From Oscillospiraceae bacterium (GTDB lineage: Bacteria > Bacillota > Clostridia > Oscillospirales > Ruminococcaceae): a stretch of 53,339 nt of DNA. The position numbers were made by a program, and so were the translations under genes. Location: NCBI GenBank assembly GCA_015067025.1, contig SVNC01000014.1, positions 1-53,339 on the forward strand. The letters are read 5' to 3'. The notes under the pieces were generated by a model. That model saw only the letters and a program-made list of their open reading frames with translations. It had not been told where the DNA came from and ran no database searches. Below, piece by piece: positions 1 through 53,339 of the stretch (positions are counted from its first letter, which is position 1; the number at the start of each line of letters is the position of its first letter).

Positions 1-594
1 CTCAAAACGCTCATCAGAAATCTTGCCGGATACATTGTCCTCGTAAATTCTCGTAAAAAGCTTGTCCAGTTCGGCAACTCGCTTTTCCGACTGAGCAAGC
101 CTTTTCTTTGCCGCTTTCAGTTCTGCCTCCTGTACCTTGCTTTTCTCTCGCTTTCGCTCCTGAGCCTTGACCTGAACCTGTTGTCCAAGAGTTTTAAGGC
201 GAGCCTTGATTGACGGCTTTTTCTCCTTTTCCATAGACTTCTTCATAAAATCGCCGAACGCCGCTGTCATAACATCTGCGTCCTTCGCTTTGAAGAATAT
301 CATATACATAGGAGGGTCGGCTGATTTATCCTTTTTCAAGGAGTAGTCAATGCCGTACTTACGAGCCGTCTTGTTGAACACCTTGATATTTTGGTCGGTA
401 ATCTCGATATTGACGAGCTTATCCTTGCTATTCTGAACAAGGTGTTTCATCGACTGCTTTCCTTTGTAGACCTTCGGCTGTTTGTTTTTCTGATGTTTCA
501 GATATTCACTGATAGCCGCTTTCAAAAGGTTTGCTGTCATTTTTGTCGCTCTGACCGATAGCGACACTACTTTTTCAGCGTTTTGCTCCTGCAT
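1..594 (-). CDS. PcfB-like (DUF3801) conjugation protein fused to a serine recombinase segment, 3' end cut by the window
   Basis: The frame opens at ATG 592-594 after an AAAGGAGG ribosome site (601-608) and stays open to base 1, giving 198 residues. Residues 1-130 or so look like PcfB/DUF3801, a relaxosome or coupling-protein accessory of Gram-positive conjugation (start MQEQNAEKVVSLSVRATK; later KLVNIEITDQNIKVFNKTARKYGIDY). A Lys/Glu-rich coiled segment follows. From about residue 150 the sequence changes to the coiled-coil tail of large serine recombinases of the TndX/TnpX kind, with the hallmark IYEDNVSGKISDERFE at the edge. The catalytic resolvase domain is absent. This could be a genuine chimera from element rearrangement or an assembly join. 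PcfB identity is fairly sure; the fusion is read by eye. Confidence 0.7.
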   Translation of the reverse strand, partial: MQEQNAEKVVSLSVRATKMTANLLKAAISEYLKHQKNKQPKVYKGKQSMKHLVQNSKDKLVNIEITDQNIKVFNKTARKYGIDYSLKKDKSADPPMYMIFFKAKDADVMTAAFGDFMKKSMEKEKKPSIKARLKTLGQQVQVKAQERKREKSKVQEAELKAAKKRLAQSEKRVAELDKLFTRIYEDNVSGKISDERFE

Positions 595-673
595 TGCTTG
601 CCTCCTTTCGGATTATTTTGGAGCGTTCTAAGGGATTTTGAGTGGAAAACTCATAATTGTGCCTCCTTTTGGG

Positions 674-711
674 TATAAAAAAGCAGCCAAGCGTTTTTTT
701 ACTTGACTGCT
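674..711 (-). terminator. Rho-independent terminator after the MATE gene
   Basis: A 10-bp stem (682-691 with 702-711, one G-U pair) is followed on the minus strand by a T-run (674-681). It lies 56 nt past the MATE stop codon, so it ends that transcript before the PcfB-like gene. Confidence 0.75.
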
Positions 712-766
712 ATGTAAAATATTCTGTTTTAAAATTCTTGACCAATAAGGCTTTGTCAGGATTTTA

Positions 767-2134
767 TTAAACTTCCTCTCTTGTGAGGTTTTTAACCCAT
801 ATATATTTTCTGTAATGAGGATAAATAAACGGCAGCTTTACAATTTCATCAGCACACATCAACATATAAACAACCATTACAGGCAGGTCAAAAACGAACG
901 TACCGAGCAACGCCAGCGGCAGTGCAAAGCACCACGAAGCAAACAACACGCTCTTAGCGTCATAAGCCGAATCTCCGCCTGCGGGGAACACGCCGCATAC
1001 AACAATCGTATTTATCGAATATGCAAAAACATAAACGGCGTTGAACAAAAGCATATAAATCAGATACTCTCTTGCTGTATCTGTCAGAATAAAGAAGCTT
1101 GTCGCAATCGGAATAAGAGCGAGCAGCAGCACGGTATGTATTCCACCGACCGCAAAGGAGATATGACAGAATTTTCTGCCGTATGCTTTTGCTTTGTCGA
1201 ACAGGTTTTGTCCCAGAAGCTTGCCGATTATAATTCCTGCACCTGCCGATACGCCTTTGCACACGCAGGTGATGATTTCCTGTGCCACAGAGGTAATTGA
1301 AGACGCCGCAGTTGCGTCTGAGCCGAGGTGTCCCATAATAAGTGAGTGAAGCGAAAAGCCGACACCCCACGCAAGTCCGCTTGCAAGCATTGGCAGTGCT
1401 ATTTTGATAATATCTCTGCTGACCTCTTTTGATTTCCACAGCAAGCCGTCTTTGTCAATGTGGATACTTTCACCTCTGTGCGACTCGGCTATGCACCAGA
1501 TAAGTGCAACAAGCTCTACCGCAACCGTTGAATACGCAGAACCGTCTGCTCCGAAGCCCTGCCAATCAGCCAAGCCGTAAATCAGGAATATATCAAGCAC
1601 CACGTCTGTAACAAGAGATACAACAGAAATAACAACGCTTTTCTTTGCCTTTCCCTCAAGCTTCATCAGCGTTTGATAGCACTGTGTTACACCAACAAAC
1701 AGATATGACGGTGCAACCGCACGAAGATATGAAGCACCGATTTCAATCAAAGCTTGTTCGGGGGTGTAAATTCTCATCAGCAGTTCGGGTATAAATTCAG
1801 CAAGCAGAAAAAATACAACCGTAATTGCAAGCGTCCACTTGCTCATTTTACAGAAAATATTTTTCGCCATTACCTTGTCGTTTTTACCCCAGTATTGCGA
1901 CAGAAGAACACCGCCTGCACCCACAACTGCGAACACAAACAAATTCATTATAAAAACAATCTGATTTGCCAAGGATACAGCCGCAACCGAGTCCTGCGAC
2001 AGCCTGCCGAGCATTATGGCGTCGGTTGCTCCGATTAACGCTATCAGTAAATTCTGCAAGCCAATGGGAACAGCAAGAGAGATAAGCTCTTTGTAAAATT
2101 CTTTCTTTTCAGCAATTCCTGATTTTTGTATCAT
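767..2134 (-). CDS. MATE family multidrug/Na+ antiporter
   Basis: This 455-residue integral membrane protein has the size and layout of MATE exporters, which use cation gradients to expel cationic drugs or metabolites across the cytoplasmic membrane. The N-terminus carries the MATE-like stretch LAVPIGLQNLLIALIGATDA and the protein shows about twelve hydrophobic segments in two halves. The ATG is preceded by AAGGAGA. The gene has its own terminator at 674-711, and the preceding minus-strand transcript ends at 2217-2248, so it is a free-standing unit between conjugation genes. That suggests cargo of the element rather than a core component. The substrate cannot be told from sequence. Confidence 0.9.
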   Translation of the reverse strand: MIQKSGIAEKKEFYKELISLAVPIGLQNLLIALIGATDAIMLGRLSQDSVAAVSLANQIVFIMNLFVFAVVGAGGVLLSQYWGKNDKVMAKNIFCKMSKWTLAITVVFFLLAEFIPELLMRIYTPEQALIEIGASYLRAVAPSYLFVGVTQCYQTLMKLEGKAKKSVVISVVSLVTDVVLDIFLIYGLADWQGFGADGSAYSTVAVELVALIWCIAESHRGESIHIDKDGLLWKSKEVSRDIIKIALPMLASGLAWGVGFSLHSLIMGHLGSDATAASSITSVAQEIITCVCKGVSAGAGIIIGKLLGQNLFDKAKAYGRKFCHISFAVGGIHTVLLLALIPIATSFFILTDTAREYLIYMLLFNAVYVFAYSINTIVVCGVFPAGGDSAYDAKSVLFASWCFALPLALLGTFVFDLPVMVVYMLMCADEIVKLPFIYPHYRKYIWVKNLTREEV

Positions 2135-2216
2135 TAACGAATGTCTCCTTAATTTATCTCACAAATTCAAATTTATCGGTCTGTCTAACCTTTCCTCCAT
2201 TATATCACTTGCTCCC

Positions 2217-2248
2217 GAAAAAGTAAAGGACGGAGAGTTACTCCGTCC
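2217..2248 (-). terminator. Terminator overlapping the stop of the DUF6017-type gene
   Basis: The hairpin ggacggag / ctccgtcc (2228-2235 with 2241-2248) contains the TAA stop codon of the gene ending at 2238 in its loop, and is followed on the minus strand by a T-rich tract. Confidence 0.75.
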
Positions 2249-3047
2249 CATAAAAGTCGTGATTGACCTCGGCTGTATAGTAGCTGTCATAGGTGCTGGG
2301 AGCGTTAAACAGCGTAGTTTTCAAATACGACTTTATATTTCTGACCTTGCTCGGATTATTTTTCAGACAATCGAAAACATACTCGATATGTCCCGAATGA
2401 ACCTTGAGCATACGGCTTTTCACCATTTCGGAGGGAATGTCGGTCTTGCCGATAACCTGAGTCTCACTTTTACAGCATACACATTCAAGCATTATTTCCA
2501 CGATTTCATCAAGCCTGCCCTTATCCATATAGGAGCAGATGATGTCGTATTCGATATTCTGCTTTATAATTCTGCAATATGCTTCAATCTCATCAATCCC
2601 ATCAGGCAGATTGATTGATAGGATATTATAAGACTCTTTATTTTCTGATTCTTTATTTGCTACCTCTTTACTTAATTGTCCCGACTTTACTAAAGTGGGA
2701 TTTACCCAAACGGATTTTTTCCGTTTAGGTTCTTTTTCAACAGGATTGAAGTGCCGAGGTTTCTGATAGATGTTGTAGTGCATATCTCCGTAAGTGCCGT
2801 CGTTCTTGCGTTCACGGTATCGGGTAATATATCCGCAAGCTTCAAGCTCCCTGATGATATTTGCAATAGTATCGGAACATTCACGGTTGATTTTTGCCAA
2901 TCCCTCTATTGACTTATCCCACCTCGGAGGAAGGGAGAGAATTTGAGAGAGAAGTCCCCTTGCTTTAAGAGATAGTCGCATATCTCTTAAATGGTGGTTA
3001 GCCATTACCGTGTAGCCTTCGGTTTTCTCAACGGAGCAGTACGCCAT
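2238..3047 (-). CDS. DUF6017-type winged-helix (replication-initiator-like) protein of a conjugative element
   Basis: I chose ATG 3045-3047 (269 residues) because GAGG lies 9 nt upstream and the family begins with a short arm before the conserved block; the open frame itself extends further upstream to 3170. Residues 12-110 form a winged helix like those of element replication proteins (LSLKARGLLSQILSLPPRWD, then a recognition helix and ELEACGYITRYRERKNDGTYG). After a Lys-rich linker, residues 165-265 form a helical C-terminal domain of the DUF6017 type. The start overlaps the end of the 63-residue gene by 20 nt, so the two are probably translationally coupled. Role in element replication or partition is inferred from family context. 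Confidence 0.75.
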   Translation of the reverse strand: MAYCSVEKTEGYTVMANHHLRDMRLSLKARGLLSQILSLPPRWDKSIEGLAKINRECSDTIANIIRELEACGYITRYRERKNDGTYGDMHYNIYQKPRHFNPVEKEPKRKKSVWVNPTLVKSGQLSKEVANKESENKESYNILSINLPDGIDEIEAYCRIIKQNIEYDIICSYMDKGRLDEIVEIMLECVCCKSETQVIGKTDIPSEMVKSRMLKVHSGHIEYVFDCLKNNPSKVRNIKSYLKTTLFNAPSTYDSYYTAEVNHDFYGTE

Positions 3048-3219
3048 TATCAATGACCTCCACGGTGATTTCGCTGTCAAGAGAAAATTTTTCAAAAAAG
3101 GTCTTGACATTCTCCGAGTTTTGTGATAAGGGAGCAACTCCAAAAATTTCTTTGAAAAAAGGCTTGACATTTCCTTCGTTCTGTGATATGGGACTTCCTG
3201 CTGTTACTTTCTTTTCCAT
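3028..3219 (-). CDS. 63-residue protein with a duplicated SQN..NVK.FF motif
   Basis: ATG 3217-3219 follows AAAGGTGG, a good ribosome site, and the reading frame overlaps the start of the winged-helix gene, as expected for a coupled pair. The protein contains two copies of SQNxxNVKxFFxxxF (about residues 12-25 and 32-45), matched at DNA level by an imperfect direct repeat of about 40 bp, then an acidic C-terminus. I do not recognise the family. The clean ribosome site and coupling argue that it is real; its function is unknown. Confidence 0.55.
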   Translation of the reverse strand: MEKKVTAGSPISQNEGNVKPFFKEIFGVAPLSQNSENVKTFFEKFSLDSEITVEVIDNGVLLR

Positions 3220-3278
3220 AGTAATTCCACCTTTCTGATATTTGGCTTGAGCTTTCTACATATTTTAGGCATAAGAAA

Positions 3279-3318
3279 AACCCCGTAACCGACGGTTTAA
3301 CCGTCTGATACGGGGTTA
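3279..3318 (-). terminator. Strong terminator-like hairpin
   Basis: Nested stems (aaccccgta with tacggggtt outside, gacggtt with aaccgtc inside) are followed on the minus strand by GTTTTTC. It sits 10 nt past the stop of the coding remnant at 3328, so it probably ended that gene. Confidence 0.7.
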
Positions 3319-3327
3319 TCTGTTTTA

Positions 3328-3504
3328 TTATCCGAGTTCAAGACACATCACGAGAACTATATCTTCCCACTGATTTTGCCTTAAATACTTGCCATTTGCC
3401 TTCTGATAGGCTCTTGCCATCTCAAAGGTTATCGGAAAATCCCATTGTATAGCGATTTTCTGATTAATCCCTATTGCTAATAGCAGCCTGTACGGGCGGA
3501 AGAA
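3328..3504 (-). pseudogene. Broken coding remnant (C-terminal fragment, no start)
   Basis: A frame closed by tandem TAA codons at 3328 and directly followed by a terminator encodes an apparently conserved-looking end (WDFPITFEMARAYQKANG, then WEDIVLVMCLELG). Upstream it meets an in-frame TAA at 3505-3507 and has no plausible ATG or ribosome site. I read it as the 3' end of a decayed mobile-element gene. The family is not recognised. Confidence 0.4.
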
Positions 3505-3507
3505 TTA

Positions 3508-3816
3508 AATTCCACAAGTAATCGGCTACCAAAAAGACGAATCTTGTTAACCTCGTGCTATGCCTTATCACTTTCCTTCATATCTCAAAATGCGACTTGA
3601 AAAATTCTTTGCCCTTGCTCATTTTCATTGATATTTTTACTATTAACAGTTATCTCTGAGACCAGAAGTTTTATCAACATATTTTTCTTGGAGCAAAATA
3701 TTCTTATATCAGGTATGTTGCGATAGCCGTAAGCATGTCAACAAAACCAGTTGATGTATCCATTTGTATTGTGCAAAGTCAACAGAAAATCAGGTTAAAC
3801 AGGCACTAACTTTTCG
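3508..3816. other. Gap without a supportable gene
   Basis: I see no convincing frame, RNA or strong hairpin between the coding remnant and the promoter of the regulator operon. A degenerate half-operator (gttaa-N7-ctaac, 3794-3810) lies just upstream of the -35 box at 3817. This stretch probably marks the junction between the element remnant and the acquisition cluster. Confidence 0.5.
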
Positions 3817-3845
3817 TTGACAAACAAGGAAAAATATGATAAGAT
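3817..3845 (+). promoter_or_regulatory. Sigma-A type promoter of the regulator/CydDC-like operon
   Basis: TTGACA (3817-3822), a 17-bp spacer and TAAGAT (3840-3845). The expected start is near 3852, directly before a small hairpin (3851-3868) and 33 nt before the first operator. Confidence 0.6.
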
Positions 3846-3850
3846 TTCAA

Positions 3851-3868
3851 TGAAGCTTTTTTGCTTCA
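3851..3868 (+). promoter_or_regulatory. Leader hairpin upstream of the operators
   Basis: The stem tgaagc / gcttca with a T-rich loop is followed by attttatt. It falls at the very start of the predicted transcript. It may be a weak terminator or mRNA-stabilising stem. A hairpin in the same relative position occurs at 8530-8544. Confidence 0.35.
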
Positions 3869-3884
3869 ATTTTATTGGAACAAA

Positions 3885-3900
3885 GTTAGCTATAACTAAC
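3885..3900. promoter_or_regulatory. Operator 1, GTTAG-N6-CTAAC
   Basis: A 16-bp dyad, gttagctataactaac, identical base for base to the site at 8601-8616. It lies in the leader of the regulator gene. The half-sites resemble the GGTTAG/CTAACC halves of DtxR/IdeR boxes, though the spacing differs. Confidence 0.7.
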
Positions 3901-3938
3901 TTTTGTAAGGAACGATTGCTTTTTATTTTTGAACTACA

Positions 3939-3954
3939 GTTAGCCAACGCTAAC
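3939..3954. promoter_or_regulatory. Operator 2, GTTAG-N6-CTAAC
   Basis: The dyad gttagccaacgctaac ends 20 nt before the regulator start codon. Binding here would block elongation or translation-start access and suggests autoregulation by the adjacent regulator. Confidence 0.7.
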
Positions 3955-3973
3955 AAAATGGTTGGAGGAGAAA

Positions 3974-4351
3974 ATGACATCGGCAGAGCTTAAATATCTG
4001 ATGGCAATAGACGGATTATATGACGGAACGGTTGGAATAAAATTGATTGCAATAGCCGCAAAAATGAATGTTACAAAGGTAAGTGTATACAGGGCGGCAG
4101 AACGCCTTGAAAAGAACAGCTACATAAAGCGTGACGACAAAAACAAGATAGTGATGACCGAGATGGGCTATCAACAGCTTGAACAGTACAGAATGCTTAT
4201 CGACTGGCTCGGAAATCATTTACAGATGAAATGCGGCGTTTCGGCTGAAATCGCAGTAAGCGACGCAATCGGGGCGGCTTGTGCATTCAGTGACGAAAGC
4301 CGAACTGCACTTGCCGAATTTATCGAGAAAACAAAGGAGAACAGACAATGA
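3974..4351 (+). CDS. DtxR/MntR-type winged-helix regulator with altered metal site
   Basis: The start is ATG 3974 behind GGAGGAG; a TTG four codons earlier is less likely. The 125-residue protein aligns by eye along the length of MntR: an N-terminal helix, a winged helix (about 20-65, with VSVYRAAERLEKNSYIKRD and VMTEMGYQQLEQ), then the dimerisation helix YRMLIDWL and SDAIGAACAFSDES. The MntR metal ligands D8, E11, H77, E99, E102 and H103 correspond here to K, M, a gap or Met, I, A and Cys, so the usual Mn site is missing. It is the obvious candidate to bind the GTTAG-N6-CTAAC sites beside it. It overlaps the next gene by ATGA. What it senses is unknown; iron or haem would fit the neighbours. 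Confidence 0.7.
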   Translation: MTSAELKYLMAIDGLYDGTVGIKLIAIAAKMNVTKVSVYRAAERLEKNSYIKRDDKNKIVMTEMGYQQLEQYRMLIDWLGNHLQMKCGVSAEIAVSDAIGAACAFSDESRTALAEFIEKTKENRQ

Positions 4352-6075
4352 TAGATAAAGAGCTTTTGAAGCTGCTCGGCGGCAATAAAAAGTACATTTT
4401 CTATACCGTGGGCTTTATGGTGCTTGGTCTGCTTGCAAATCTCACGATTACCGCAAGCATCTGCCAGACAGTATATCTGCTTATGCAGAATGTCAACCCT
4501 GACGCATACATAACTCCTGCTATATGTGCATTATTTGGTATTATTGTACGTTACACTGCAAGCAGGATTACGGGAAATCTCAAAGACCTGCTTGGAAGAA
4601 AAGCCAAAAAGGACTTGCGTGAAAAGACCTACAACAAGATAGTAAGGCTCGGCGTCCGCAGTACCGACGGAATGAGTATTGCAGGACTTACACAGGTGGC
4701 AATGGAGGGTATCGAACAGCTTGATCTGTACTATTCCTCTTACATTCCGCAGTTTTTCTATGCAATGCTTGCACCAATTATACTTTTCGGAGTAACTGTT
4801 GGAATTGACTGGAGAGTTGCTGTCGTGCTGCTTTGCTGTGTACCGCTTATCCCCGTTTCAATCATAGCTGTATCAAAATATGCGAAGAAAATTTTTGCAA
4901 AATACTGGGGCAAATACACTTCTATGGGTGACAGCTTTCTTGACAGCGTGCAGGGACTTCGTGAGCTGAAAATTTTCCGTGCAGACGTTGCTCAGCACGT
5001 TAAGATGAATGAGAATGCAGAGGAGTTCCGCAAAATCACAATGAAAGTTCTTGTTATGCAGCTGGCAAGCACAACTATAATGGATATGGTTGCTTACGGC
5101 GGTGCAGGTATAGGAATTGCCTTTGCAGTAACAGGTGTTGTAAACAGAGGTTTATCGCCTGTTTCGGCATTGTTCCTGATACTCGTTGCGGTGGATTTCT
5201 TCCTTCCGCTCCGTGCATTCGGTTCAGCATTTCACGTTGCAATGAACGGTGCAAGCGCAGGGAAGAAGATTCTTTCCCTTTTAAATCAGCCTGACCCTGT
5301 ATGGGGTACTGAAAATGTTACCGACACTGAACTGAAGCTTGACAATGTTACCTTCAGCTATGACGGTGAACGTGATGTGCTGAAAAATGTAAGCGTAACA
5401 TTCCCCAAAAATAATATGACAGCAATCGTAGGCGAGAGCGGCTGCGGAAAGTCAACAATCGTAAATCTGCTTTTTGGTGCACTCCGTCCGAATGAGGGTA
5501 CAATTACAGTTGGCGGAAAAAGTCTTGAAAGTCTGTCCCGTGAAAGCTATTATTCAAGGCTTGCGGTGGTTAGCTACAACACATATATTTTCAACACGAC
5601 CGTCCGTGAAAATTTCAGACTTGTGAAAAATGATGCTACCGATGAGGAAATTTTTGCGGCACTTGAAAAGGTTAATCTTAAACAGTTTATCATAGACAAC
5701 GGCGGACTTGACAAAGAAATCACCGAGGACGCAAACAACATTTCAGGCGGTCAGAAGCAACGACTTGCCCTTGCTGTAAACCTTGTTGCTGACAAGGAAG
5801 TTTATATTTTTGACGAGGCAACAAGCAATATTGACATTGAAAGCGAAGCAATCATTATGCGTAATATCAGGGCATTGTCGGAAAAGAAAAGCGTTATCGT
5901 TATATCGCATCGCCTTGAAAATGTTGTACCTTCGGATTTAATTTATTATATGGAAAACGGCGAAATAAAGGAAAGCGGAACACACGCTGAGCTTATGAAC
6001 AAACAGGGCGGATATGCCGCATTGTACACCGCACAAAAGCGGCTTGAAAACGGTTATGCGGAGGTGAGCGAATGA
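4348..6075 (+). CDS. ABC exporter-type half transporter, CydD-like
   Basis: This 575-residue protein has six membrane segments (about 1-310) fused to an ABC ATPase. Walker A is VGESGCGKST (from residue 361), the signature is ISGGQKQRLAL, and Walker B is VYIFDEATSN. The membrane part is closest by eye to CydD (LRELKIFRAD; then FFLPLRAFGSAFHVAMNGAS before the ATPase). It overlaps both neighbours by 4 nt and pairs with the next gene as a heterodimer. CydDC was first described as a thiol exporter and later as a haem transporter. No cytochrome bd genes are in the window. With a DtxR-type regulator in front and a HutX-like protein downstream, a haem or metal-chelate role is plausible but inferred. 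Confidence 0.8.
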   Translation: MIDKELLKLLGGNKKYIFYTVGFMVLGLLANLTITASICQTVYLLMQNVNPDAYITPAICALFGIIVRYTASRITGNLKDLLGRKAKKDLREKTYNKIVRLGVRSTDGMSIAGLTQVAMEGIEQLDLYYSSYIPQFFYAMLAPIILFGVTVGIDWRVAVVLLCCVPLIPVSIIAVSKYAKKIFAKYWGKYTSMGDSFLDSVQGLRELKIFRADVAQHVKMNENAEEFRKITMKVLVMQLASTTIMDMVAYGGAGIGIAFAVTGVVNRGLSPVSALFLILVAVDFFLPLRAFGSAFHVAMNGASAGKKILSLLNQPDPVWGTENVTDTELKLDNVTFSYDGERDVLKNVSVTFPKNNMTAIVGESGCGKSTIVNLLFGALRPNEGTITVGGKSLESLSRESYYSRLAVVSYNTYIFNTTVRENFRLVKNDATDEEIFAALEKVNLKQFIIDNGGLDKEITEDANNISGGQKQRLALAVNLVADKEVYIFDEATSNIDIESEAIIMRNIRALSEKKSVIVISHRLENVVPSDLIYYMENGEIKESGTHAELMNKQGGYAALYTAQKRLENGYAEVSE

Positions 6076-7751
6076 GTAACACAAGACGAAGCGGTGCAAA
6101 AATTATGGCAAGTCTTATCCTGCTTCTTGGCTCGCTCGCCTACATAATGGTGCTTGCTGTCATAAACGGCTCACTTGGATTTGTCTGCGCTATGGGCGTT
6201 ACGCTTTTCGGCGCGGTAGGCATCGCAAAGGCTATGGGTGAGGCGATCGCACTCTCCTACGGCTGGATAATTGCTCTTGCAATCGGCTGCGGAGTAATGC
6301 GTGGACTGCTCCGCTATCTCGAACAGTACGGTAATCACTATATTGCATTCCGTCTGCTTGCGGTACTGCGTGACAGGATTTTCGGTGCACTCCGCACTCT
6401 CTGTCCCGCAAAGCTTGAAAGCAAACAGAAGGGCTCGATTATTGCAATGATAACCTCGGATATTGAAACGCTGGAGGTTTTCTATGCCCATACAATTTCG
6501 CCTATCTGCATTGCGGTGATAGTTTCCCTTGCGGTGTTTATTTTCGTGGGTACGGTCTCACATTGGTATCTTGCACTTGTGGCATTACTGGGATATATCC
6601 TTGTGGGAATTGCCGTGCCGCTTATCTCCTCGGGCAGGCTGAAGGAGTCGGGCGTGAAATATCGTGGGGAGTTTGCAAACTTCAACGCATATTTTCTTGA
6701 CAGCATAAAAGGCATAAAGGACATTGTTCTGAACAACGCAGGCGAAGACCGCAAGTCAGAGGTAAACCGCCGTTCCGATATTCTTCTTGCTGAAACAAAA
6801 AAGATGAAAAACGACATTACAAAAGCTTCCGCCGCAACGGAGCTTACCGTTTCGCTGATTATTTTTGCCACGCTTGCGGTTGGTGTAATTCTTGTTACAA
6901 AGGATATGCTTTCTCTTGGAAAAATGATTATCGGAGTAACAGCCGTATTCGGCTCATTTGGCCCTGTTATAGCAATTTCGGCACTCCCGGGAAATCTTAC
7001 ACAGACCTTTGCAAGCGGTGACAGAGTGCTTAATCTGCTTAATGAAAAGCCTGCGGTTGAGCCTGTTGCAAATGGTGAGAAATTTATTTTTGATAAGCTT
7101 GAAATAAACAATTTGTCATTCTCTTATGACGGTGAAACACAGGTGCTTTCCGATATTTGTCTGCACGCAGAAAAGGGTGAAATTATTGGTATCGTGGGCG
7201 ATAGCGGATGCGGTAAATCCACTCTGCTGAAGCTTCTTCTCCGCTTCTGGCAGAAGGACAAGGGAAGTATCTGCTATAACGGCATTGACATCGACAAAGT
7301 TGACGAAGAAAGCCTGCTTGACAATGCTACAATGGTAAGTCAGGTGACATATCTTTTTGATGAAACAATTGAGGATAATCTTCGTATTGTAAAGCCGAAC
7401 GCAACGCAAACGGAAATCGAAAACGCCTGCAAAATGGCTTCGGTACACGATTTTATCATGAGCCTTCCCGATGGCTACAAGACAAGAGTAGGCGCACTGG
7501 GCGACAATCTCTCCGCAGGCGAAAAACAAAGGCTTGGACTTGCAAGAGCGTTTCTCAGAGGAAGCGATTTAATCCTTCTTGACGAGCCTACAAGCAACGT
7601 TGACAGCATAAACGAGGGTATTATTCTTAAAGCACTTAAACAGCAGAAGCAAAGCAAGAGTATTATTCTTGTTTCTCACCGTGAAAGCACAATGGCAGTC
7701 GCTGACCGTGTTTACAGGGTTGAGGGAGGACGGATTTATGAGTGCTGTTGA
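6072..7751 (+). CDS. ABC exporter-type half transporter, CydC-like partner
   Basis: A 559-residue membrane-ATPase fusion that starts within the stop of its partner. The N-terminal half resembles CydC (RGLLRYLEQYGNHYIAFRLL, then IIAMITSDIETLEVFYAHTI). The ATPase has Walker A VGDSGCGKST, Walker B LILLDEPTSN and a weaker signature LSAGEKQRLGL in which the second Gly of LSGGQ is Ala and Gln is Glu. One degenerate signature is common in heterodimeric exporters and suggests asymmetric ATP sites. Translation is coupled to the flanking genes, whose frames overlap it. The transported molecule is inferred to be haem-like from context only. Confidence 0.8.
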   Translation: MSNTRRSGAKIMASLILLLGSLAYIMVLAVINGSLGFVCAMGVTLFGAVGIAKAMGEAIALSYGWIIALAIGCGVMRGLLRYLEQYGNHYIAFRLLAVLRDRIFGALRTLCPAKLESKQKGSIIAMITSDIETLEVFYAHTISPICIAVIVSLAVFIFVGTVSHWYLALVALLGYILVGIAVPLISSGRLKESGVKYRGEFANFNAYFLDSIKGIKDIVLNNAGEDRKSEVNRRSDILLAETKKMKNDITKASAATELTVSLIIFATLAVGVILVTKDMLSLGKMIIGVTAVFGSFGPVIAISALPGNLTQTFASGDRVLNLLNEKPAVEPVANGEKFIFDKLEINNLSFSYDGETQVLSDICLHAEKGEIIGIVGDSGCGKSTLLKLLLRFWQKDKGSICYNGIDIDKVDEESLLDNATMVSQVTYLFDETIEDNLRIVKPNATQTEIENACKMASVHDFIMSLPDGYKTRVGALGDNLSAGEKQRLGLARAFLRGSDLILLDEPTSNVDSINEGIILKALKQQKQSKSIILVSHRESTMAVADRVYRVEGGRIYECC

Positions 7752-8079
7752 AACAAAACGTCAGCGGGAGAAAAAGACGGTTGCGCTTATGATAAAGCTG
7801 TATTGCAGAAAAAATCACGGGGCGAGGAATGCTCTTTGCCCCGACTGCAAGGCACTTGCGGAATACGCCGCACAGCGTAGCGACAAATGCCCCTTTATCG
7901 AAAGCAAGACCTTTTGTTCAAATTGCAAGGTGCATTGCTATAAGCCCGAAATGCGTGAGAAGATACGGAAAGTGATGCGCTTTTCGGGGCCTCGCATAGT
8001 GCTGTATCACCCGATAATGGTAATCCGTCACGTTATTGAAAGCAAGAAGGAAAAACGAAGATTGGAGAATGTGCAATGA
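7738..8079 (+). CDS. YgbA-like 'nitrous oxide-stimulated promoter' family protein
   Basis: I start at ATG 7738 behind GGGAGGA (113 residues), because the longer frame upstream lies inside the previous gene. Seven cysteines (C23, C34, C37, C51, C60, C63, C67) with pattern LCPDCKAL...CPF...FCSNCKVHCY and the following EKIRKVMRFSGPRIVLYHP identify the PF11756/YgbA family. In enterobacteria ygbA is linked to nitrosative stress. The Cys spacing suggests zinc, iron-sulfur or haem-type metal binding, but no activity can be assigned from sequence. It overlaps both neighbours (14 nt and 4 nt), so it is firmly part of the CydDC-like operon. Confidence 0.8.
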   Translation: MSAVETKRQREKKTVALMIKLYCRKNHGARNALCPDCKALAEYAAQRSDKCPFIESKTFCSNCKVHCYKPEMREKIRKVMRFSGPRIVLYHPIMVIRHVIESKKEKRRLENVQ

Positions 8080-8468
8080 AGAAAATTTTATTGATAATTG
8101 TCGGCTGTATCGGAGTTGGACTGGGCGCAGTAGGTGCTGTTGTGCCGATGATACCTGCGTTCCCGTTCCTTATGCTGGCGGCGGTGTGCTTTGCCAAAAG
8201 CTCCGAAAGGCTTGACAGATGGTTCAAGGGGACAAAGCTCTACAAAAACAACCTTGAAAGCTTTGTAAAAGGTCAGGGTATGACCTGGAAAACCAAAATA
8301 AAGGTTATGATAACCGTCACTGTGCTTATGTCAATCGGCTTTATAATGATGTTTTTAAAGGCTGTTTATGTGCCGTGTATCATTCTTGGCTGTGTGTGGA
8401 TTTTCCATATTGTTTATTTCTTTTTTGGTGTGAAAACATACAAAATCAACGAAAATACGGCAAGTTAA
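8076..8468 (+). CDS. DUF454 (YbaN-like) inner-membrane protein
   Basis: A 130-residue protein with the DUF454 pattern: a first membrane segment with GLGAVGAVVPMIPAFPFLML, then AAVCFAKSSERLDRWF, a charged loop (YKNNLESFVKGQGMTWKTK) and two further membrane helices. DUF454 proteins such as E. coli YbaN have no established function, and relatives occur in haem/iron loci. The start overlaps the YgbA-like stop by ATGA. This is the last gene of the first operon; the hairpin at 8530-8544 may terminate it. Confidence 0.8.
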   Translation: MKKILLIIVGCIGVGLGAVGAVVPMIPAFPFLMLAAVCFAKSSERLDRWFKGTKLYKNNLESFVKGQGMTWKTKIKVMITVTVLMSIGFIMMFLKAVYVPCIILGCVWIFHIVYFFFGVKTYKINENTAS

Positions 8469-8472
8469 AAAT

Positions 8473-8488
8473 GTTAGCTATGGCTACT
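8473..8488. promoter_or_regulatory. Imperfect operator copy (GTTAG-N6-CTACT)
   Basis: gttagctatggctact has a perfect left half and one mismatch in the right half. It lies 2 nt upstream of the -35 box at 8491, as a degenerate half-site does at 3794-3810 upstream of the first promoter. Confidence 0.4.
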
Positions 8489-8490
8489 GC

Positions 8491-8519
8491 TTGATTTGAA
8501 AACGCAGATATGGTATCAT
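8491..8519 (+). promoter_or_regulatory. Probable promoter of the second operon
   Basis: TTGATT (8491-8496), a 17-bp spacer and TATCAT (8514-8519). The start would be near 8526, 36 nt before the operator at 8562. Confidence 0.45.
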
Positions 8520-8529
8520 ATCAAAGTTC

Positions 8530-8544
8530 GGGAGCCTTGCTCCC
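8530..8544 (+). terminator. Small GC-rich hairpin
   Basis: gggagc-ctt-gctccc followed by ttaaat. It could end the first operon (62 nt after its last stop) or act as a leader stem for the second operon if the promoter at 8491 is used. The T-tract is weak. Confidence 0.4.
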
Positions 8545-8561
8545 TTAAATAAAAGGATTGT

Positions 8562-8577
8562 GTTAGCGTTAGCTAAC
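8562..8577. promoter_or_regulatory. Operator 3, GTTAG-N6-CTAAC
   Basis: The dyad gttagcgttagctaac fits the 16-bp consensus exactly and contains an additional internal half-site (gttagctaac), so two overlapping registers are possible. Confidence 0.7.
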
Positions 8578-8600
8578 CTTCTTTCTTTTTTTGATGCAAG

Positions 8601-8616
8601 GTTAGCTATAACTAAC
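8601..8616. promoter_or_regulatory. Operator 4, GTTAG-N6-CTAAC
   Basis: gttagctataactaac is identical to operator 1. It ends 4 nt before the GGAGG ribosome site of the lipoprotein gene. Confidence 0.7.
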
Positions 8617-8633
8617 AAACGGAGGTTTTATTT

Positions 8634-9413
8634 ATGAAGAAGATAATTTCTATTATTATGGCGGCAGTGATGTGCGTTTGCCTCGCAGGCTGTCAGCAGG
8701 AGGAAAAAGCCGCAGAGATCACGGTTTCACGCAGCTTTATCGCAGGCTATGTGATAGGCGGCGAGGAAGAAAACACCGAGCCTGACGCAAGCTGCCGTGT
8801 GCTTATGAATCTTATGAGCGACGGTACTGCGGAATTTTATGTAGGCTCTATTGAAAACGGAGAGTACAGCAGCGAGCAGTACAGCGGTACCTATACCCTC
8901 GGAGAAAACGAGGAGTATGATGAAACCATCACCTTTGATTACACCTACGGCGAAACAACTGTAAGCGTAGAAAACGCAGTTATCATCGACAGCATATTTG
9001 AGTCAGAGTTCTATCTTATGGGTGACATCACACCGAGTAAGATAAGCTTCTACGAAACAAAGCCTGCTGATATGGACGGAGATGTTTATGTGGGCTACAA
9101 GACAAAGGTCGGGGGTATGGGTGCGATGGTTTACGCTTACTCCCTGTGCCTTAAGGAGGACAGCACCTTTGATGTAAGCATTATGCAGCTTGCAAGCGTA
9201 ATGCACGTCTGGGGCGGTACAAACGGTACTTATACAGCTGATGGCGAGAACATCACCTTCACCTACAACATTCTCACCGACGAGGGCGAGATAGTATCCG
9301 AAAATGAAATAGCAAACGGCACAGGCTACACTGAAACCGAGCTTTCCACCGCATTCAACATTCAGCAGGCAACAATGCGTGCAACTGACGCACCGTTTAT
9401 AAGAGTAAAGTAA
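8634..9413 (+). CDS. Lipoprotein with beta-rich module shared with the downstream repeat lipoprotein
   Basis: ATG follows GGAGGTTTTATTT. The 259-residue product has a signal peptide and lipobox CLAGC (about residue 19), so it is anchored on the outer face of the membrane. The rest is acidic, Thr/Tyr/Gly-rich and beta-like. A stretch around residues 150-215 (VYVGYKTKVGGMGAMVYAYS ... GTYTADGENITFTYN) matches by eye the pattern of the duplicated module in the lipoprotein at 16817. The gene heads the second operator-controlled operon. A ligand-capture role for the neighbouring importer is inferred; no known family was recognised. Confidence 0.65.
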   Translation: MKKIISIIMAAVMCVCLAGCQQEEKAAEITVSRSFIAGYVIGGEEENTEPDASCRVLMNLMSDGTAEFYVGSIENGEYSSEQYSGTYTLGENEEYDETITFDYTYGETTVSVENAVIIDSIFESEFYLMGDITPSKISFYETKPADMDGDVYVGYKTKVGGMGAMVYAYSLCLKEDSTFDVSIMQLASVMHVWGGTNGTYTADGENITFTYNILTDEGEIVSENEIANGTGYTETELSTAFNIQQATMRATDAPFIRVK

Positions 9414-9432
9414 TTGAAAGGAGCACATCACA

Positions 9433-10119
9433 ATGGAAAGAGCAAGAACAGAAACAGGCGAACTCAACAGATTTTTTGGTTGGGCATACAGAACAAGAGG
9501 CAACACGGTAAAGGCGCTTGCCGAGGGCAAGGAGATGTCACCCGAGAAGATTTTTCTTTCGTTCACCTCTCATGACCCCGTGTTCATAAGCCACGGCTCG
9601 GCAGGGCTTAACGGCTCTGTAAAGGGTATCGGTTTTATTCCCAAAGCGGAATATCTTGAAGAAGCCCTTGCCGCTTATATCGAGCATATAAAAAGCTACG
9701 ACCCCGGGGATAAGGGCTACAGCAACAGAGGACTTCAACTGCTGCTGAAATGGCTGTACTCCGAGGAGGCGGAAAAGACCGTTGATTTTGAACATATATA
9801 CAGCGTGGAAATGGCTTTCAAGCATAGCTGGACGAATTACCGCGAAAATTCCGAGGCAACCTTACTTTTCTATCAGCCGCCTATGCTCTCCTTTGAGGTA
9901 AGAGGACAGATGGAAATTGTGGGCGAGCATAACGAAATAGGCAGCTGCTCTCCCTTTGAACTGCCCCTTATTCAGCAGTTTATCAACGCACAGCACGATG
10001 TTTACCACACACCGAATATCGACCGCTGGGTAACCCGTCCCGCCTATAAATTCACTGTTGAGGAGATTTTCGATAACTCTGCAAACAAGATAGGCTTCGG
10101 CACAAAAATCCCTTACTGA
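9433..10119 (+). CDS. Unrecognised soluble protein of the acquisition operon
   Basis: A 228-residue protein with good ribosome site (AAAGGAG) and no signal peptide or membrane segment, hence cytoplasmic. I do not recognise the family. Visible features are an Arg/Gly-rich start (FFGWAYRTRGNTVKALAEGK), a TSHDPVFISHGSAGL segment, and a His-rich C-terminal half (FEHIYSVEMAFKHSW, then INAQHDVYHTPNIDRW). It lies 20 nt after the first lipoprotein and 10 nt before the substrate-binding protein, so it is co-transcribed with an importer and a HutX-like protein. Clustered histidines and the context make a role in handling the imported ligand possible, but this is a guess from position. Confidence 0.6.
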   Translation: MERARTETGELNRFFGWAYRTRGNTVKALAEGKEMSPEKIFLSFTSHDPVFISHGSAGLNGSVKGIGFIPKAEYLEEALAAYIEHIKSYDPGDKGYSNRGLQLLLKWLYSEEAEKTVDFEHIYSVEMAFKHSWTNYRENSEATLLFYQPPMLSFEVRGQMEIVGEHNEIGSCSPFELPLIQQFINAQHDVYHTPNIDRWVTRPAYKFTVEEIFDNSANKIGFGTKIPY

Positions 10120-10129
10120 TGGAGTAGTT

Positions 10130-12034
10130 ATGAAGATAAAAAATATTATTTCCGCCGCACTTGCGGTATGTATGGCAATGTCGCTCTGCTCGTGCGCTGT
10201 TCGTGAGGATAAGTATGAAAATTCCTTGAGAGTAGGTACAACGGAGCTTCCCAAAAACTTAAACCCATATTCATCTATGGAAACCTCTGCGACCTTTTTC
10301 GTGGGACTTTTCTACAACACTCTTTTAGGCTCTGCGACAGCACCTGCTGATTATATTGAGGGAGAAACCTATACCTTTCCCGACAGCGAGGTTTACACTC
10401 CCGTTGATACAAATATAAATCCGCTTTCCTTTGCGGACGGACTTGTTGAGTGCGAGGGTGCATTCCCGAAAACCGCCGACAGCGTTTACGGCTATGAATA
10501 TTTCAACCCTACGGAAGAAGAATGGGCGGAGCAGTGTGAGCGTGAAAGCATAAAATTCGGCTTTGACGAAAGCGGCAATCCCATAACCGAAACGGAAGAA
10601 GAATTTATGGAGCGTGCGCTTATCGCTGTTCCGAACGAGAACTGGATGCGTTTTCGTTTTAAGGTGGTCGAGGGACATTCCTGGAGTGACGGAACGCCGT
10701 TCACTGCCGAGGATATAAAGTTTACCTTTGACTATATCATCAAGCATTCGGGTGCGTTGGGAAGTCAGGCGTACTTCCTCACCGATTATTACAAAAGCGA
10801 GGTCGTTGACGGGGATTTTGTATTTACTCTTGCAAGCAGTAACTATACCTCTATGAAAACCATCTGCAACTCCATCGTGATTATCCCGAAACATATCTGG
10901 CAAAGCGTACGCTCTCCTGCGAAGGAGAAGAACCTGAATCCCATTGGCACAGGAGCATACTACATAGCCGAGGGAGATTATATCGAGGGCAGCTCTATCA
11001 CCGCAACTATCCGTGACAATTATGATGAAACGCTTAAAAAGGAAATGTTTTCGGGCGAGCCTATCGAGAACATCTCGGTCATTCTTATGAGTAACGAGGA
11101 CGTACTGATAAATGCACTCAACGAGGGAAATGTTGATTTTATGCTGAATTCAGTTACACCTGCAAAGACCTATGCGGTGGAGAACAATCCGTCTTACAGC
11201 AATGTGGATATTTCGTCTGTTACAAGCGAGACCGTAACAACCCTGCTTTTCAATGTAGGCGAAAACGGAGCGTTCAAAGATGGCGGTTTTGACGGCTATT
11301 CCTATGAAATCAGAAAGGCTATCTCCCTTTGCCTTGACCAGCAGAAGCTCATTGACGAGGTACTGCACGGCAAGGGCGTAAGAGTGGGTGACGGACTTGT
11401 TCAGGACTACTTCGACCACGCTTATGTTGACGAAAACGGCGAATATGTCTATCACAAAACAAGTGTTGAGGAGGCAAATGCACTGCTTGATACCACATCT
11501 TATAAAATGGGCGAAAACGGCAGTCGAGGCATTACGTTGACGATATTTGCAACTCCCGACAACGAGATAACAGTAAAGGCTATCGCAACACAGCTTGAAC
11601 AAATCGGCATCGCCATTGAATACGAACAGGCAACTGCGACCTATTCCGAGGATATAAAACAGCAGAACAACGCTGATTTCGATATGATAATAAACCGTGT
11701 TACCTACAATTCCGACAAGCTGCTTATGTTCAATGCACGCTACGGAGTTTATCCCGCAACGGGGAGCGTAAGACTGTTCAACTATTCGGGAATTATTGAT
11801 GAAACACTTATTGCAATGATGAACGACATGGAGCTTACCTCCGATACAAATGAGCAGTACGAAAAGTGTCGCAAGGTGCAGAAATACATCGCAGATTTAG
11901 CGGTGGAAATTCCGCTTTACTCCGAAAGCACCATTACATTTTACAGCGACAGCAAGTGGCAGGGCTGGACGGAAGCCGAGGGGCTTTCAATCTGGAACAG
12001 CTATACCACACGATACTTACATAAAGCACAGTAA
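10130..12034 (+). CDS. Dpp/Opp/Nik-type substrate-binding lipoprotein
   Basis: At 634 residues this is larger than the usual 500-550 for SBP_bac_5 proteins. The N-terminus has a signal peptide and lipobox SLCSC. Family landmarks are LRVGTTELPKNLNPYSS, a long acidic insert near residues 65-165, VEGHSWSDGTPFTAEDIKFT, and the late IRKAISLCLDQQKLIDEVLHG. It captures a peptide-like, metal-chelate or haem ligand outside the cell and feeds the two permeases downstream. Dpp systems can carry haem in E. coli (established), and the HutX-like neighbour makes that a reasonable suggestion here. A start near GGAG and the 10-nt spacing show it belongs to the operon. Confidence 0.85.
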   Translation: MKIKNIISAALAVCMAMSLCSCAVREDKYENSLRVGTTELPKNLNPYSSMETSATFFVGLFYNTLLGSATAPADYIEGETYTFPDSEVYTPVDTNINPLSFADGLVECEGAFPKTADSVYGYEYFNPTEEEWAEQCERESIKFGFDESGNPITETEEEFMERALIAVPNENWMRFRFKVVEGHSWSDGTPFTAEDIKFTFDYIIKHSGALGSQAYFLTDYYKSEVVDGDFVFTLASSNYTSMKTICNSIVIIPKHIWQSVRSPAKEKNLNPIGTGAYYIAEGDYIEGSSITATIRDNYDETLKKEMFSGEPIENISVILMSNEDVLINALNEGNVDFMLNSVTPAKTYAVENNPSYSNVDISSVTSETVTTLLFNVGENGAFKDGGFDGYSYEIRKAISLCLDQQKLIDEVLHGKGVRVGDGLVQDYFDHAYVDENGEYVYHKTSVEEANALLDTTSYKMGENGSRGITLTIFATPDNEITVKAIATQLEQIGIAIEYEQATATYSEDIKQQNNADFDMIINRVTYNSDKLLMFNARYGVYPATGSVRLFNYSGIIDETLIAMMNDMELTSDTNEQYEKCRKVQKYIADLAVEIPLYSESTITFYSDSKWQGWTEAEGLSIWNSYTTRYLHKAQ

Positions 12035-12054
12035 CTAAAACGGGAGGAAGAATT

Positions 12055-13161
12055 TTGAAAGGCTATTATTTAAAAAAGGTGTTAAGCTCGCTGTTTGTGC
12101 TTTTCATCATTATAACGCTGAATTTCTTTCTTCCTCGAATGATATTCAGCGATCCTGCACAGCCCTACTATGTGGGAGTGCCTGAGGACGCCTACGCTCT
12201 GCGTGAGCAGATACAGGAGGAATATGGCTTCAATGACCCGCTTATAGTCCAGTATTTCGATTATCTGGGCAGAGTTTTTACACTTGATTTCGGGCAGTCC
12301 CACTACTACAAGGAAAGCGTGTGGACAGTAATGTTCAGCCGTATTCCGTGGTCTATGGTGCTGACGGTTTCGTCAATGCTGTTTTCGGTGCTGTTCGGAA
12401 TTATTTTCGGCGCAGTGGCAGGCAAAAAGCGTGATAAAGCTCCTGATAAGGCACTTATGTGGCTGTCGGGAGTAACTACGGCAATACCGTCCTTCTGGCT
12501 TGCTATGGTGACGGTTATGCTGTTCGGTTTTACGTTGAAAATATTTCCGTACAGAGGGGCAATGACCGCAGGCTATACTCTTTCGATGAACGGTACGGCT
12601 TTTCTCATTACGCTTGCAGTCGGGATTGTAATTGCGATAATTCTGAAAGCGATAACGAAAAAATCTCTTTGCATTTTTGTGGGAGTTCCTGTGGCACTAA
12701 CTGCGGCACTGTTCGTTTCCGTTCCCTTTGCGGATATCGCAGATGTAGCGTATCACGCTTTTCTGCCCGTTGCGATTTCTGTGTTCTCGGGTGTTATTTC
12801 CTACGCTATGCTTGTGCGTAACAGTATGATAGCTGTCACGAATGAGGACTATATCCTCACCGCAAGAGCAAAGGGCTTGCCGCCTCACGTTGTACTGTAT
12901 AAGCACACCTTCAGAAATGCGCTTTTACCGCTTATCACAAATGTGGGAATGTCAATGGCGGGTCTTATGGGCGGAAGCGTGCTTATGGAAAAGATATTCT
13001 CATGGCCGGGTATGGGACAGCTACTGCTTGATGCCTGCAACAACGGCGACTATCTGCTGTCACAGTCGATACTGCTTTTATTTGCGGTGATAACGGTAGT
13101 CTGCAACTTCATCACCGACCTTGTGTATCACAAATTCGACCCGAGAGTGAAAGAGGTATAA
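12055..13161 (+). CDS. DppB/NikB-type ABC permease with extra membrane segment
   Basis: Translation probably starts at TTG 12055 behind GGGAGGAAG. The 368-residue protein has the BPD permease fold with ATPase-contact loop DYILTARAKGLPPHVVLYKH and a C-terminal SWPGMGQLLLDA. Relatives are about 300-340 residues long. The extra length lies between about residues 180 and 235 and adds two hydrophobic segments with a short positively charged turn. It pairs with the next permease. The TTG start may lower expression relative to the binding protein. Confidence 0.85.
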   Translation: MKGYYLKKVLSSLFVLFIIITLNFFLPRMIFSDPAQPYYVGVPEDAYALREQIQEEYGFNDPLIVQYFDYLGRVFTLDFGQSHYYKESVWTVMFSRIPWSMVLTVSSMLFSVLFGIIFGAVAGKKRDKAPDKALMWLSGVTTAIPSFWLAMVTVMLFGFTLKIFPYRGAMTAGYTLSMNGTAFLITLAVGIVIAIILKAITKKSLCIFVGVPVALTAALFVSVPFADIADVAYHAFLPVAISVFSGVISYAMLVRNSMIAVTNEDYILTARAKGLPPHVVLYKHTFRNALLPLITNVGMSMAGLMGGSVLMEKIFSWPGMGQLLLDACNNGDYLLSQSILLLFAVITVVCNFITDLVYHKFDPRVKEV

Positions 13162-13164
13162 GGT

Positions 13165-14163
13165 ATGAAAAACATAATAAATACCGTCTGTTCTGCGGTC
13201 AGAAGCATAGGCAGATTTCTGCTGAAAATTCTCAAAAATCCCAAGGGCAGGCTTGGCGTTATCCTTGTGGGAATTGTGGCTTTGGCGGCAATATTCGCAC
13301 CCTATCTCACACCTTATGAGCTTGACGATTACGATATTGCAAACGGACTTGCAAAGCCCTCTGCTGAACACCTACTCGGCACAGACAAAAACGGAATTGA
13401 CATCCTCACACAGATACTTTACGGTGCAAGAATTTCCCTTATAATCGGACTTACAACAGGTATATGCGTTACGCTTCTCGGTGCAACGCTGGGGATAGTT
13501 TCAGCGTATTTCGGCAAGGTCAGCGCAGGGGTTATTCTGAACATCATAAATGTTCTCCTCGTAATTCCGACCACACCCCTTATGATGATAATGAGCAATC
13601 TTTCATCAAGCTATTTGATGATGATTGCGGTGTTTACACTCATCGGCTGGTGCGGTACTGCACGAATGGTAAGAGCGCAGGTGCTGTCCGTAATGAATAT
13701 GAACTATATCCGTGCGGCAGAGCTTGCGGGCGGCTCTAAAACCTATATAATGTTCCGACATATTATGCCTGCGATTTCGCACCTGCTTATTATGAACTGC
13801 GCACTCTCCTGTGCTGGCTTTATGATAGCCGAAGCAGGACTGAGCTTTATCGGGCTTGGTGACCCGTCTGTCATGAGCTGGGGAAAGATACTTGTTGCGG
13901 CGCAGGAAAGCGCATTTTCATCAGGCTTGTGGGCTTGGGTAATAGCTCCCGGTGTAGCAATATTCATCACCGTTTTTGGATTTATGCAGATAGGCTATGC
14001 TCTTGAAGAAATACTCAATCCCAAAATCAAATGCAGAAAAATAAAGAAGAACGGTATTTCTCCCGAAGCCGAGGCTGAACAGATATTTGCTGAAATGTCC
14101 GACATAAGCGAGGAAGTAGCAATAGCGCTTAAAGAAAAATACCACGCAGGAGCAAAGGTATGA
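13165..14163 (+). CDS. DppC/NikC-type ABC permease
   Basis: A 332-residue integral membrane protein, second half of the importer channel. It shows the DppC N-terminal cytoplasmic arm and first helix (GRLGVILVGIVALAAIFAPYL), the HLLGTDKNGIDILTQILYGA segment typical of the family, and the contact loop NYIRAAELAGGSKTYIMFRH. The C-terminus carries an additional hydrophilic tail of about 45 residues (EAEAEQIFAEMSDISEEVA). It begins 3 nt after the previous stop and its stop overlaps the following ATG, so the permeases and ATPase are translationally coupled. Confidence 0.88.
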   Translation: MKNIINTVCSAVRSIGRFLLKILKNPKGRLGVILVGIVALAAIFAPYLTPYELDDYDIANGLAKPSAEHLLGTDKNGIDILTQILYGARISLIIGLTTGICVTLLGATLGIVSAYFGKVSAGVILNIINVLLVIPTTPLMMIMSNLSSSYLMMIAVFTLIGWCGTARMVRAQVLSVMNMNYIRAAELAGGSKTYIMFRHIMPAISHLLIMNCALSCAGFMIAEAGLSFIGLGDPSVMSWGKILVAAQESAFSSGLWAWVIAPGVAIFITVFGFMQIGYALEEILNPKIKCRKIKKNGISPEAEAEQIFAEMSDISEEVAIALKEKYHAGAKV

Positions 14164-15155
14164 ATGTACTTGATATAAAAAATCTGAAAATACTTTTCCG
14201 AAGCGATGAGGGCTTTGTCCGTGCCGTTGAGGGAGTGGATATATCCATAGGCGAGGGTGAAAAGGTCGCAATCGTTGGTGAAAGCGGCTGCGGAAAGAGC
14301 GTTACGGCACATTCCTGTATGAAGCTGCTGAATACTCCGCCTGCGTATACACAAGCGGATAAATTCGAGTTTATCTCCCGTGACGGAATTATACACAATA
14401 TCCTCGAAAAAGGCGAAAACGAAATGCTCCCTCTCCGTGCAGAGGAAATGGCGATGATTTTTCAGGACCCGTCAACTTTTTTAAATCCCGTTATGACTAT
14501 CGGCGAACAGCTTGACGAGGTATTTATTTATCACAGAAAAATGAAGCCGAAAGAGGCAAGAAAGCACAGCCTTGAAATGATGAAAAAGGTCGGTATCCCC
14601 GACCCCGAAATGCGTGCGGAGCAGTATCCTCACGAGCTTTCGGGCGGCTTAAAGCAGAGAATTCTGATCGCTATGGCAACATCGCTTTCTCCCAGACTGC
14701 TTATTGCTGACGAGCCGACAACCGCCCTTGACGTTACCATTCAGGCACAGATTTTAGAGCTTATATCCGAACGGTGCGAAAAGGAAAATATGTCGCTTCT
14801 GATGATAACCCACGACCTCGGAGTTGTGCGGCAGATGGCTGACAGAGTTTATGTGATGTACTGCGGAAAAATTGTGGAGCAGGGCACGGTTGACGAAATA
14901 CTTTCCAAACCTCAGCACCCCTATACAAAGGCTCTTATTGATACCATTCCGAGTCTTGACAGCGAAATTGACCGCTTTGTGCAGATTCCGCACAATGTCC
15001 CTCACCCGATGAATAAGCCGAACGGCTGTTACTTTTCAAACAGGTGTGCCTACTGCACCGAGCTTTGCACAAAGCAGATGCCGCCGCTTTTCACGAGAGA
15101 AAACGGCAGAAAGGTACGCTGTCACTTTGAAACGGAGGAACTATGGGAGAAATAA
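14160..15155 (+). CDS. DppD/OppD-type ABC ATPase
   Basis: This 331-residue cytoplasmic ATPase powers the importer. It has Walker A VGESGCGKS, signature LSGGLKQRILIAMA, Walker B LLIADEPTTALDV, switch His in MITHDLG, and the oligopeptide-type C-terminal extension with clustered Cys residues (CYFSNRCAYCTELC), which in some OppD/F proteins binds an iron-sulfur cluster. An insert near residues 65-85 (EFISRDGIIHNILEKGENEM) is longer than in typical OppD. It overlaps the next ATPase gene by 13 nt. Confidence 0.9.
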   Translation: MNVLDIKNLKILFRSDEGFVRAVEGVDISIGEGEKVAIVGESGCGKSVTAHSCMKLLNTPPAYTQADKFEFISRDGIIHNILEKGENEMLPLRAEEMAMIFQDPSTFLNPVMTIGEQLDEVFIYHRKMKPKEARKHSLEMMKKVGIPDPEMRAEQYPHELSGGLKQRILIAMATSLSPRLLIADEPTTALDVTIQAQILELISERCEKENMSLLMITHDLGVVRQMADRVYVMYCGKIVEQGTVDEILSKPQHPYTKALIDTIPSLDSEIDRFVQIPHNVPHPMNKPNGCYFSNRCAYCTELCTKQMPPLFTRENGRKVRCHFETEELWEK

Positions 15156-16120
15156 TACTTAAAACCGATAACCTCACCGTTGATTTCAAGGTGAAGAAAA
15201 GCGTTTTCGGAAAGCACGACAGACTTTCCGCCGTACAGAATGTAAATCTTGAAATCCGCAAGGGCGAAATTTACGGTCTTGTGGGAGAAAGCGGCTGCGG
15301 TAAATCCACCTTTGCAAACGCAATTCTCGGCTTTGTGCCGATTACATCAGGCTCGTTTGAGCTTTGCGGTCATACAGTAAATTCAAAGACAAAGCAGAGC
15401 GAATGGAAAGAGGTGCGCCGCCATTTACAGACTGTCTTTCAGGACCCTTATTCGTCCCTTAATTCACGCTTTACTGTGTGGCAGATAATTTCCGAGCCGC
15501 TGTATATTGCAGGTGAACGCAATGAAAAAATACTCCGTGAGAGAGCCGCAGAGCTTGTGGAAAAGGTCGGACTTTCGTTGCAGGATTTAGACCGATATAT
15601 TTTTGAATTTTCAGGCGGTCAGCGGCAGAGAGTAGCAATTGCCCGTGCGCTTATCACAAATGCAGAGCTGATAATCTGCGATGAGCCTACCTCGGCGCTT
15701 GATGTTTCGGTACATTCGCAGATATGCAATTTATTGCTTGATTTGCGGGAAGAATACGGACTTACATATCTTTTCATTTCCCACAATCTTTCGCTTATCA
15801 AGCACATTACCGAGCGTATGTCGGTGATGTATCTCGGAGAGGTAATGGAAAGCGGCAGTACGGACGAGATTTTCAGAAATCCCGTCGTGCCGTACACAAA
15901 GGCGCTTATGTCTGCAATCCCTGAAGTAAATCCAACGGAAAAACGGGAACGCATTATCCTTTCAGGCGAGGCGAGAAGTCCTATAAATCCGCCCGATATA
16001 TGCCGCTTTGCAGGAAGATGCCCGAACGCTACGGATATATGCCGTACAATGCCATTGCCGCAGGCTGTATCGGTAGGAAATGAACATTTTGCAAGATGTC
16101 ATTTGTGCGAGAAAGGGTAA
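15143..16120 (+). CDS. DppF/OppF-type ABC ATPase
   Basis: The 325-residue partner ATPase shows Walker A VGESGCGKST, signature FSGGQRQRVAIARAL, Walker B LIICDEPTSALDVS and switch His in FISHNLS. Its C-terminal extension again carries four Cys (CRFAGRC ... CRT ... CHLC). With the preceding gene it forms the heterodimeric motor. The ribosome site (GGAGG) lies inside the end of the previous gene, giving tight coupling. The next gene starts 4 nt after its stop. Confidence 0.9.
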   Translation: MGEIILKTDNLTVDFKVKKSVFGKHDRLSAVQNVNLEIRKGEIYGLVGESGCGKSTFANAILGFVPITSGSFELCGHTVNSKTKQSEWKEVRRHLQTVFQDPYSSLNSRFTVWQIISEPLYIAGERNEKILRERAAELVEKVGLSLQDLDRYIFEFSGGQRQRVAIARALITNAELIICDEPTSALDVSVHSQICNLLLDLREEYGLTYLFISHNLSLIKHITERMSVMYLGEVMESGSTDEIFRNPVVPYTKALMSAIPEVNPTEKRERIILSGEARSPINPPDICRFAGRCPNATDICRTMPLPQAVSVGNEHFARCHLCEKG

Positions 16121-16124
16121 ATCT

Positions 16125-16799
16125 ATGGATAACGAAAATTTAAAATGTCCTTGTATGCCGCAGTGTCCGAATTACGGAAAATGCCGTGAGTGTATTGCGG
16201 CTCATGAAAAATTCTACACTGTTCCTAAATGTATAAAAATAATGCAGGAGGAAATGAAGATAAATCACCTTCACCCCTCAAATCCGCATATAAAAAGGAC
16301 GCTCCCCGAGCGTGTAAAGGAATACTATGAACAGCACACCTATACTCATCTTCGCACCGCCGCAGAGGAGCTGAAAATTACTGAATGGCAGCTGCTTGAC
16401 GCAATGGAAACTGCTGTATCTGTTCCGAAAGAGGATTTCAAGGAGATTTATAATCAGCTTAAAGTTCTTGACAGCGTAATGCTGCACCTCGACACAGGCG
16501 GAGTGCTTATGCAGATAACCATGCCTCTGCCCGAAATCATTGACAGGCAGGGCGTTGATATCGTCAGCAGCAAAGATGAGGAAATTTCAATTACCTCTCT
16601 TGTCTTTGAAAAAGAAATATACGCTCTTTTTCTTGTAAGAGAAAAGTTATGCGGCGGTAAAGAAAGTTTAAGCTTTGCCGTAATCGGCGAGGATGAAAAA
16701 ATATCGCTCTCAATCTATCTTCGCAGAACTGCGGAAAATTTAATCCAGTCAAATGCCAAGGAGCTTTTCGAGGCTCTTTGGACAAAATATATCAACTAA
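16125..16799 (+). CDS. Cys-rich protein with C-terminal HutX/ChuX-like haem-utilisation domain
   Basis: I start at ATG 16125 rather than in-frame ATG 16080 because the latter lies inside the previous gene; this gives 224 residues. The N-terminus has six Cys (8, 10, 14, 20, 23, 36; CPCMPQCPNYGKCREC). From about residue 65 the protein follows HutX/ChuX haem carriers by eye: a winged-helix-like start (LRTAAEELKITEWQLLDAM), VLMQITMPLPE, ISITSLVFEKEIYALFLV, then the block corresponding to the family's PFMGRES...FKIYLGRDE (here LCGGKES ... SLSIYLRRTAE). The family's HGHL histidine is not kept. It probably receives or traffics a haem-like ligand in the cytosol. Domain call is by eye, so moderately sure. 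Confidence 0.65.
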   Translation: MDNENLKCPCMPQCPNYGKCRECIAAHEKFYTVPKCIKIMQEEMKINHLHPSNPHIKRTLPERVKEYYEQHTYTHLRTAAEELKITEWQLLDAMETAVSVPKEDFKEIYNQLKVLDSVMLHLDTGGVLMQITMPLPEIIDRQGVDIVSSKDEEISITSLVFEKEIYALFLVREKLCGGKESLSFAVIGEDEKISLSIYLRRTAENLIQSNAKELFEALWTKYIN

Positions 16800-16816
16800 A
16801 AGTAAGGAGAATTCCA

Positions 16817-18013
16817 ATGAAGAAAATTTTAACTGCAACAATTATTTTAGGTGTAATGCTTTGTGCGGCAGGCTGCTCAACCGATACGGCACAGGAAAGC
16901 TCGTCACAGACCACAACCTCTGCAACAACCGAAGCTGTATCTACCGAAGCAGCTGTTGGCAATTCCATAAATGAAGGCGAGCTTAAAACAGGCGCATATT
17001 CAGGCAGCTCCGCTTACTCTGAGGGCGAGTTCAGTATGGAATGGAATTATACTGTTTTTTTCAATGCCGACGGAGCATTTACCCTCACAGATAAAGCAGG
17101 CGAGGAAAAGGGCGCAGGTACTTACGCGCTCACCGACAACTGCTATACAATGACCTACAGCGACGGCAGAACCTGCACCTTTGTTGTTCAGGCGGACGGT
17201 ACTGTCAAGATTACTTCTGATATGCCTTACGGTCAGGCTTCAATTACTCCCGATATGGTAGGCGGTATAACACTTTCCTTTATCGGAGAAGCAGTTCCCG
17301 AAGAAGATGAAGTTGTTGATGAAACAACCTCTGACGAAGCTGTTGCAACAGGTGATTTCTCTATCGCCGCAGGTACATACTCCGCAAGCTATATCAAGGA
17401 AAGTCCTATGGCAGGTACTGTTGAATACAAGTACTCCGCAGATATCGGAGCAGATACTTTCTCATACAGCGTAAGCTTCGATATGGGCGGTACAGCGTAT
17501 GACGGTTGCTCCGCAAGCGGTACATATACCGTTGACGGCGGAAAGTTTGTGTTCACAGACGAGGCTGGTACAATTACAGAGGGTACTCTCACAGCAGACA
17601 ATACTCTCGTTATTTCTCTCAAGTCTTCTGAAATGGCAAAAGAGCCTTATGAGGTTACATTTACTTTAGTTGACACACATGCTGAAACAGGCTTTACTCT
17701 GAACGAGGGAACATACTCCGCAAGCTATATCAAGGAAAGCCCCATGGCAGGTACAATTGAGTACAAATATTCTGCAGAAATCGGAGCAGATACATTCTCT
17801 TACAGCGTTAGCTTCGATATGGGCGGTACAGCGTATGACGGTTGCTCTGCTAGCGGCACATATATCGTTGACGGCGGTAAGTTCGTATTCGCTGACGAGA
17901 GCGGCGCAGTAACAGAGGGCACACTCACCGCAGATAACACTCTTGTTATTTCTCTAAAGGCTTCTGATATGGCGAAAGAACCTTATGAGGTTACATTTGT
18001 GATAGCTGAATAA
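16817..18013 (+). CDS. Lipoprotein with two near-identical tandem modules plus a divergent third
   Basis: The start is ATG 16817 behind AAGGAG, followed by a signal peptide and lipobox CAAGC; an upstream in-frame ATG overlaps the previous gene. After a Ser/Thr-rich linker, a divergent beta-rich module (about residues 55-155) precedes an acidic linker and two 112-residue modules (from about residues 186 and 298) that differ at only a small number of positions. Each module runs GTYSASYIKESPMAG, YKYSA.IGADTFSYSVSF, GTY.VDGGKFVF, GTLTADNTLVISLK. This points to recent internal duplication and a surface binding role. Last gene of the importer operon. The family is not recognised. Confidence 0.7.
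   Translation: MKKILTATIILGVMLCAAGCSTDTAQESSSQTTTSATTEAVSTEAAVGNSINEGELKTGAYSGSSAYSEGEFSMEWNYTVFFNADGAFTLTDKAGEEKGAGTYALTDNCYTMTYSDGRTCTFVVQADGTVKITSDMPYGQASITPDMVGGITLSFIGEAVPEEDEVVDETTSDEAVATGDFSIAAGTYSASYIKESPMAGTVEYKYSADIGADTFSYSVSFDMGGTAYDGCSASGTYTVDGGKFVFTDEAGTITEGTLTADNTLVISLKSSEMAKEPYEVTFTLVDTHAETGFTLNEGTYSASYIKESPMAGTIEYKYSAEIGADTFSYSVSFDMGGTAYDGCSASGTYIVDGGKFVFADESGAVTEGTLTADNTLVISLKASDMAKEPYEVTFVIAE
17372..18013 (+). repeat. Two tandem 336-bp coding repeats in the lipoprotein gene
   Basis: Unit 1 begins at 17372 (ggtacatactccgcaagc) and unit 2 at 17708 (ggaacatactccgcaagc), exactly 112 codons apart. Many differences are at third codon positions, so the protein is conserved more than the DNA. 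Confidence 0.9.
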
Positions 18014-18107
18014 CCTTGTGCAGTTCTGCTCATTGCGGCAGGAATGCTTTTTATACGGCGCGTGCAAAAATAAAGGCAAAATATCGTGATATTATGCAGT
18101 CTTACCA

Positions 18108-18136
18108 TTGACACTTTCGGATAAAAGGTGTAAAAT
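18108..18136 (+). promoter_or_regulatory. Consensus-like promoter with no gene behind it
   Basis: TTGACA (18108-18113), 17-bp spacer, TAAAAT (18131-18136). This is the best promoter in the cluster. Transcription would start near 18143, just before the operator at 18145-18160. Confidence 0.7.
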
Positions 18137-18144
18137 ATAGAGAG

Positions 18145-18160
18145 GTTAGATGACGCTAAC
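18145..18160. promoter_or_regulatory. Operator 5, GTTAG-N6-CTAAC
   Basis: gttagatgacgctaac fits the 16-bp consensus and covers the predicted transcription start, a classic repressor position. Confidence 0.7.
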
Positions 18161-18240
18161 AATTGAAAAGGAGTTCGCTATGTTACTTACAATAGAAATA
18201 TAATCGTACTATATAATCGGTGGAGTTCCTGAAACTAAAT

Positions 18241-18289
18241 ACAATTAACAGGCGTATGCAATTTTTCTTTGCATACGCCTGTTAATTGT
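18241..18289. terminator. Perfect 21-bp inverted repeat, terminator-like
   Basis: Arms of 21 bp with no mismatch enclose a 7-nt loop. Being symmetric it could act on either strand. It lies between converging transcripts. Confidence 0.55.
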
Positions 18290-18333
18290 TTCATTAGCCA
18301 CCGTTTAGTCAATAACCATTAGTGCTTTGGAAT

Positions 18334-18469
18334 ACTTCTATATGGTCATCGCCCTAAAGGGAGCCCCTTTGGGCAGTTCCCGCCTTTTATAAGAAATGAT
18401 TAATCCCGCAGTTGAGAAACGGCGGGATTAAAAACTTCTATATGGCGGACACCCTAAAGCAGCTCCCTT
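18334..18469. repeat. Two imperfect direct repeats 100 bp apart
   Basis: The element acttctatatgg....c.ccctaaag occurs at 18334 and at 18434. The first copy folds as gccctaaaggg with cccctttgggc. A separate 9-bp hairpin lies between them (18401-18430). Confidence 0.5.
18401..18430 (-). terminator. Probable terminator of the aroK-side minus-strand operon
   Basis: taatcccgc (18401-18409) pairs with gcgggatta (18422-18430). On the minus strand it comes about 47 nt after the aroK stop and is followed by a modest T-rich stretch. Confidence 0.45.
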
Positions 18470-18476
18470 TTACTTA

Positions 18477-18971
18477 TTATTCTATAAATTCAATTATCTT
18501 TCCCACCACATCTTCTGCGGCGGTGTTTTCGCATTCTACCGTGATATCAGCGTATCTATTATAGTACGCCTCCCGTTGTGCAATTATCTGTGCTACGGTT
18601 TCACCCTTTTTGCAGGCGATACCTCTTGTCTTTATGTTACGCAGTCTGCGGATAAGCTCCTGCTCATCCACTCTTAAATAAACGCAGACACCGTTTTTCT
18701 TTAAATGTTCCATTCCCTTTTCGGAAAATATTGCAGAACCACCCGTGGCGATTATTGTCTTTTCACAATCCACCGATAAAAGTGCCTGCTCCTCGCATTT
18801 TAAAAAAGCTTCTATTCCCTGCTCGTCTATTATTTTCTGTAGCTTTGATCTCTGCTGACTTTGTATAATAAGGTCGGTATCAAGAAAATCATAACCCATC
18901 GACTTTGCGAGCAGTACACCGACGGTACTTTTTCCTGCACCGGGCATACCTATAAGTACAATATTTTTCAC
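18477..18971 (-). CDS. aroK: Shikimate kinase
   Basis: A 164-residue NMP-kinase-like enzyme that phosphorylates shikimate with ATP in the chorismate pathway. It has P-loop GMPGAGKST (8-16), the shikimate-binding DTD (32-34), the central ATGGSAIF Gly motif, and the lid region with Arg residues (RNIKTRGIACKKGET). Length is normal for the family. It is the last gene of a minus-strand run and its start overlaps the stop of the upstream membrane-protein gene by 4 nt. Confidence 0.93.
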   Translation of the reverse strand: MKNIVLIGMPGAGKSTVGVLLAKSMGYDFLDTDLIIQSQQRSKLQKIIDEQGIEAFLKCEEQALLSVDCEKTIIATGGSAIFSEKGMEHLKKNGVCVYLRVDEQELIRRLRNIKTRGIACKKGETVAQIIAQREAYYNRYADITVECENTAAEDVVGKIIEFIE

Positions 18972-19468
18972 TTTGCTTCCTGCTCTCCTATTTCTATATA
19001 GTACCAGTTATCCTTTAAATTATTCACCACATCGTTTTCCTTTTCCTTTACAGGCTCAGTTTCGCTGTAAGTGAGCTTTTTACTGCCGCTTACGTTAAAG
19101 GTAAAAGTGACCGTACCCTTTTCGGCTACAATACTGTAGCAATAGGAATGGCAAAGCACGTCTATATGGCTTTTAAGCTTTTCATAAACCGGCTTTCCGC
19201 TTTCATCCACAGATATCTCGGATTTCTGAAACAGTCCGCCGTGCTTTGAAGTAATAGTAAATTCCTTATCTATGCTTTCCTTTACTATCATATCAAGAGT
19301 AGCAGAATATTTGTTCTTTACGCTTATTATCTCCTTGCTGTCATACTCCACAAGCCCTGCTCTCAAAAGCACGTCACGCAGGAAGAATGAACCTACAAGC
19401 AGTACTAAAGCACCGATAACGCAAAGTGCTATAATAATCTTTTTCTTTACGGAGCTTTTTTCTTTCAT
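18968..19468 (-). CDS. Single-pass membrane protein of unknown function
   Basis: This 166-residue protein has a Lys-rich cytoplasmic start (MKEKSSVKKK), one membrane helix (about residues 10-29), then an extracytoplasmic domain of mixed strands. I recognise no family. It is sandwiched between mfd and aroK with 4-nt overlaps on both sides, so it is expressed with them, but the neighbours give no clue to function. Confidence 0.7.
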   Translation of the reverse strand: MKEKSSVKKKIIIALCVIGALVLLVGSFFLRDVLLRAGLVEYDSKEIISVKNKYSATLDMIVKESIDKEFTITSKHGGLFQKSEISVDESGKPVYEKLKSHIDVLCHSYCYSIVAEKGTVTFTFNVSGSKKLTYSETEPVKEKENDVVNNLKDNWYYIEIGEQEAK

Positions 19469-22400
19469 TTATTTTCACTTTCCTTTTTATACATCGTTGT
19501 TATTACAGTTTTCATTGTGTTAAGCGGACCGCCGTTTTTCTCCACCGACAAAATCTTGAAGTTAGGCTTGCCGGTAAGATTAAGCGTCATCATCTTGCCG
19601 AATTTTTCAGCTACAAGGGATATTCTTTCCATCGCCTTTTCGTTTATCTCTTCAGGGTAAAACAGCATACTGTCACCGCTCTGGATGATCTCTATAATAT
19701 GCATATTCTGAGCCATATGACGATATCTTGCCACCTCTATAAGACCCTCAACTGCCCTCGGCACATCGCCATAGCGGTCGATAAGCTCGTCAGTGATATC
19801 ATAAGCGTCATCCTCGGTTTCGATAAGAGCGATCTTACGATAGCAATCAATTCTCTGTGCCTGATTGGAGATATACTTTTCGGGAATAAAAGCATCTATC
19901 TTTATATCAACAAGGCATTCGGGGCGGATCTCAGGAGTCTTGCCCTGCTGTTCAAGCACCGCTTCGCTGAGCAGTTTTACGTACATATCATAACCAACTG
20001 TAGCAAGATGTCCGGACTGGCTTTGTCCCAGTACCGAGCCTGCACCTCTTATCTCTAAATCCTTCATGGCAATTCTGAAGCCTGAGCCGAAACGGGTAAA
20101 CTCTCTTATAGCGTCAAGACGCTTTGTGGCGATCTCACTCAGTACCTTACCTCTCTTAAAGGTAAAGTAGGCGTAAGCTCTGCGGTTGGTTCTGCCGACT
20201 CTTCCTCTCAGCTGATGAAGCTGAGCCAGCCCCATATTATCCGCATTTTCGATAATAAGAGTGTTTACGTTCGGTACGTCAATACCCGTTTCGATAATGG
20301 TAGTGCAGACAAGGATATCAATTTCTCCGTCTATCAGTCTACGCCACACGTCAAGGAGCTCTTCTTCGCTCATTTTACCGTGGGCAACTCCTATTCTTGC
20401 ATCGGGTGCCATTTCCTGAATACCTGCTGCACAGGAGTAAATACTCTCCACCCTGTTGTGCAGATAGTACACCTGACCGTTACGGCGAAGCTCCTTATTT
20501 ATAGCCTGAGCAATAACGCCTCTGTCGTGCTCGATAACGTAAGTGGTTATCGGATGTCTGTCACCGGGTGGCGTTTCAATAACGCTCATATCCCTGATAC
20601 CGGTCATTGCCATATTAAGCGTTCTTGGTATAGGTGTTGCGGACAAAGTCAGGATATCTATATTATTATAGTTCTCCTTGAACTTTTCCTTATGATTTAC
20701 GCCGAAACGCTGTTCTTCATCTATAATTGCAAGACCTAAATCAAAGAACTTCACGTCATCCTGAACCAGTCTGTGAGTGCCGATAATGATGTCGATATCG
20801 CCCTCTTCAAGTTGTTTTAATATCTGTTTTTGCTCTTTCGGACTGCGAAAACGAGATAAGAGCTGTACCTTTACGTTAAAGCCCTCCATACGTTTAAGCA
20901 CCGTCTGATAATGTTGCCACGCAAGAACCGTCGTAGGTACGAGTATAGCACACTGCTTTCCGTCAAGGAAGCATTTGAACGCCGCACGCAGAGCGACTTC
21001 AGTCTTACCAAAGCCCACGTCGCCGCAAAGCAGTCTTTCCATAGGTGCTGTACGCATCATATCGTGCTTTATCTCTTCAATGCATCTGAGCTGATCGTCA
21101 GTTTCGATATAGTTGAAATGGTTATCAAAAATCTGCTGCTGTTCTCCGTCGGGTGAAAAAGCGTGACCCTTTGCCTTCATACGTTTTGAATAAAGTTCGA
21201 TAAGCTCTGTTGCCATTTCCTTGGCGGCTGTCTTAGCTTTAGCTTTAGCTTTCTTCCAGGTATCCGTATGGAGCTTGTTCAACTTTACCGTATTAATGTC
21301 TCCGCTACCGATATAACGGGAGATCATATCGAGCTGAGTAACGGGTACGTAAAGCACGTCCGTTCCTGCATATTTAAGCTTTATATAATCCTTTGATACT
21401 CCGTCTGCAGTAAGCTTCTGCACGCCGTCAAACACACCGATACCGTAAGAACCATGCACCACAAGATCCCCCAGCGAAATATCACTGAGTGATCGTATCT
21501 GCTGACCCTTCTTGAACCTTCTCGGCTTTACGGGTGTTTTTGTCACAGCACCTGCAGACCTTGCAATAACCGCTATCTTTTCGTCTATATATTCAAAGCC
21601 TGCCGACAAAGTGCCTTCAAGCACGTATATCTTCTTGGCATAGAGCTTTTTGGCGTCAGAAGAAAAGTCCGCAGGCAGACCGCTGTCACGCAGGTCGTTT
21701 GCCAGTACCTTTGCCGCTTTTTCGCTTCCTGCATAGATAACGCAGGAATAACCGCCGCTGATGTAATTTTTAAGTTCCTCGCAAAGCACCTTATATTCTC
21801 CGCTCCAGGGAGAAAGCTGGATAGAATCCACGTTCTGTATATCAGAAAGCTCTATACCGCCACCTCTTATAAAGGTATCCATATAAAGCCTTGTGCTTTG
21901 CTCTGTAATTTCCTTGTATTCATTTTTAGTAAGCAGATATCTGTCCAGTCCCTTGCAGACAAAGCCACCTTCGGTAAGTAGCTTTAAGTCCTCGGTATGA
22001 GAGGCAATCGTACCCTTCGCCGCATCTGCCGCAGTAAAAGACTCGCAGATAACAACAGTCTTTGCGTAGTCAAAGACCGTCCCTGCCCTTTCATAACAGA
22101 GAGGGAAATATCTGTACAGACTGCTGACTCCTACTCCGTCTCTCAATCTTGCTATATCACGGCGAAGTCTTTTTATAAGCTCTTCATTTTTGTTCTTCGC
22201 CTTTTCTGCCTTCTGCAAAAGTCCTGATATCTTTTCGGAAAGCTCTTCACTACTGCCGAAAATAGTTTCATAGCAGGGGGTTATCTCTATCTTTTTTATC
22301 GTATCTATTCTTCTCTGGGTTTCGATATCAAAGGAAGATACCGTATCCACTTCATCTCCCCACAGCTCTATTCTGACGGGAAATTCACTGTTTACTGGAT

Positions 22401-22965
22401 AGATATCAACAAGAGAACCTCTTATCGAAAACTGTCCCTTACCCTCAATAAGATCGCATCTTGAATAGCCTGATGATATCAGCTTTGTGGCAAGATCGGT
22501 AATGTCAAGCTCTGTTTCAGGCTTTATCACAAAGGTGTGCTCTTCTAAAACGCCCTTTGGTACTGTAAGCTGTACTGCCGCCTCTGAAGAGGCAACGAGT
22601 ATTTTTGCTTTACCTGTCATAACTGCCGATAGAGCTTCTATTCTGCGGTGAGAGTATTCTGACGACTGTGCCTCAGTATCTGTAAGCACCATATCCGCCG
22701 CGGGGAACTGATATGCCGTTCTTCCTTTACAAAGTACGTTTATATCCTCGCATATTCTTGCTGCTGTTGCTTCGCTCTCCACAATACAGAGAATCGGTAA
22801 AGCTTCTTTTACGTTTTCATCCTCTGCAAAGGCGGCTAAAAAGTGTGCCTTATGTATGTGCGAAAGCCCCGTCACCAACATGGGGACGGGTTCTGCACTC
22901 AAAATATGCTTTACTGATAGTCTGTACTGGGTAAGACTTTCAGCCATATTTTTAAATATTTCCAT
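19465..22965 (-). CDS. mfd: Transcription-repair coupling factor
   Basis: The 1166-residue product has the full Mfd layout: UvrB-like N-terminal modules, the RNA-polymerase interaction domain (about 500-570, SLGDLVVHGSYGIGVFDGVQ), RecG-like helicase motor with Walker A LCGDVGFGKTEVAL, the Asp-Glu-Glu-Gln box in IIDEEQRFG, motif VI-type RGRVGRTNRRAYAYF, and the C-terminal TRCF domain. It displaces stalled RNA polymerase and recruits UvrA. Length is normal. It overlaps the next minus-strand gene by 4 nt and starts 19 nt after pth. Confidence 0.96.
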   Translation of the reverse strand: MEIFKNMAESLTQYRLSVKHILSAEPVPMLVTGLSHIHKAHFLAAFAEDENVKEALPILCIVESEATAARICEDINVLCKGRTAYQFPAADMVLTDTEAQSSEYSHRRIEALSAVMTGKAKILVASSEAAVQLTVPKGVLEEHTFVIKPETELDITDLATKLISSGYSRCDLIEGKGQFSIRGSLVDIYPVNSEFPVRIELWGDEVDTVSSFDIETQRRIDTIKKIEITPCYETIFGSSEELSEKISGLLQKAEKAKNKNEELIKRLRRDIARLRDGVGVSSLYRYFPLCYERAGTVFDYAKTVVICESFTAADAAKGTIASHTEDLKLLTEGGFVCKGLDRYLLTKNEYKEITEQSTRLYMDTFIRGGGIELSDIQNVDSIQLSPWSGEYKVLCEELKNYISGGYSCVIYAGSEKAAKVLANDLRDSGLPADFSSDAKKLYAKKIYVLEGTLSAGFEYIDEKIAVIARSAGAVTKTPVKPRRFKKGQQIRSLSDISLGDLVVHGSYGIGVFDGVQKLTADGVSKDYIKLKYAGTDVLYVPVTQLDMISRYIGSGDINTVKLNKLHTDTWKKAKAKAKTAAKEMATELIELYSKRMKAKGHAFSPDGEQQQIFDNHFNYIETDDQLRCIEEIKHDMMRTAPMERLLCGDVGFGKTEVALRAAFKCFLDGKQCAILVPTTVLAWQHYQTVLKRMEGFNVKVQLLSRFRSPKEQKQILKQLEEGDIDIIIGTHRLVQDDVKFFDLGLAIIDEEQRFGVNHKEKFKENYNNIDILTLSATPIPRTLNMAMTGIRDMSVIETPPGDRHPITTYVIEHDRGVIAQAINKELRRNGQVYYLHNRVESIYSCAAGIQEMAPDARIGVAHGKMSEEELLDVWRRLIDGEIDILVCTTIIETGIDVPNVNTLIIENADNMGLAQLHQLRGRVGRTNRRAYAYFTFKRGKVLSEIATKRLDAIREFTRFGSGFRIAMKDLEIRGAGSVLGQSQSGHLATVGYDMYVKLLSEAVLEQQGKTPEIRPECLVDIKIDAFIPEKYISNQAQRIDCYRKIALIETEDDAYDITDELIDRYGDVPRAVEGLIEVARYRHMAQNMHIIEIIQSGDSMLFYPEEINEKAMERISLVAEKFGKMMTLNLTGKPNFKILSVEKNGGPLNTMKTVITTMYKKESENK

Positions 22966-22984
22966 TTTGTGCCTGCTCTTTCGA

Positions 22985-23614
22985 TTAAGAATTATACTTG
23001 TTCATAGCTTCGCTGATCTTTCCCTCTACAATAAGCTTAACGGATGCGGCGGCATTCTTAAGACAGCTCTCAAGAGCTTCGCCTTCTTCCTTTTTAAAAG
23101 GAGATAACACCCAGTCAGCAAGGGGGAAATCAGGATGAGGTTTTGCACCTACTCCCACCTTTACACGAGGGAATTTGTCGCTGCCTGTAAGGTATATGAT
23201 GCTTTTCATTCCGTTATGACCGCCGTCACTACCCTTTTGTCTTATTCTCATCCTGCCCACATCGAGCGAAATATCATCGTATATAACTATCATATTCTCT
23301 GTACTAAGCTTATAGAAGTTAAGTGCCTCTACTACGGCCTCACCGCTATTGTTCATAAAGGTGGAGGGCTTCATTAAAAGGCAACGCTTTCCCCCTATAG
23401 TACAGTCTCCCACAAGGGATTTGAACTTTATCTTCTTTACCTCTGTCTTTATATCTTCGGATAAAGTATCTATCGTCATAAAGCCTGCATTGTGACGGGT
23501 ATTCTCGTACTGGGTACCGGGGTTGCCCAGTCCCACTATAATATACTCTACAGGGCCTGTTGGCGCAGGCTCTCTGCTTGCCGCAAGCTTTTTAAAAATA
23601 TCGTCTATTCCCAT
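22985..23614 (-). CDS. pth: Peptidyl-tRNA hydrolase
   Basis: A 209-residue enzyme that frees tRNA from drop-off peptidyl-tRNA. The core begins at about residue 24 with IIVGLGNPGTQYENTRHNAGF, containing the catalytic His, and continues with KPSTFMNNSGEAV and YDDISLDVGRMRIRQKGSDGGHNG. The 22-residue N-terminal arm (MGIDDIFKKLAASREPAPTG) is longer than in most homologues. The pth-mfd order is common in Firmicutes. Confidence 0.95.
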   Translation of the reverse strand: MGIDDIFKKLAASREPAPTGPVEYIIVGLGNPGTQYENTRHNAGFMTIDTLSEDIKTEVKKIKFKSLVGDCTIGGKRCLLMKPSTFMNNSGEAVVEALNFYKLSTENMIVIYDDISLDVGRMRIRQKGSDGGHNGMKSIIYLTGSDKFPRVKVGVGAKPHPDFPLADWVLSPFKKEEGEALESCLKNAAASVKLIVEGKISEAMNKYNS

Positions 23615-23641
23615 TTCGTCTACCTGTTGTCTTTTTTATTT

Positions 23642-25117
23642 TCAGCGTAAATATGCATTTGCAAGCTTTTTAAGAAGCTTTGCGTGTTTTGCGGTGGCAG
23701 GCTTTTTCATTCTCCAGCTCCAGTTACCGCCAAGAGTTGAGGGGATATTCATTCTCGCCTCTGTACCAAGGCCTAAAACGTCCTGCATAGGAATTACTGC
23801 AAGAGCTGAGGGACTCTGATATACACTTCTTATAAAACTTACGTTCTTATGCTCAAGGAACGTGGTGTTCACATATTCATTCGCCATTTTTGCCGCTTTT
23901 CTGTCAGCGGATCTGAGCCAACCCATAATTGTATCATTATCGTGAGTACCCGTGTATGCAACCGAATTTACGGGGAAGTTATGGCTTAAGTGAGAGTTGT
24001 CGTTATGCTCGTTATTAAAGCCGAACTGTAACACTCTCATTCCGGGATAACCGCTGTCGCTGAGCAATTTTTTAACGCTGTCAAAGATATCGCCTAAATC
24101 TTCTGCAATGATATTTACGTCACCGAGTGCATCCTTTACTGCATTAAACAGCTTCATACCGGGACCGTTCTTCCAGTCACCGAATTCTGCCGTCTTTGCG
24201 TCAGCAGGAATTGCATAGTAAGTGTCAAAGGCTCTGAAGTGGTCGATACGAACGATATCAAAAAGCTTCATAGCGTGGTCAATTCTGCTTATCCACCAGT
24301 TAAAACCATCAGCCTCCATATTCTTCCAGTTATAAAGAGGGTTACCCCAGAGCTGTCCTGTTGCAGAGAAATAATCAGGCGGTACTCCTGCTACAAGAGT
24401 AGGATTAAGCTCTATATCCATTGTGAACAGCTTCGGCTGTGCCCATACGTCAGCACTGTCCATTGCCGCATAGATGGGGATATCTCCGATTATTTTTATG
24501 CCACGCTTATTGGCGTATTTTTTTAGCTTATTCCACTGCAGAAAGAAAATATACTGTACAAAGCGATGGAATTTTATCGCATCGGAATTTTCTTCTCTTA
24601 TCTGCTTTAATAATTCGGGCTTTCTTTTTCTTATATCTCTGTCCCAGGTAAGCCAGGAGCGTAGCTCGTTCTTTTCTTTTATAGCCATAAAGAGCACGTA
24701 GTCTTCAAGCCACCAGGCGTTTTCCTGTACAAAGGAAAGATACGCCACGTCTTCCTTAAAGGAGAAGAACGCCTTGTGTAAAAGCTCGTTCTTTATTTTT
24801 ATAACTTTTTCATAGTCAACTATAGACGGATCTTCGCCATATTCTCTGCCCTTGATATCATCACGGGATAAAAGTCCCATGGATACAAGCTCCCATAGAT
24901 CTATAAGCAGGGGATTTCCTGCAAAGGAGGAGGGGGATTGATAGGGCGAGTCGCCGTAGCCTGTGGGGTGAATGGGTAATACCTGCCAGTAACTCTGACC
25001 TGCTGATTTAAGCCAGTCTACAAATTCATAGGCGGGCTTTCCCATCGTTCCTATACCTTCGTTATTGGGGAGTGACGTGATATGCATCAGCACTCCGCAG
25101 CTTCTTTTAAGCTCCAT
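23642..25117 (-). CDS. malQ: 4-alpha-glucanotransferase (amylomaltase)
   Basis: A 491-residue GH77 enzyme that transfers maltodextrin segments between alpha-1,4-glucans in starch or glycogen use. Landmarks are SCGVLMHITSLPNNEGIGTMG, QVLPIHPTGYGDSPYQSPS, the nucleophile region VRIDHFRAFDTYYAIPA, the acid/base IIAEDLGDI, and YTGTHDNDT. Length is usual. It lies in a minus-strand run of housekeeping genes with short spacers. Confidence 0.95.
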   Translation of the reverse strand: MELKRSCGVLMHITSLPNNEGIGTMGKPAYEFVDWLKSAGQSYWQVLPIHPTGYGDSPYQSPSSFAGNPLLIDLWELVSMGLLSRDDIKGREYGEDPSIVDYEKVIKIKNELLHKAFFSFKEDVAYLSFVQENAWWLEDYVLFMAIKEKNELRSWLTWDRDIRKRKPELLKQIREENSDAIKFHRFVQYIFFLQWNKLKKYANKRGIKIIGDIPIYAAMDSADVWAQPKLFTMDIELNPTLVAGVPPDYFSATGQLWGNPLYNWKNMEADGFNWWISRIDHAMKLFDIVRIDHFRAFDTYYAIPADAKTAEFGDWKNGPGMKLFNAVKDALGDVNIIAEDLGDIFDSVKKLLSDSGYPGMRVLQFGFNNEHNDNSHLSHNFPVNSVAYTGTHDNDTIMGWLRSADRKAAKMANEYVNTTFLEHKNVSFIRSVYQSPSALAVIPMQDVLGLGTEARMNIPSTLGGNWSWRMKKPATAKHAKLLKKLANAYLR

Positions 25118-25138
25118 AATATTTCCTTCTTTTTAAAA

Positions 25139-26659
25139 TCAGTTGTCCTGTTTGCTTGTTCTGAAAGGAGCTACGGGAAGACCGTTTGCTCCGAAAAGTG
25201 TTACTTCACTGTAGTTTGTCCACAGATATCTCACATATACGGGTACGCTTACCTTTTCGCTCTTTACAGTTATAGTATTGTCAGAATTTATAACAGCCTC
25301 TGCCTTATGAAAGATCTTATCTTCTCCTGCAACTTCAAAGCCTGTTACTTCTTCACCCTTTACCGTAAAGCCCTTATCGGCATATTTAAAGGCAATCGTC
25401 ATTTCATTGCCGTTTTCAGTTGCGTAGTTGTAGAGAGGTCCGAAGGCATCAGTATCTTCTTCACCGTAAAAATGCTTCATCGCCTGTAAATACATTCGAT
25501 GACCTACAGGCAACTTATCCTTGGGGTGAATTTCGTTAAATTCGCCGCAATCGATTATTACCGCCACGCCTGTATTCTTTATAGTTTCATATATATTCAT
25601 CTGTGCTTCACGGATAACGCACCAATGCTTTCTGTCCTCGTCCGCTTCATACCTGTGCATAGGTAACTGTGCAAAGATGAAAGGCAGGCTGTTGTCTCCC
25701 CAGTCGCTTCTCCAGTTGCCGATAAGACTTCTGAAAAGCTTGTAGTAGGTATCGGGACGATGGTCGTCAGATTCGCCCTGATAATAGATAAAACCCTTTA
25801 ACGTATAGGGGCATACCCTTTTTATCATACTTTCGTAAAGTCCTGTGGGATGAAAGGGATTTGCAGGACATAAAGGTCCGGGATACTTGCAAGGACCGCA
25901 ATACCGGAGACAACCTCCCCAGGTTGCGTTTTCTGTGGTGCTGTAATATTCGGCGGATTTTCTGTTCCACTCCTCATGATAAGCTTCGTAATCACGATAT
26001 TCCTTTAAGAGCTGTTCCTCGCTCTTACCTGCTATTGCCTTATCGTATTCGTCTATATAAAGTCTTGTATCAATATCATCGGCAAGAGCAGTTCTGCTCA
26101 TCCAATGGCTTGCACTTGTGCCGCCCCAGTTACAACCGATAATACCTACCGTAACGCCTAATTTTTCTGATAATTCCTTTGCGAAGAAATAGCCCACTGC
26201 ACTCCAGCACTTTGCCGCTTCTTCGTCAAATTCTTTCCATATCATCTTTTCTTCGCTATTAAAGAACTCTTCGTCCATATAGCATTTTTTCTGAGTATAA
26301 TAAAAGCGCACGTTTACGCCCTTGTCATTCTTTAAATGCTCCATACCGCCCGTGCAGTTCTGAAGCTCGAACTCCATATTGCTCTGTCCGCCTGCAAGCC
26401 ACACTTCACCTATCATTACGTTATCAAAGGTGTAGGTTTCGTTCTCGCAGGATATCGTCATCTGATAAGGTCCGCCCGCTTTTAAAGCAGGAAGACAGAC
26501 CTTCCACTGTCCATATTTTACTTCGGCAATTTTTGTAACCCCGCAAAAGTTGACAGTTACCTTTTTACCGTTTTCGCCATAGCCAAATACCGCTATATTC
26601 TTTTCTCTTTGCAGTACCATATTACTACTGAATATTGACGCCGCCTTGAATTTTCTCAT
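25139..26659 (-). CDS. Sialate O-acetylesterase-like SGNH hydrolase
   Basis: This 506-residue protein carries the family signatures: GEVWLAGGQSNMEFEL with the Ser nucleophile, IGCNWGGTSASHWMSR, YYQGESDDHRPDTYY, and a late catalytic DCGEFNEIHPKDKLPVGHR. Such enzymes remove acetyl groups from sialic acids or from acetylated plant glycans. No clear signal peptide is present, so a cytoplasmic role is likely. It sits beside malQ, suggesting a carbohydrate theme, but the true substrate is unknown. Confidence 0.85.
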   Translation of the reverse strand: MRKFKAASIFSSNMVLQREKNIAVFGYGENGKKVTVNFCGVTKIAEVKYGQWKVCLPALKAGGPYQMTISCENETYTFDNVMIGEVWLAGGQSNMEFELQNCTGGMEHLKNDKGVNVRFYYTQKKCYMDEEFFNSEEKMIWKEFDEEAAKCWSAVGYFFAKELSEKLGVTVGIIGCNWGGTSASHWMSRTALADDIDTRLYIDEYDKAIAGKSEEQLLKEYRDYEAYHEEWNRKSAEYYSTTENATWGGCLRYCGPCKYPGPLCPANPFHPTGLYESMIKRVCPYTLKGFIYYQGESDDHRPDTYYKLFRSLIGNWRSDWGDNSLPFIFAQLPMHRYEADEDRKHWCVIREAQMNIYETIKNTGVAVIIDCGEFNEIHPKDKLPVGHRMYLQAMKHFYGEEDTDAFGPLYNYATENGNEMTIAFKYADKGFTVKGEEVTGFEVAGEDKIFHKAEAVINSDNTITVKSEKVSVPVYVRYLWTNYSEVTLFGANGLPVAPFRTSKQDN

Positions 26660-26674
26660 AACGCTGTCCTTTCA

Positions 26675-27601
26675 TTATCCGTTTACTCTTGCACTTTTCT
26701 TACGTATCTTATCCTGATACAGCTTTTCTGTTGCCGCATCGCAAAGAGTTATCCTCTTTGCCCACACATATTTACCATCATCGTTCTTTGTAAATTCCAC
26801 GTTTACTGCGAGCGTGTGCTTTGCACACTTCATAACGGCAAGATAATTACAGGGTTTTACGTTTACAAGCTTGTCCTTTAAGGTGGAGGGACGTCCGCAT
26901 AAGGGGCAGACGTATCGTCTCAACTCAGGTGACCTTAAAGCACTGACCGTTCTTGTGTATTTTCTTTTTCCGTAAACGCTTACGCAAAGTGACTTGTAGG
27001 GATTTGCGTGGGCAAAATCCACTTTTCTCTGCCACTTTATACCCTCTTCCACATTATTTGTATTAAGCAGAATGAGAGCCGTGTAATAAGCGTCGTTTAT
27101 TGCACTGTGATAGGTAAGCTCTTCATTTATTCCCATAAGCTCAACAGCGGTGGAAAGACTTATCTGAGGTCTGTCTATCTTTATCTGCCTTGTAACCAGC
27201 GGCTGAAGGTTGAACCATTTCGGTATCCACTCCTTGCCGTAACCGAAAAACTCGCACTGTGCCTTTAAATTTGCCACATCGTCACAACCCCAGGTACAGA
27301 TGATATCACCGCCGTATTTATCTATCCATTTACGTAATCTTTTTAAAACATTTCCGAAGGTATCGGCTTTTTTCAGTTCTTTTTCGTTTATGCCTGTCAG
27401 CTTTTTAATGCGGTTTTTTATGACTGTATAATAGATAGGCTTTATATATTCAGAAAACTGCTCTTCAACGATCTTCCCATCCTTTACCATAACGGCACCT
27501 ATCTGGATTATCTCAACGGGGAGATTTTTGCCGCCTCTGGTCAGCATTTTTTCTCTGCAGACCGGCTGACTCCATTCCATATCAAGAACGATATACGTCA
27601 C
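26675..27601 (-). CDS. DEDDh-family 3'-5' exonuclease with C-terminal zinc-ribbon-like part
   Basis: A 308-residue protein. Residues 1-175 form a DnaQ/KapD-like exonuclease: LDMEWSQP with the first Asp-Glu pair, CTWGCDDVANLKAQ, and YHSAINDAYYTALIL with the catalytic His/Asp. The C-terminal third carries CPLCGRPSTLKD and KPCNYLAVMKCAKH, a possible zinc ribbon. It acts on nucleic-acid 3' ends; DNA or RNA preference is not visible. Transcribed with its neighbours on the minus strand. Confidence 0.8.
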   Translation of the reverse strand: MTYIVLDMEWSQPVCREKMLTRGGKNLPVEIIQIGAVMVKDGKIVEEQFSEYIKPIYYTVIKNRIKKLTGINEKELKKADTFGNVLKRLRKWIDKYGGDIICTWGCDDVANLKAQCEFFGYGKEWIPKWFNLQPLVTRQIKIDRPQISLSTAVELMGINEELTYHSAINDAYYTALILLNTNNVEEGIKWQRKVDFAHANPYKSLCVSVYGKRKYTRTVSALRSPELRRYVCPLCGRPSTLKDKLVNVKPCNYLAVMKCAKHTLAVNVEFTKNDDGKYVWAKRITLCDAATEKLYQDKIRKKSARVNG

Positions 27602-27641
27602 CTACATACCTCCTTTGCATAATTTATAAAAAATACGACAA

Positions 27642-27678
27642 GCCCCTGAAAATAAAACAGGGGCAGTCTTATTAAAAA
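27642..27678 (-). terminator. Terminator after thyA
   Basis: gcccctg (27642-27648) pairs with caggggc (27658-27664), 14 nt beyond the thyA stop on the minus strand, followed within a few bases by a T-run. Confidence 0.6.
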
Positions 27679-28506
27679 TCAGATCGCTACCTCGATCTTT
27701 TCATTAAAATCGTGGTACTTATAATCAAGTAAAGTAAAGCTTTCCTTTGTGAATTTATAGAAATCGGTTATATCCTCAACCTGCATTACGGGAGCAGGAT
27801 AAGGCTCTTTTTCTATAATACGCTTTACTGCGTCTATATGTCGGTCATAAATATGAGCGTCGGCAATAACGTGAACAAGCTCACCCGCTTCAAGGCCTGA
27901 CGCCTTGGCAAACATTATAAGCAGTGCCGCATACTGACAAACGTTCCAGTTGTTTGCAGTCAGCATATCCTGACTACGCTGGTTAAGTATTGCATTCAGC
28001 TTGTTGCCGCTCACGTTGAAGGTCATACTGTAGGCACAGGGAGCAAGTCCCATTTCGTGCAGATCGTGATGATTGTACATATTAGTCATTATTCGTCTGC
28101 TTGCCTTATTGTATTTAAGATCGTGAAGTACTCTGTCGACCTGGTCAAATTCGCCATCGGGATAAATGCTTTTTTGTCCTAACTGATAACCGTAGGCTTT
28201 ACCGATAGTGCCGTTTTCATCCGCCCAGGCATCCCATATTTTTGTTGAAAGATCAGCTACCCTGTTGCTCTTTTTCTGATATATCCATAGAATTTCTTCT
28301 ATGCAGGAGCGATAGTATATCCTTCTCAGTGTCATTACGGGAAATTCTTTTTGTAAATCATAACGGTTTACAAGGCAGAATTTCTTTACCGTGTGAGCAG
28401 GAGTTCCATCCTCCCAACGAGGCCTTACCTCCATATCGGTATCCCATACGCCGTTTTCAATTATATCACGGCAGTTTTCAATAAAATATTTATCCGCCAA
28501 GCTCAT
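27679..28506 (-). CDS. thyA: Thymidylate synthase
   Basis: A 275-residue enzyme converting dUMP to dTMP with methylene-tetrahydrofolate. The active-site Cys is in LAPCAYSMTFNVSG, followed by the folate/dUMP region LNQRSQDMLTANNWNVCQYA and the H.YDRH block VIADAHIYDRHIDAV. The Arg pair before the active site is in ASRRIMTNMYN. Folate-dependent dTMP synthesis thus uses ThyA rather than ThyX here. No dihydrofolate reductase gene is adjacent. Confidence 0.95.
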   Translation of the reverse strand: MSLADKYFIENCRDIIENGVWDTDMEVRPRWEDGTPAHTVKKFCLVNRYDLQKEFPVMTLRRIYYRSCIEEILWIYQKKSNRVADLSTKIWDAWADENGTIGKAYGYQLGQKSIYPDGEFDQVDRVLHDLKYNKASRRIMTNMYNHHDLHEMGLAPCAYSMTFNVSGNKLNAILNQRSQDMLTANNWNVCQYAALLIMFAKASGLEAGELVHVIADAHIYDRHIDAVKRIIEKEPYPAPVMQVEDITDFYKFTKESFTLLDYKYHDFNEKIEVAI

Positions 28507-28534
28507 TTTATAAACTCCCTTCGGATCTTAAATA

Positions 28535-29746
28535 TCAGATCTTTGATAAAAGCTTTGTTGTAGCAAAGTCAACGTCGTTGAAACTCTTCTTTTCAAACAT
28601 ATCAAGACCCGAAACATTGCTCATATCATAGATAGAAACACCTGCTGACGCGGCGTAGGTCTTTATGTTCTTAAGAAGCGTCTTTGCCTGTTCGGGATAG
28701 TCATACTGGCCATCCTCCTTTAAAAGTGCCTCGTCATAGGCTGTAAGCTGTGCGTCGTAAAGTCCGTCAAAGCAGTAGAGATAGATCTCTGTAAAGCCCT
28801 GATAGATCGCAAGCTGTAATGCCGCATAAAGATCGTCTATACGACGTAACGCCTCACTGCTCTGAGTAGAAGCAAAGGAAGGAAGCTGGGGAATAAGTCC
28901 GTCGCCCATCATATTGATATATGTAGGACGTTTTGCAAACTTGTCCTCAAACACCTTTACGTTGCTTGCTACAAAGCATTCGAGCTGGTCGATATACTTA
29001 CCGTTACCCTGATAATGCTCTGCATCTGTAAGCAGATACTGTGATGGACGAAGAGGCGTCTTTGAGAAAAGACTGCAGATACCGTTGTATGCGATACACT
29101 TTTCGCCGAGCATTAAGTTGAGTTCTTCAAGAACAACACCCTTCTTATAGCCGAGGATAAAGCAACGCTGACCTCTGAACTTGTCCTTGTATGCATTCAT
29201 CTGGCTTTCCGTACTCTTTACAAGCTTGCCGAGCTTTTTCTGCTGGGATTTTTCGGAGATCTTGTACATTGAATTCTTAAGCTTCATATACGTGCCAAGC
29301 ATACCTGCGGGCTTGTTCATAAGGCAGTAGTCACGGTTTGTATAGCCAAACTGGTGAAGCTCCTGTTCTAAAAGCTTTGCATCACCTATTTTGCCTTCAA
29401 GACCCTTAAGCTTTACTTCAAGATCATCATATGAAGATGCCACGAGAACGTAATAAGCCTTCGCCTTGCCCTGAAGCTCTGTGATGCTGCGAAGCTTGTC
29501 GTCATCCTTTACCAAATCACGTTCGTCATTGGTAACACAGAACGCCACCTCAGGAACACGTACTCCCTTTTTCTTAAGCTGAGCCAGTGCCTTTTTAAGT
29601 ATTTCGGAGTTGCCTCCGTTTGCATCGTCTAAAATGACGAGCTTTCTCTGACCTATTATCTCGATATTCTGTACAATGTGTTTCTTATAGGTCTGAGCCT
29701 TGAACATTTTGGCGAGTCCGCCCTTTGTGAGAGATTCGTAAGTCAT
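28535..29746 (-). CDS. DUF115/MptE-like protein with degenerate motif
   Basis: This 403-residue soluble protein has a C-terminal half (about 195-330) that follows the DUF115/motility-accessory-factor pattern: RGQRCFILGYKKG, IAYNGICSLFSKTPLRPSQYLLTD, and LAIYQGFTEIYLYCFDG. The usual NGPSL motif after the first strand is replaced by YKKGVV, so nucleotide-sugar or pterin chemistry may be altered. The N-terminal half has a glycosyltransferase- or Rossmann-like look but no clear match. It lies between thyA and lysC. A role in surface glycosylation would be typical of DUF115 relatives, but is only a suggestion. Confidence 0.45.
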   Translation of the reverse strand: MTYESLTKGGLAKMFKAQTYKKHIVQNIEIIGQRKLVILDDANGGNSEILKKALAQLKKKGVRVPEVAFCVTNDERDLVKDDDKLRSITELQGKAKAYYVLVASSYDDLEVKLKGLEGKIGDAKLLEQELHQFGYTNRDYCLMNKPAGMLGTYMKLKNSMYKISEKSQQKKLGKLVKSTESQMNAYKDKFRGQRCFILGYKKGVVLEELNLMLGEKCIAYNGICSLFSKTPLRPSQYLLTDAEHYQGNGKYIDQLECFVASNVKVFEDKFAKRPTYINMMGDGLIPQLPSFASTQSSEALRRIDDLYAALQLAIYQGFTEIYLYCFDGLYDAQLTAYDEALLKEDGQYDYPEQAKTLLKNIKTYAASAGVSIYDMSNVSGLDMFEKKSFNDVDFATTKLLSKI

Positions 29747-29790
29747 AATAATACCCTTTCAGTTTTTTTCATATACCTTCAGCTTACTGA

Positions 29791-31116
29791 TTATTCATCA
29801 GATTCGCTTAAAATAAACATATCATAGATAACCTTGATAGCCTTTTCAAAATCAACCTCGTGAATACCGATGATGATATTAAGCTCACTACTACCCTGGT
29901 CGATCATCTTGATGTTGATATCTGCGTGGGAAAGTGCCGCAAAGAGTCTTGTTGCCGTACCCTTCTTAGCCTTCATACCACGGCCAACGACTGCGATAAG
30001 TGCAAGATCATTTTCAATTTCGATGTGGTTGGGCTCTGTTACTTCGCATATCTTTTCAACGATGTCAGGGTGCTTGTCAACGTCTGCACCGTCAACAACG
30101 ATACTCATTGTATCAATACCTGTGGGGATATGCTCAAAGCTTATGTTGTTAGCTTCCATAACGGTAAGTATTCTGCGTAAGAAACCTACTTCGCTGTTCA
30201 TCTCATCCTTTTCGATAGAAATAACGGAGAAGTGCTTTTTACCTGCAATACCCGTTATGATGCTTTCAGCCTTTTCATCACTGCCGGGTACGATCATTGT
30301 ACCGTCTGCAGAAGGGTCGTTTGTGTTTCTGATATTTATGGGAATGTTTGCACTTCTTACAGGGAAGATAGCATCCTGATGAAGTACTGAGAAGCCCATA
30401 TATGAAAGCTCGCGAAGCTCTCTGTATGTAATAACCTTAATGAATTTAGGGTTATCTACTATTCTGGGGTCTGCAACTGCTACTCCGGGTACGTCTGTCC
30501 AGTTTTCGTAGATCTCTGCACCGATAGCCTTTGCAACTATTGAACCTGTAACGTCACTGCCGCCTCTTGAGAAGGTGCGTACCGTACCATCAGGATTAGC
30601 ACCATAGAAACCCGGAATAACTGCACTGGGCATACCGTGGAGTACAGAGGAAAGGCAAGCGTCTGTAAGTGTGTCGTCAAACTTTCCGTCAGGACGGAAG
30701 AAGATGACCTTTGCCGCATCTATAAATTCAAAACCCAGGTAATTTGCTAAAATGATGCCGTTTAAGTATTCGCCACGGCTTGCAGCATATTCTCTGCCTG
30801 CTTTTTTTCTGAAGTTCTCAATGATCTCTTCGTATTCTCTGTCAAGAGAAAGTGTAAGTCCTAAATCGCTGATAATTCCGTTGAAGCGTTCTGCAATGGG
30901 TGCAAACTGATTATGTGCGTTCTTACCTTCTTCCGCAATTGCCTCGTAGCAAGCGTAGAGCATATCCGTAACCTTGATGTCATCAGGAAATCTCTTACCG
31001 GGTGCACTGGGAACTACAAAGCGTCTTTCCTTATCTGCTCTTATGATATCCGCTACCTTACGGAACTGATTGGCGTCAGCAAGTGAGCTACCGCCGAACT
31101 TTACTACCTTACTCAT
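29791..31116 (-). CDS. lysC: Aspartate kinase (monofunctional, ACT-regulated)
   Basis: A 441-residue enzyme for the first step of lysine, threonine and methionine synthesis. It shows KVVKFGGSSLAD, VVPSAPGKR, the SRGEYLNG substrate loop, TFSRGGSDVTGS, WTDVPGV and two C-terminal ACT domains (FSVISIEKDEMNSEVGF; LALIAVVGRGMK with STELN-like SSELNIIIG). It is closest in look to the YclM class of B. subtilis. Its own promoter lies at 31192-31220. No lysine riboswitch fold is visible in the roughly 70-nt leader. Confidence 0.93.
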   Translation of the reverse strand: MSKVVKFGGSSLADANQFRKVADIIRADKERRFVVPSAPGKRFPDDIKVTDMLYACYEAIAEEGKNAHNQFAPIAERFNGIISDLGLTLSLDREYEEIIENFRKKAGREYAASRGEYLNGIILANYLGFEFIDAAKVIFFRPDGKFDDTLTDACLSSVLHGMPSAVIPGFYGANPDGTVRTFSRGGSDVTGSIVAKAIGAEIYENWTDVPGVAVADPRIVDNPKFIKVITYRELRELSYMGFSVLHQDAIFPVRSANIPINIRNTNDPSADGTMIVPGSDEKAESIITGIAGKKHFSVISIEKDEMNSEVGFLRRILTVMEANNISFEHIPTGIDTMSIVVDGADVDKHPDIVEKICEVTEPNHIEIENDLALIAVVGRGMKAKKGTATRLFAALSHADINIKMIDQGSSELNIIIGIHEVDFEKAIKVIYDMFILSESDE

Positions 31117-31191
31117 AAAAATATTTCCTTTCTTTACGCCGTTTTTTTATTTACGGCCTTTGTTCTTTGTTCAGAATTTATATACTATATT

Positions 31192-31220
31192 ATTTTACCA
31201 TAACGCTTTAAGAATTTCAA
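31192..31220 (-). promoter_or_regulatory. Promoter of lysC
   Basis: On the minus strand TTGAAA (31215-31220), a 17-bp spacer and TAAAAT (31192-31197), about 75 nt before the lysC start. Confidence 0.6.
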
Positions 31221-31300
31221 TAGGAATATGAACAAAATTCATTACATAATTTATATGAAAATTCAGCCGATGAAAGCACCCTTTTGTACGCTTTTAGCTA

Positions 31301-31329
31301 TTGTAATTTTATCTCGTTTGGTGTATAAT
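31301..31329 (+). promoter_or_regulatory. Promoter of the DUF1858-trmK operon
   Basis: TTGTAA (31301-31306), 17-bp spacer, TATAAT (31324-31329), divergent from the lysC promoter. The leader to the first ATG is about 55 nt. Confidence 0.65.
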
Positions 31330-31390
31330 AAACAATGTATATTTATACGCTGAATAAAAAATTACTTAAAAGGAAAGGAATTTTAACGTT

Positions 31391-31591
31391 ATGATAATCA
31401 CAAAGGATACAATAATCGGAGATATTTTAGACGAATGTGCCCAGCAGACAGCACCCTATTTTCTTGAAATGGGTATGCACTGCCTCGGTTGCCCCTCTGC
31501 AAGAGGCGAAAGCGTAGAGCAGGCTTGTATGGTTCACGGCGTTGACGCTGACGAAATGGTAGCTAAGCTCAACAAGGCTATCGGTAACTGA
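31391..31591 (+). CDS. DUF1858 small protein
   Basis: A 66-residue protein of the DUF1858 family, recognised from MIITKDTIIGDILDECAQ, the conserved Cys pair in GMHCLGCPSARGESVEQAC, and VDADEMVAKLN. The CxxC next to a glycine suggests redox or metal chemistry, but no activity is established. AAAGGAAAGG serves as ribosome site. It is first in a run with trmK and a Nif3-family gene, with 2-nt gaps. Confidence 0.88.
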   Translation: MIITKDTIIGDILDECAQQTAPYFLEMGMHCLGCPSARGESVEQACMVHGVDADEMVAKLNKAIGN

Positions 31592-31593
31592 TA

Positions 31594-32253
31594 ATGAGTA
31601 ATATAAAGCTGTCGCCAAGACTTCTTGCGGCGGCAGAGTTTGTACGAAAAGATAAGTCCGTCTGTGACGTGGGGACAGACCACGCTCTGCTCCCCTGCTA
31701 TCTTTACAGCAACGGAGTAAAGGACGTCACTGCATCGGACATAAACGACGGACCGCTTGAAGCGGCAAAGGAAACCATAAAGAAACATATTGGCGAAGAC
31801 TGTCCGATAAATCTTGTAAAATCCGATGGACTAAATAACGTCAGCTATGCTGACGATATCATAATAGCAGGTATGGGCGGAGAGCTTATTGCAAGGATAA
31901 TAAAGGAATGTAAATTTTTAAATCCTGATATAAGCTTTATACTTCAGCCTATGACTAAAGCGGAGACACTGAGACGAGAACTTTACAAGAACGGCTTTCG
32001 GATAGAGGCAGAAAAAACCGCTGAAGAAGGCGACAAGCTTTACGTTATTATGAAGGTGTCCTATACCGGCATTTCAAAGGATGTATCCGATGCTTTTTCC
32101 TATACGGGACTGTGCAAGGATAAAAAATATCTGACAAAGCAGAAGAACACACTTTTAAAGGCGGCTGAAAGCTGTAAGACTTCAGCCCCCGAAAAGAGCA
32201 GTCTGCTATATGACACGATAACAGAAATTGAAAAGATAATCAGCGAGGTGTAA
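31594..32253 (+). CDS. trmK: tRNA (adenine(22)-N1)-methyltransferase
   Basis: A 219-residue Rossmann methyltransferase of the TrmK/YqfN family: LSPRLLAAAEFV, motif I VCDVGTDHALLPCYL, ASDINDGPLEAA for ribose binding, and IIAGMGGELIARII, followed by FILQPMTKAETLRREL. It methylates A22 of certain tRNAs using SAM. The trmK-nif3-like order is typical of Firmicutes and supports the call. Confidence 0.92.
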   Translation: MSNIKLSPRLLAAAEFVRKDKSVCDVGTDHALLPCYLYSNGVKDVTASDINDGPLEAAKETIKKHIGEDCPINLVKSDGLNNVSYADDIIIAGMGGELIARIIKECKFLNPDISFILQPMTKAETLRRELYKNGFRIEAEKTAEEGDKLYVIMKVSYTGISKDVSDAFSYTGLCKDKKYLTKQKNTLLKAAESCKTSAPEKSSLLYDTITEIEKIISEV

Positions 32254-32255
32254 TT

Positions 32256-33032
32256 ATGAAGGTTAAAAGCGTTTACGAATTTTTAAACGGCTACGCCCCC
32301 TTTAACGTCTGTGACAGCTTTGACAACTGTGGGCTTATCGTTGGCAGTATGGATGCAAGCGTAAAAAAAATATGCCTTTGCCTTGATATAACAAACAAGG
32401 TTATTGAAGAAGCGGCAAAACGCAAAGCTAACCTCATAATCTCCCATCACCCCGTTATCTTCAATCCTCTTAAAAGAGTAGAAAACGATACTCCCGTATA
32501 TAATCTCATAAAGAACAAAATAAACGCTATCTGTATGCATACAAATGCCGATATGACGAAAAACGGCGTTACGGATATAATGCTTGAGCTTTTAGACTTT
32601 GAAAACTCGGGAATAACTCTTGAACCCAAATACCCCGATGGAACAGGCTACGGAAAGATAATCGACCTGCCCATATGCACAACTCCGAAGGCTCTTGCAG
32701 AATGCTGTAAAAAAGCCTTTGACTGCACGGTAGTCCGCTACATAGATACAGGTAGTCCCATAAACAAGGTAGCGGTAATATCAGGTGCAGGTGCAGGCTA
32801 CGGAAATATTCAAAGAGCAATAGATGCAGGCTGTGACGCTCTTATATCGGGAGACGTAAAACACGATTTATGGATAGACGCAGAAAATAATAACTTCTGT
32901 GTTATTGACGCGGGACATTTCCATACAGAAAATATACTTTGCAACTATCTTTGCGGAATTCTGTCAAGAAAATTCCATAACACAGAGATATTCGTTGCAG
33001 AAAACAGCAAGGATCCCTGCAGCTACGTATAA
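32256..33032 (+). CDS. Nif3-like dinuclear metal centre protein (YqfO type)
   Basis: A 258-residue member of the NIF3/DUF34 family. Metal ligands are visible in ISHHPVIFNPL, the MHTNADM segment and the late VIDAGHFHTE. Family members form hexameric rings with a two-metal site; some have cyclohydrolase-like activity, but the cellular role is unsettled. It follows trmK with a 2-nt gap. The insert domain found in longer YqfO proteins is absent here, consistent with the short length. Confidence 0.9.
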   Translation: MKVKSVYEFLNGYAPFNVCDSFDNCGLIVGSMDASVKKICLCLDITNKVIEEAAKRKANLIISHHPVIFNPLKRVENDTPVYNLIKNKINAICMHTNADMTKNGVTDIMLELLDFENSGITLEPKYPDGTGYGKIIDLPICTTPKALAECCKKAFDCTVVRYIDTGSPINKVAVISGAGAGYGNIQRAIDAGCDALISGDVKHDLWIDAENNNFCVIDAGHFHTENILCNYLCGILSRKFHNTEIFVAENSKDPCSYV

Positions 33033-33070
33033 AAGCAATCAGAAAATAAATTAAGAAAGGTGGTGCTTTT

Positions 33071-34828
33071 ATGTCGCTGGACGGTGCATTTTTACATTCG
33101 GTAAAAAACGAGCTTATAAATAACGAGCTTATAGGCGGAAGAGTAGATAAGATATACCAGCCCTCAAGAGAAGAAATTATAATCTCTCTTCGTGCGGCAG
33201 GAAAGCATCACAAATTACTGATAAGTGCAAATTCCATGTCAGCGAGAGTAAACCTCACCGAAAGAAGTGCGGATAATCCCGCAACGCCTCCGATGTTCTG
33301 TATGTTACTGAGAAAACATCTCGGCGGTGGTAAGCTGACAGATATCATACAAGACGGTCTTGAAAGAATAATCAGTTTTGATTTTCTTTGTATGAACGAG
33401 ATCGGCGACATGGTCACAAACAGACTGACTGCCGAAATTATGGGCAGACACAGCAACATAATGCTGATGACCGAAAAGGACGGTGTAATGCGAGTCATTG
33501 ACAGTATAAAGCGTATCACCGACGACATTTCGTCAGTAAGACGCATACTGCCCAATATTCCTTACGAAGCACCTCCGAGAGATGAAAGCAGAGTGAATTT
33601 TCTCACCTGCTCCGACGATGAGCTTATAAACGCTGTGAAACAAGGCGTGGGAAAGCGACTTTCAAAGCATCTTACAACTGCTCTTGAAGGCGTATCCCCC
33701 GTATTTACAAGAGAGTGTGCATATTACGCCTGCCGTGATACCGATTTTGCGGTGGAGGATATGACAAAGGACCACTACGACCGTCTGCTGTTCTTCATAA
33801 AGAAAGCAAGAAATTACGTAGAAAAAGGCGGCGGCTTTACGATACTGAAGGACACCTACGGAGCGTATAAAGACTTCTGCTTTATGCCGATAGAACAGTA
33901 CGGTCCTGCTATGGTGACCGTTGAAGCGGAAAGTGCAAACAAGCTGCTGGATACCTTCTTTGGCAGTAAGGCAGACAACGAGAGAATGAAACAACGCTCC
34001 CGTGACCTTTTAAAAATGCTTGCAAACACCTATGAAAGAATTTCAAGAAAGCTTGAAATACAGAAGACTGAGCTATCCGCCTGCGGCGAAAGAGAGGTCT
34101 TCCGAGTCAACGCGGATATCATAAGTGCGAATATTTATAAAATGGAAAAGGGACAGAAAAGCCTGACCGCTGAAAATTACTATACAGGCGAAACGATAAC
34201 TATAGAGCTTGACGAAAGGCTTTCCCCATCTCAGAACGCACAGAAATTCTATGCCGAATATAAAAGGCTTGAAAAAGCGGAACAGATGCTGACAAAGCTT
34301 ATTTCTGAGGGTGAAAAGGAGCTTATATATATCGACAGCGTATTTGACGCCGCCGCAAGAGCGGTATCAAATGCCGAGATAAGCGAAATAAAGCAGGAGC
34401 TTGCGGCTGGTGGCTACATCCACGATAAGGGCGGCAAGAAAACGGCAGTAAAGCCTAAACCTCCTATGCATTTTGTGACCGATGACGGTTATGACGTTTA
34501 TATAGGCAGGAACAATCTGCAGAATGACAAACTGACAAAGACCTCTTCTCCTGACGATATGTGGCTTCATACAAAGGATATAGCAGGCTCACACGTTATC
34601 ATAAGAGCAAAGGACGGCGAGGTGTCGGACGACTCTATTTTACAGGCAGCATCTCTTGCGGCATACTGCTCAAAGGCTCAGAAAAGCACCCGAGTCCCTG
34701 TGGACTACACTAAGATAAGATTTGTCAAAAAGCCTTCCGGCGCTAAACCCGGCATGGTGATTTTCACAAACAACTATTCTGTTATCGTGGACCCGGACGA
34801 AGCACTTTACGAGCGAGTCGAAAAGTAG
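33071..34828 (+). CDS. rqcH: RqcH, ribosome quality-control NFACT protein
   Basis: At 585 residues with NFACT-N at the start (MSLDGAFLHSVKNELIN, GGRVDKIYQPS), central helix-hairpin-helix and coiled coils, and the C-terminal NFACT-R/DUF814 domain (VYIGRNNLQNDKLT, DDMWLHTKDIAGSHVIIRA), this is RqcH. It binds stalled 50S subunits and recruits alanyl-tRNA to add C-terminal alanine tails that mark nascent chains for degradation. Older annotation calls it fibronectin-binding protein. AAAGGTGG is the ribosome site. Confidence 0.93.
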   Translation: MSLDGAFLHSVKNELINNELIGGRVDKIYQPSREEIIISLRAAGKHHKLLISANSMSARVNLTERSADNPATPPMFCMLLRKHLGGGKLTDIIQDGLERIISFDFLCMNEIGDMVTNRLTAEIMGRHSNIMLMTEKDGVMRVIDSIKRITDDISSVRRILPNIPYEAPPRDESRVNFLTCSDDELINAVKQGVGKRLSKHLTTALEGVSPVFTRECAYYACRDTDFAVEDMTKDHYDRLLFFIKKARNYVEKGGGFTILKDTYGAYKDFCFMPIEQYGPAMVTVEAESANKLLDTFFGSKADNERMKQRSRDLLKMLANTYERISRKLEIQKTELSACGEREVFRVNADIISANIYKMEKGQKSLTAENYYTGETITIELDERLSPSQNAQKFYAEYKRLEKAEQMLTKLISEGEKELIYIDSVFDAAARAVSNAEISEIKQELAAGGYIHDKGGKKTAVKPKPPMHFVTDDGYDVYIGRNNLQNDKLTKTSSPDDMWLHTKDIAGSHVIIRAKDGEVSDDSILQAASLAAYCSKAQKSTRVPVDYTKIRFVKKPSGAKPGMVIFTNNYSVIVDPDEALYERVEK

Positions 34829-34870
34829 CAGATATTAAAAAGGTTAAATAAAGAAAGGACATATATAAAA

Positions 34871-37516
34871 ATGAAGAAAGAACTGGCAAAAACCTATTCT
34901 CCAAAAGATTTCGAGGATAGACTCTACCACGAATGGGAGGAAAAGAAGTACTTCCACGCGGTAATTGACAAAAATAAGAAACCCTTTACAATCGTTATTC
35001 CCCCACCAAACATCACAGGTCAGCTCCATATGGGACACGCCCTTGACAATACTCTTCAGGATATCCTTATCCGTTACAAAAGAATGCAGGGTTACTGCAC
35101 ACTCTGGCTTCCCGGTACAGACCACGCTTCTATCGCTACAGAAGCTAAGATAGTTACAGCTATGAAGGAAGAAGGCATCACAAAGGATGATATCGGCAGA
35201 GACGGTTTCTTAGAACGTGCATGGGAATGGAAGAGAGTATACGGCGGTCGTATCGTAGAGCAGCTTAAAAAGTTAGGTTCTTCCTGCGACTGGGACAGAG
35301 AACGCTTTACTCTTGATGACGGTTGCTCAAAGGCAGTACAGAAAGTATTTATTGATTTATACAACAAAGGCCTTATCTACCACGGCGAAAGAATTATCAA
35401 CTGGTGCCCCAACTGTAAGACTTCTATTTCAGATATCGAATGTGAATACGAAGAACAGGACGGCTTCTTCTGGCACATCAATTATCCCCTTGCTGACGGA
35501 AGCGGCAGTGTAGAAATAGCTACGACCCGTCCCGAAACCTTACTTGGCGACAGCGCTATTGCAGTACACCCCGAGGATGACAGATACAAGAATATCGTAG
35601 GCAAGATGGTAAAGCTTCCTCTTACAGACAGAGAAATCCCCGTTGTTGCTGACGAATACGTTGACAGAGAATTTGGTACAGGCGTTGTAAAGATCACACC
35701 TGCTCACGACCCTAACGACTTTGAAGTAGGTAAAAGACACGACCTGCCCATTATCCATATGATGAACGACGACGCTACCATCAAGGAAGGCATCGGCGGA
35801 AAGTATGCCGGTATGGACAGATACGAAGCAAGAAAAGCAATGGTTGCCGATTTAGAGGCTCAGGGACTTTTAGTGAAGGTTGAACCTCACAAGCATAACG
35901 TTGGTTGCTGTCAGCGTTGCGGTACTACCGTAGAGCCTATGGCAAGCTATCAGTGGTTCGTAGCTATGAAAGAGCTTGCACAGCCTGCTATTGATGTAGT
36001 AAAGAGCGGCGAACTCCGCTATGTTCCCAAGCGTTTTGAAAACGGCTACCTCTACTGGATGGAAAATATCCGCGACTGGTGTATCTCCCGTCAGCTCTGG
36101 TGGGGTCACAGAATTCCTGCTTACTACTGCCAGAACAAGGACTGCGGTCACACAGAGATCACTCTTGACGGCATCAGCGTATGCCCCAAGTGCGGCGGCG
36201 TAATGAAGCAGGATGAGGATACCCTTGATACATGGTTCTCTTCTGCACTCTGGCCTTTCTCAACTCTTGGCTGGCCTGAAAAGACAGAAGATCTCGAATA
36301 CTTCTACCCCACAAACACACTCGTAACAGGTTACGATATCATACCCTTCTGGGTTGCAAGAATGATATTCAGCGGTCTTGAACATACAAAGCAGAAGCCC
36401 TTTACAGACGTTCTTATCCACGGTCTTGTAAGAGATGAACAGGGCAGAAAGATGAGTAAATCTCTCGGCAACGGTGTTGACCCTCTTGAAATTATCGACG
36501 AATTCGGTGCAGACGCACTCCGTCTTACTCTTGTAACAGGTAACGCTCCCGGTAACGATATGCGCTGGACAAAAACAAAGGTTACAAACTCCAGAAACTT
36601 TGCAAATAAGCTCTGGAACGCTACAAGATACATCCTTATGAATCTGCCTGAGGATATGACAGGTGCAAAGCTCCCTGAAAACCTCGGCATTGAAGATAAG
36701 TGGATCTTAAGCCTTTACAACGATCTTATAAAGAACGTTACATCAAACCTTGACAGCTATGAATTAGGTATTGCGGTACAAAATCTCTACGACTTTATCT
36801 GGGATATCTACTGCGACTGGTACATTGAGCTTACAAAGCCCAGAATTGCCGAGGGCGGCGAAACTGCACTTGCGGCACAAAACGTTCTCGTTTACGTAAT
36901 GCAGGGCATCTTAAAGCTTCTCCACCCCTTTATGCCCTTCATCACAGAAGAGATCTGGCAGTCTATGCCCGTTGAAAACGAAGGCAATAACGTAGACAGC
37001 ATTATGATCTCAGACTGGCCCGTATATGACGAAGCACTCCACTTTGAAAAGGAACAGGCTGACTTTGCGAAGGTTGTTGACGCTATCCGTGCTATAAGAG
37101 TACAGAGAAACGAGCTTAACGTTCCTCCTTCAAAGAAGGTTACTATGATAGTAGAAACCGCTGAAAAGGAACTTTTCGCAAATGCTGTAGCATTCTTTGA
37201 AAGACTTGCAGGCGCAGGCGAATTAACAGTAACAGACGCCGCAAACGGCACAGAGGATATGGTAACAATCGTTACTGCAAACGCAAGAATCTTTATGCCT
37301 ATGGGCGAGCTTGTCGACAAGGAAAAGGAACTTGCACGTCTTGAAAAGGAACGCAAGGCTGCACAGAAGGATATCGACTTCTTATCAGGTAAACTTAATA
37401 ACCCCGGCTTCCTTGCTAAAGCACCCGCTCAGCAGATCGAAAACGAAAGAGCAAAGCTTGCAAAAGCACAGGAAAAGATGGAAAAGATCATGCTTTCTAT
37501 CGAAAAGATGAAATAA
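34871..37516 (+). CDS. valS: Valyl-tRNA synthetase
   Basis: A class I synthetase of 881 residues with the HIGH box in PNITGQLHMGHAL, the editing CP1 domain (TTRPETLLGDSAIAVHP), zinc-like Cys pairs in the CP region, KMSKSLGN, the anticodon-binding helices and the C-terminal ValRS coiled coil. It charges tRNA-Val. Only 42 nt separate it from rqcH, with no room for a T-box. A strong terminator follows at 37535-37570. Confidence 0.96.
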   Translation: MKKELAKTYSPKDFEDRLYHEWEEKKYFHAVIDKNKKPFTIVIPPPNITGQLHMGHALDNTLQDILIRYKRMQGYCTLWLPGTDHASIATEAKIVTAMKEEGITKDDIGRDGFLERAWEWKRVYGGRIVEQLKKLGSSCDWDRERFTLDDGCSKAVQKVFIDLYNKGLIYHGERIINWCPNCKTSISDIECEYEEQDGFFWHINYPLADGSGSVEIATTRPETLLGDSAIAVHPEDDRYKNIVGKMVKLPLTDREIPVVADEYVDREFGTGVVKITPAHDPNDFEVGKRHDLPIIHMMNDDATIKEGIGGKYAGMDRYEARKAMVADLEAQGLLVKVEPHKHNVGCCQRCGTTVEPMASYQWFVAMKELAQPAIDVVKSGELRYVPKRFENGYLYWMENIRDWCISRQLWWGHRIPAYYCQNKDCGHTEITLDGISVCPKCGGVMKQDEDTLDTWFSSALWPFSTLGWPEKTEDLEYFYPTNTLVTGYDIIPFWVARMIFSGLEHTKQKPFTDVLIHGLVRDEQGRKMSKSLGNGVDPLEIIDEFGADALRLTLVTGNAPGNDMRWTKTKVTNSRNFANKLWNATRYILMNLPEDMTGAKLPENLGIEDKWILSLYNDLIKNVTSNLDSYELGIAVQNLYDFIWDIYCDWYIELTKPRIAEGGETALAAQNVLVYVMQGILKLLHPFMPFITEEIWQSMPVENEGNNVDSIMISDWPVYDEALHFEKEQADFAKVVDAIRAIRVQRNELNVPPSKKVTMIVETAEKELFANAVAFFERLAGAGELTVTDAANGTEDMVTIVTANARIFMPMGELVDKEKELARLEKERKAAQKDIDFLSGKLNNPGFLAKAPAQQIENERAKLAKAQEKMEKIMLSIEKMK

Positions 37517-37534
37517 TTTCCGAACAAATAACTA

Positions 37535-37573
37535 CTCCCCTGAGAATAAACTTCTCAGGGGAGCTTTTTATTT
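37535..37573. terminator. Bidirectional terminator between valS and the chemoreceptor
   Basis: ctcccctgagaa (37535-37546) pairs perfectly with ttctcaggggag (37552-37563), followed on the plus strand by cttttta. It serves the two converging genes. Confidence 0.88.
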
Positions 37574-37583
37574 TGTTTTACTT

Positions 37584-39704
37584 TTATACAGTTTCCTGCT
37601 CTTCGACTTCGCTCTGAGCTTCAGTCTGTTCAGCATCTTCTGCTACGGGTGCTTCATCAGCCACCGCTTCTTCAGTTTCTTCAGAAGTATCTTCGGTTTC
37701 TTCTGAAATTTCTTCCTCTACAGCTTCTTCCTCGGGTTCTTCACCCTTTAGCTTGAAGCCCGACACGAGATCATTAAGAGCCGCCGCCTGAGCGGATAAT
37801 TCTTCACTTGCTGCCGCACTTTCTTCACTGGTTGCGGAGTTTGTCTGCACAACGCCGTTGATCTGATCAAGACCTATATTGAGCATAGCAAAGGACTCTG
37901 CCTGATTTTCAGACTGCTTTGCGATATCGTCAACTCTGCCTCTTACGTTGTTTGCAAGCTCTACTACTGCTTCGAGACTTTGTGCCGTTTCAGCAACGAT
38001 CGCATTACCGTTATTTACTGCCGCAACCGTATCAGCAATAAGAGCGTTTGTAGTATTAGCCGCCTCAGCACTCTTTGACGCAAGATTTCTTACTTCGTCA
38101 GCAACTACTGCAAAGCCCTTACCTGCTTCGCCTGCTCTTGCCGCTTCTACCGCCGCATTGAGAGCAAGGATATTTGTCTGGAAAGCGATATCTTCGATCG
38201 TTCTTATGATATTGCTTATTTCGTCTGACTTGTCGGAAATGTCATCCATTGCCGCTGTAACCTCGTTCATCTTTTCACGGGATGCGATGATCTCTGCTAC
38301 GGTATCATCTGTTTCCTTATGAGCGGACGCGGCACTTTCAGCGTTCTTCTTAGCCTGGGCTGTAAGCTCTGTAATAGTAGCCGCTAATTCCTGAACGGAG
38401 GATGCCTGCTGTGTTGCACCGATGGACAGTGCGTTTGCACCGCTTGATACCTGCTTTGCACCATCAGATACCTGATCTGCATTTTCATTTATCTGCTTTA
38501 ACGTGCGGTTAAGAGAATCTATAATAGTTTCAAGAGACGTCTTTATCTTACCGAAATCGCCCTTATATTCTGCTGTAATATCAAGTGCAAAGTTGCCGTT
38601 TGCCATTTCGCCGAGATTTTCAGAAACGTCACCGATAGCAGCATTAAGCTCTGTGATAACGCTCTTCATATCTCTCACAAGTCCACCGATCTCATCGTTT
38701 GTCGTTGCAGCAGGAACGGGAGAAGTAAGGTCACCATCAGCAAGCTTTCTGAGTCTTCCTGCACATAAGGTTATAGGCTTTGCTATAGCGTTTGCAAAGA
38801 ACATCGATACTACTGCCGCAATCACTAAAACTGCCAGTGCCACTATAATATTAATGATAAGCGATACGTATACGCCGCCTAAAAATTCCTGCTGTTCAAC
38901 GTTTATACCTATAGTCCAGCCCGCTGTATTGGCGATAGGAGCATAGGCTATGTATTCGGTATTTCCGCCGAAGGTATACGTAGAAAAGCCGGGTTCGCCC
39001 TCCATCATCTTCTTTTCAACCTCGGCACGGCTCTTGTGTGAAGCGTCTTCAAGTGCGAGCTCCTGAGAGTTTACACCGACAAGCTCCGTATTCACATTAC
39101 ACATTGTAATACCTGTGCCTGAAAGAAGATATGCATTACCCTTTTCGCCTACCTTGATAGAAGCCGCCAGCTCTTCAAAGAAGGTTGCGGATGGTACGAT
39201 ATAAACTACACCGATTATGCTCGTGCCAACAACACCGCCCTTCCAGATAGGAGCAGCCGCTACCGCTGTATTATAAACCATGAGTTTACTCTCAAGGAAG
39301 AAGTCTGATATATTAGCCTTACCGTCAAATGCTTTTTTAAAGAATTCTTCTTCTGAACAGTCTGCACCTGTCGCTATATTTTTACCGTCGGCACCTAAGA
39401 TACCGCCTGAGCTGAGTCCGTACCTTGCAAGTCTGTCTTCGATTGCAGCAGCTCTCTTTAAAGAACCACCCTCTTCGTCTGCAACCGATGCTGTACAACC
39501 AAGCTCTGTAGCTATAGTTAAATAAAGCTGGAGTTCTTTCTCCACTCTTGATGCCGCAACCTTTGCCGTTTCGGTAAGAGATTTGCTCATTACGTCATTT
39601 GCGGAGGAGAAATTAAGTATTGTGCCTGCAATTCCAAGTGCAACGGATGATAAAAGTCCTATTACCATCATCGCCGCCATGATTTTTATTTTGATGCTTT
39701 TCAT
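37584..39704 (-). CDS. Methyl-accepting chemotaxis protein with Cache-type sensor and acidic tail
   Basis: A 706-residue receptor: first membrane helix (about 7-29), an extracellular Cache-like domain (GDAYLLS-like [34 protein letters not shown]) to about 275, second helix, HAMP, a signalling coiled coil with the tip [20 protein letters not shown], and then an unusual tail of about 45 residues very rich in Glu, Asp and Thr. It signals to CheA/CheW, which are not in the window. The tail lacks a CheR-binding pentapeptide. Ligand unknown. AGGAGG precedes the start. Confidence 0.92.
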
Positions 39705-39872
39705 ATGGATATACCTCCTGTATGCGATTAAACGCTTTTACAAAATTGTATCACAAATCAATTGTCAAGTAAAGGCGAAAACGGATTTTTTTGGCAAAAA
39801 GATGTAATAATCAACAATTATCATAATTTTCAAGGTCAGTTTTTGTGCGAAATAACAACGAATTTCTTTCAG

Positions 39873-39901
39873 TTGCAGGATCATCACAACTCTGCTATAA
39901 T
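39873..39901 (+). promoter_or_regulatory. Promoter of the acetyltransferase gene
   Basis: TTGCAG (39873-39878), 17-bp spacer, TATAAT (39896-39901), about 43 nt before the ATG at 39945. Confidence 0.6.
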
Positions 39902-39944
39902 AGTTTTATAACATCAGACCATAAATTAAACCTTGGAGGTATCT

Positions 39945-40448
39945 ATGCTAAGACTAAGACCCTATAAAAAATGTGACGCAAAAACCATACTTGGCTGGAT
40001 AAAGGATGAATACGCCTTCCGCCGGTGGAGTGCGGACAGATATAAAAAATTCCCTCCCAAAGCTACCGATATGATAAAGATGTATGAAAGTGTTGAATAC
40101 AACGATACCTTTTTTGCTTTTACTGCTTTCGACGAAAGCTCTGTTATCGGTCATCTTACAATGCGTTTTACCGATGAAGAAAAAAGGATAGTCCGCTTTG
40201 GCTTTGTAATAGTAGATGACAGTAAGCGTGGAAACGGATACGGCAAAGAAATGTTACAGCTTGCCATTAAATACAGCCTTGAAATTTTAAAGGCGGAAAA
40301 AATAACCCTCGGTGTATTTGAAAATAACACCACCGCTTATAATTGCTACAAAGCCGTTGGCTTTAAAACTGTGACTACGGAGGAAGCGGAATACTACAAT
40401 ATACTCGGTGAAAAATGGGAGTGTATTGAAATGGAGTTTACACCATAA
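39945..40448 (+). CDS. GNAT family N-acetyltransferase
   Basis: I place the start at ATG 39945, 5 nt after GGAGGT; an upstream in-frame TTG overlaps that ribosome site and is unlikely. The 167-residue protein has the RimI/RimJ-like fold: LRLRPYKKCDAKTILGW, the acetyl-CoA loop VDDSKRGNGYGKEML, and ITLGVFENNTTAYNCYKAVGF. It acetylates a small molecule or protein N-terminus; the substrate is unknown. It is a single-gene unit ended by the hairpin at 40458-40484. Confidence 0.9.
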   Translation: MLRLRPYKKCDAKTILGWIKDEYAFRRWSADRYKKFPPKATDMIKMYESVEYNDTFFAFTAFDESSVIGHLTMRFTDEEKRIVRFGFVIVDDSKRGNGYGKEMLQLAIKYSLEILKAEKITLGVFENNTTAYNCYKAVGFKTVTTEEAEYYNILGEKWECIEMEFTP

Positions 40449-40457
40449 ATAAACAGC

Positions 40458-40484
40458 AAAGCCACCTGCAAATCAGGTGGCTTT
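40458..40484. terminator. Bidirectional terminator
   Basis: aaagccacctg pairs with caggtggcttt around a 5-nt loop, placed between the converging acetyltransferase and XRE regulator genes. Confidence 0.8.
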
Positions 40485-40490
40485 CTTATA

Positions 40491-41066
40491 TTAATTTACC
40501 GTATATGCACAACGGATAAATTTATTCTGACCTATCACAAATTTATTATCTGTTATTCTTTTTGACGTTTCCTTTACAGTGATAAATTCCTTTGTAACAT
40601 TTACAAAGAACTGTTTTCCATTATTCTCTACAATATAATACGCTGACATATCCTGCATACTGTCTGCAACGTTTAAAACGCCGGGTTGTGTAAAGAAATC
40701 CAGCAACCATTCTTTTTTAGAAAGAACCTTTTTTCTAATAAGAGGATATACACTGTCAGCCGACGGAAATTTCGCTACAACAACTGCATCATATTTATTT
40801 CTGCATTTACCTGACACCTTGTAATCATCAAGGCTGATCGCCTCTTTTAGTTCATTTACACTGGTAACACCATTATCGTCAAGCAGATAATCTACACTTA
40901 CATTAAGCAGTTGTGCTATGGCCTTTAAATTTGAAATGTCGGGCATACCCTTATCCGATTCCCACTTTGCCACCGCCGAGCGAGATACATTCATCTTTTC
41001 CGAAAACTGCTCCTGAGATAAGCCTACCGCTTTTCTTGCTTCTTTTAATTTCTGTCCGAATGTCAT
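40491..41066 (-). CDS. XRE family regulator with C-terminal sensor-like domain
   Basis: A 191-residue protein. Residues 1-65 are a Cro/CI helix-turn-helix (FGQKLKEARKAVGLSQEQFS, then VSRSAVAKWESDKGMPD and LNVSVDYLLDDN). The remainder (about 85-191) is a single mixed alpha/beta domain (DAVVVAKFPSADSVYPL; MSAYYIVENNGKQFFVNV) that I cannot assign. AATAAGGAGG precedes the start. The upstream spacer holds repeated gtaac dyads (41142-41182) that might be its operators. Confidence 0.8.
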   Translation of the reverse strand: MTFGQKLKEARKAVGLSQEQFSEKMNVSRSAVAKWESDKGMPDISNLKAIAQLLNVSVDYLLDDNGVTSVNELKEAISLDDYKVSGKCRNKYDAVVVAKFPSADSVYPLIRKKVLSKKEWLLDFFTQPGVLNVADSMQDMSAYYIVENNGKQFFVNVTKEFITVKETSKRITDNKFVIGQNKFIRCAYTVN

Positions 41067-41190
41067 AATAAAACCTCCTTATTTTGGACTTATTTTCTCT
41101 TGCAGGTTAATTATACAACACCCCACAAAATTGTGCAAGAAACCCTCTGTAACGGCGTTGTTACTCTCCGTAACAGCGTTAAGAAATCCT

Positions 41191-41760
41191 TTATCTTCGG
41201 GAAAAAATAGCGTCCACTCTTTCCTTTGCTTCCTTTAAGCCGACGCCTGTTGCTCTTCTGTAAAAGTCTATCGCCTTGACCTTTTCTCCACTCGGCAGAT
41301 AGCGACCTTTTACGTAAGCCTCTATTGCAGGGATATCAAGCTCACCCTTTATGATTATATCGCCCTTTTCTATCTGTGCTTTTGCAACGCCACCCAGTAT
41401 AAGTCCTATCTTGTCACCCTTTTTTGCACAGTCCATCATTCTTCTGAACTGCTCTATTGCTGTGACAACACAATTTATACTGCTACCGTTTGATTTTACT
41501 ATTTTCACGTTGTCGTTTACGTACACTTCACCCACGGCAACCTCTCCTGTAACGGCTATACCTCGTCCTGCTAAAGAAAAAACGCCCTCCGCCTGCAATG
41601 AAAAAGTAAGGCTTGTCAAAGGATTTTGAGTAACCATAGATTTGTCAGGTATACCGACACCCGAAAGGCTGTATTTAGTTCCGCAATATTTACAGGTACA
41701 GATCGCTCCCGGCTGAGGGTCAAGTCCTGCACCGCACATCTCACATTTATACGTCTGCAT
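41191..41760 (-). CDS. Zinc ribbon + EF-Tu domain II-like barrel + L7/L12 C-terminal-like domain protein
   Basis: A 189-residue protein with three recognisable parts. Residues 1-30 are a zinc ribbon (YKCEMCGAGLD, CTCKYCGTKY). Residues 48-125 follow translation-GTPase domain II (FSLAGRGIAVTGEVAVGEVY, IEQFRRMMDCAKKGDKIGLI, GGVAKAQIEKGDIII). Residues 150-187 resemble the C-terminal domain of ribosomal protein L7/L12 (KVKAIDFYRRATGVGLKEAKERVDAI). It has no GTPase domain. It may bind partners of the ribosomal stalk or simply reuse these folds. It lies directly beside the integration site but reads away from it, so it is probably core chromosome. Confidence 0.7.
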   Translation of the reverse strand: MQTYKCEMCGAGLDPQPGAICTCKYCGTKYSLSGVGIPDKSMVTQNPLTSLTFSLQAEGVFSLAGRGIAVTGEVAVGEVYVNDNVKIVKSNGSSINCVVTAIEQFRRMMDCAKKGDKIGLILGGVAKAQIEKGDIIIKGELDIPAIEAYVKGRYLPSGEKVKAIDFYRRATGVGLKEAKERVDAIFSRR

Positions 41761-41785
41761 TTAAATTCTCCCATTTCCATATACA

Positions 41786-41817
41786 AAAAAAGACGATTCG
41801 ATAAGAATCGTCTTTTT
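41786..41817 (-). terminator. Terminator of the disrupted tRNA gene
   Basis: agacgattc (41791-41799) pairs with gaatcgtct (41805-41813); T-runs flank it on both strands. On the minus strand it follows the CCA of the tRNA fragment immediately, as a native tRNA terminator would. Confidence 0.75.
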
Positions 41818-41840
41818 GGCACGCCAAGAGGGATTCGAAT
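41817..41840 (-). other. 3' end of a tRNA gene, attachment site of an integrated element
   Basis: On the minus strand the sequence TTCGAAT-CCCTC-TTGGCGT-G-CCA gives the T-loop, the 3' side of the T-stem, the 3' side of a 7-bp acceptor stem, discriminator G and encoded CCA. The 5' side of the T-stem is not matched (tagga instead of ccctc on the plus strand), and no anticodon or D arm exists upstream. This is therefore a tRNA 3' fragment, the usual footprint left at the distal junction when a tyrosine-recombinase element integrates into a tRNA gene. Discriminator G would suit tRNA-Arg among others; the amino acid is not certain. Confidence 0.75.
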
Positions 41841-42347
41841 AGGAATTTTCTATTTTTTATATCCTGTCATATCGTTGAATATCATCGCATAATCGCAGTA
41901 TTTAAGCGGTATTACGACACATCAACTTTCATTATCTTGCAATATCTTTTTACAACTTTATGTGTCATTTGAGCGATTTTTAACACACAAAATAACACAC
42001 GAAATTTACGAGTAAAAAACAATACATCTCCATCAATACAAAATACGCATATGACAATATTAGTATTTCAGGGTGTTACTTAAACATCTGACAATAAATT
42101 ATTGTGTGTTATGTGTAAGATGCAAAAGTAAATTTTTAGAGCTTCTGAAAAAGAGGCTCTTTTTCTTCAAATAAAAGAATGTATTTGTGACAAATAGAGA
42201 TTAAAGAAATTGCACTATTAATTATAGCTAATTCAAGGCAAGTTGTCAACATCAATGATGTTATCCCCCTGACAAGCAAGTTCCCAGGATTACTATGCCT
42301 ATTTTTAGGCGTATGACTTATTAAACCCAACAGAAAGGACATTCAAA
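41841..42347. other. Gene-free element end with inverted GTGT repeats
   Basis: No gene is visible. The region is AT-rich and contains acacacaaaataacacac (41983-42000) and, in opposite orientation, gtgtgttatgtgt (42104-42116), which could be integrase arm sites. A dyad aacatcaatgatgtt (42246-42260) lies upstream of the DUF4314 gene. Confidence 0.45.
42138..42164 (+). terminator. Terminator-like hairpin in the element end
   Basis: agagcttct (42138-42146) pairs with agaggctct (42152-42160), one G-U, then TTTTTC. No gene is visible upstream on this strand before the tRNA fragment, so it may insulate the element or be left from a deleted gene. Confidence 0.6.
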
Positions 42348-42668
42348 ATGAAAGAAAACGAAATAACAAAACTCAAAGAAACCTATCCGCCCGGTACAAG
42401 AATAGTACTTATGTATATGGGCTATGATCCTCATCCTATTGACAGCAATACCAGAGGAACTGTTGACCATGTTGATGATATGGGTACAGTTCATTGTAAC
42501 TTTGACAATGGGCGTCGACTCGGAATGGTACCCGGAGAGGATCTGTTCAGAAAGCTGACAAAAAGTGAGCTTGAATTTGAACAGGCAAAAGTGGAAAAGA
42601 AAGAACCAGAAGAATCCGAGGAAGATGAAACAGAAGAGCAAGACGAATCGCCTCGGCTAATAATGTAG
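42348..42668 (+). CDS. DUF4314 protein
   Basis: A 106-residue protein whose first 70 residues fit DUF4314 (YPPGTRIVLMYMGYDPHPI, RGTVDHVDDMGTVHCNFDNG, LGMVPGEDLFRK), a small SH3-like beta domain common on clostridial conjugative elements. The C-terminus is a highly charged Glu-rich tail. Function is unknown. AGAAAGGAC precedes the ATG; the next gene follows after 13 nt. Confidence 0.85.
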   Translation: MKENEITKLKETYPPGTRIVLMYMGYDPHPIDSNTRGTVDHVDDMGTVHCNFDNGRRLGMVPGEDLFRKLTKSELEFEQAKVEKKEPEESEEDETEEQDESPRLIM

Positions 42669-42681
42669 AAAGGAGCAATTT

Positions 42682-43971
42682 ATGCCAAATCATGTAACAA
42701 GCATTCTGCATTTTAATTGCGGTGCAGAATTGCAGAAAAAGATTTACGAAGCAATTAAGGACGACGAAGCAGGTATAGGCTCGGTGGATTTTAACAAGCT
42801 GATTCCTATGCCTCCTTCCCTTGATGTTGAAAGCGGAAGCACTTCTAATCACGGACTTAAAGTGTATCAGGCATTTATCGAATGGTATAACGATAAAACA
42901 TCCGGTGAAAATAAAGATTTACTGAATATCCCTTCTGATTATCTGAACGAATACTATAATACCATTTTATCAGAAGAGGATAAGGAGTATTGGAACATCG
43001 GTAAGACCGTTTTTGAGAATATTCAGAAATACGGTGCTCCCACCTGGTATGAATGGAGAATCAGAAATTGGGGTACTAAATGGAACGCCTATGATTTTGG
43101 TGATGTCGAACCCGATACTATTCCTGACAGCTTGTCTTTTAACACTGCCTGGTCAGCTCCGCATAAGGTTATTGAGAAGATTGCAGAGCTTTATCCCGAA
43201 GCCCTTATCACTCACGAGTGGGCAGATGAGGATATAGGCTGTAACTGCGGCAGGAAGGAATATCAGAACGGCAAATGCGTATCAACATACTATCCTGATT
43301 ATGGCTGTGAATCCATTGAATTTGCGGCAGGTGTTCTGGAATGCGACCTTGAAGACCTAGGTATGAGGCTAAGTGCAGACAAAAGCACCTATGTAAGCAT
43401 TACCTGGCAGGACTATGACCTTGTAGAATTTGATAATGTGACGATGCTGCTCGCAGATGAAATTCTGAGAAAGAATAATATTCCTGAAGGTTTGTATATT
43501 TACTATCTCAAGGAAAAGGAAAACGGGTGTTGCATTGTTGATCCCGAAAAAATAACCGCTATCGGTTTTGATAAGACGCTTATCTCAAAAACTCCAATGG
43601 ATTTCGGACGTTCGTGTTACAGAGAATATGACAAGTCAAATCCGTTAAAAAAACTCTCAAATAAAAGATTCTCATTTGAGGACTATATAGAATTACGGGA
43701 TAACCCAAGCATTGCCCAAAGCTCTGAAAGTCAGAAGCCTGATTGTCCGCTTATCGGAGAGAACGGGAATACATACAATCTTGTGGGTATTGCTTCAAAA
43801 ACTCTGCAGGATAATGGCTTTCGGGAGAAGGCTATTGAAATGAGAAACCGTGTTTTCAACTCAAAAAGTTATGATGATGCGTTATGCATTATCGGAGAGT
43901 ATGTCAATATCACCTCTGCAAATGAAAATGAGGATGCTGACGAGAACCAAGAACAGACCTTAAAAATGTGA
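42682..43971 (+). CDS. YubB ferredoxin-like (DUF1281/Api92-type) element protein
   Basis: This 429-residue protein starts with MPNHVTSILHFNC and continues DFNKLIPMPPSL, WYEWRIRNWGTKWNAYD and FNTAWSAPHKVIEKIAELYP, the signature of the YubB/Api92 ferredoxin-like domain of plasmids and phages. The conserved segment ends near residue 215 (SIEFAAGVLEC). The C-terminal half is unique, with no motif I recognise. The molecular role is not established. It is placed just before the methylase gene, with 16 nt between. Confidence 0.8.
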   Translation: MPNHVTSILHFNCGAELQKKIYEAIKDDEAGIGSVDFNKLIPMPPSLDVESGSTSNHGLKVYQAFIEWYNDKTSGENKDLLNIPSDYLNEYYNTILSEEDKEYWNIGKTVFENIQKYGAPTWYEWRIRNWGTKWNAYDFGDVEPDTIPDSLSFNTAWSAPHKVIEKIAELYPEALITHEWADEDIGCNCGRKEYQNGKCVSTYYPDYGCESIEFAAGVLECDLEDLGMRLSADKSTYVSITWQDYDLVEFDNVTMLLADEILRKNNIPEGLYIYYLKEKENGCCIVDPEKITAIGFDKTLISKTPMDFGRSCYREYDKSNPLKKLSNKRFSFEDYIELRDNPSIAQSSESQKPDCPLIGENGNTYNLVGIASKTLQDNGFREKAIEMRNRVFNSKSYDDALCIIGEYVNITSANENEDADENQEQTLKM

Positions 43972-43987
43972 CAGGAAAGGAGAAAAG

Positions 43988-44905
43988 ATGGCTGGAAACA
44001 AAAGTCCTATTCCCTGGGTCGGAAACAAAGGTTGTATCTACTCCGTCATAGACGCATTTATGCCTCCGCATAGGGTATACCTTGAAGCGTGTGCCGGTAG
44101 TGCAGAGGTGTTTTTTCGCAAGAGAAAGTCCGGAAAGGAGATACTTAATGACTATAACGGAGATTTAGCACACTTTTTCAGAGTGTTGCAAAGCAGTGAA
44201 AAGCTGGCTTTACTTATCGGAAGACTGTACCTTTCCTTCAGCTCTGAGGAGCTTTTCAGGGCAAACAAGCAGCTACTTGCTTCTATCCCGAATATTCTCG
44301 ACGACCTGAATGAAACTGTTCAGGTAATAGATGAATTTGCATGGGAGGATATCAACAGAGCAGCCGCTTTTCTTGAAAATCAGGTATTCAGTTTTTCCTC
44401 TTTAGGAGAAGTATTTGCCATAGCAGAAAAAGATATGACTGCACGTTTCAAAAGACTCATAACCGCGTCCTGCAGGTTAAGAGAAGCGATAATACTGCAT
44501 CGTGATTATAAGGATGCAATCGCTTTTGCCGCAGAACGCGGTACTTTTATACTCCTTGATCCTCCGTATTTAGGTACGGAGGATTATTACACCAAATCAA
44601 AATTTGATAAGAATGAACATGAACGGCTTTTCAGATTTATGCATGAAATCCATAAGACATACGAGGGTGAATGCAAGTTTCTTATAACATACAATAACGA
44701 TCCACTTTTGCAAGATATGGCAAAGGAATACGGCTTTTATACTCATGTAGCAGAGCGAATCCACAGTATGCGACAGGGTATAAATCCGGGTGAAAAGTAT
44801 GAGGAGCTGTTAATCGGAAACTATGACCTTGAAGCTCAGGCTATTAAAAATCGTAAAGAGGCACAGGTATATGATATGCAGACCACATTTTTTGATGGAG
44901 AATAG
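43988..44905 (+). CDS. DNA adenine (N6) methylase, D12/Dam class
   Basis: A 305-residue methyltransferase. SAM binding is shown by PIPWVGNKGCIYSVI and LEACAGSAEVFF, and catalysis by DPPY at residues 191-194 (FILLDPPYLGTEDYY). The central target-recognition part is short. No restriction endonuclease gene is beside it, so this is an orphan methylase that probably protects the element or regulates it. The recognition sequence cannot be told. Confidence 0.92.
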   Translation: MAGNKSPIPWVGNKGCIYSVIDAFMPPHRVYLEACAGSAEVFFRKRKSGKEILNDYNGDLAHFFRVLQSSEKLALLIGRLYLSFSSEELFRANKQLLASIPNILDDLNETVQVIDEFAWEDINRAAAFLENQVFSFSSLGEVFAIAEKDMTARFKRLITASCRLREAIILHRDYKDAIAFAAERGTFILLDPPYLGTEDYYTKSKFDKNEHERLFRFMHEIHKTYEGECKFLITYNNDPLLQDMAKEYGFYTHVAERIHSMRQGINPGEKYEELLIGNYDLEAQAIKNRKEAQVYDMQTTFFDGE

Positions 44906-44917
44906 TTACACCTTCGT

Positions 44918-44945
44918 GTCCCAAAAATTATATAGAATTTGGGAC
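44918..44945 (+). terminator. Hairpin after the methylase gene
   Basis: gtcccaaa (44918-44925) pairs with tttgggac (44938-44945), 13 nt after the methylase stop. The following agttttgcag gives only a short T-run. Confidence 0.5.
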
Positions 44946-45072
44946 AGTTTTGCAGTAACTATTTATACAATTCTCTGAATTCACCTTATTTGCTATCACT
45001 TTCATAAAAATTAGGTGAAAGTCAGGAATAACGTTAATACGATATATTTCATTTAGAGAAAGGAATGATTAT

Positions 45073-45489
45073 ATGAGTAGCGATATTATAAGAACCACAC
45101 GCCGTTCCCGAAATCATAGATTTCGACGGCTGAGTGAACCTTGTTATATATGTCGGCCGCTTCGCACCTGCAACCTGTCGGTTGCGTTATGGGAACAAGT
45201 TCCCATAACATATATTATAGAAGTAATCGGCAGAAGAGGAAGAATTACAATCCCCTATGATATGAGAATGAAGATGAAGATTACACGTAACGATGTGCTT
45301 CGCTTTGAGCAGATTGATGAAGACGCTATATTAATTACGAGGATACTTGCGTCAGATGACTTGCCTTCTTCTCTTGAATCAGCAGAGCCAACCCAGGTAT
45401 TGTGCAGTTGTCTCGATATGCTTGATAATAAAGATAAGATTGGTGTGCTGAATTACCTGCTTGCAACGATAAAAAAGGAGGGGAGATAA
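45073..45489 (+). CDS. AbrB/SpoVT-type DNA-binding protein with hairpin-encoded N-terminal insert
   Basis: A 138-residue protein. The swapped-hairpin AbrB/MazE domain lies at about residues 49-95 (IIEVIGRRGRITIPYDMRMK, ITRNDVLRFEQIDEDAIL), followed by a helical tail. The first 11 residues (MSSDIIRTTRR) look like the normal start of such proteins, but residues 10-46 are Cys/Arg-rich and encoded by a DNA stretch made almost entirely of hairpins (45101-45209). The frame stays open. This suggests an inserted structured cassette. The gene ends 1 nt before the next ATG. It probably regulates the element. Confidence 0.7.
   Translation: MSSDIIRTTRRSRNHRFRRLSEPCYICRPLRTCNLSVALWEQVPITYIIEVIGRRGRITIPYDMRMKMKITRNDVLRFEQIDEDAILITRILASDDLPSSLESAEPTQVLCSCLDMLDNKDKIGVLNYLLATIKKEGR
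45101..45209. repeat. Hairpin-dense cassette inside the AbrB-type gene
   Basis: Three consecutive stems: gccgt...acggc enclosing cgaaatc-ata-gatttcg (45101-45130), gcaacc-tgtc-ggttgc (45170-45185), and gttatgggaa-caag-ttcccataac (45186-45209). An outer imperfect pair ttgttatatatgt / aacatatatta encloses the last two. Confidence 0.75.
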
Positions 45490-46554
45490 ATGAGATACAA
45501 AGTATATCAGATAGTGCATGAGCTTGATGAAAAGGGCGTAAAATTCGCTTCCTTAAAAAAGACATCAAACAAGAATCAGAGCTATGATATAGACTCCTCC
45601 ATTTATATGAAAACTCTTGATGTGGATATAGATACATATTCACTTGAAGATGTTTATGAGCTTCTCAATACCGTAGGGCATCCGCTGTCAAGTGGTGAAA
45701 GTATGTCGGTATCTGATGTAATAGTCGCTGAAGATGGAGCATATTTCTGTGACAGCGTAGGATTTCAGCCCATAGCCTTTGACGAAAGTAAGGTGCATCA
45801 GCCTGCAGAAGCAATGAAGATTGTGTATGTCGAGCCTGGTAAGAAGCCATATATCGCAGAAATACACCATACACTCCACGCTATGCAAAAGGCTGTCGAT
45901 GGCTACATTGAGGCGATTTACTGTCACGACGATGCAACTTGTTGTGTAGGTAACGAAGAAGCGAAGCTCATATCTCAGATTGTAGAAGAGATAAACGACG
46001 GCACTTATACAAATTATCAGCTTGAAGCGATGCTGACAGAGCTTGCTAAAAGACTTAAAAGTATAAAAGGTAAGAAGGTGTACGGCTATTTACCTGCTGA
46101 TGTAAAGCAGATGGTTGATAGCATTGTAGACGAGCTTCAAGGGCAAGAAGAGATAGCAAAGCTGTATGATTTATGGTATAGGCAGAAGGAAGAAATCCTA
46201 AAAAACTATGTGGATAATCTGCCGCCGAGAGTAGCTTTATCAGAAAACAAGGAATTTGTGACTATAAAGAATGCTGTCATATCGGGAGCTTTGCATATTC
46301 TCGGGGAGGATAAGGAATACCCTGTGCCGAAATTCCGCAAGATTACGCTGAAGGTAAGCCCCGATAATCAGGAAAATATCAGAGCCTTTACACAGCTTGC
46401 GACAAGAGAAAGTGCCTCTTACCTTGTGAGCAGCATCGTCAATATGCTAAGGGATTATAACTTCCGAAAGCCGGAGGAAGATGAAAAAATTTCTGTACCG
46501 AAAACAGATAAAAGAAAGCACAAAAAGAAACACGGGCAAGGCTTGTCACTTTAA
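45490..46554 (+). CDS. YodL-DUF3846-MobP3 C-terminal chimera
   Basis: The 354-residue protein joins parts of two element genes. Residues 1-96 match the YodL domain (MRYKVYQIVHELDEKGVKF, GESMSVSDVIVA, YFCDSVGFQPI). Residues 109-160 match the start of DUF3846 (IVYVEPGKKPYIAEI, MQKAVDGYIEAIYC, CCVGNEEAKL). From about 162 it follows the C-terminal helical part of MobP3 relaxases (YTNYQLEAMLTELAKRLK, KKVYGYLPADVKQMVDSIVD, LPPRVALSENKEFVTIKN, Lys-rich end). The relaxase catalytic domain is absent. A deletion fusing the two genes is the simplest reading; the junction is near 45970. Domain calls are by eye. Confidence 0.65.
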   Translation: MRYKVYQIVHELDEKGVKFASLKKTSNKNQSYDIDSSIYMKTLDVDIDTYSLEDVYELLNTVGHPLSSGESMSVSDVIVAEDGAYFCDSVGFQPIAFDESKVHQPAEAMKIVYVEPGKKPYIAEIHHTLHAMQKAVDGYIEAIYCHDDATCCVGNEEAKLISQIVEEINDGTYTNYQLEAMLTELAKRLKSIKGKKVYGYLPADVKQMVDSIVDELQGQEEIAKLYDLWYRQKEEILKNYVDNLPPRVALSENKEFVTIKNAVISGALHILGEDKEYPVPKFRKITLKVSPDNQENIRAFTQLATRESASYLVSSIVNMLRDYNFRKPEEDEKISVPKTDKRKHKKKHGQGLSL

Positions 46555-46572
46555 AAAGCATCAAAATATTAC

Positions 46573-46717
46573 GGGATAGCTATGCCCTGAAGGTGGCATA
46601 TCCCATGTGCCATAATGGCATATGAAAGAACTATATCAGTTTAAGAATTTATTTACAGAGAGGAAGAATTAAGGTTATATAATAGATTTATTCCCCTTTT
46701 CTTTCTCTGTAAATAAA
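46573..46717. promoter_or_regulatory. Structured intergenic region with three dyads
   Basis: It holds a bulged stem gggata..tgcc / ggcatatccc (46573-46604), a near-perfect palindrome around tgccataatggca (46604-46624), and a 14-bp perfect inverted repeat tttatttacagaga / tctctgtaaataaa (46648-46661 and 46704-46717) whose right arm ends just before the ribosome site of the next gene. It may be an operator set, attenuator or old transfer origin. Confidence 0.5.
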
Positions 46718-46729
46718 AAAGGAGGTTAT

Positions 46730-47656
46730 ATGAAATACACAAAATTTTCAGATGAAGAGCTAAACAAGGCAGACAGTGTAAGTCTTGTCGGGCTACTGCA
46801 AAGCTATGGCGAACAGCTAAGGAAATCAGGGAGCGAATATGAATGGGACTACAAAGGAGAAAAGGTAACAATCCGCAATAATTTCTGGTACTCTCATTAT
46901 ACCGAAATAGGCGGTAAAGCCATCAGCTTTGTGCAAAAATATTTTGGGATGTCCTTCCCTGATGCAGTCGTGATGCTGCTGGATAGCACACATCATCACA
47001 TTATTTGTGAAAGAGAAGCACAGAGCAGAAAGAAAGAATTTCGCCTTCCCGAAAGAAATGAAAATATGAATCGGGTGTTCGCTTATCTCAGTATAACGAG
47101 AGGCATAGACAAAGAAATTATATGGTCTTTTTCAAAAGCCGGACTGGTTTATGAATCGAAAGAATATCATAACGCTGTGTTTGTAGGTAAAAACAAAGCA
47201 GGTGAAGCTGTTCACGCACACAAGAGAAGCTCCGGCTCTTACAAAAGCTACAAGGCAAATGCATCGGGAAGTATGCCGCAGTACAGCTTTAATTGGCGGG
47301 GCAAAAGCGACAGACTCTATCTTTTTGAAGCTCCGATAGATATGCTGTCCTTTATCACGATGCATAAGGATGGCTGGAAGAATCACAGCTATGCGGCTTG
47401 CTGTGGTGTAGCGGATAACGTTCTGTTTCAACTGTTACAGGATAATCCGAACATTAAAACTGTGCTTTTGTGTCTTGATAATGACGAAGCAGGACAGTCG
47501 GCAAACGCTCGTATTACTGAAAAGCTTAAAGAAAAAGGTGTTGATTATGAAATTCTTATTCCGAAAAATAAGGATTGGAATGAGGATTTGTTATCGCAGA
47601 TGAAGGGAGATGAAGAAAAATGTCAGACTACGCTATTCTCATATCAGCCGTTTTAA
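46730..47656 (+). CDS. DUF3991/TOPRIM primase-like protein
   Basis: A 308-residue protein starting 4 nt after AAGGAGG. The first part fits DUF3991 of element primases (YEWDYKGEKVTIRNNFWYSH, GGKAISFVQKYFGMSFPDAV). The second is a TOPRIM fold: LYLFEAPIDMLSFITMH contributes the acidic Glu, and VLLCLDNDEAGQSANARI the DxD pair. A CHC2 zinc-binding motif is not seen, as usual for this family. Probably acts in element replication or priming after transfer. Its end overlaps virD4 by 37 nt. Confidence 0.85.
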   Translation: MKYTKFSDEELNKADSVSLVGLLQSYGEQLRKSGSEYEWDYKGEKVTIRNNFWYSHYTEIGGKAISFVQKYFGMSFPDAVVMLLDSTHHHIICEREAQSRKKEFRLPERNENMNRVFAYLSITRGIDKEIIWSFSKAGLVYESKEYHNAVFVGKNKAGEAVHAHKRSSGSYKSYKANASGSMPQYSFNWRGKSDRLYLFEAPIDMLSFITMHKDGWKNHSYAACCGVADNVLFQLLQDNPNIKTVLLCLDNDEAGQSANARITEKLKEKGVDYEILIPKNKDWNEDLLSQMKGDEEKCQTTLFSYQPF

Positions 47657-49569
47657 TAATGGGTTCTGTGCTTGTAGGTATAACTCTGATATCGCATTTG
47701 TACAGCCTTAATCGGATAAAGTCAAGGACTGTAGGTGACGGACAGCACGGTACTGCTCGCTGGGCTACCAAAGCGGAAATAAGGAAAACCTATGAGCATA
47801 TTCCCTTCACCCCTGACAAATGGCGTAGGCAGGCGGCAAATAATACATTTCCTACCCTACCTGATGGAAAGCCCCTTCCTCAAGGAATTATTGTCGGCTG
47901 TGAGGGAAAGAACACAGCGATAGTAGATACAGGAGATGTCCACGTGCTGATGATCGGTGCGGCAGGTGTAGGTAAAACCGCCTTCTGGATGTACCCGTGT
48001 ATTGAATACGCCTGTGCCAGCGGAATGTCTTTTCTTTCCACCGATACAAAGGGCGATGTAATGAGAAATTACGGCACGATTGCAAAGCAGTACGGCTATA
48101 ATGTGTCTGTAATAGATCTGCGAAATCCCACACGCTCAAACGGGAACAACCTTCTGCATCTTGTGAACAAGTACATGGACTTGTATCAGGATAACCCCGA
48201 TGAGCTTATGTACAAGGCAAAGGCTGAAAAGTATGCCAAAATCATTTCAAAGACAATAATCCTGTCGGGGATGGATGCAGGTAGCTTCGGACAGAACGCA
48301 TACTTCTACGATGCGGCTGAAGGTCTGCTCTCGGCAACAATATTGCTTGTAGCTGAATTCTGTGAGCCTGAAAAGAGGCATATAGTGTCTGTGTTTAAAA
48401 TAATTCAGGAGCTTCTCGCTCCCTCCAAACGAAAAGGCACAAATCAGTTCCAACAGCTGATGGAGTTACTTCCAAGCGATCACAAAGCAAAATGGCTTGC
48501 CGGAGCCGCACTTAATACAGCGGAGCAAGCCATGTCTTCGGTTATGTCTACTGCCCTTTCCCGTCTTAACTCTTTCCTTGATTCCGAACTTGAACAGCTA
48601 CTGTGCTTTGATACGGAGATTGATGCAGAAAAGTTCTGCCTTCAGAAGTCTGCGATTTTTATAATAATGCCGGAAGAAAATCCGAATACCTTCTTTATGA
48701 TTTCACTAATCATCCAGCAGATATATCGTGAAATACTGTCCGTTGCCGACGAAAACGGCGGTAAGCTGAAAAACCGCTGTGTCTTCTTCTGCGATGAATT
48801 CGGTACTTTGCCGAAGATAGAATCGGCAGAAATGATGTTCTCCGCCTCCCGATCACGAAGACTGCAGATAGTACCGATAATCCAGTCCTTCTCCCAGCTT
48901 GATAAAAACTATGGAAAAGAGGGTGCGGAAATTATTGTGGATAACACACAGGTTACACTATTCGGCGGCTTTGCTCCCAACAGCAGTTCTGCCGAGGTGT
49001 TATCAAAGGCTCTTGGCAGCAGAACGGTTATGTCAGGGTCTGTATCGCAGAGCAAGAATGATCCTTCACAGTCTTTACAGATGATAGAGCGACCGTTGAT
49101 GACTGCGGATGAGCTTAAAAGCCTTCCTAAAGGACAGTTTGTGGTAATGAAAACAGGCGTACATCCTATGCGTGTACGCCTGAAGCTGTTTTTTAAATGG
49201 GGAATTAAATTTGATGAAGAGCATCCTTACTCTGTCCCCGAACACGGAAACCGCAAGGTTTCTTATGCAAATAAGGATGAGCTGATAACCGCCATACTTG
49301 AAAAATATCATTACGATGAAATGTATGCTGATGATACCGTCAGCACCGAATCAGAGGGCGGTGGAATATCCCATACTCCGAAGGAAGAGAAGCCTGAACC
49401 ACAGCATACAAGAGAAGTGAAAAACACCACGCCGCCTGTCAGAGAAGAAAAGGTTGACACTCCCCGTATCAGCAAAGAGAAGGTTTGCGTTCCACATATC
49501 AGTAAAGAGAAGGTTGATACTCCACATACCAGTCCCAAAAAGATAAAAGTCTCACCGAACAGCAAGTAG
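47620..49569 (+). CDS. VirD4/TraG-type coupling protein of the CD1115 family
   Basis: A 649-residue membrane-anchored ATPase that brings DNA-relaxase complexes to the mating channel. One N-terminal helix is seen (about 5-28), then HGTARWATKAEIRKTY typical of the family, Walker A GAAGVGKT (113-120), FLSTDTKGDVMRNYG, Walker B VFFCDEFGTLPKIES (about 388-402), and RRLQIVPIIQSFSQLDK. The core ends near residue 565 (YSVPEHGNRKVSYANKDEL). An extra charged tail carries three imperfect repeats of about 11 residues (KEKVDTPHIS-like). Conjugation channel genes normally found downstream are absent. Confidence 0.9.
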   Translation: MSDYAILISAVLIMGSVLVGITLISHLYSLNRIKSRTVGDGQHGTARWATKAEIRKTYEHIPFTPDKWRRQAANNTFPTLPDGKPLPQGIIVGCEGKNTAIVDTGDVHVLMIGAAGVGKTAFWMYPCIEYACASGMSFLSTDTKGDVMRNYGTIAKQYGYNVSVIDLRNPTRSNGNNLLHLVNKYMDLYQDNPDELMYKAKAEKYAKIISKTIILSGMDAGSFGQNAYFYDAAEGLLSATILLVAEFCEPEKRHIVSVFKIIQELLAPSKRKGTNQFQQLMELLPSDHKAKWLAGAALNTAEQAMSSVMSTALSRLNSFLDSELEQLLCFDTEIDAEKFCLQKSAIFIIMPEENPNTFFMISLIIQQIYREILSVADENGGKLKNRCVFFCDEFGTLPKIESAEMMFSASRSRRLQIVPIIQSFSQLDKNYGKEGAEIIVDNTQVTLFGGFAPNSSSAEVLSKALGSRTVMSGSVSQSKNDPSQSLQMIERPLMTADELKSLPKGQFVVMKTGVHPMRVRLKLFFKWGIKFDEEHPYSVPEHGNRKVSYANKDELITAILEKYHYDEMYADDTVSTESEGGGISHTPKEEKPEPQHTREVKNTTPPVREEKVDTPRISKEKVCVPHISKEKVDTPHTSPKKIKVSPNSK

Positions 49570-49582
49570 AAAGGAAAATCTT

Positions 49583-49843
49583 ATGAGCAATTATTCATTT
49601 TTATACCGCACAAATTTAGAACACCGAGCAATTTCTGTCTATATTTACCTTGACGGCAGAGCAAATTCAAAGGGCGAATGCTGGCCATCAATAGGCAGAA
49701 TCGCAAGCGATCTGAAGCTTTCCCGCCGTACTGTTATCCGTGCGCTGAACGACCTGCGAGGTGCAGGTCTTGTTACGACTGAGCAGAGGTACAGGAAGGA
49801 TGGTGGGAAGAGTAGTTTGGGGTTTAGATTGAAAACAGGATAA
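49583..49843 (+). CDS. Helix-turn-helix protein, element replication or regulation type
   Basis: An 86-residue winged-helix protein of the kind that accompanies VirD4 in clostridial elements: YSFLYRTNLEHRAISVYIYL, ECWPSIGRIASDLKLSRRT, VIRALNDLRGAGLVTTEQRY and KDGGKSSLGFRL. The winged helix is complete, so it may be whole or the N-terminal part of a longer protein. AGAAAGGAAAA is the ribosome site, 13 nt after virD4. Confidence 0.8.
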   Translation: MSNYSFLYRTNLEHRAISVYIYLDGRANSKGECWPSIGRIASDLKLSRRTVIRALNDLRGAGLVTTEQRYRKDGGKSSLGFRLKTG

Positions 49844-49982
49844 ATAGATAACTCCGAATGTGTTTACTCGCTTTTTTGATTCTGCATATCTGAAAGATTT
49901 TCTACGTACAAATAAGATTTGTACATTTCCTCGTTGACAAGTTCATTTTATGTTTCAAAAATTTCCTTGCAAGCGCTAGAAT

Positions 49983-50906
49983 TTATTTAGGAAGAATAAT
50001 AATTCCACCATATCCATACGAGTACATATGACTATCAGAAGAAGTTGTTGTATCTAATTTTACAGAGCACATTATCAGTAAGACATCCTGATTTTTATAC
50101 CCGCTGATTATTGCTTGTTCGTCGTAGCCTGTGATTTCAATATTAGTATCCTTGAAGGTATCTGTTAAAAGTTGCTTACCATAATTATAAAGAGCTGGAA
50201 TACTTTTGAATTTTTCGGCGGTATTATTATCAAAGCGGTCTTTATAAAGATGTTTTATAAACGCAATAGTATCGTAATTGTAATCAAAAGTAATAGCTAA
50301 TGATTCGTTCGTTCGACAATCACCGGAAAACTTTGAAAAGACGTATGTATTTCCTGACGCATTTTTCTTATGCATATAGTCATATTTGTAAACACCTGTG
50401 TCAACATATTTTTTTGCATATTCGGTTGCTATTGCCAACTGTTCTTCTTCGCTTATTTTGTTACCACTATTTTCTGATGAATCAAATTCTATTCTTATAA
50501 CATCTCCAAATTCATCAACGAAAAAATTATCTATGTTAGAATTTCCGTCTGTGACGTGGTATCGCTTTGCGACATGATCATAGGGATATTCGTAATATGA
50601 ATCAGAAAAGAAGGCTGGTTTTACATTATATGTTTGTCCGTCATAATCTATCGTTTTTAGCTCACTGTTTTCAAATTCTTCAGACGGTTCGCAAAATATT
50701 TCTTTTGTATTTATGTGCTTAATATCCTCAAATTCAAATTCTCCGATATCTGTGTATATAATTGCTTCATATTTTTCGTCAAAAGTTTCTTTTGTGTAAA
50801 CAAAAGTGTTATCAGATGATATATCAGATGTGACCGGCATTTCAGAGCAAGCAGTTAAAACAAACATAAATGTAAGAGCAAGTATTATTGATAAAAGTTT
50901 TTTCAT
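49983..50906 (-). CDS. Lipoprotein of unknown family
   Basis: A 307-residue protein with signal peptide and lipobox LTAC (about residue 20), hence anchored outside. It is acidic and Tyr-rich, with stretches FEDIKHINTKEIFCEP, YYEYPYDHVAKRYHVTDG, and a second half (QLAIATEYAKKYVDTGVYKY, LAITFDYNYDTIAFIKHLY) with a PepSY-like look. I do not assign a function. It follows a smaller lipoprotein and a large secreted protein on the minus strand, possibly forming one cargo module. Confidence 0.7.
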   Translation of the reverse strand: MKKLLSIILALTFMFVLTACSEMPVTSDISSDNTFVYTKETFDEKYEAIIYTDIGEFEFEDIKHINTKEIFCEPSEEFENSELKTIDYDGQTYNVKPAFFSDSYYEYPYDHVAKRYHVTDGNSNIDNFFVDEFGDVIRIEFDSSENSGNKISEEEQLAIATEYAKKYVDTGVYKYDYMHKKNASGNTYVFSKFSGDCRTNESLAITFDYNYDTIAFIKHLYKDRFDNNTAEKFKSIPALYNYGKQLLTDTFKDTNIEITGYDEQAIISGYKNQDVLLIMCSVKLDTTTSSDSHMYSYGYGGIIILPK

Positions 50907-50972
50907 TTTGGATTTCTTTCTTACAAAGTAATATTTCAGCCTTCTACGTATTATGAAAATCTTTTTCCTGAA

Positions 50973-51386
50973 TCAAACAATAGAAAAATTCTCTTCCGTA
51001 ACTTTATTATGGCATACAACTCCCCAGACAACACCATCTCCATATTGAATCGTTATAAATTCGTTTTTATCTTCACTTATATAATACACTTCACCATATA
51101 ATCCGGATCCGATTATCGAATCAGGCTCGCCGCCCATTATCTCATGCACCCGTTCAGGTGTATCTCCATGCTTTATTTTATATGCTTTATTTAGCATTTC
51201 TTCTTTGAATGTCTCCGTCCATTCCTTTGACACTACATCAAAGCTACCGTCAGATGTACTTTCAAGCTCTGAAATTACAGAATTCGTCACATCAGATTTA
51301 TCAGAAAAATAGTTATTATCGGTGCAGGAACAAAGTAGCACAGATAACAATATCGTAGTTGTCGTTATTTGTATCAAACGTTTCAT
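50973..51386 (-). CDS. Small lipoprotein with SmpA/BamE-like domain
   Basis: A 137-residue protein with a signal peptide and lipobox LLCSC (about residue 20). The C-terminal domain (about 70-135) reads IKHGDTPERVHEIMGGEPDSIIG, then LYGEVYYIS and FITIQYGDGVVWGVV, the pattern of the small SmpA/OmlA-like beta-alpha fold. In Gram-positives such lipoproteins have no fixed role. It starts 17 nt after the large secreted protein gene, so the two may be co-expressed, and it could be a partner or immunity protein. Confidence 0.65.
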   Translation of the reverse strand: MKRLIQITTTTILLSVLLCSCTDNNYFSDKSDVTNSVISELESTSDGSFDVVSKEWTETFKEEMLNKAYKIKHGDTPERVHEIMGGEPDSIIGSGLYGEVYYISEDKNEFITIQYGDGVVWGVVCHNKVTEENFSIV

Positions 51387-51402
51387 TGTATATCCTCCTT
51401 GC

Positions 51403-53339
51403 TTATGCAGATATAGCGTAATATATTGTGTTGCTTGAATAAAATCCTTGGTACTCGCCGAGTGCCCATCCGCTTGATGAATTTGCAGTTGACGGATTCA
51501 CAACACCCGAAGCAATCATTTCCTCCGATTCATTCGCCCATCCGTGTTTGTTATACCAATTACCATCATTTGCTCGGTACCAGAAATGATAATCATACAA
51601 ACCATCATTCACCCCAATGCGCATACAAACCAACCACTCATCACTTTTCAAATCTACCGTATAGCCTTCACTTGTAACATCTCTCCAGTTAGTACTTCCG
51701 AAGGTATCATTCAACCATGAATTCATGCGCAGCTTTGTACGTGCCAAGGCATTTCCAACCGTAGTACTGCTACAATATATATAATCTTCGATGCAAAAAT
51801 ATTCTTCTGTACTAAACGAGTCGCTTATATTCAAAAGAGAAGCAGGACCTCTCCAAAAAGCATAACGCAAACAATTATATTGCTGGTATTGACTGGAACT
51901 TAACGTTTGAACGCCCTTACACCCATTCGTTTTATATTCAATACAAAAATACGGTCTGTAGCTTGCGGTGCCCTCTATCGAGCAAAAAGTCTTCATATAA
52001 TTAGCGTAATTAGAGCTATATTCATATGAAGGATTTTTTACATAAAATATAATACCTTTGTTCCGATACGATGAATTACCCACCCATCCTTTTACAATGT
52101 TGGTTATATTCCAGTTATACCAGTGCTCGCCGTCAGACAGAGTTCTGTCATCGGACGGATTTCCATTGCCGTAAAAAACATCTACAGAACCTCCTGAGGT
52201 TGATATAGTGGTTGCCTTAAGATCGTTCCATGTTCTTTGCTCTGCATCATCCCAATTACTGCCTGCAAATTGGCAGCATTTTATAGTAGTGCTTGTACTC
52301 TGACACATAAGGTCACGCATTTCCACATAGGCATTGGTTATCTGCCAGCTATCCGTGATATTGTTGAACGCTGAATTTACCGAGCCTTTGAATTTCATCA
52401 ATGTCCTGCAAGCACCCCAATCGGTCCAGCCTACTCTTGATACGCCGGATGCACCTGCAGAAGTTTCCGTATTGCCCGTTCCATCCGTGCCCTTGAACAC
52501 CTGCATATCTTCAATAGTTCCACCGTTCTGCAACGATATTGTGGTCGGGTCAATAGTCACAGGATAAACTGTATTCGGATCAGCAAGATAAGCCTTATCC
52601 ACGCTTATTTCTACAATATAAAGGCTGTTTTTTATCTTTTCCTTTATGGTGTATTCACCAAATGTATTATTCTTGTTATCTGCGGAAAAAACAACAATTT
52701 CACTCATAACAGCCTTTGCTTCGCCGTTTTCGTCTTTCATAACAAGAGTTCCTTTATCCTCTGTAAGGGAAAGGCCACCTGTTGTTACCTCAAAGGAAAA
52801 AGTATTGTTTCCTGTATATTTTTCAAGAATAATATCCTCTTTTACACCGCTATATGTAAAAGTATACTCTAAATTTGTGAAGCTGTCAAATACATCTTCG
52901 TAAATTACACTATTTTCGCCATTTATCGTACCGACTGAATTAAATCTTGTTATCCCAAGCTTTGAGACGGGTTTCATAGTAATTTCTATACTTTCATCCG
53001 ATACAGAAACACCACCCATAATTGATGTAGGTAAAACCGTTTCTATATTGTTGCTTTCACCCACAAATACGTTGTTTTTCCTTACAGCTTTATTCGATTT
53101 ATCTTTTATATTTCCTTCGTTGTCATGGAATTTGATATCTTCCTCGAAAAGGTAAAGCATTCTTGTGCCATCTTCTTTTTCAAGTACTACCTCACTTAAT
53201 GACTTCTCTTCCGATTTAAGACGGGAAACAAAGCCCTGTCCCTTGACTCTATCAAAATCAAGCACTTCGGGGAGATTATCCTTTGTAATCGGTGTTTTTT
53301 CGGGCTTCTTTGCCTTTTCCGATTTTTCTTTGGTAGCTA
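51403..53339 (-). CDS. Secreted DNRLRE-domain protein with C-terminal cysteine-hydrolase-like domain, 5' end cut
   Basis: The frame is open to the right edge (645 residues visible); GTG at 53265 is an internal codon, not the start. The first visible part (MLDF..., VVLEKEDGTRMLYLFEED) resembles N-termini of clostridial RHS/YD-repeat proteins. A DNRLRE-like carbohydrate-binding domain follows (about 255-465; YPVTIDPTTISLQNGG, SNWDDAEQRTWNDLKA, WYNWNITNIVKGWVGN). The C-terminal 170 residues have a conserved Cys in QYNCLRYAFWRG and His in YDYHFWYRANDGNWYNKHG, then VVNPSTA and a Tyr-rich end, the pattern of a papain-like or NlpC-like hydrolase. It may act on cell walls, sugars or rival cells; this is inferred. 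Confidence 0.65.
   Translation of the reverse strand, partial: ATKEKSEKAKKPEKTPITKDNLPEVLDFDRVKGQGFVSRLKSEEKSLSEVVLEKEDGTRMLYLFEEDIKFHDNEGNIKDKSNKAVRKNNVFVGESNNIETVLPTSIMGGVSVSDESIEITMKPVSKLGITRFNSVGTINGENSVIYEDVFDSFTNLEYTFTYSGVKEDIILEKYTGNNTFSFEVTTGGLSLTEDKGTLVMKDENGEAKAVMSEIVVFSADNKNNTFGEYTIKEKIKNSLYIVEISVDKAYLADPNTVYPVTIDPTTISLQNGGTIEDMQVFKGTDGTGNTETSAGASGVSRVGWTDWGACRTLMKFKGSVNSAFNNITDSWQITNAYVEMRDLMCQSTSTTIKCCQFAGSNWDDAEQRTWNDLKATTISTSGGSVDVFYGNGNPSDDRTLSDGEHWYNWNITNIVKGWVGNSSYRNKGIIFYVKNPSYEYSSNYANYMKTFCSIEGTASYRPYFCIEYKTNGCKGVQTLSSSQYQQYNCLRYAFWRGPASLLNISDSFSTEEYFCIEDYIYCSSTTVGNALARTKLRMNSWLNDTFGSTNWRDVTSEGYTVDLKSDEWLVCMRIGVNDGLYDYHFWYRANDGNWYNKHGWANESEEMIASGVVNPSTANSSSGWALGEYQGFYSSNTIYYAISA

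Follow-up and report, generated by a model that had tools for sequence, protein, structure and literature searches.

Two gene modules that share an operator with feoAB in an Oscillospiraceae bacterium appear to form an iron-repressed locus for the uptake and handling of haem, possibly in the form of haem-carrying peptides, a reading that we consider moderately probable. The locus belongs to a 2.4-Mb genome (GCA_015067025.1, denoted G000; completeness 98.5%) of what is presumably an anaerobe, and lies on contig SVNC01000014.1, of which positions 1-53,339 make up the window, that is, the whole stretch of 53,339 nucleotides analysed here. A sequence-only reading of this DNA had proposed a haem acquisition system; of that proposal, the co-occurrence of the genes and the common operator hold, and haem, which we infer to be the substrate, gains three supports: the conserved haem histidines of the CydDC-like pair, the split-barrel fold of a protein previously taken for an orphan, and the published precedent of an opp operon with a HugZ homologue that degrades haemopeptides.

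Gene content and neighbourhoods

All the genes named in the sequence-only reading are present on the plus strand between 3962/3974 and 18013, with family support. Module 1 comprises the CydDC-like pair, YgbA and DUF454 genes, and module 2 runs from lipoA to lipoB (lipoprotein, the former orphan, family 5 binding protein, DppBCDF, HutX-like protein, lipoprotein).

3974..4351, plus strand: DtxR/MntR-fold regulator, 125 aa (profile search, alignment)
4348..6075, plus strand: CydD-like ABC exporter-fold half (NCBIfam, alignment)
6072..7751, plus strand: CydC-like ABC exporter-fold half (NCBIfam, alignment)
7738..8079, plus strand: YgbA family Cys-rich protein, PF11756 (Pfam)
8076..8468, plus strand: DUF454 membrane protein, PF04304 (Pfam)
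8634..9413, plus strand: lipoprotein lipoA (family search, structure model)
9433..10119, plus strand: split-barrel (PNPOx/HugZ superfamily fold) protein (family search, structure model)
10130..12034, plus strand: family 5 (Dpp/Opp/Nik-type) substrate-binding lipoprotein (SBP), 634 aa (Pfam, NCBIfam)
12055..13161, plus strand: DppB-type permease (family search)
13165..14163, plus strand: DppC-type permease (family search)
14160..15155, plus strand: DppD-type ATPase (family search)
15143..16120, plus strand: DppF-type ATPase (family search)
16125..16799, plus strand: HutX/ChuX-domain protein with N-terminal Cys cluster, start 16125 preferred over 16080 (Pfam, alignment)
16814..18013, plus strand: lipoprotein lipoB with lipocalin-like (PF13648) repeats (family search)

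The YgbA (YgbA_NO, PF11756, E 2.6e-47) and DUF454 (PF04304, E 8.5e-32) assignments of module 1 are highly significant. Co-occurrence of the genes, set beforehand as the test that could refute the reading, was indeed observed across genomes. The proposal of a single unit, however, gives way to a division into two modules: YgbA and DUF454 were observed together with CydDC elsewhere, yet the window is the only module 2 locus in which they were seen, and three loci (L019, L020 and L024) carry module 2 without CydDC.

The gene order of module 2 is kept in other genera of gut Clostridia, and 5 of the 8 informative loci (the window, L022/L088, L023, L025 and L089, with L022 and L088, apparently one contig, counted once; L021, L026 and L027 were uninformative) have the CydDC-like pair close upstream of the module. 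A HutX-domain gene follows the DppF gene in 9 of 9 loci that were selected for HutX, including L026, where HutX is preceded by just the end of DppF and by none of the other parts within 9.5 kb. Locus L089 is without HutX, which counts against the haem reading.

Operator, regulator and iron regulon

The operator GTTAGN6CTAAC has five matches in the window, all exact under a search that allowed one mismatch; at that tolerance the chance expectation is a mean of 1.48, and five matches were reached in 2 of 100 shuffles. The genome contains 13 exact sites, compared to a single one for the control pattern read backwards. The claim of a shared operator over both operons is thus borne out, although sites also occur outside the locus: six further copies are found in a DUF2325-DUF3793-flavodoxin-FeoA-FeoB operon, so that the set of sites is best considered an iron regulon.

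3817..3845, plus strand: promoter-like TTGACA-17-TAAGAT of module 1 (by eye)
3885..3900, plus strand: operator GTTAGCTATAACTAAC (pattern search)
3939..3954, plus strand: operator GTTAGCCAACGCTAAC, 19 bp upstream of the start of the regulator gene at 3974 (pattern search)
8473..8488, plus strand: degenerate operator-like palindrome GTTAGCTATGGCTACT, two mismatches (by eye)
8491..8519, plus strand: promoter-like TTGATT-17-TATCAT of module 2 (by eye)
8562..8577, plus strand: operator GTTAGCGTTAGCTAAC (pattern search)
8601..8616, plus strand: second copy of operator GTTAGCTATAACTAAC, 17 bp before lipoA (pattern search)
18108-18136, plus strand: promoter-like TTGACA-17-TAAAAT ahead of GTTAGATGACGCTAAC (by eye)
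18145..18160, plus strand: operator GTTAGATGACGCTAAC, the fifth site, behind the last gene (pattern search)

The operator precedes both modules in other genomes as well, with no site at 2 of 15 module 1 heads (L059 and L061) or at lipoA of L020. In six related loci (L019, L088, L023, L024, L027 and L089), palindromes that resemble GTTAGCTATGGCTACT but have one mismatch precede lipoA by 132-153 bp.

The first gene had been read as a DtxR/MntR-type regulator. This holds for the fold (38.8 bits to the MntR model) but not for the metal ligands: at the positions that we take to be the ligand sites of DtxR/MntR, the regulators of the window, L088, L089 and L024 have lost the residues present in the genomic paralogue C13, and an HxxxxC motif and a later Cys are conserved instead. 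The canonical ligands appear to be kept in this paralogue.

The Dpp-type importer and the split-barrel protein

The importer is complete, as originally claimed: a family 5 SBP (SBP_bac_5, E 9.7e-44), two permeases and two ATPases with oligo_HPY tails are encoded in one operon. None of the listed NCBIfam Dpp/Opp/Nik/Cnt equivalogs reaches its cut-off with the permeases and ATPases, and the same applies to the SBP, whose four NCBIfam matches, NikA models among them, all fall far below cut-off, a point against the haem reading. In the lipoA model, the signal helix leads into strands alone, which seemingly form two consecutive all-beta domains.

The alleged orphan His-rich protein belongs to a family with 311 matches and is modelled as a split barrel, with H47, H85, H188 and H192 invariant in 56 aligned members. 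In structure comparisons of the model, HupZ ranks first by VIA-align and a PNPOx-like protein by Foldseek. HupZ is closely followed in score by flavin and F420 proteins, and most of the structural matches bind flavin or F420; 6VNA is not among the structural matches listed, and the family has no sequence match to any solved haem oxygenase. The closeness of the flavin and F420 proteins and the Foldseek ranking count against a haem role, as do the reports that HupZ binds haem without coordinating its iron (PMC9237417) and that the HugZ-group enzymes known so far act aerobically (PMC6018153). HupZ of Group A Streptococcus is repressed by the DtxR-like MtsR (PMC6018153, PMC9237417) but, unlike the protein described here, is about half the length (119-126 residues in the compared chains) and is encoded in a two-gene hupYZ cluster.

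By analogy, the cluster has a published parallel in the opp operon of Paracoccus denitrificans, where a complete Opp/Dpp-type ABC importer is likewise accompanied by a PNPOx/HugZ split-barrel protein (PMC8131568). This HugZ homologue, Pden_1323, is a c-type haem oxygenase that degrades c-type haemopeptides, whereas the split-barrel family in question matches no solved haem oxygenase by sequence; the present cluster further differs in its occurrence in Clostridia, the iron operator, the HutX-like protein, the extra lipoproteins and the CydDC-like pair. According to the authors of that study, gut haemopeptides could be accessible to enteric bacteria that possess both a Pden_1323 homologue and an Opp system (PMC8131568), a suggestion that the cluster matches.

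It is unlikely that the Dpp-type system instead imports another iron or metal chelate, such as an opine-type metallophore or a siderophore-like peptide, with the split barrel as a flavin enzyme for the reduction or modification of this chelate and with module 2 under genuine iron control yet devoid of a link to haem. The prevalence of flavin and F420 binders among the structural matches is compatible with this scenario, as is the presence of NikB/NikC and the staphylopine proteins CntC/CntD/CntF among the permease and ATPase matches and of NikA among the SBP matches (these models, like Dpp and Opp, score far below cut-off), along with a ZIP metal transporter gene near a distant unit (G218). 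However, the consistent position of the HutX-domain gene behind DppF in the HutX-selected loci speaks against it, and none of the 14 annotated genes of the cluster resembles metallophore biosynthesis.

The HutX-like protein

Judging from its sequence, the protein encoded behind DppF is related to HutX but has an additional Cys cluster. It exceeds the cut-off of the ChuX_HutX Pfam family (28.5 bits against 25), and the A2 profile matches the ChuX structure 2ovi (E 4.1e-8); the NCBIfam HutX equivalog yields 38.1 of the 110 bits required. Residues C8, C10, C14, C20, C23, H27 and C36 are invariant in 45 aligned members. Of 119 near relatives, 1, the own genome, has a full-length match; in the other 11 genomes with a match, it covers the Cys cluster only.

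In the hutWXZ operon of Vibrio (PMC6018153), a HutX-domain protein and a split-barrel protein are similarly encoded in one iron-regulated cluster, and HutX reportedly transfers haem to HutZ (reference in PMC10404700). In contrast to hutWXZ, the present cluster includes a Dpp-type importer, and the own genome has no HutW above cut-off. The HutW/ChuW anaerobilin synthase, considered as the haem-opening enzyme, is not supported: the best match to TIGR04107 (144.6 of 400 bits) is presumably HemW, and matches below cut-off also occur in most of 14 control genomes.

The CydDC-like pair

The two halves score strongly with the NCBIfam CydD (384.9 bits, cut-off 435) and CydC (302.3 bits, cut-off 329) models, yet both stay under the equivalog cut-offs and are accordingly denoted CydDC-like rather than CydDC. 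As in the heterodimeric E. coli CydDC haem transporter (PMC10374445), both haem axial histidines are conserved: H296 of the CydD-like half aligns with the haem ligand H312 (kept in 12 of 12 sequences) and H89 of the CydC-like half with H85 (13 of 13), and both are absent from the own-genome paralogues (6 informative of 10). The differences from E. coli CydDC include the low identity (25-28%), the iron operator, the YgbA and DUF454 neighbours, and the propionate contacts of CydC, of which R77 is kept in 13 of 13 sequences (in Lachnospira eligens R77, too, is replaced, by H) whereas R81 and R136 are replaced by Q and H, respectively, in all 13. These replacements near the haem propionates would count against a haem-moving pair; the fact that CydC is not the nearest solved structure to the CydC-like half (phmmer) also detracts from the haem reading. 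Cytochrome bd, another point of difference, was not found in G000, with no PF01654 match at the given completeness and a positive control in 10 of 14 genomes; ferrochelatase was not found in the genome either. Given the operator common with iron uptake and the failure to find cytochrome bd in the genome, import is the favoured direction of transport.

Two separate jobs under one iron regulator, namely export of haem or thiols by the CydDC-like pair (haem detoxification, redox balance) and import by Dpp of ordinary peptides whose breakdown needs a flavin enzyme, seem quite unlikely. In the literature, E. coli CydDC figures as an exporter of haem or a pump for sulfur compounds (PMC13337084, PMC4132815), and such a division of labour would agree with the loci that carry module 2 alone. 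Gene context was examined for 11 of the 12 CydD-like matches outside the own genome (all but G068). In G001, the neighbours of the pair look by eye like a TetR gene, an ABC ATPase and an FtsX-type permease, an arrangement reminiscent of the HrtAB/FhtR exporter (PMC11282960). Nevertheless, both modules share the operator of feoAB, which fits acquisition better than export. It is very improbable that these haem-like folds instead handle a different tetrapyrrole from the herbivore gut, for instance a product of chlorophyll or bilin breakdown, given that an iron-free ring would leave the co-regulation with feoAB unexplained.

A proposed model of haem uptake and its implications

According to the haem uptake reading, a DtxR-type repressor would leave the GTTAGN6CTAAC sites at low iron, and the Feo operon and both modules would then be expressed together. 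The surface lipoproteins and the SBP could collect the ligand, which DppBCDF would import; inside the cell, the HutX-like protein would carry haem, and the split-barrel protein, with its HupZ/HugZ-like fold, might bind haem and help to free its iron. Without oxygen, the opening of haem would require a non-oxygenase route, unless haem is simply stored. The CydDC-like pair, with its conserved ligand histidines, would use a CydDC-type trap-and-flip mechanism to carry haem through the membrane.

A more specific version, which we put forward as rather doubtful, is that the cluster is an oxygen-independent form of the gut haemopeptide-iron system suggested by the authors of the Pden_1323 study. Here, Dpp would import haem-bearing peptides, the helix-extended, four-His split barrel would strip or reduce haem without oxygen, the Cys-cluster HutX would hand haem over, and the DtxR paralogue with new His/Cys ligands would sense haem or Fe-S status rather than free metal.

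For the question of how gut Clostridia that lack HutW-type enzymes could use haem iron, the cluster names a testable set of parts tied to the FeoAB iron regulon via the common operator. A CydDC-like subfamily with the haem histidines in a genome where cytochrome bd was not found could help to address whether pairs of this kind are haem importers.

Distribution of the split-barrel gene

The module is rare: samples at the class, phylum and order level, which overlap and each include G000, yielded the split-barrel gene in 2 of 391, 6 of 398 and 3 of 394 genomes, respectively. In the distant split-barrel/Dpp units, the operator is present in none of 5 and no HutX-like match was seen, suggesting that the original substrate of the split-barrel/Dpp pair may not be haem. 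In these distant genomes too, the split-barrel gene directly precedes the Dpp genes; a sixth (G728) carries it without adjoining Dpp genes.

Gene content and conservation of the cluster

Fourteen genes, all on the plus strand, occupy positions 3974-18013 of the window and fall into two operons; inside either one, each gene overlaps the next or is separated from it by no more than about 20 bp:

Module 1, 3974 onward, plus strand: DtxR/MntR-fold regulator, two ABC exporter-fold halves, YgbA, DUF454
Module 2, to 18013, plus strand: lipoprotein lipoA, split-barrel protein, family-5 solute-binding protein (SBP), DppB, DppC, DppD, DppF, HutX-like protein, lipoprotein lipoB

The split-barrel protein (9433-10119), which the sequence-only reading had left as an orphan, is modelled with a fold of the PNPOx/HugZ superfamily; the ChuX/HutX-domain protein carries an N-terminal Cys cluster, and lipoB contains repeats. 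Homologues of the HutX-like protein number 137 at E <= 0.001, and the Cys cluster and ChuX domain co-occur in the 45 that were aligned. The protein is encoded on nine other genome contigs, in all of which it is preceded by DppF and followed by lipoB, and in seven of which lipoA, the split-barrel protein, the SBP and DppBCD lie upstream. In these seven loci the split-barrel and Dpp proteins are 79-88% identical to their window counterparts; the SBP reaches 70-77%, the lipoproteins roughly 48-64%. The remaining two contigs are L021, which starts inside DppC, and L026, in which only the end of DppF precedes the HutX-like and lipoB genes (9580-11159); here the upstream sequence is present yet contains none of the remaining module-2 genes, reflecting either a chimera or a real loss.

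In two genomes from another family of the same order (G957 and G1146), the two modules form a single run of operator, regulator, CydD, CydC, operator, lipoA, split barrel, SBP, DppBCDF and lipoB, with the HutX gene present in the former and absent from the latter. Genomes from outside the order seldom carry the split-barrel gene (2 of 391 and 6 of 398 genomes in two samples, each including the source genome of the window). It immediately precedes SBP-DppBCDF in five of the six other such genomes, three of the five representing one genus, and the operator was not found at these five units. In G696 (L054, 5841-8162), the split-barrel/Dpp unit and a cytochrome c assembly gene of the CcmF family are transcribed towards each other.

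The operator and the regulator

The exact palindrome GTTAGN6CTAAC occurs at window positions 3885, 3939, 8562, 8601 and 18145, and there are 13 such sites across the 29 contigs (2.41 Mb) of the genome, versus one for the pattern read backwards. Because six of the eight sites outside the window stand in a single stretch of contig C2 with DUF2325, DUF3793, flavodoxin, FeoA (named by eye) and FeoB genes, the operator is that of a ferrous-iron regulon, in which its sequence places both modules 1 and 2. The remaining two sites, on contig C1 (L002, position 6476; L003, position 6581), lie near the starts of genes that by eye resemble a carboxynorspermidine decarboxylase and an ABC ATPase with a large FtsX-type permease.

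Scanning the 300 bp before the first gene finds an exact operator at the module-1 head in 13 of the 15 loci (window, L055-L065, L088, L089 and L024) and at lipoA in six of nine (window, L019, L088, L023, L025 and L089); base-shuffled controls gave mean site frequencies of 0 and 0.0007. Upstream of lipoA, L024 and L027 have an operator with one mismatch, and none was found in the 300-bp scan of L020. The site begins 36-41 bp before the lipoA start codon in the five non-window loci with an exact match, and 33 and 72 bp before it in the window. By eye, the fifth operator (region 18101-18300) stands where the start given by a promoter-like TTGACA-17-TAAAAT is expected. After it come a short reading frame of 7 codons that has a ribosome-binding-like site, and a long inverted repeat; this region may be either what is left of a vanished gene or a small RNA under iron control.

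The window regulator (3974-4351) scores 38.8 bits to MntR and has lost the metal ligands, at positions that we take to be those of DtxR/MntR regulators. The other DtxR-fold protein found in this genome, on contig C13, scores 84 bits and appears to keep the set. The canonical ligands are likewise lost in the cluster-adjacent regulators of L088, L089 and L024, which share with the window protein an HxxxxC motif, which in L024 is shorter by one residue, and a Cys further along. A changed signal is possible for the window regulator.

The CydDC-like pair

CydD and CydC are the best NCBIfam models for the ABC halves, which are 25% and 28% identical to the respective E. coli proteins. In the E. coli transporter, CydC H85 and CydD H312 are reported to coordinate the haem iron, and CydC residues R77, R81 and R136 to lie near the propionates (PMC10374445). 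The aligned histidines are retained throughout, H89 in 13 of 13 CydC-like and H296 in 12 of 12 CydD-like sequences; in CydC-like proteins the R77 position is kept, and R81 is replaced by Q and R136 by H in all 13. Among ten ABC-B paralogues taken from the same genome, the six informative ones have His at neither ligand position. Neither cytochrome bd subunit I nor ferrochelatase found a match in this genome (completeness 98.5%).

YgbA and/or DUF454 accompany the pair in eight of 11 stretches from other relatives (L055-L061, L064); L063 has neither beside it, nor do L062 and L065, two stretches that end early. Beyond general ABC similarity, these 11 stretches show no module-2 genes. In a Subdoligranulum variabile record, two operators are followed in succession by CydD-like, CydC-like, YgbA and DUF454 genes. 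In Avibacterium, DUF454 was reported to increase when iron was restricted (PMC7970244).

In G001 (L057, 403-5222), the genes seen by eye beside the pair are a DUF3793-like gene that bears an operator, a TetR-like gene, an ABC ATPase and an FtsX-type permease, a neighbourhood that recalls HrtAB/FhtR-type haem exporters. In Lachnospira eligens (L093, 5983-7923), the CydC-like gene is followed by a protein annotated with an iron-dependent repressor metal-binding domain; the CydD-like match there spans the second half only.

Proposed function

Our preferred reading is a locus, repressed by iron, that takes up haem or haemopeptides. Low iron would lift repression, Dpp would import these ligands, the HutX-like and split-barrel proteins would handle haem inside the cell, and the CydDC-like pair would move haem. 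The gene set, its conserved order, the operator, the ligand histidines and the folds are established by the data; iron repression, the substrate, the direction of transport and the chemistry are inferred. The uptake reading draws on three reported precedents. The direct one for the split-barrel/Dpp arrangement is Paracoccus, where a HugZ homologue encoded inside an opp operon breaks down c-type haemopeptides; the same authors propose that gut haemopeptides could be a resource for enteric bacteria that have an Opp system together with a homologue (PMC8131568). In addition, HutX is reported to pass haem to HutZ (PMC10404700), and HupZ to be controlled by the DtxR-like repressor MtsR (PMC6018153).

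The weakest point of this reading is the absence of oxygen, because the known enzymes are oxygenases, no HutW scored above the cut-off in this genome, and HupZ activity is described as weak and dependent on an added ligand; the same source reports no growth of GAS on a haem c fragment (PMC9237417).

Distribution and history

Most near relatives examined lack the cluster, and its Dpp and split-barrel proteins closely resemble one another across families. To its left it adjoins DUF3801 and DUF6017 genes, of a kind known from conjugative elements; horizontal gain of the cluster is likely. At the contig edge, window positions 1-3170 carry DUF3801, MatE and DUF6017/HTH_36 genes on the opposite strand, an arrangement that resembles the terminus of an integrative conjugative element.
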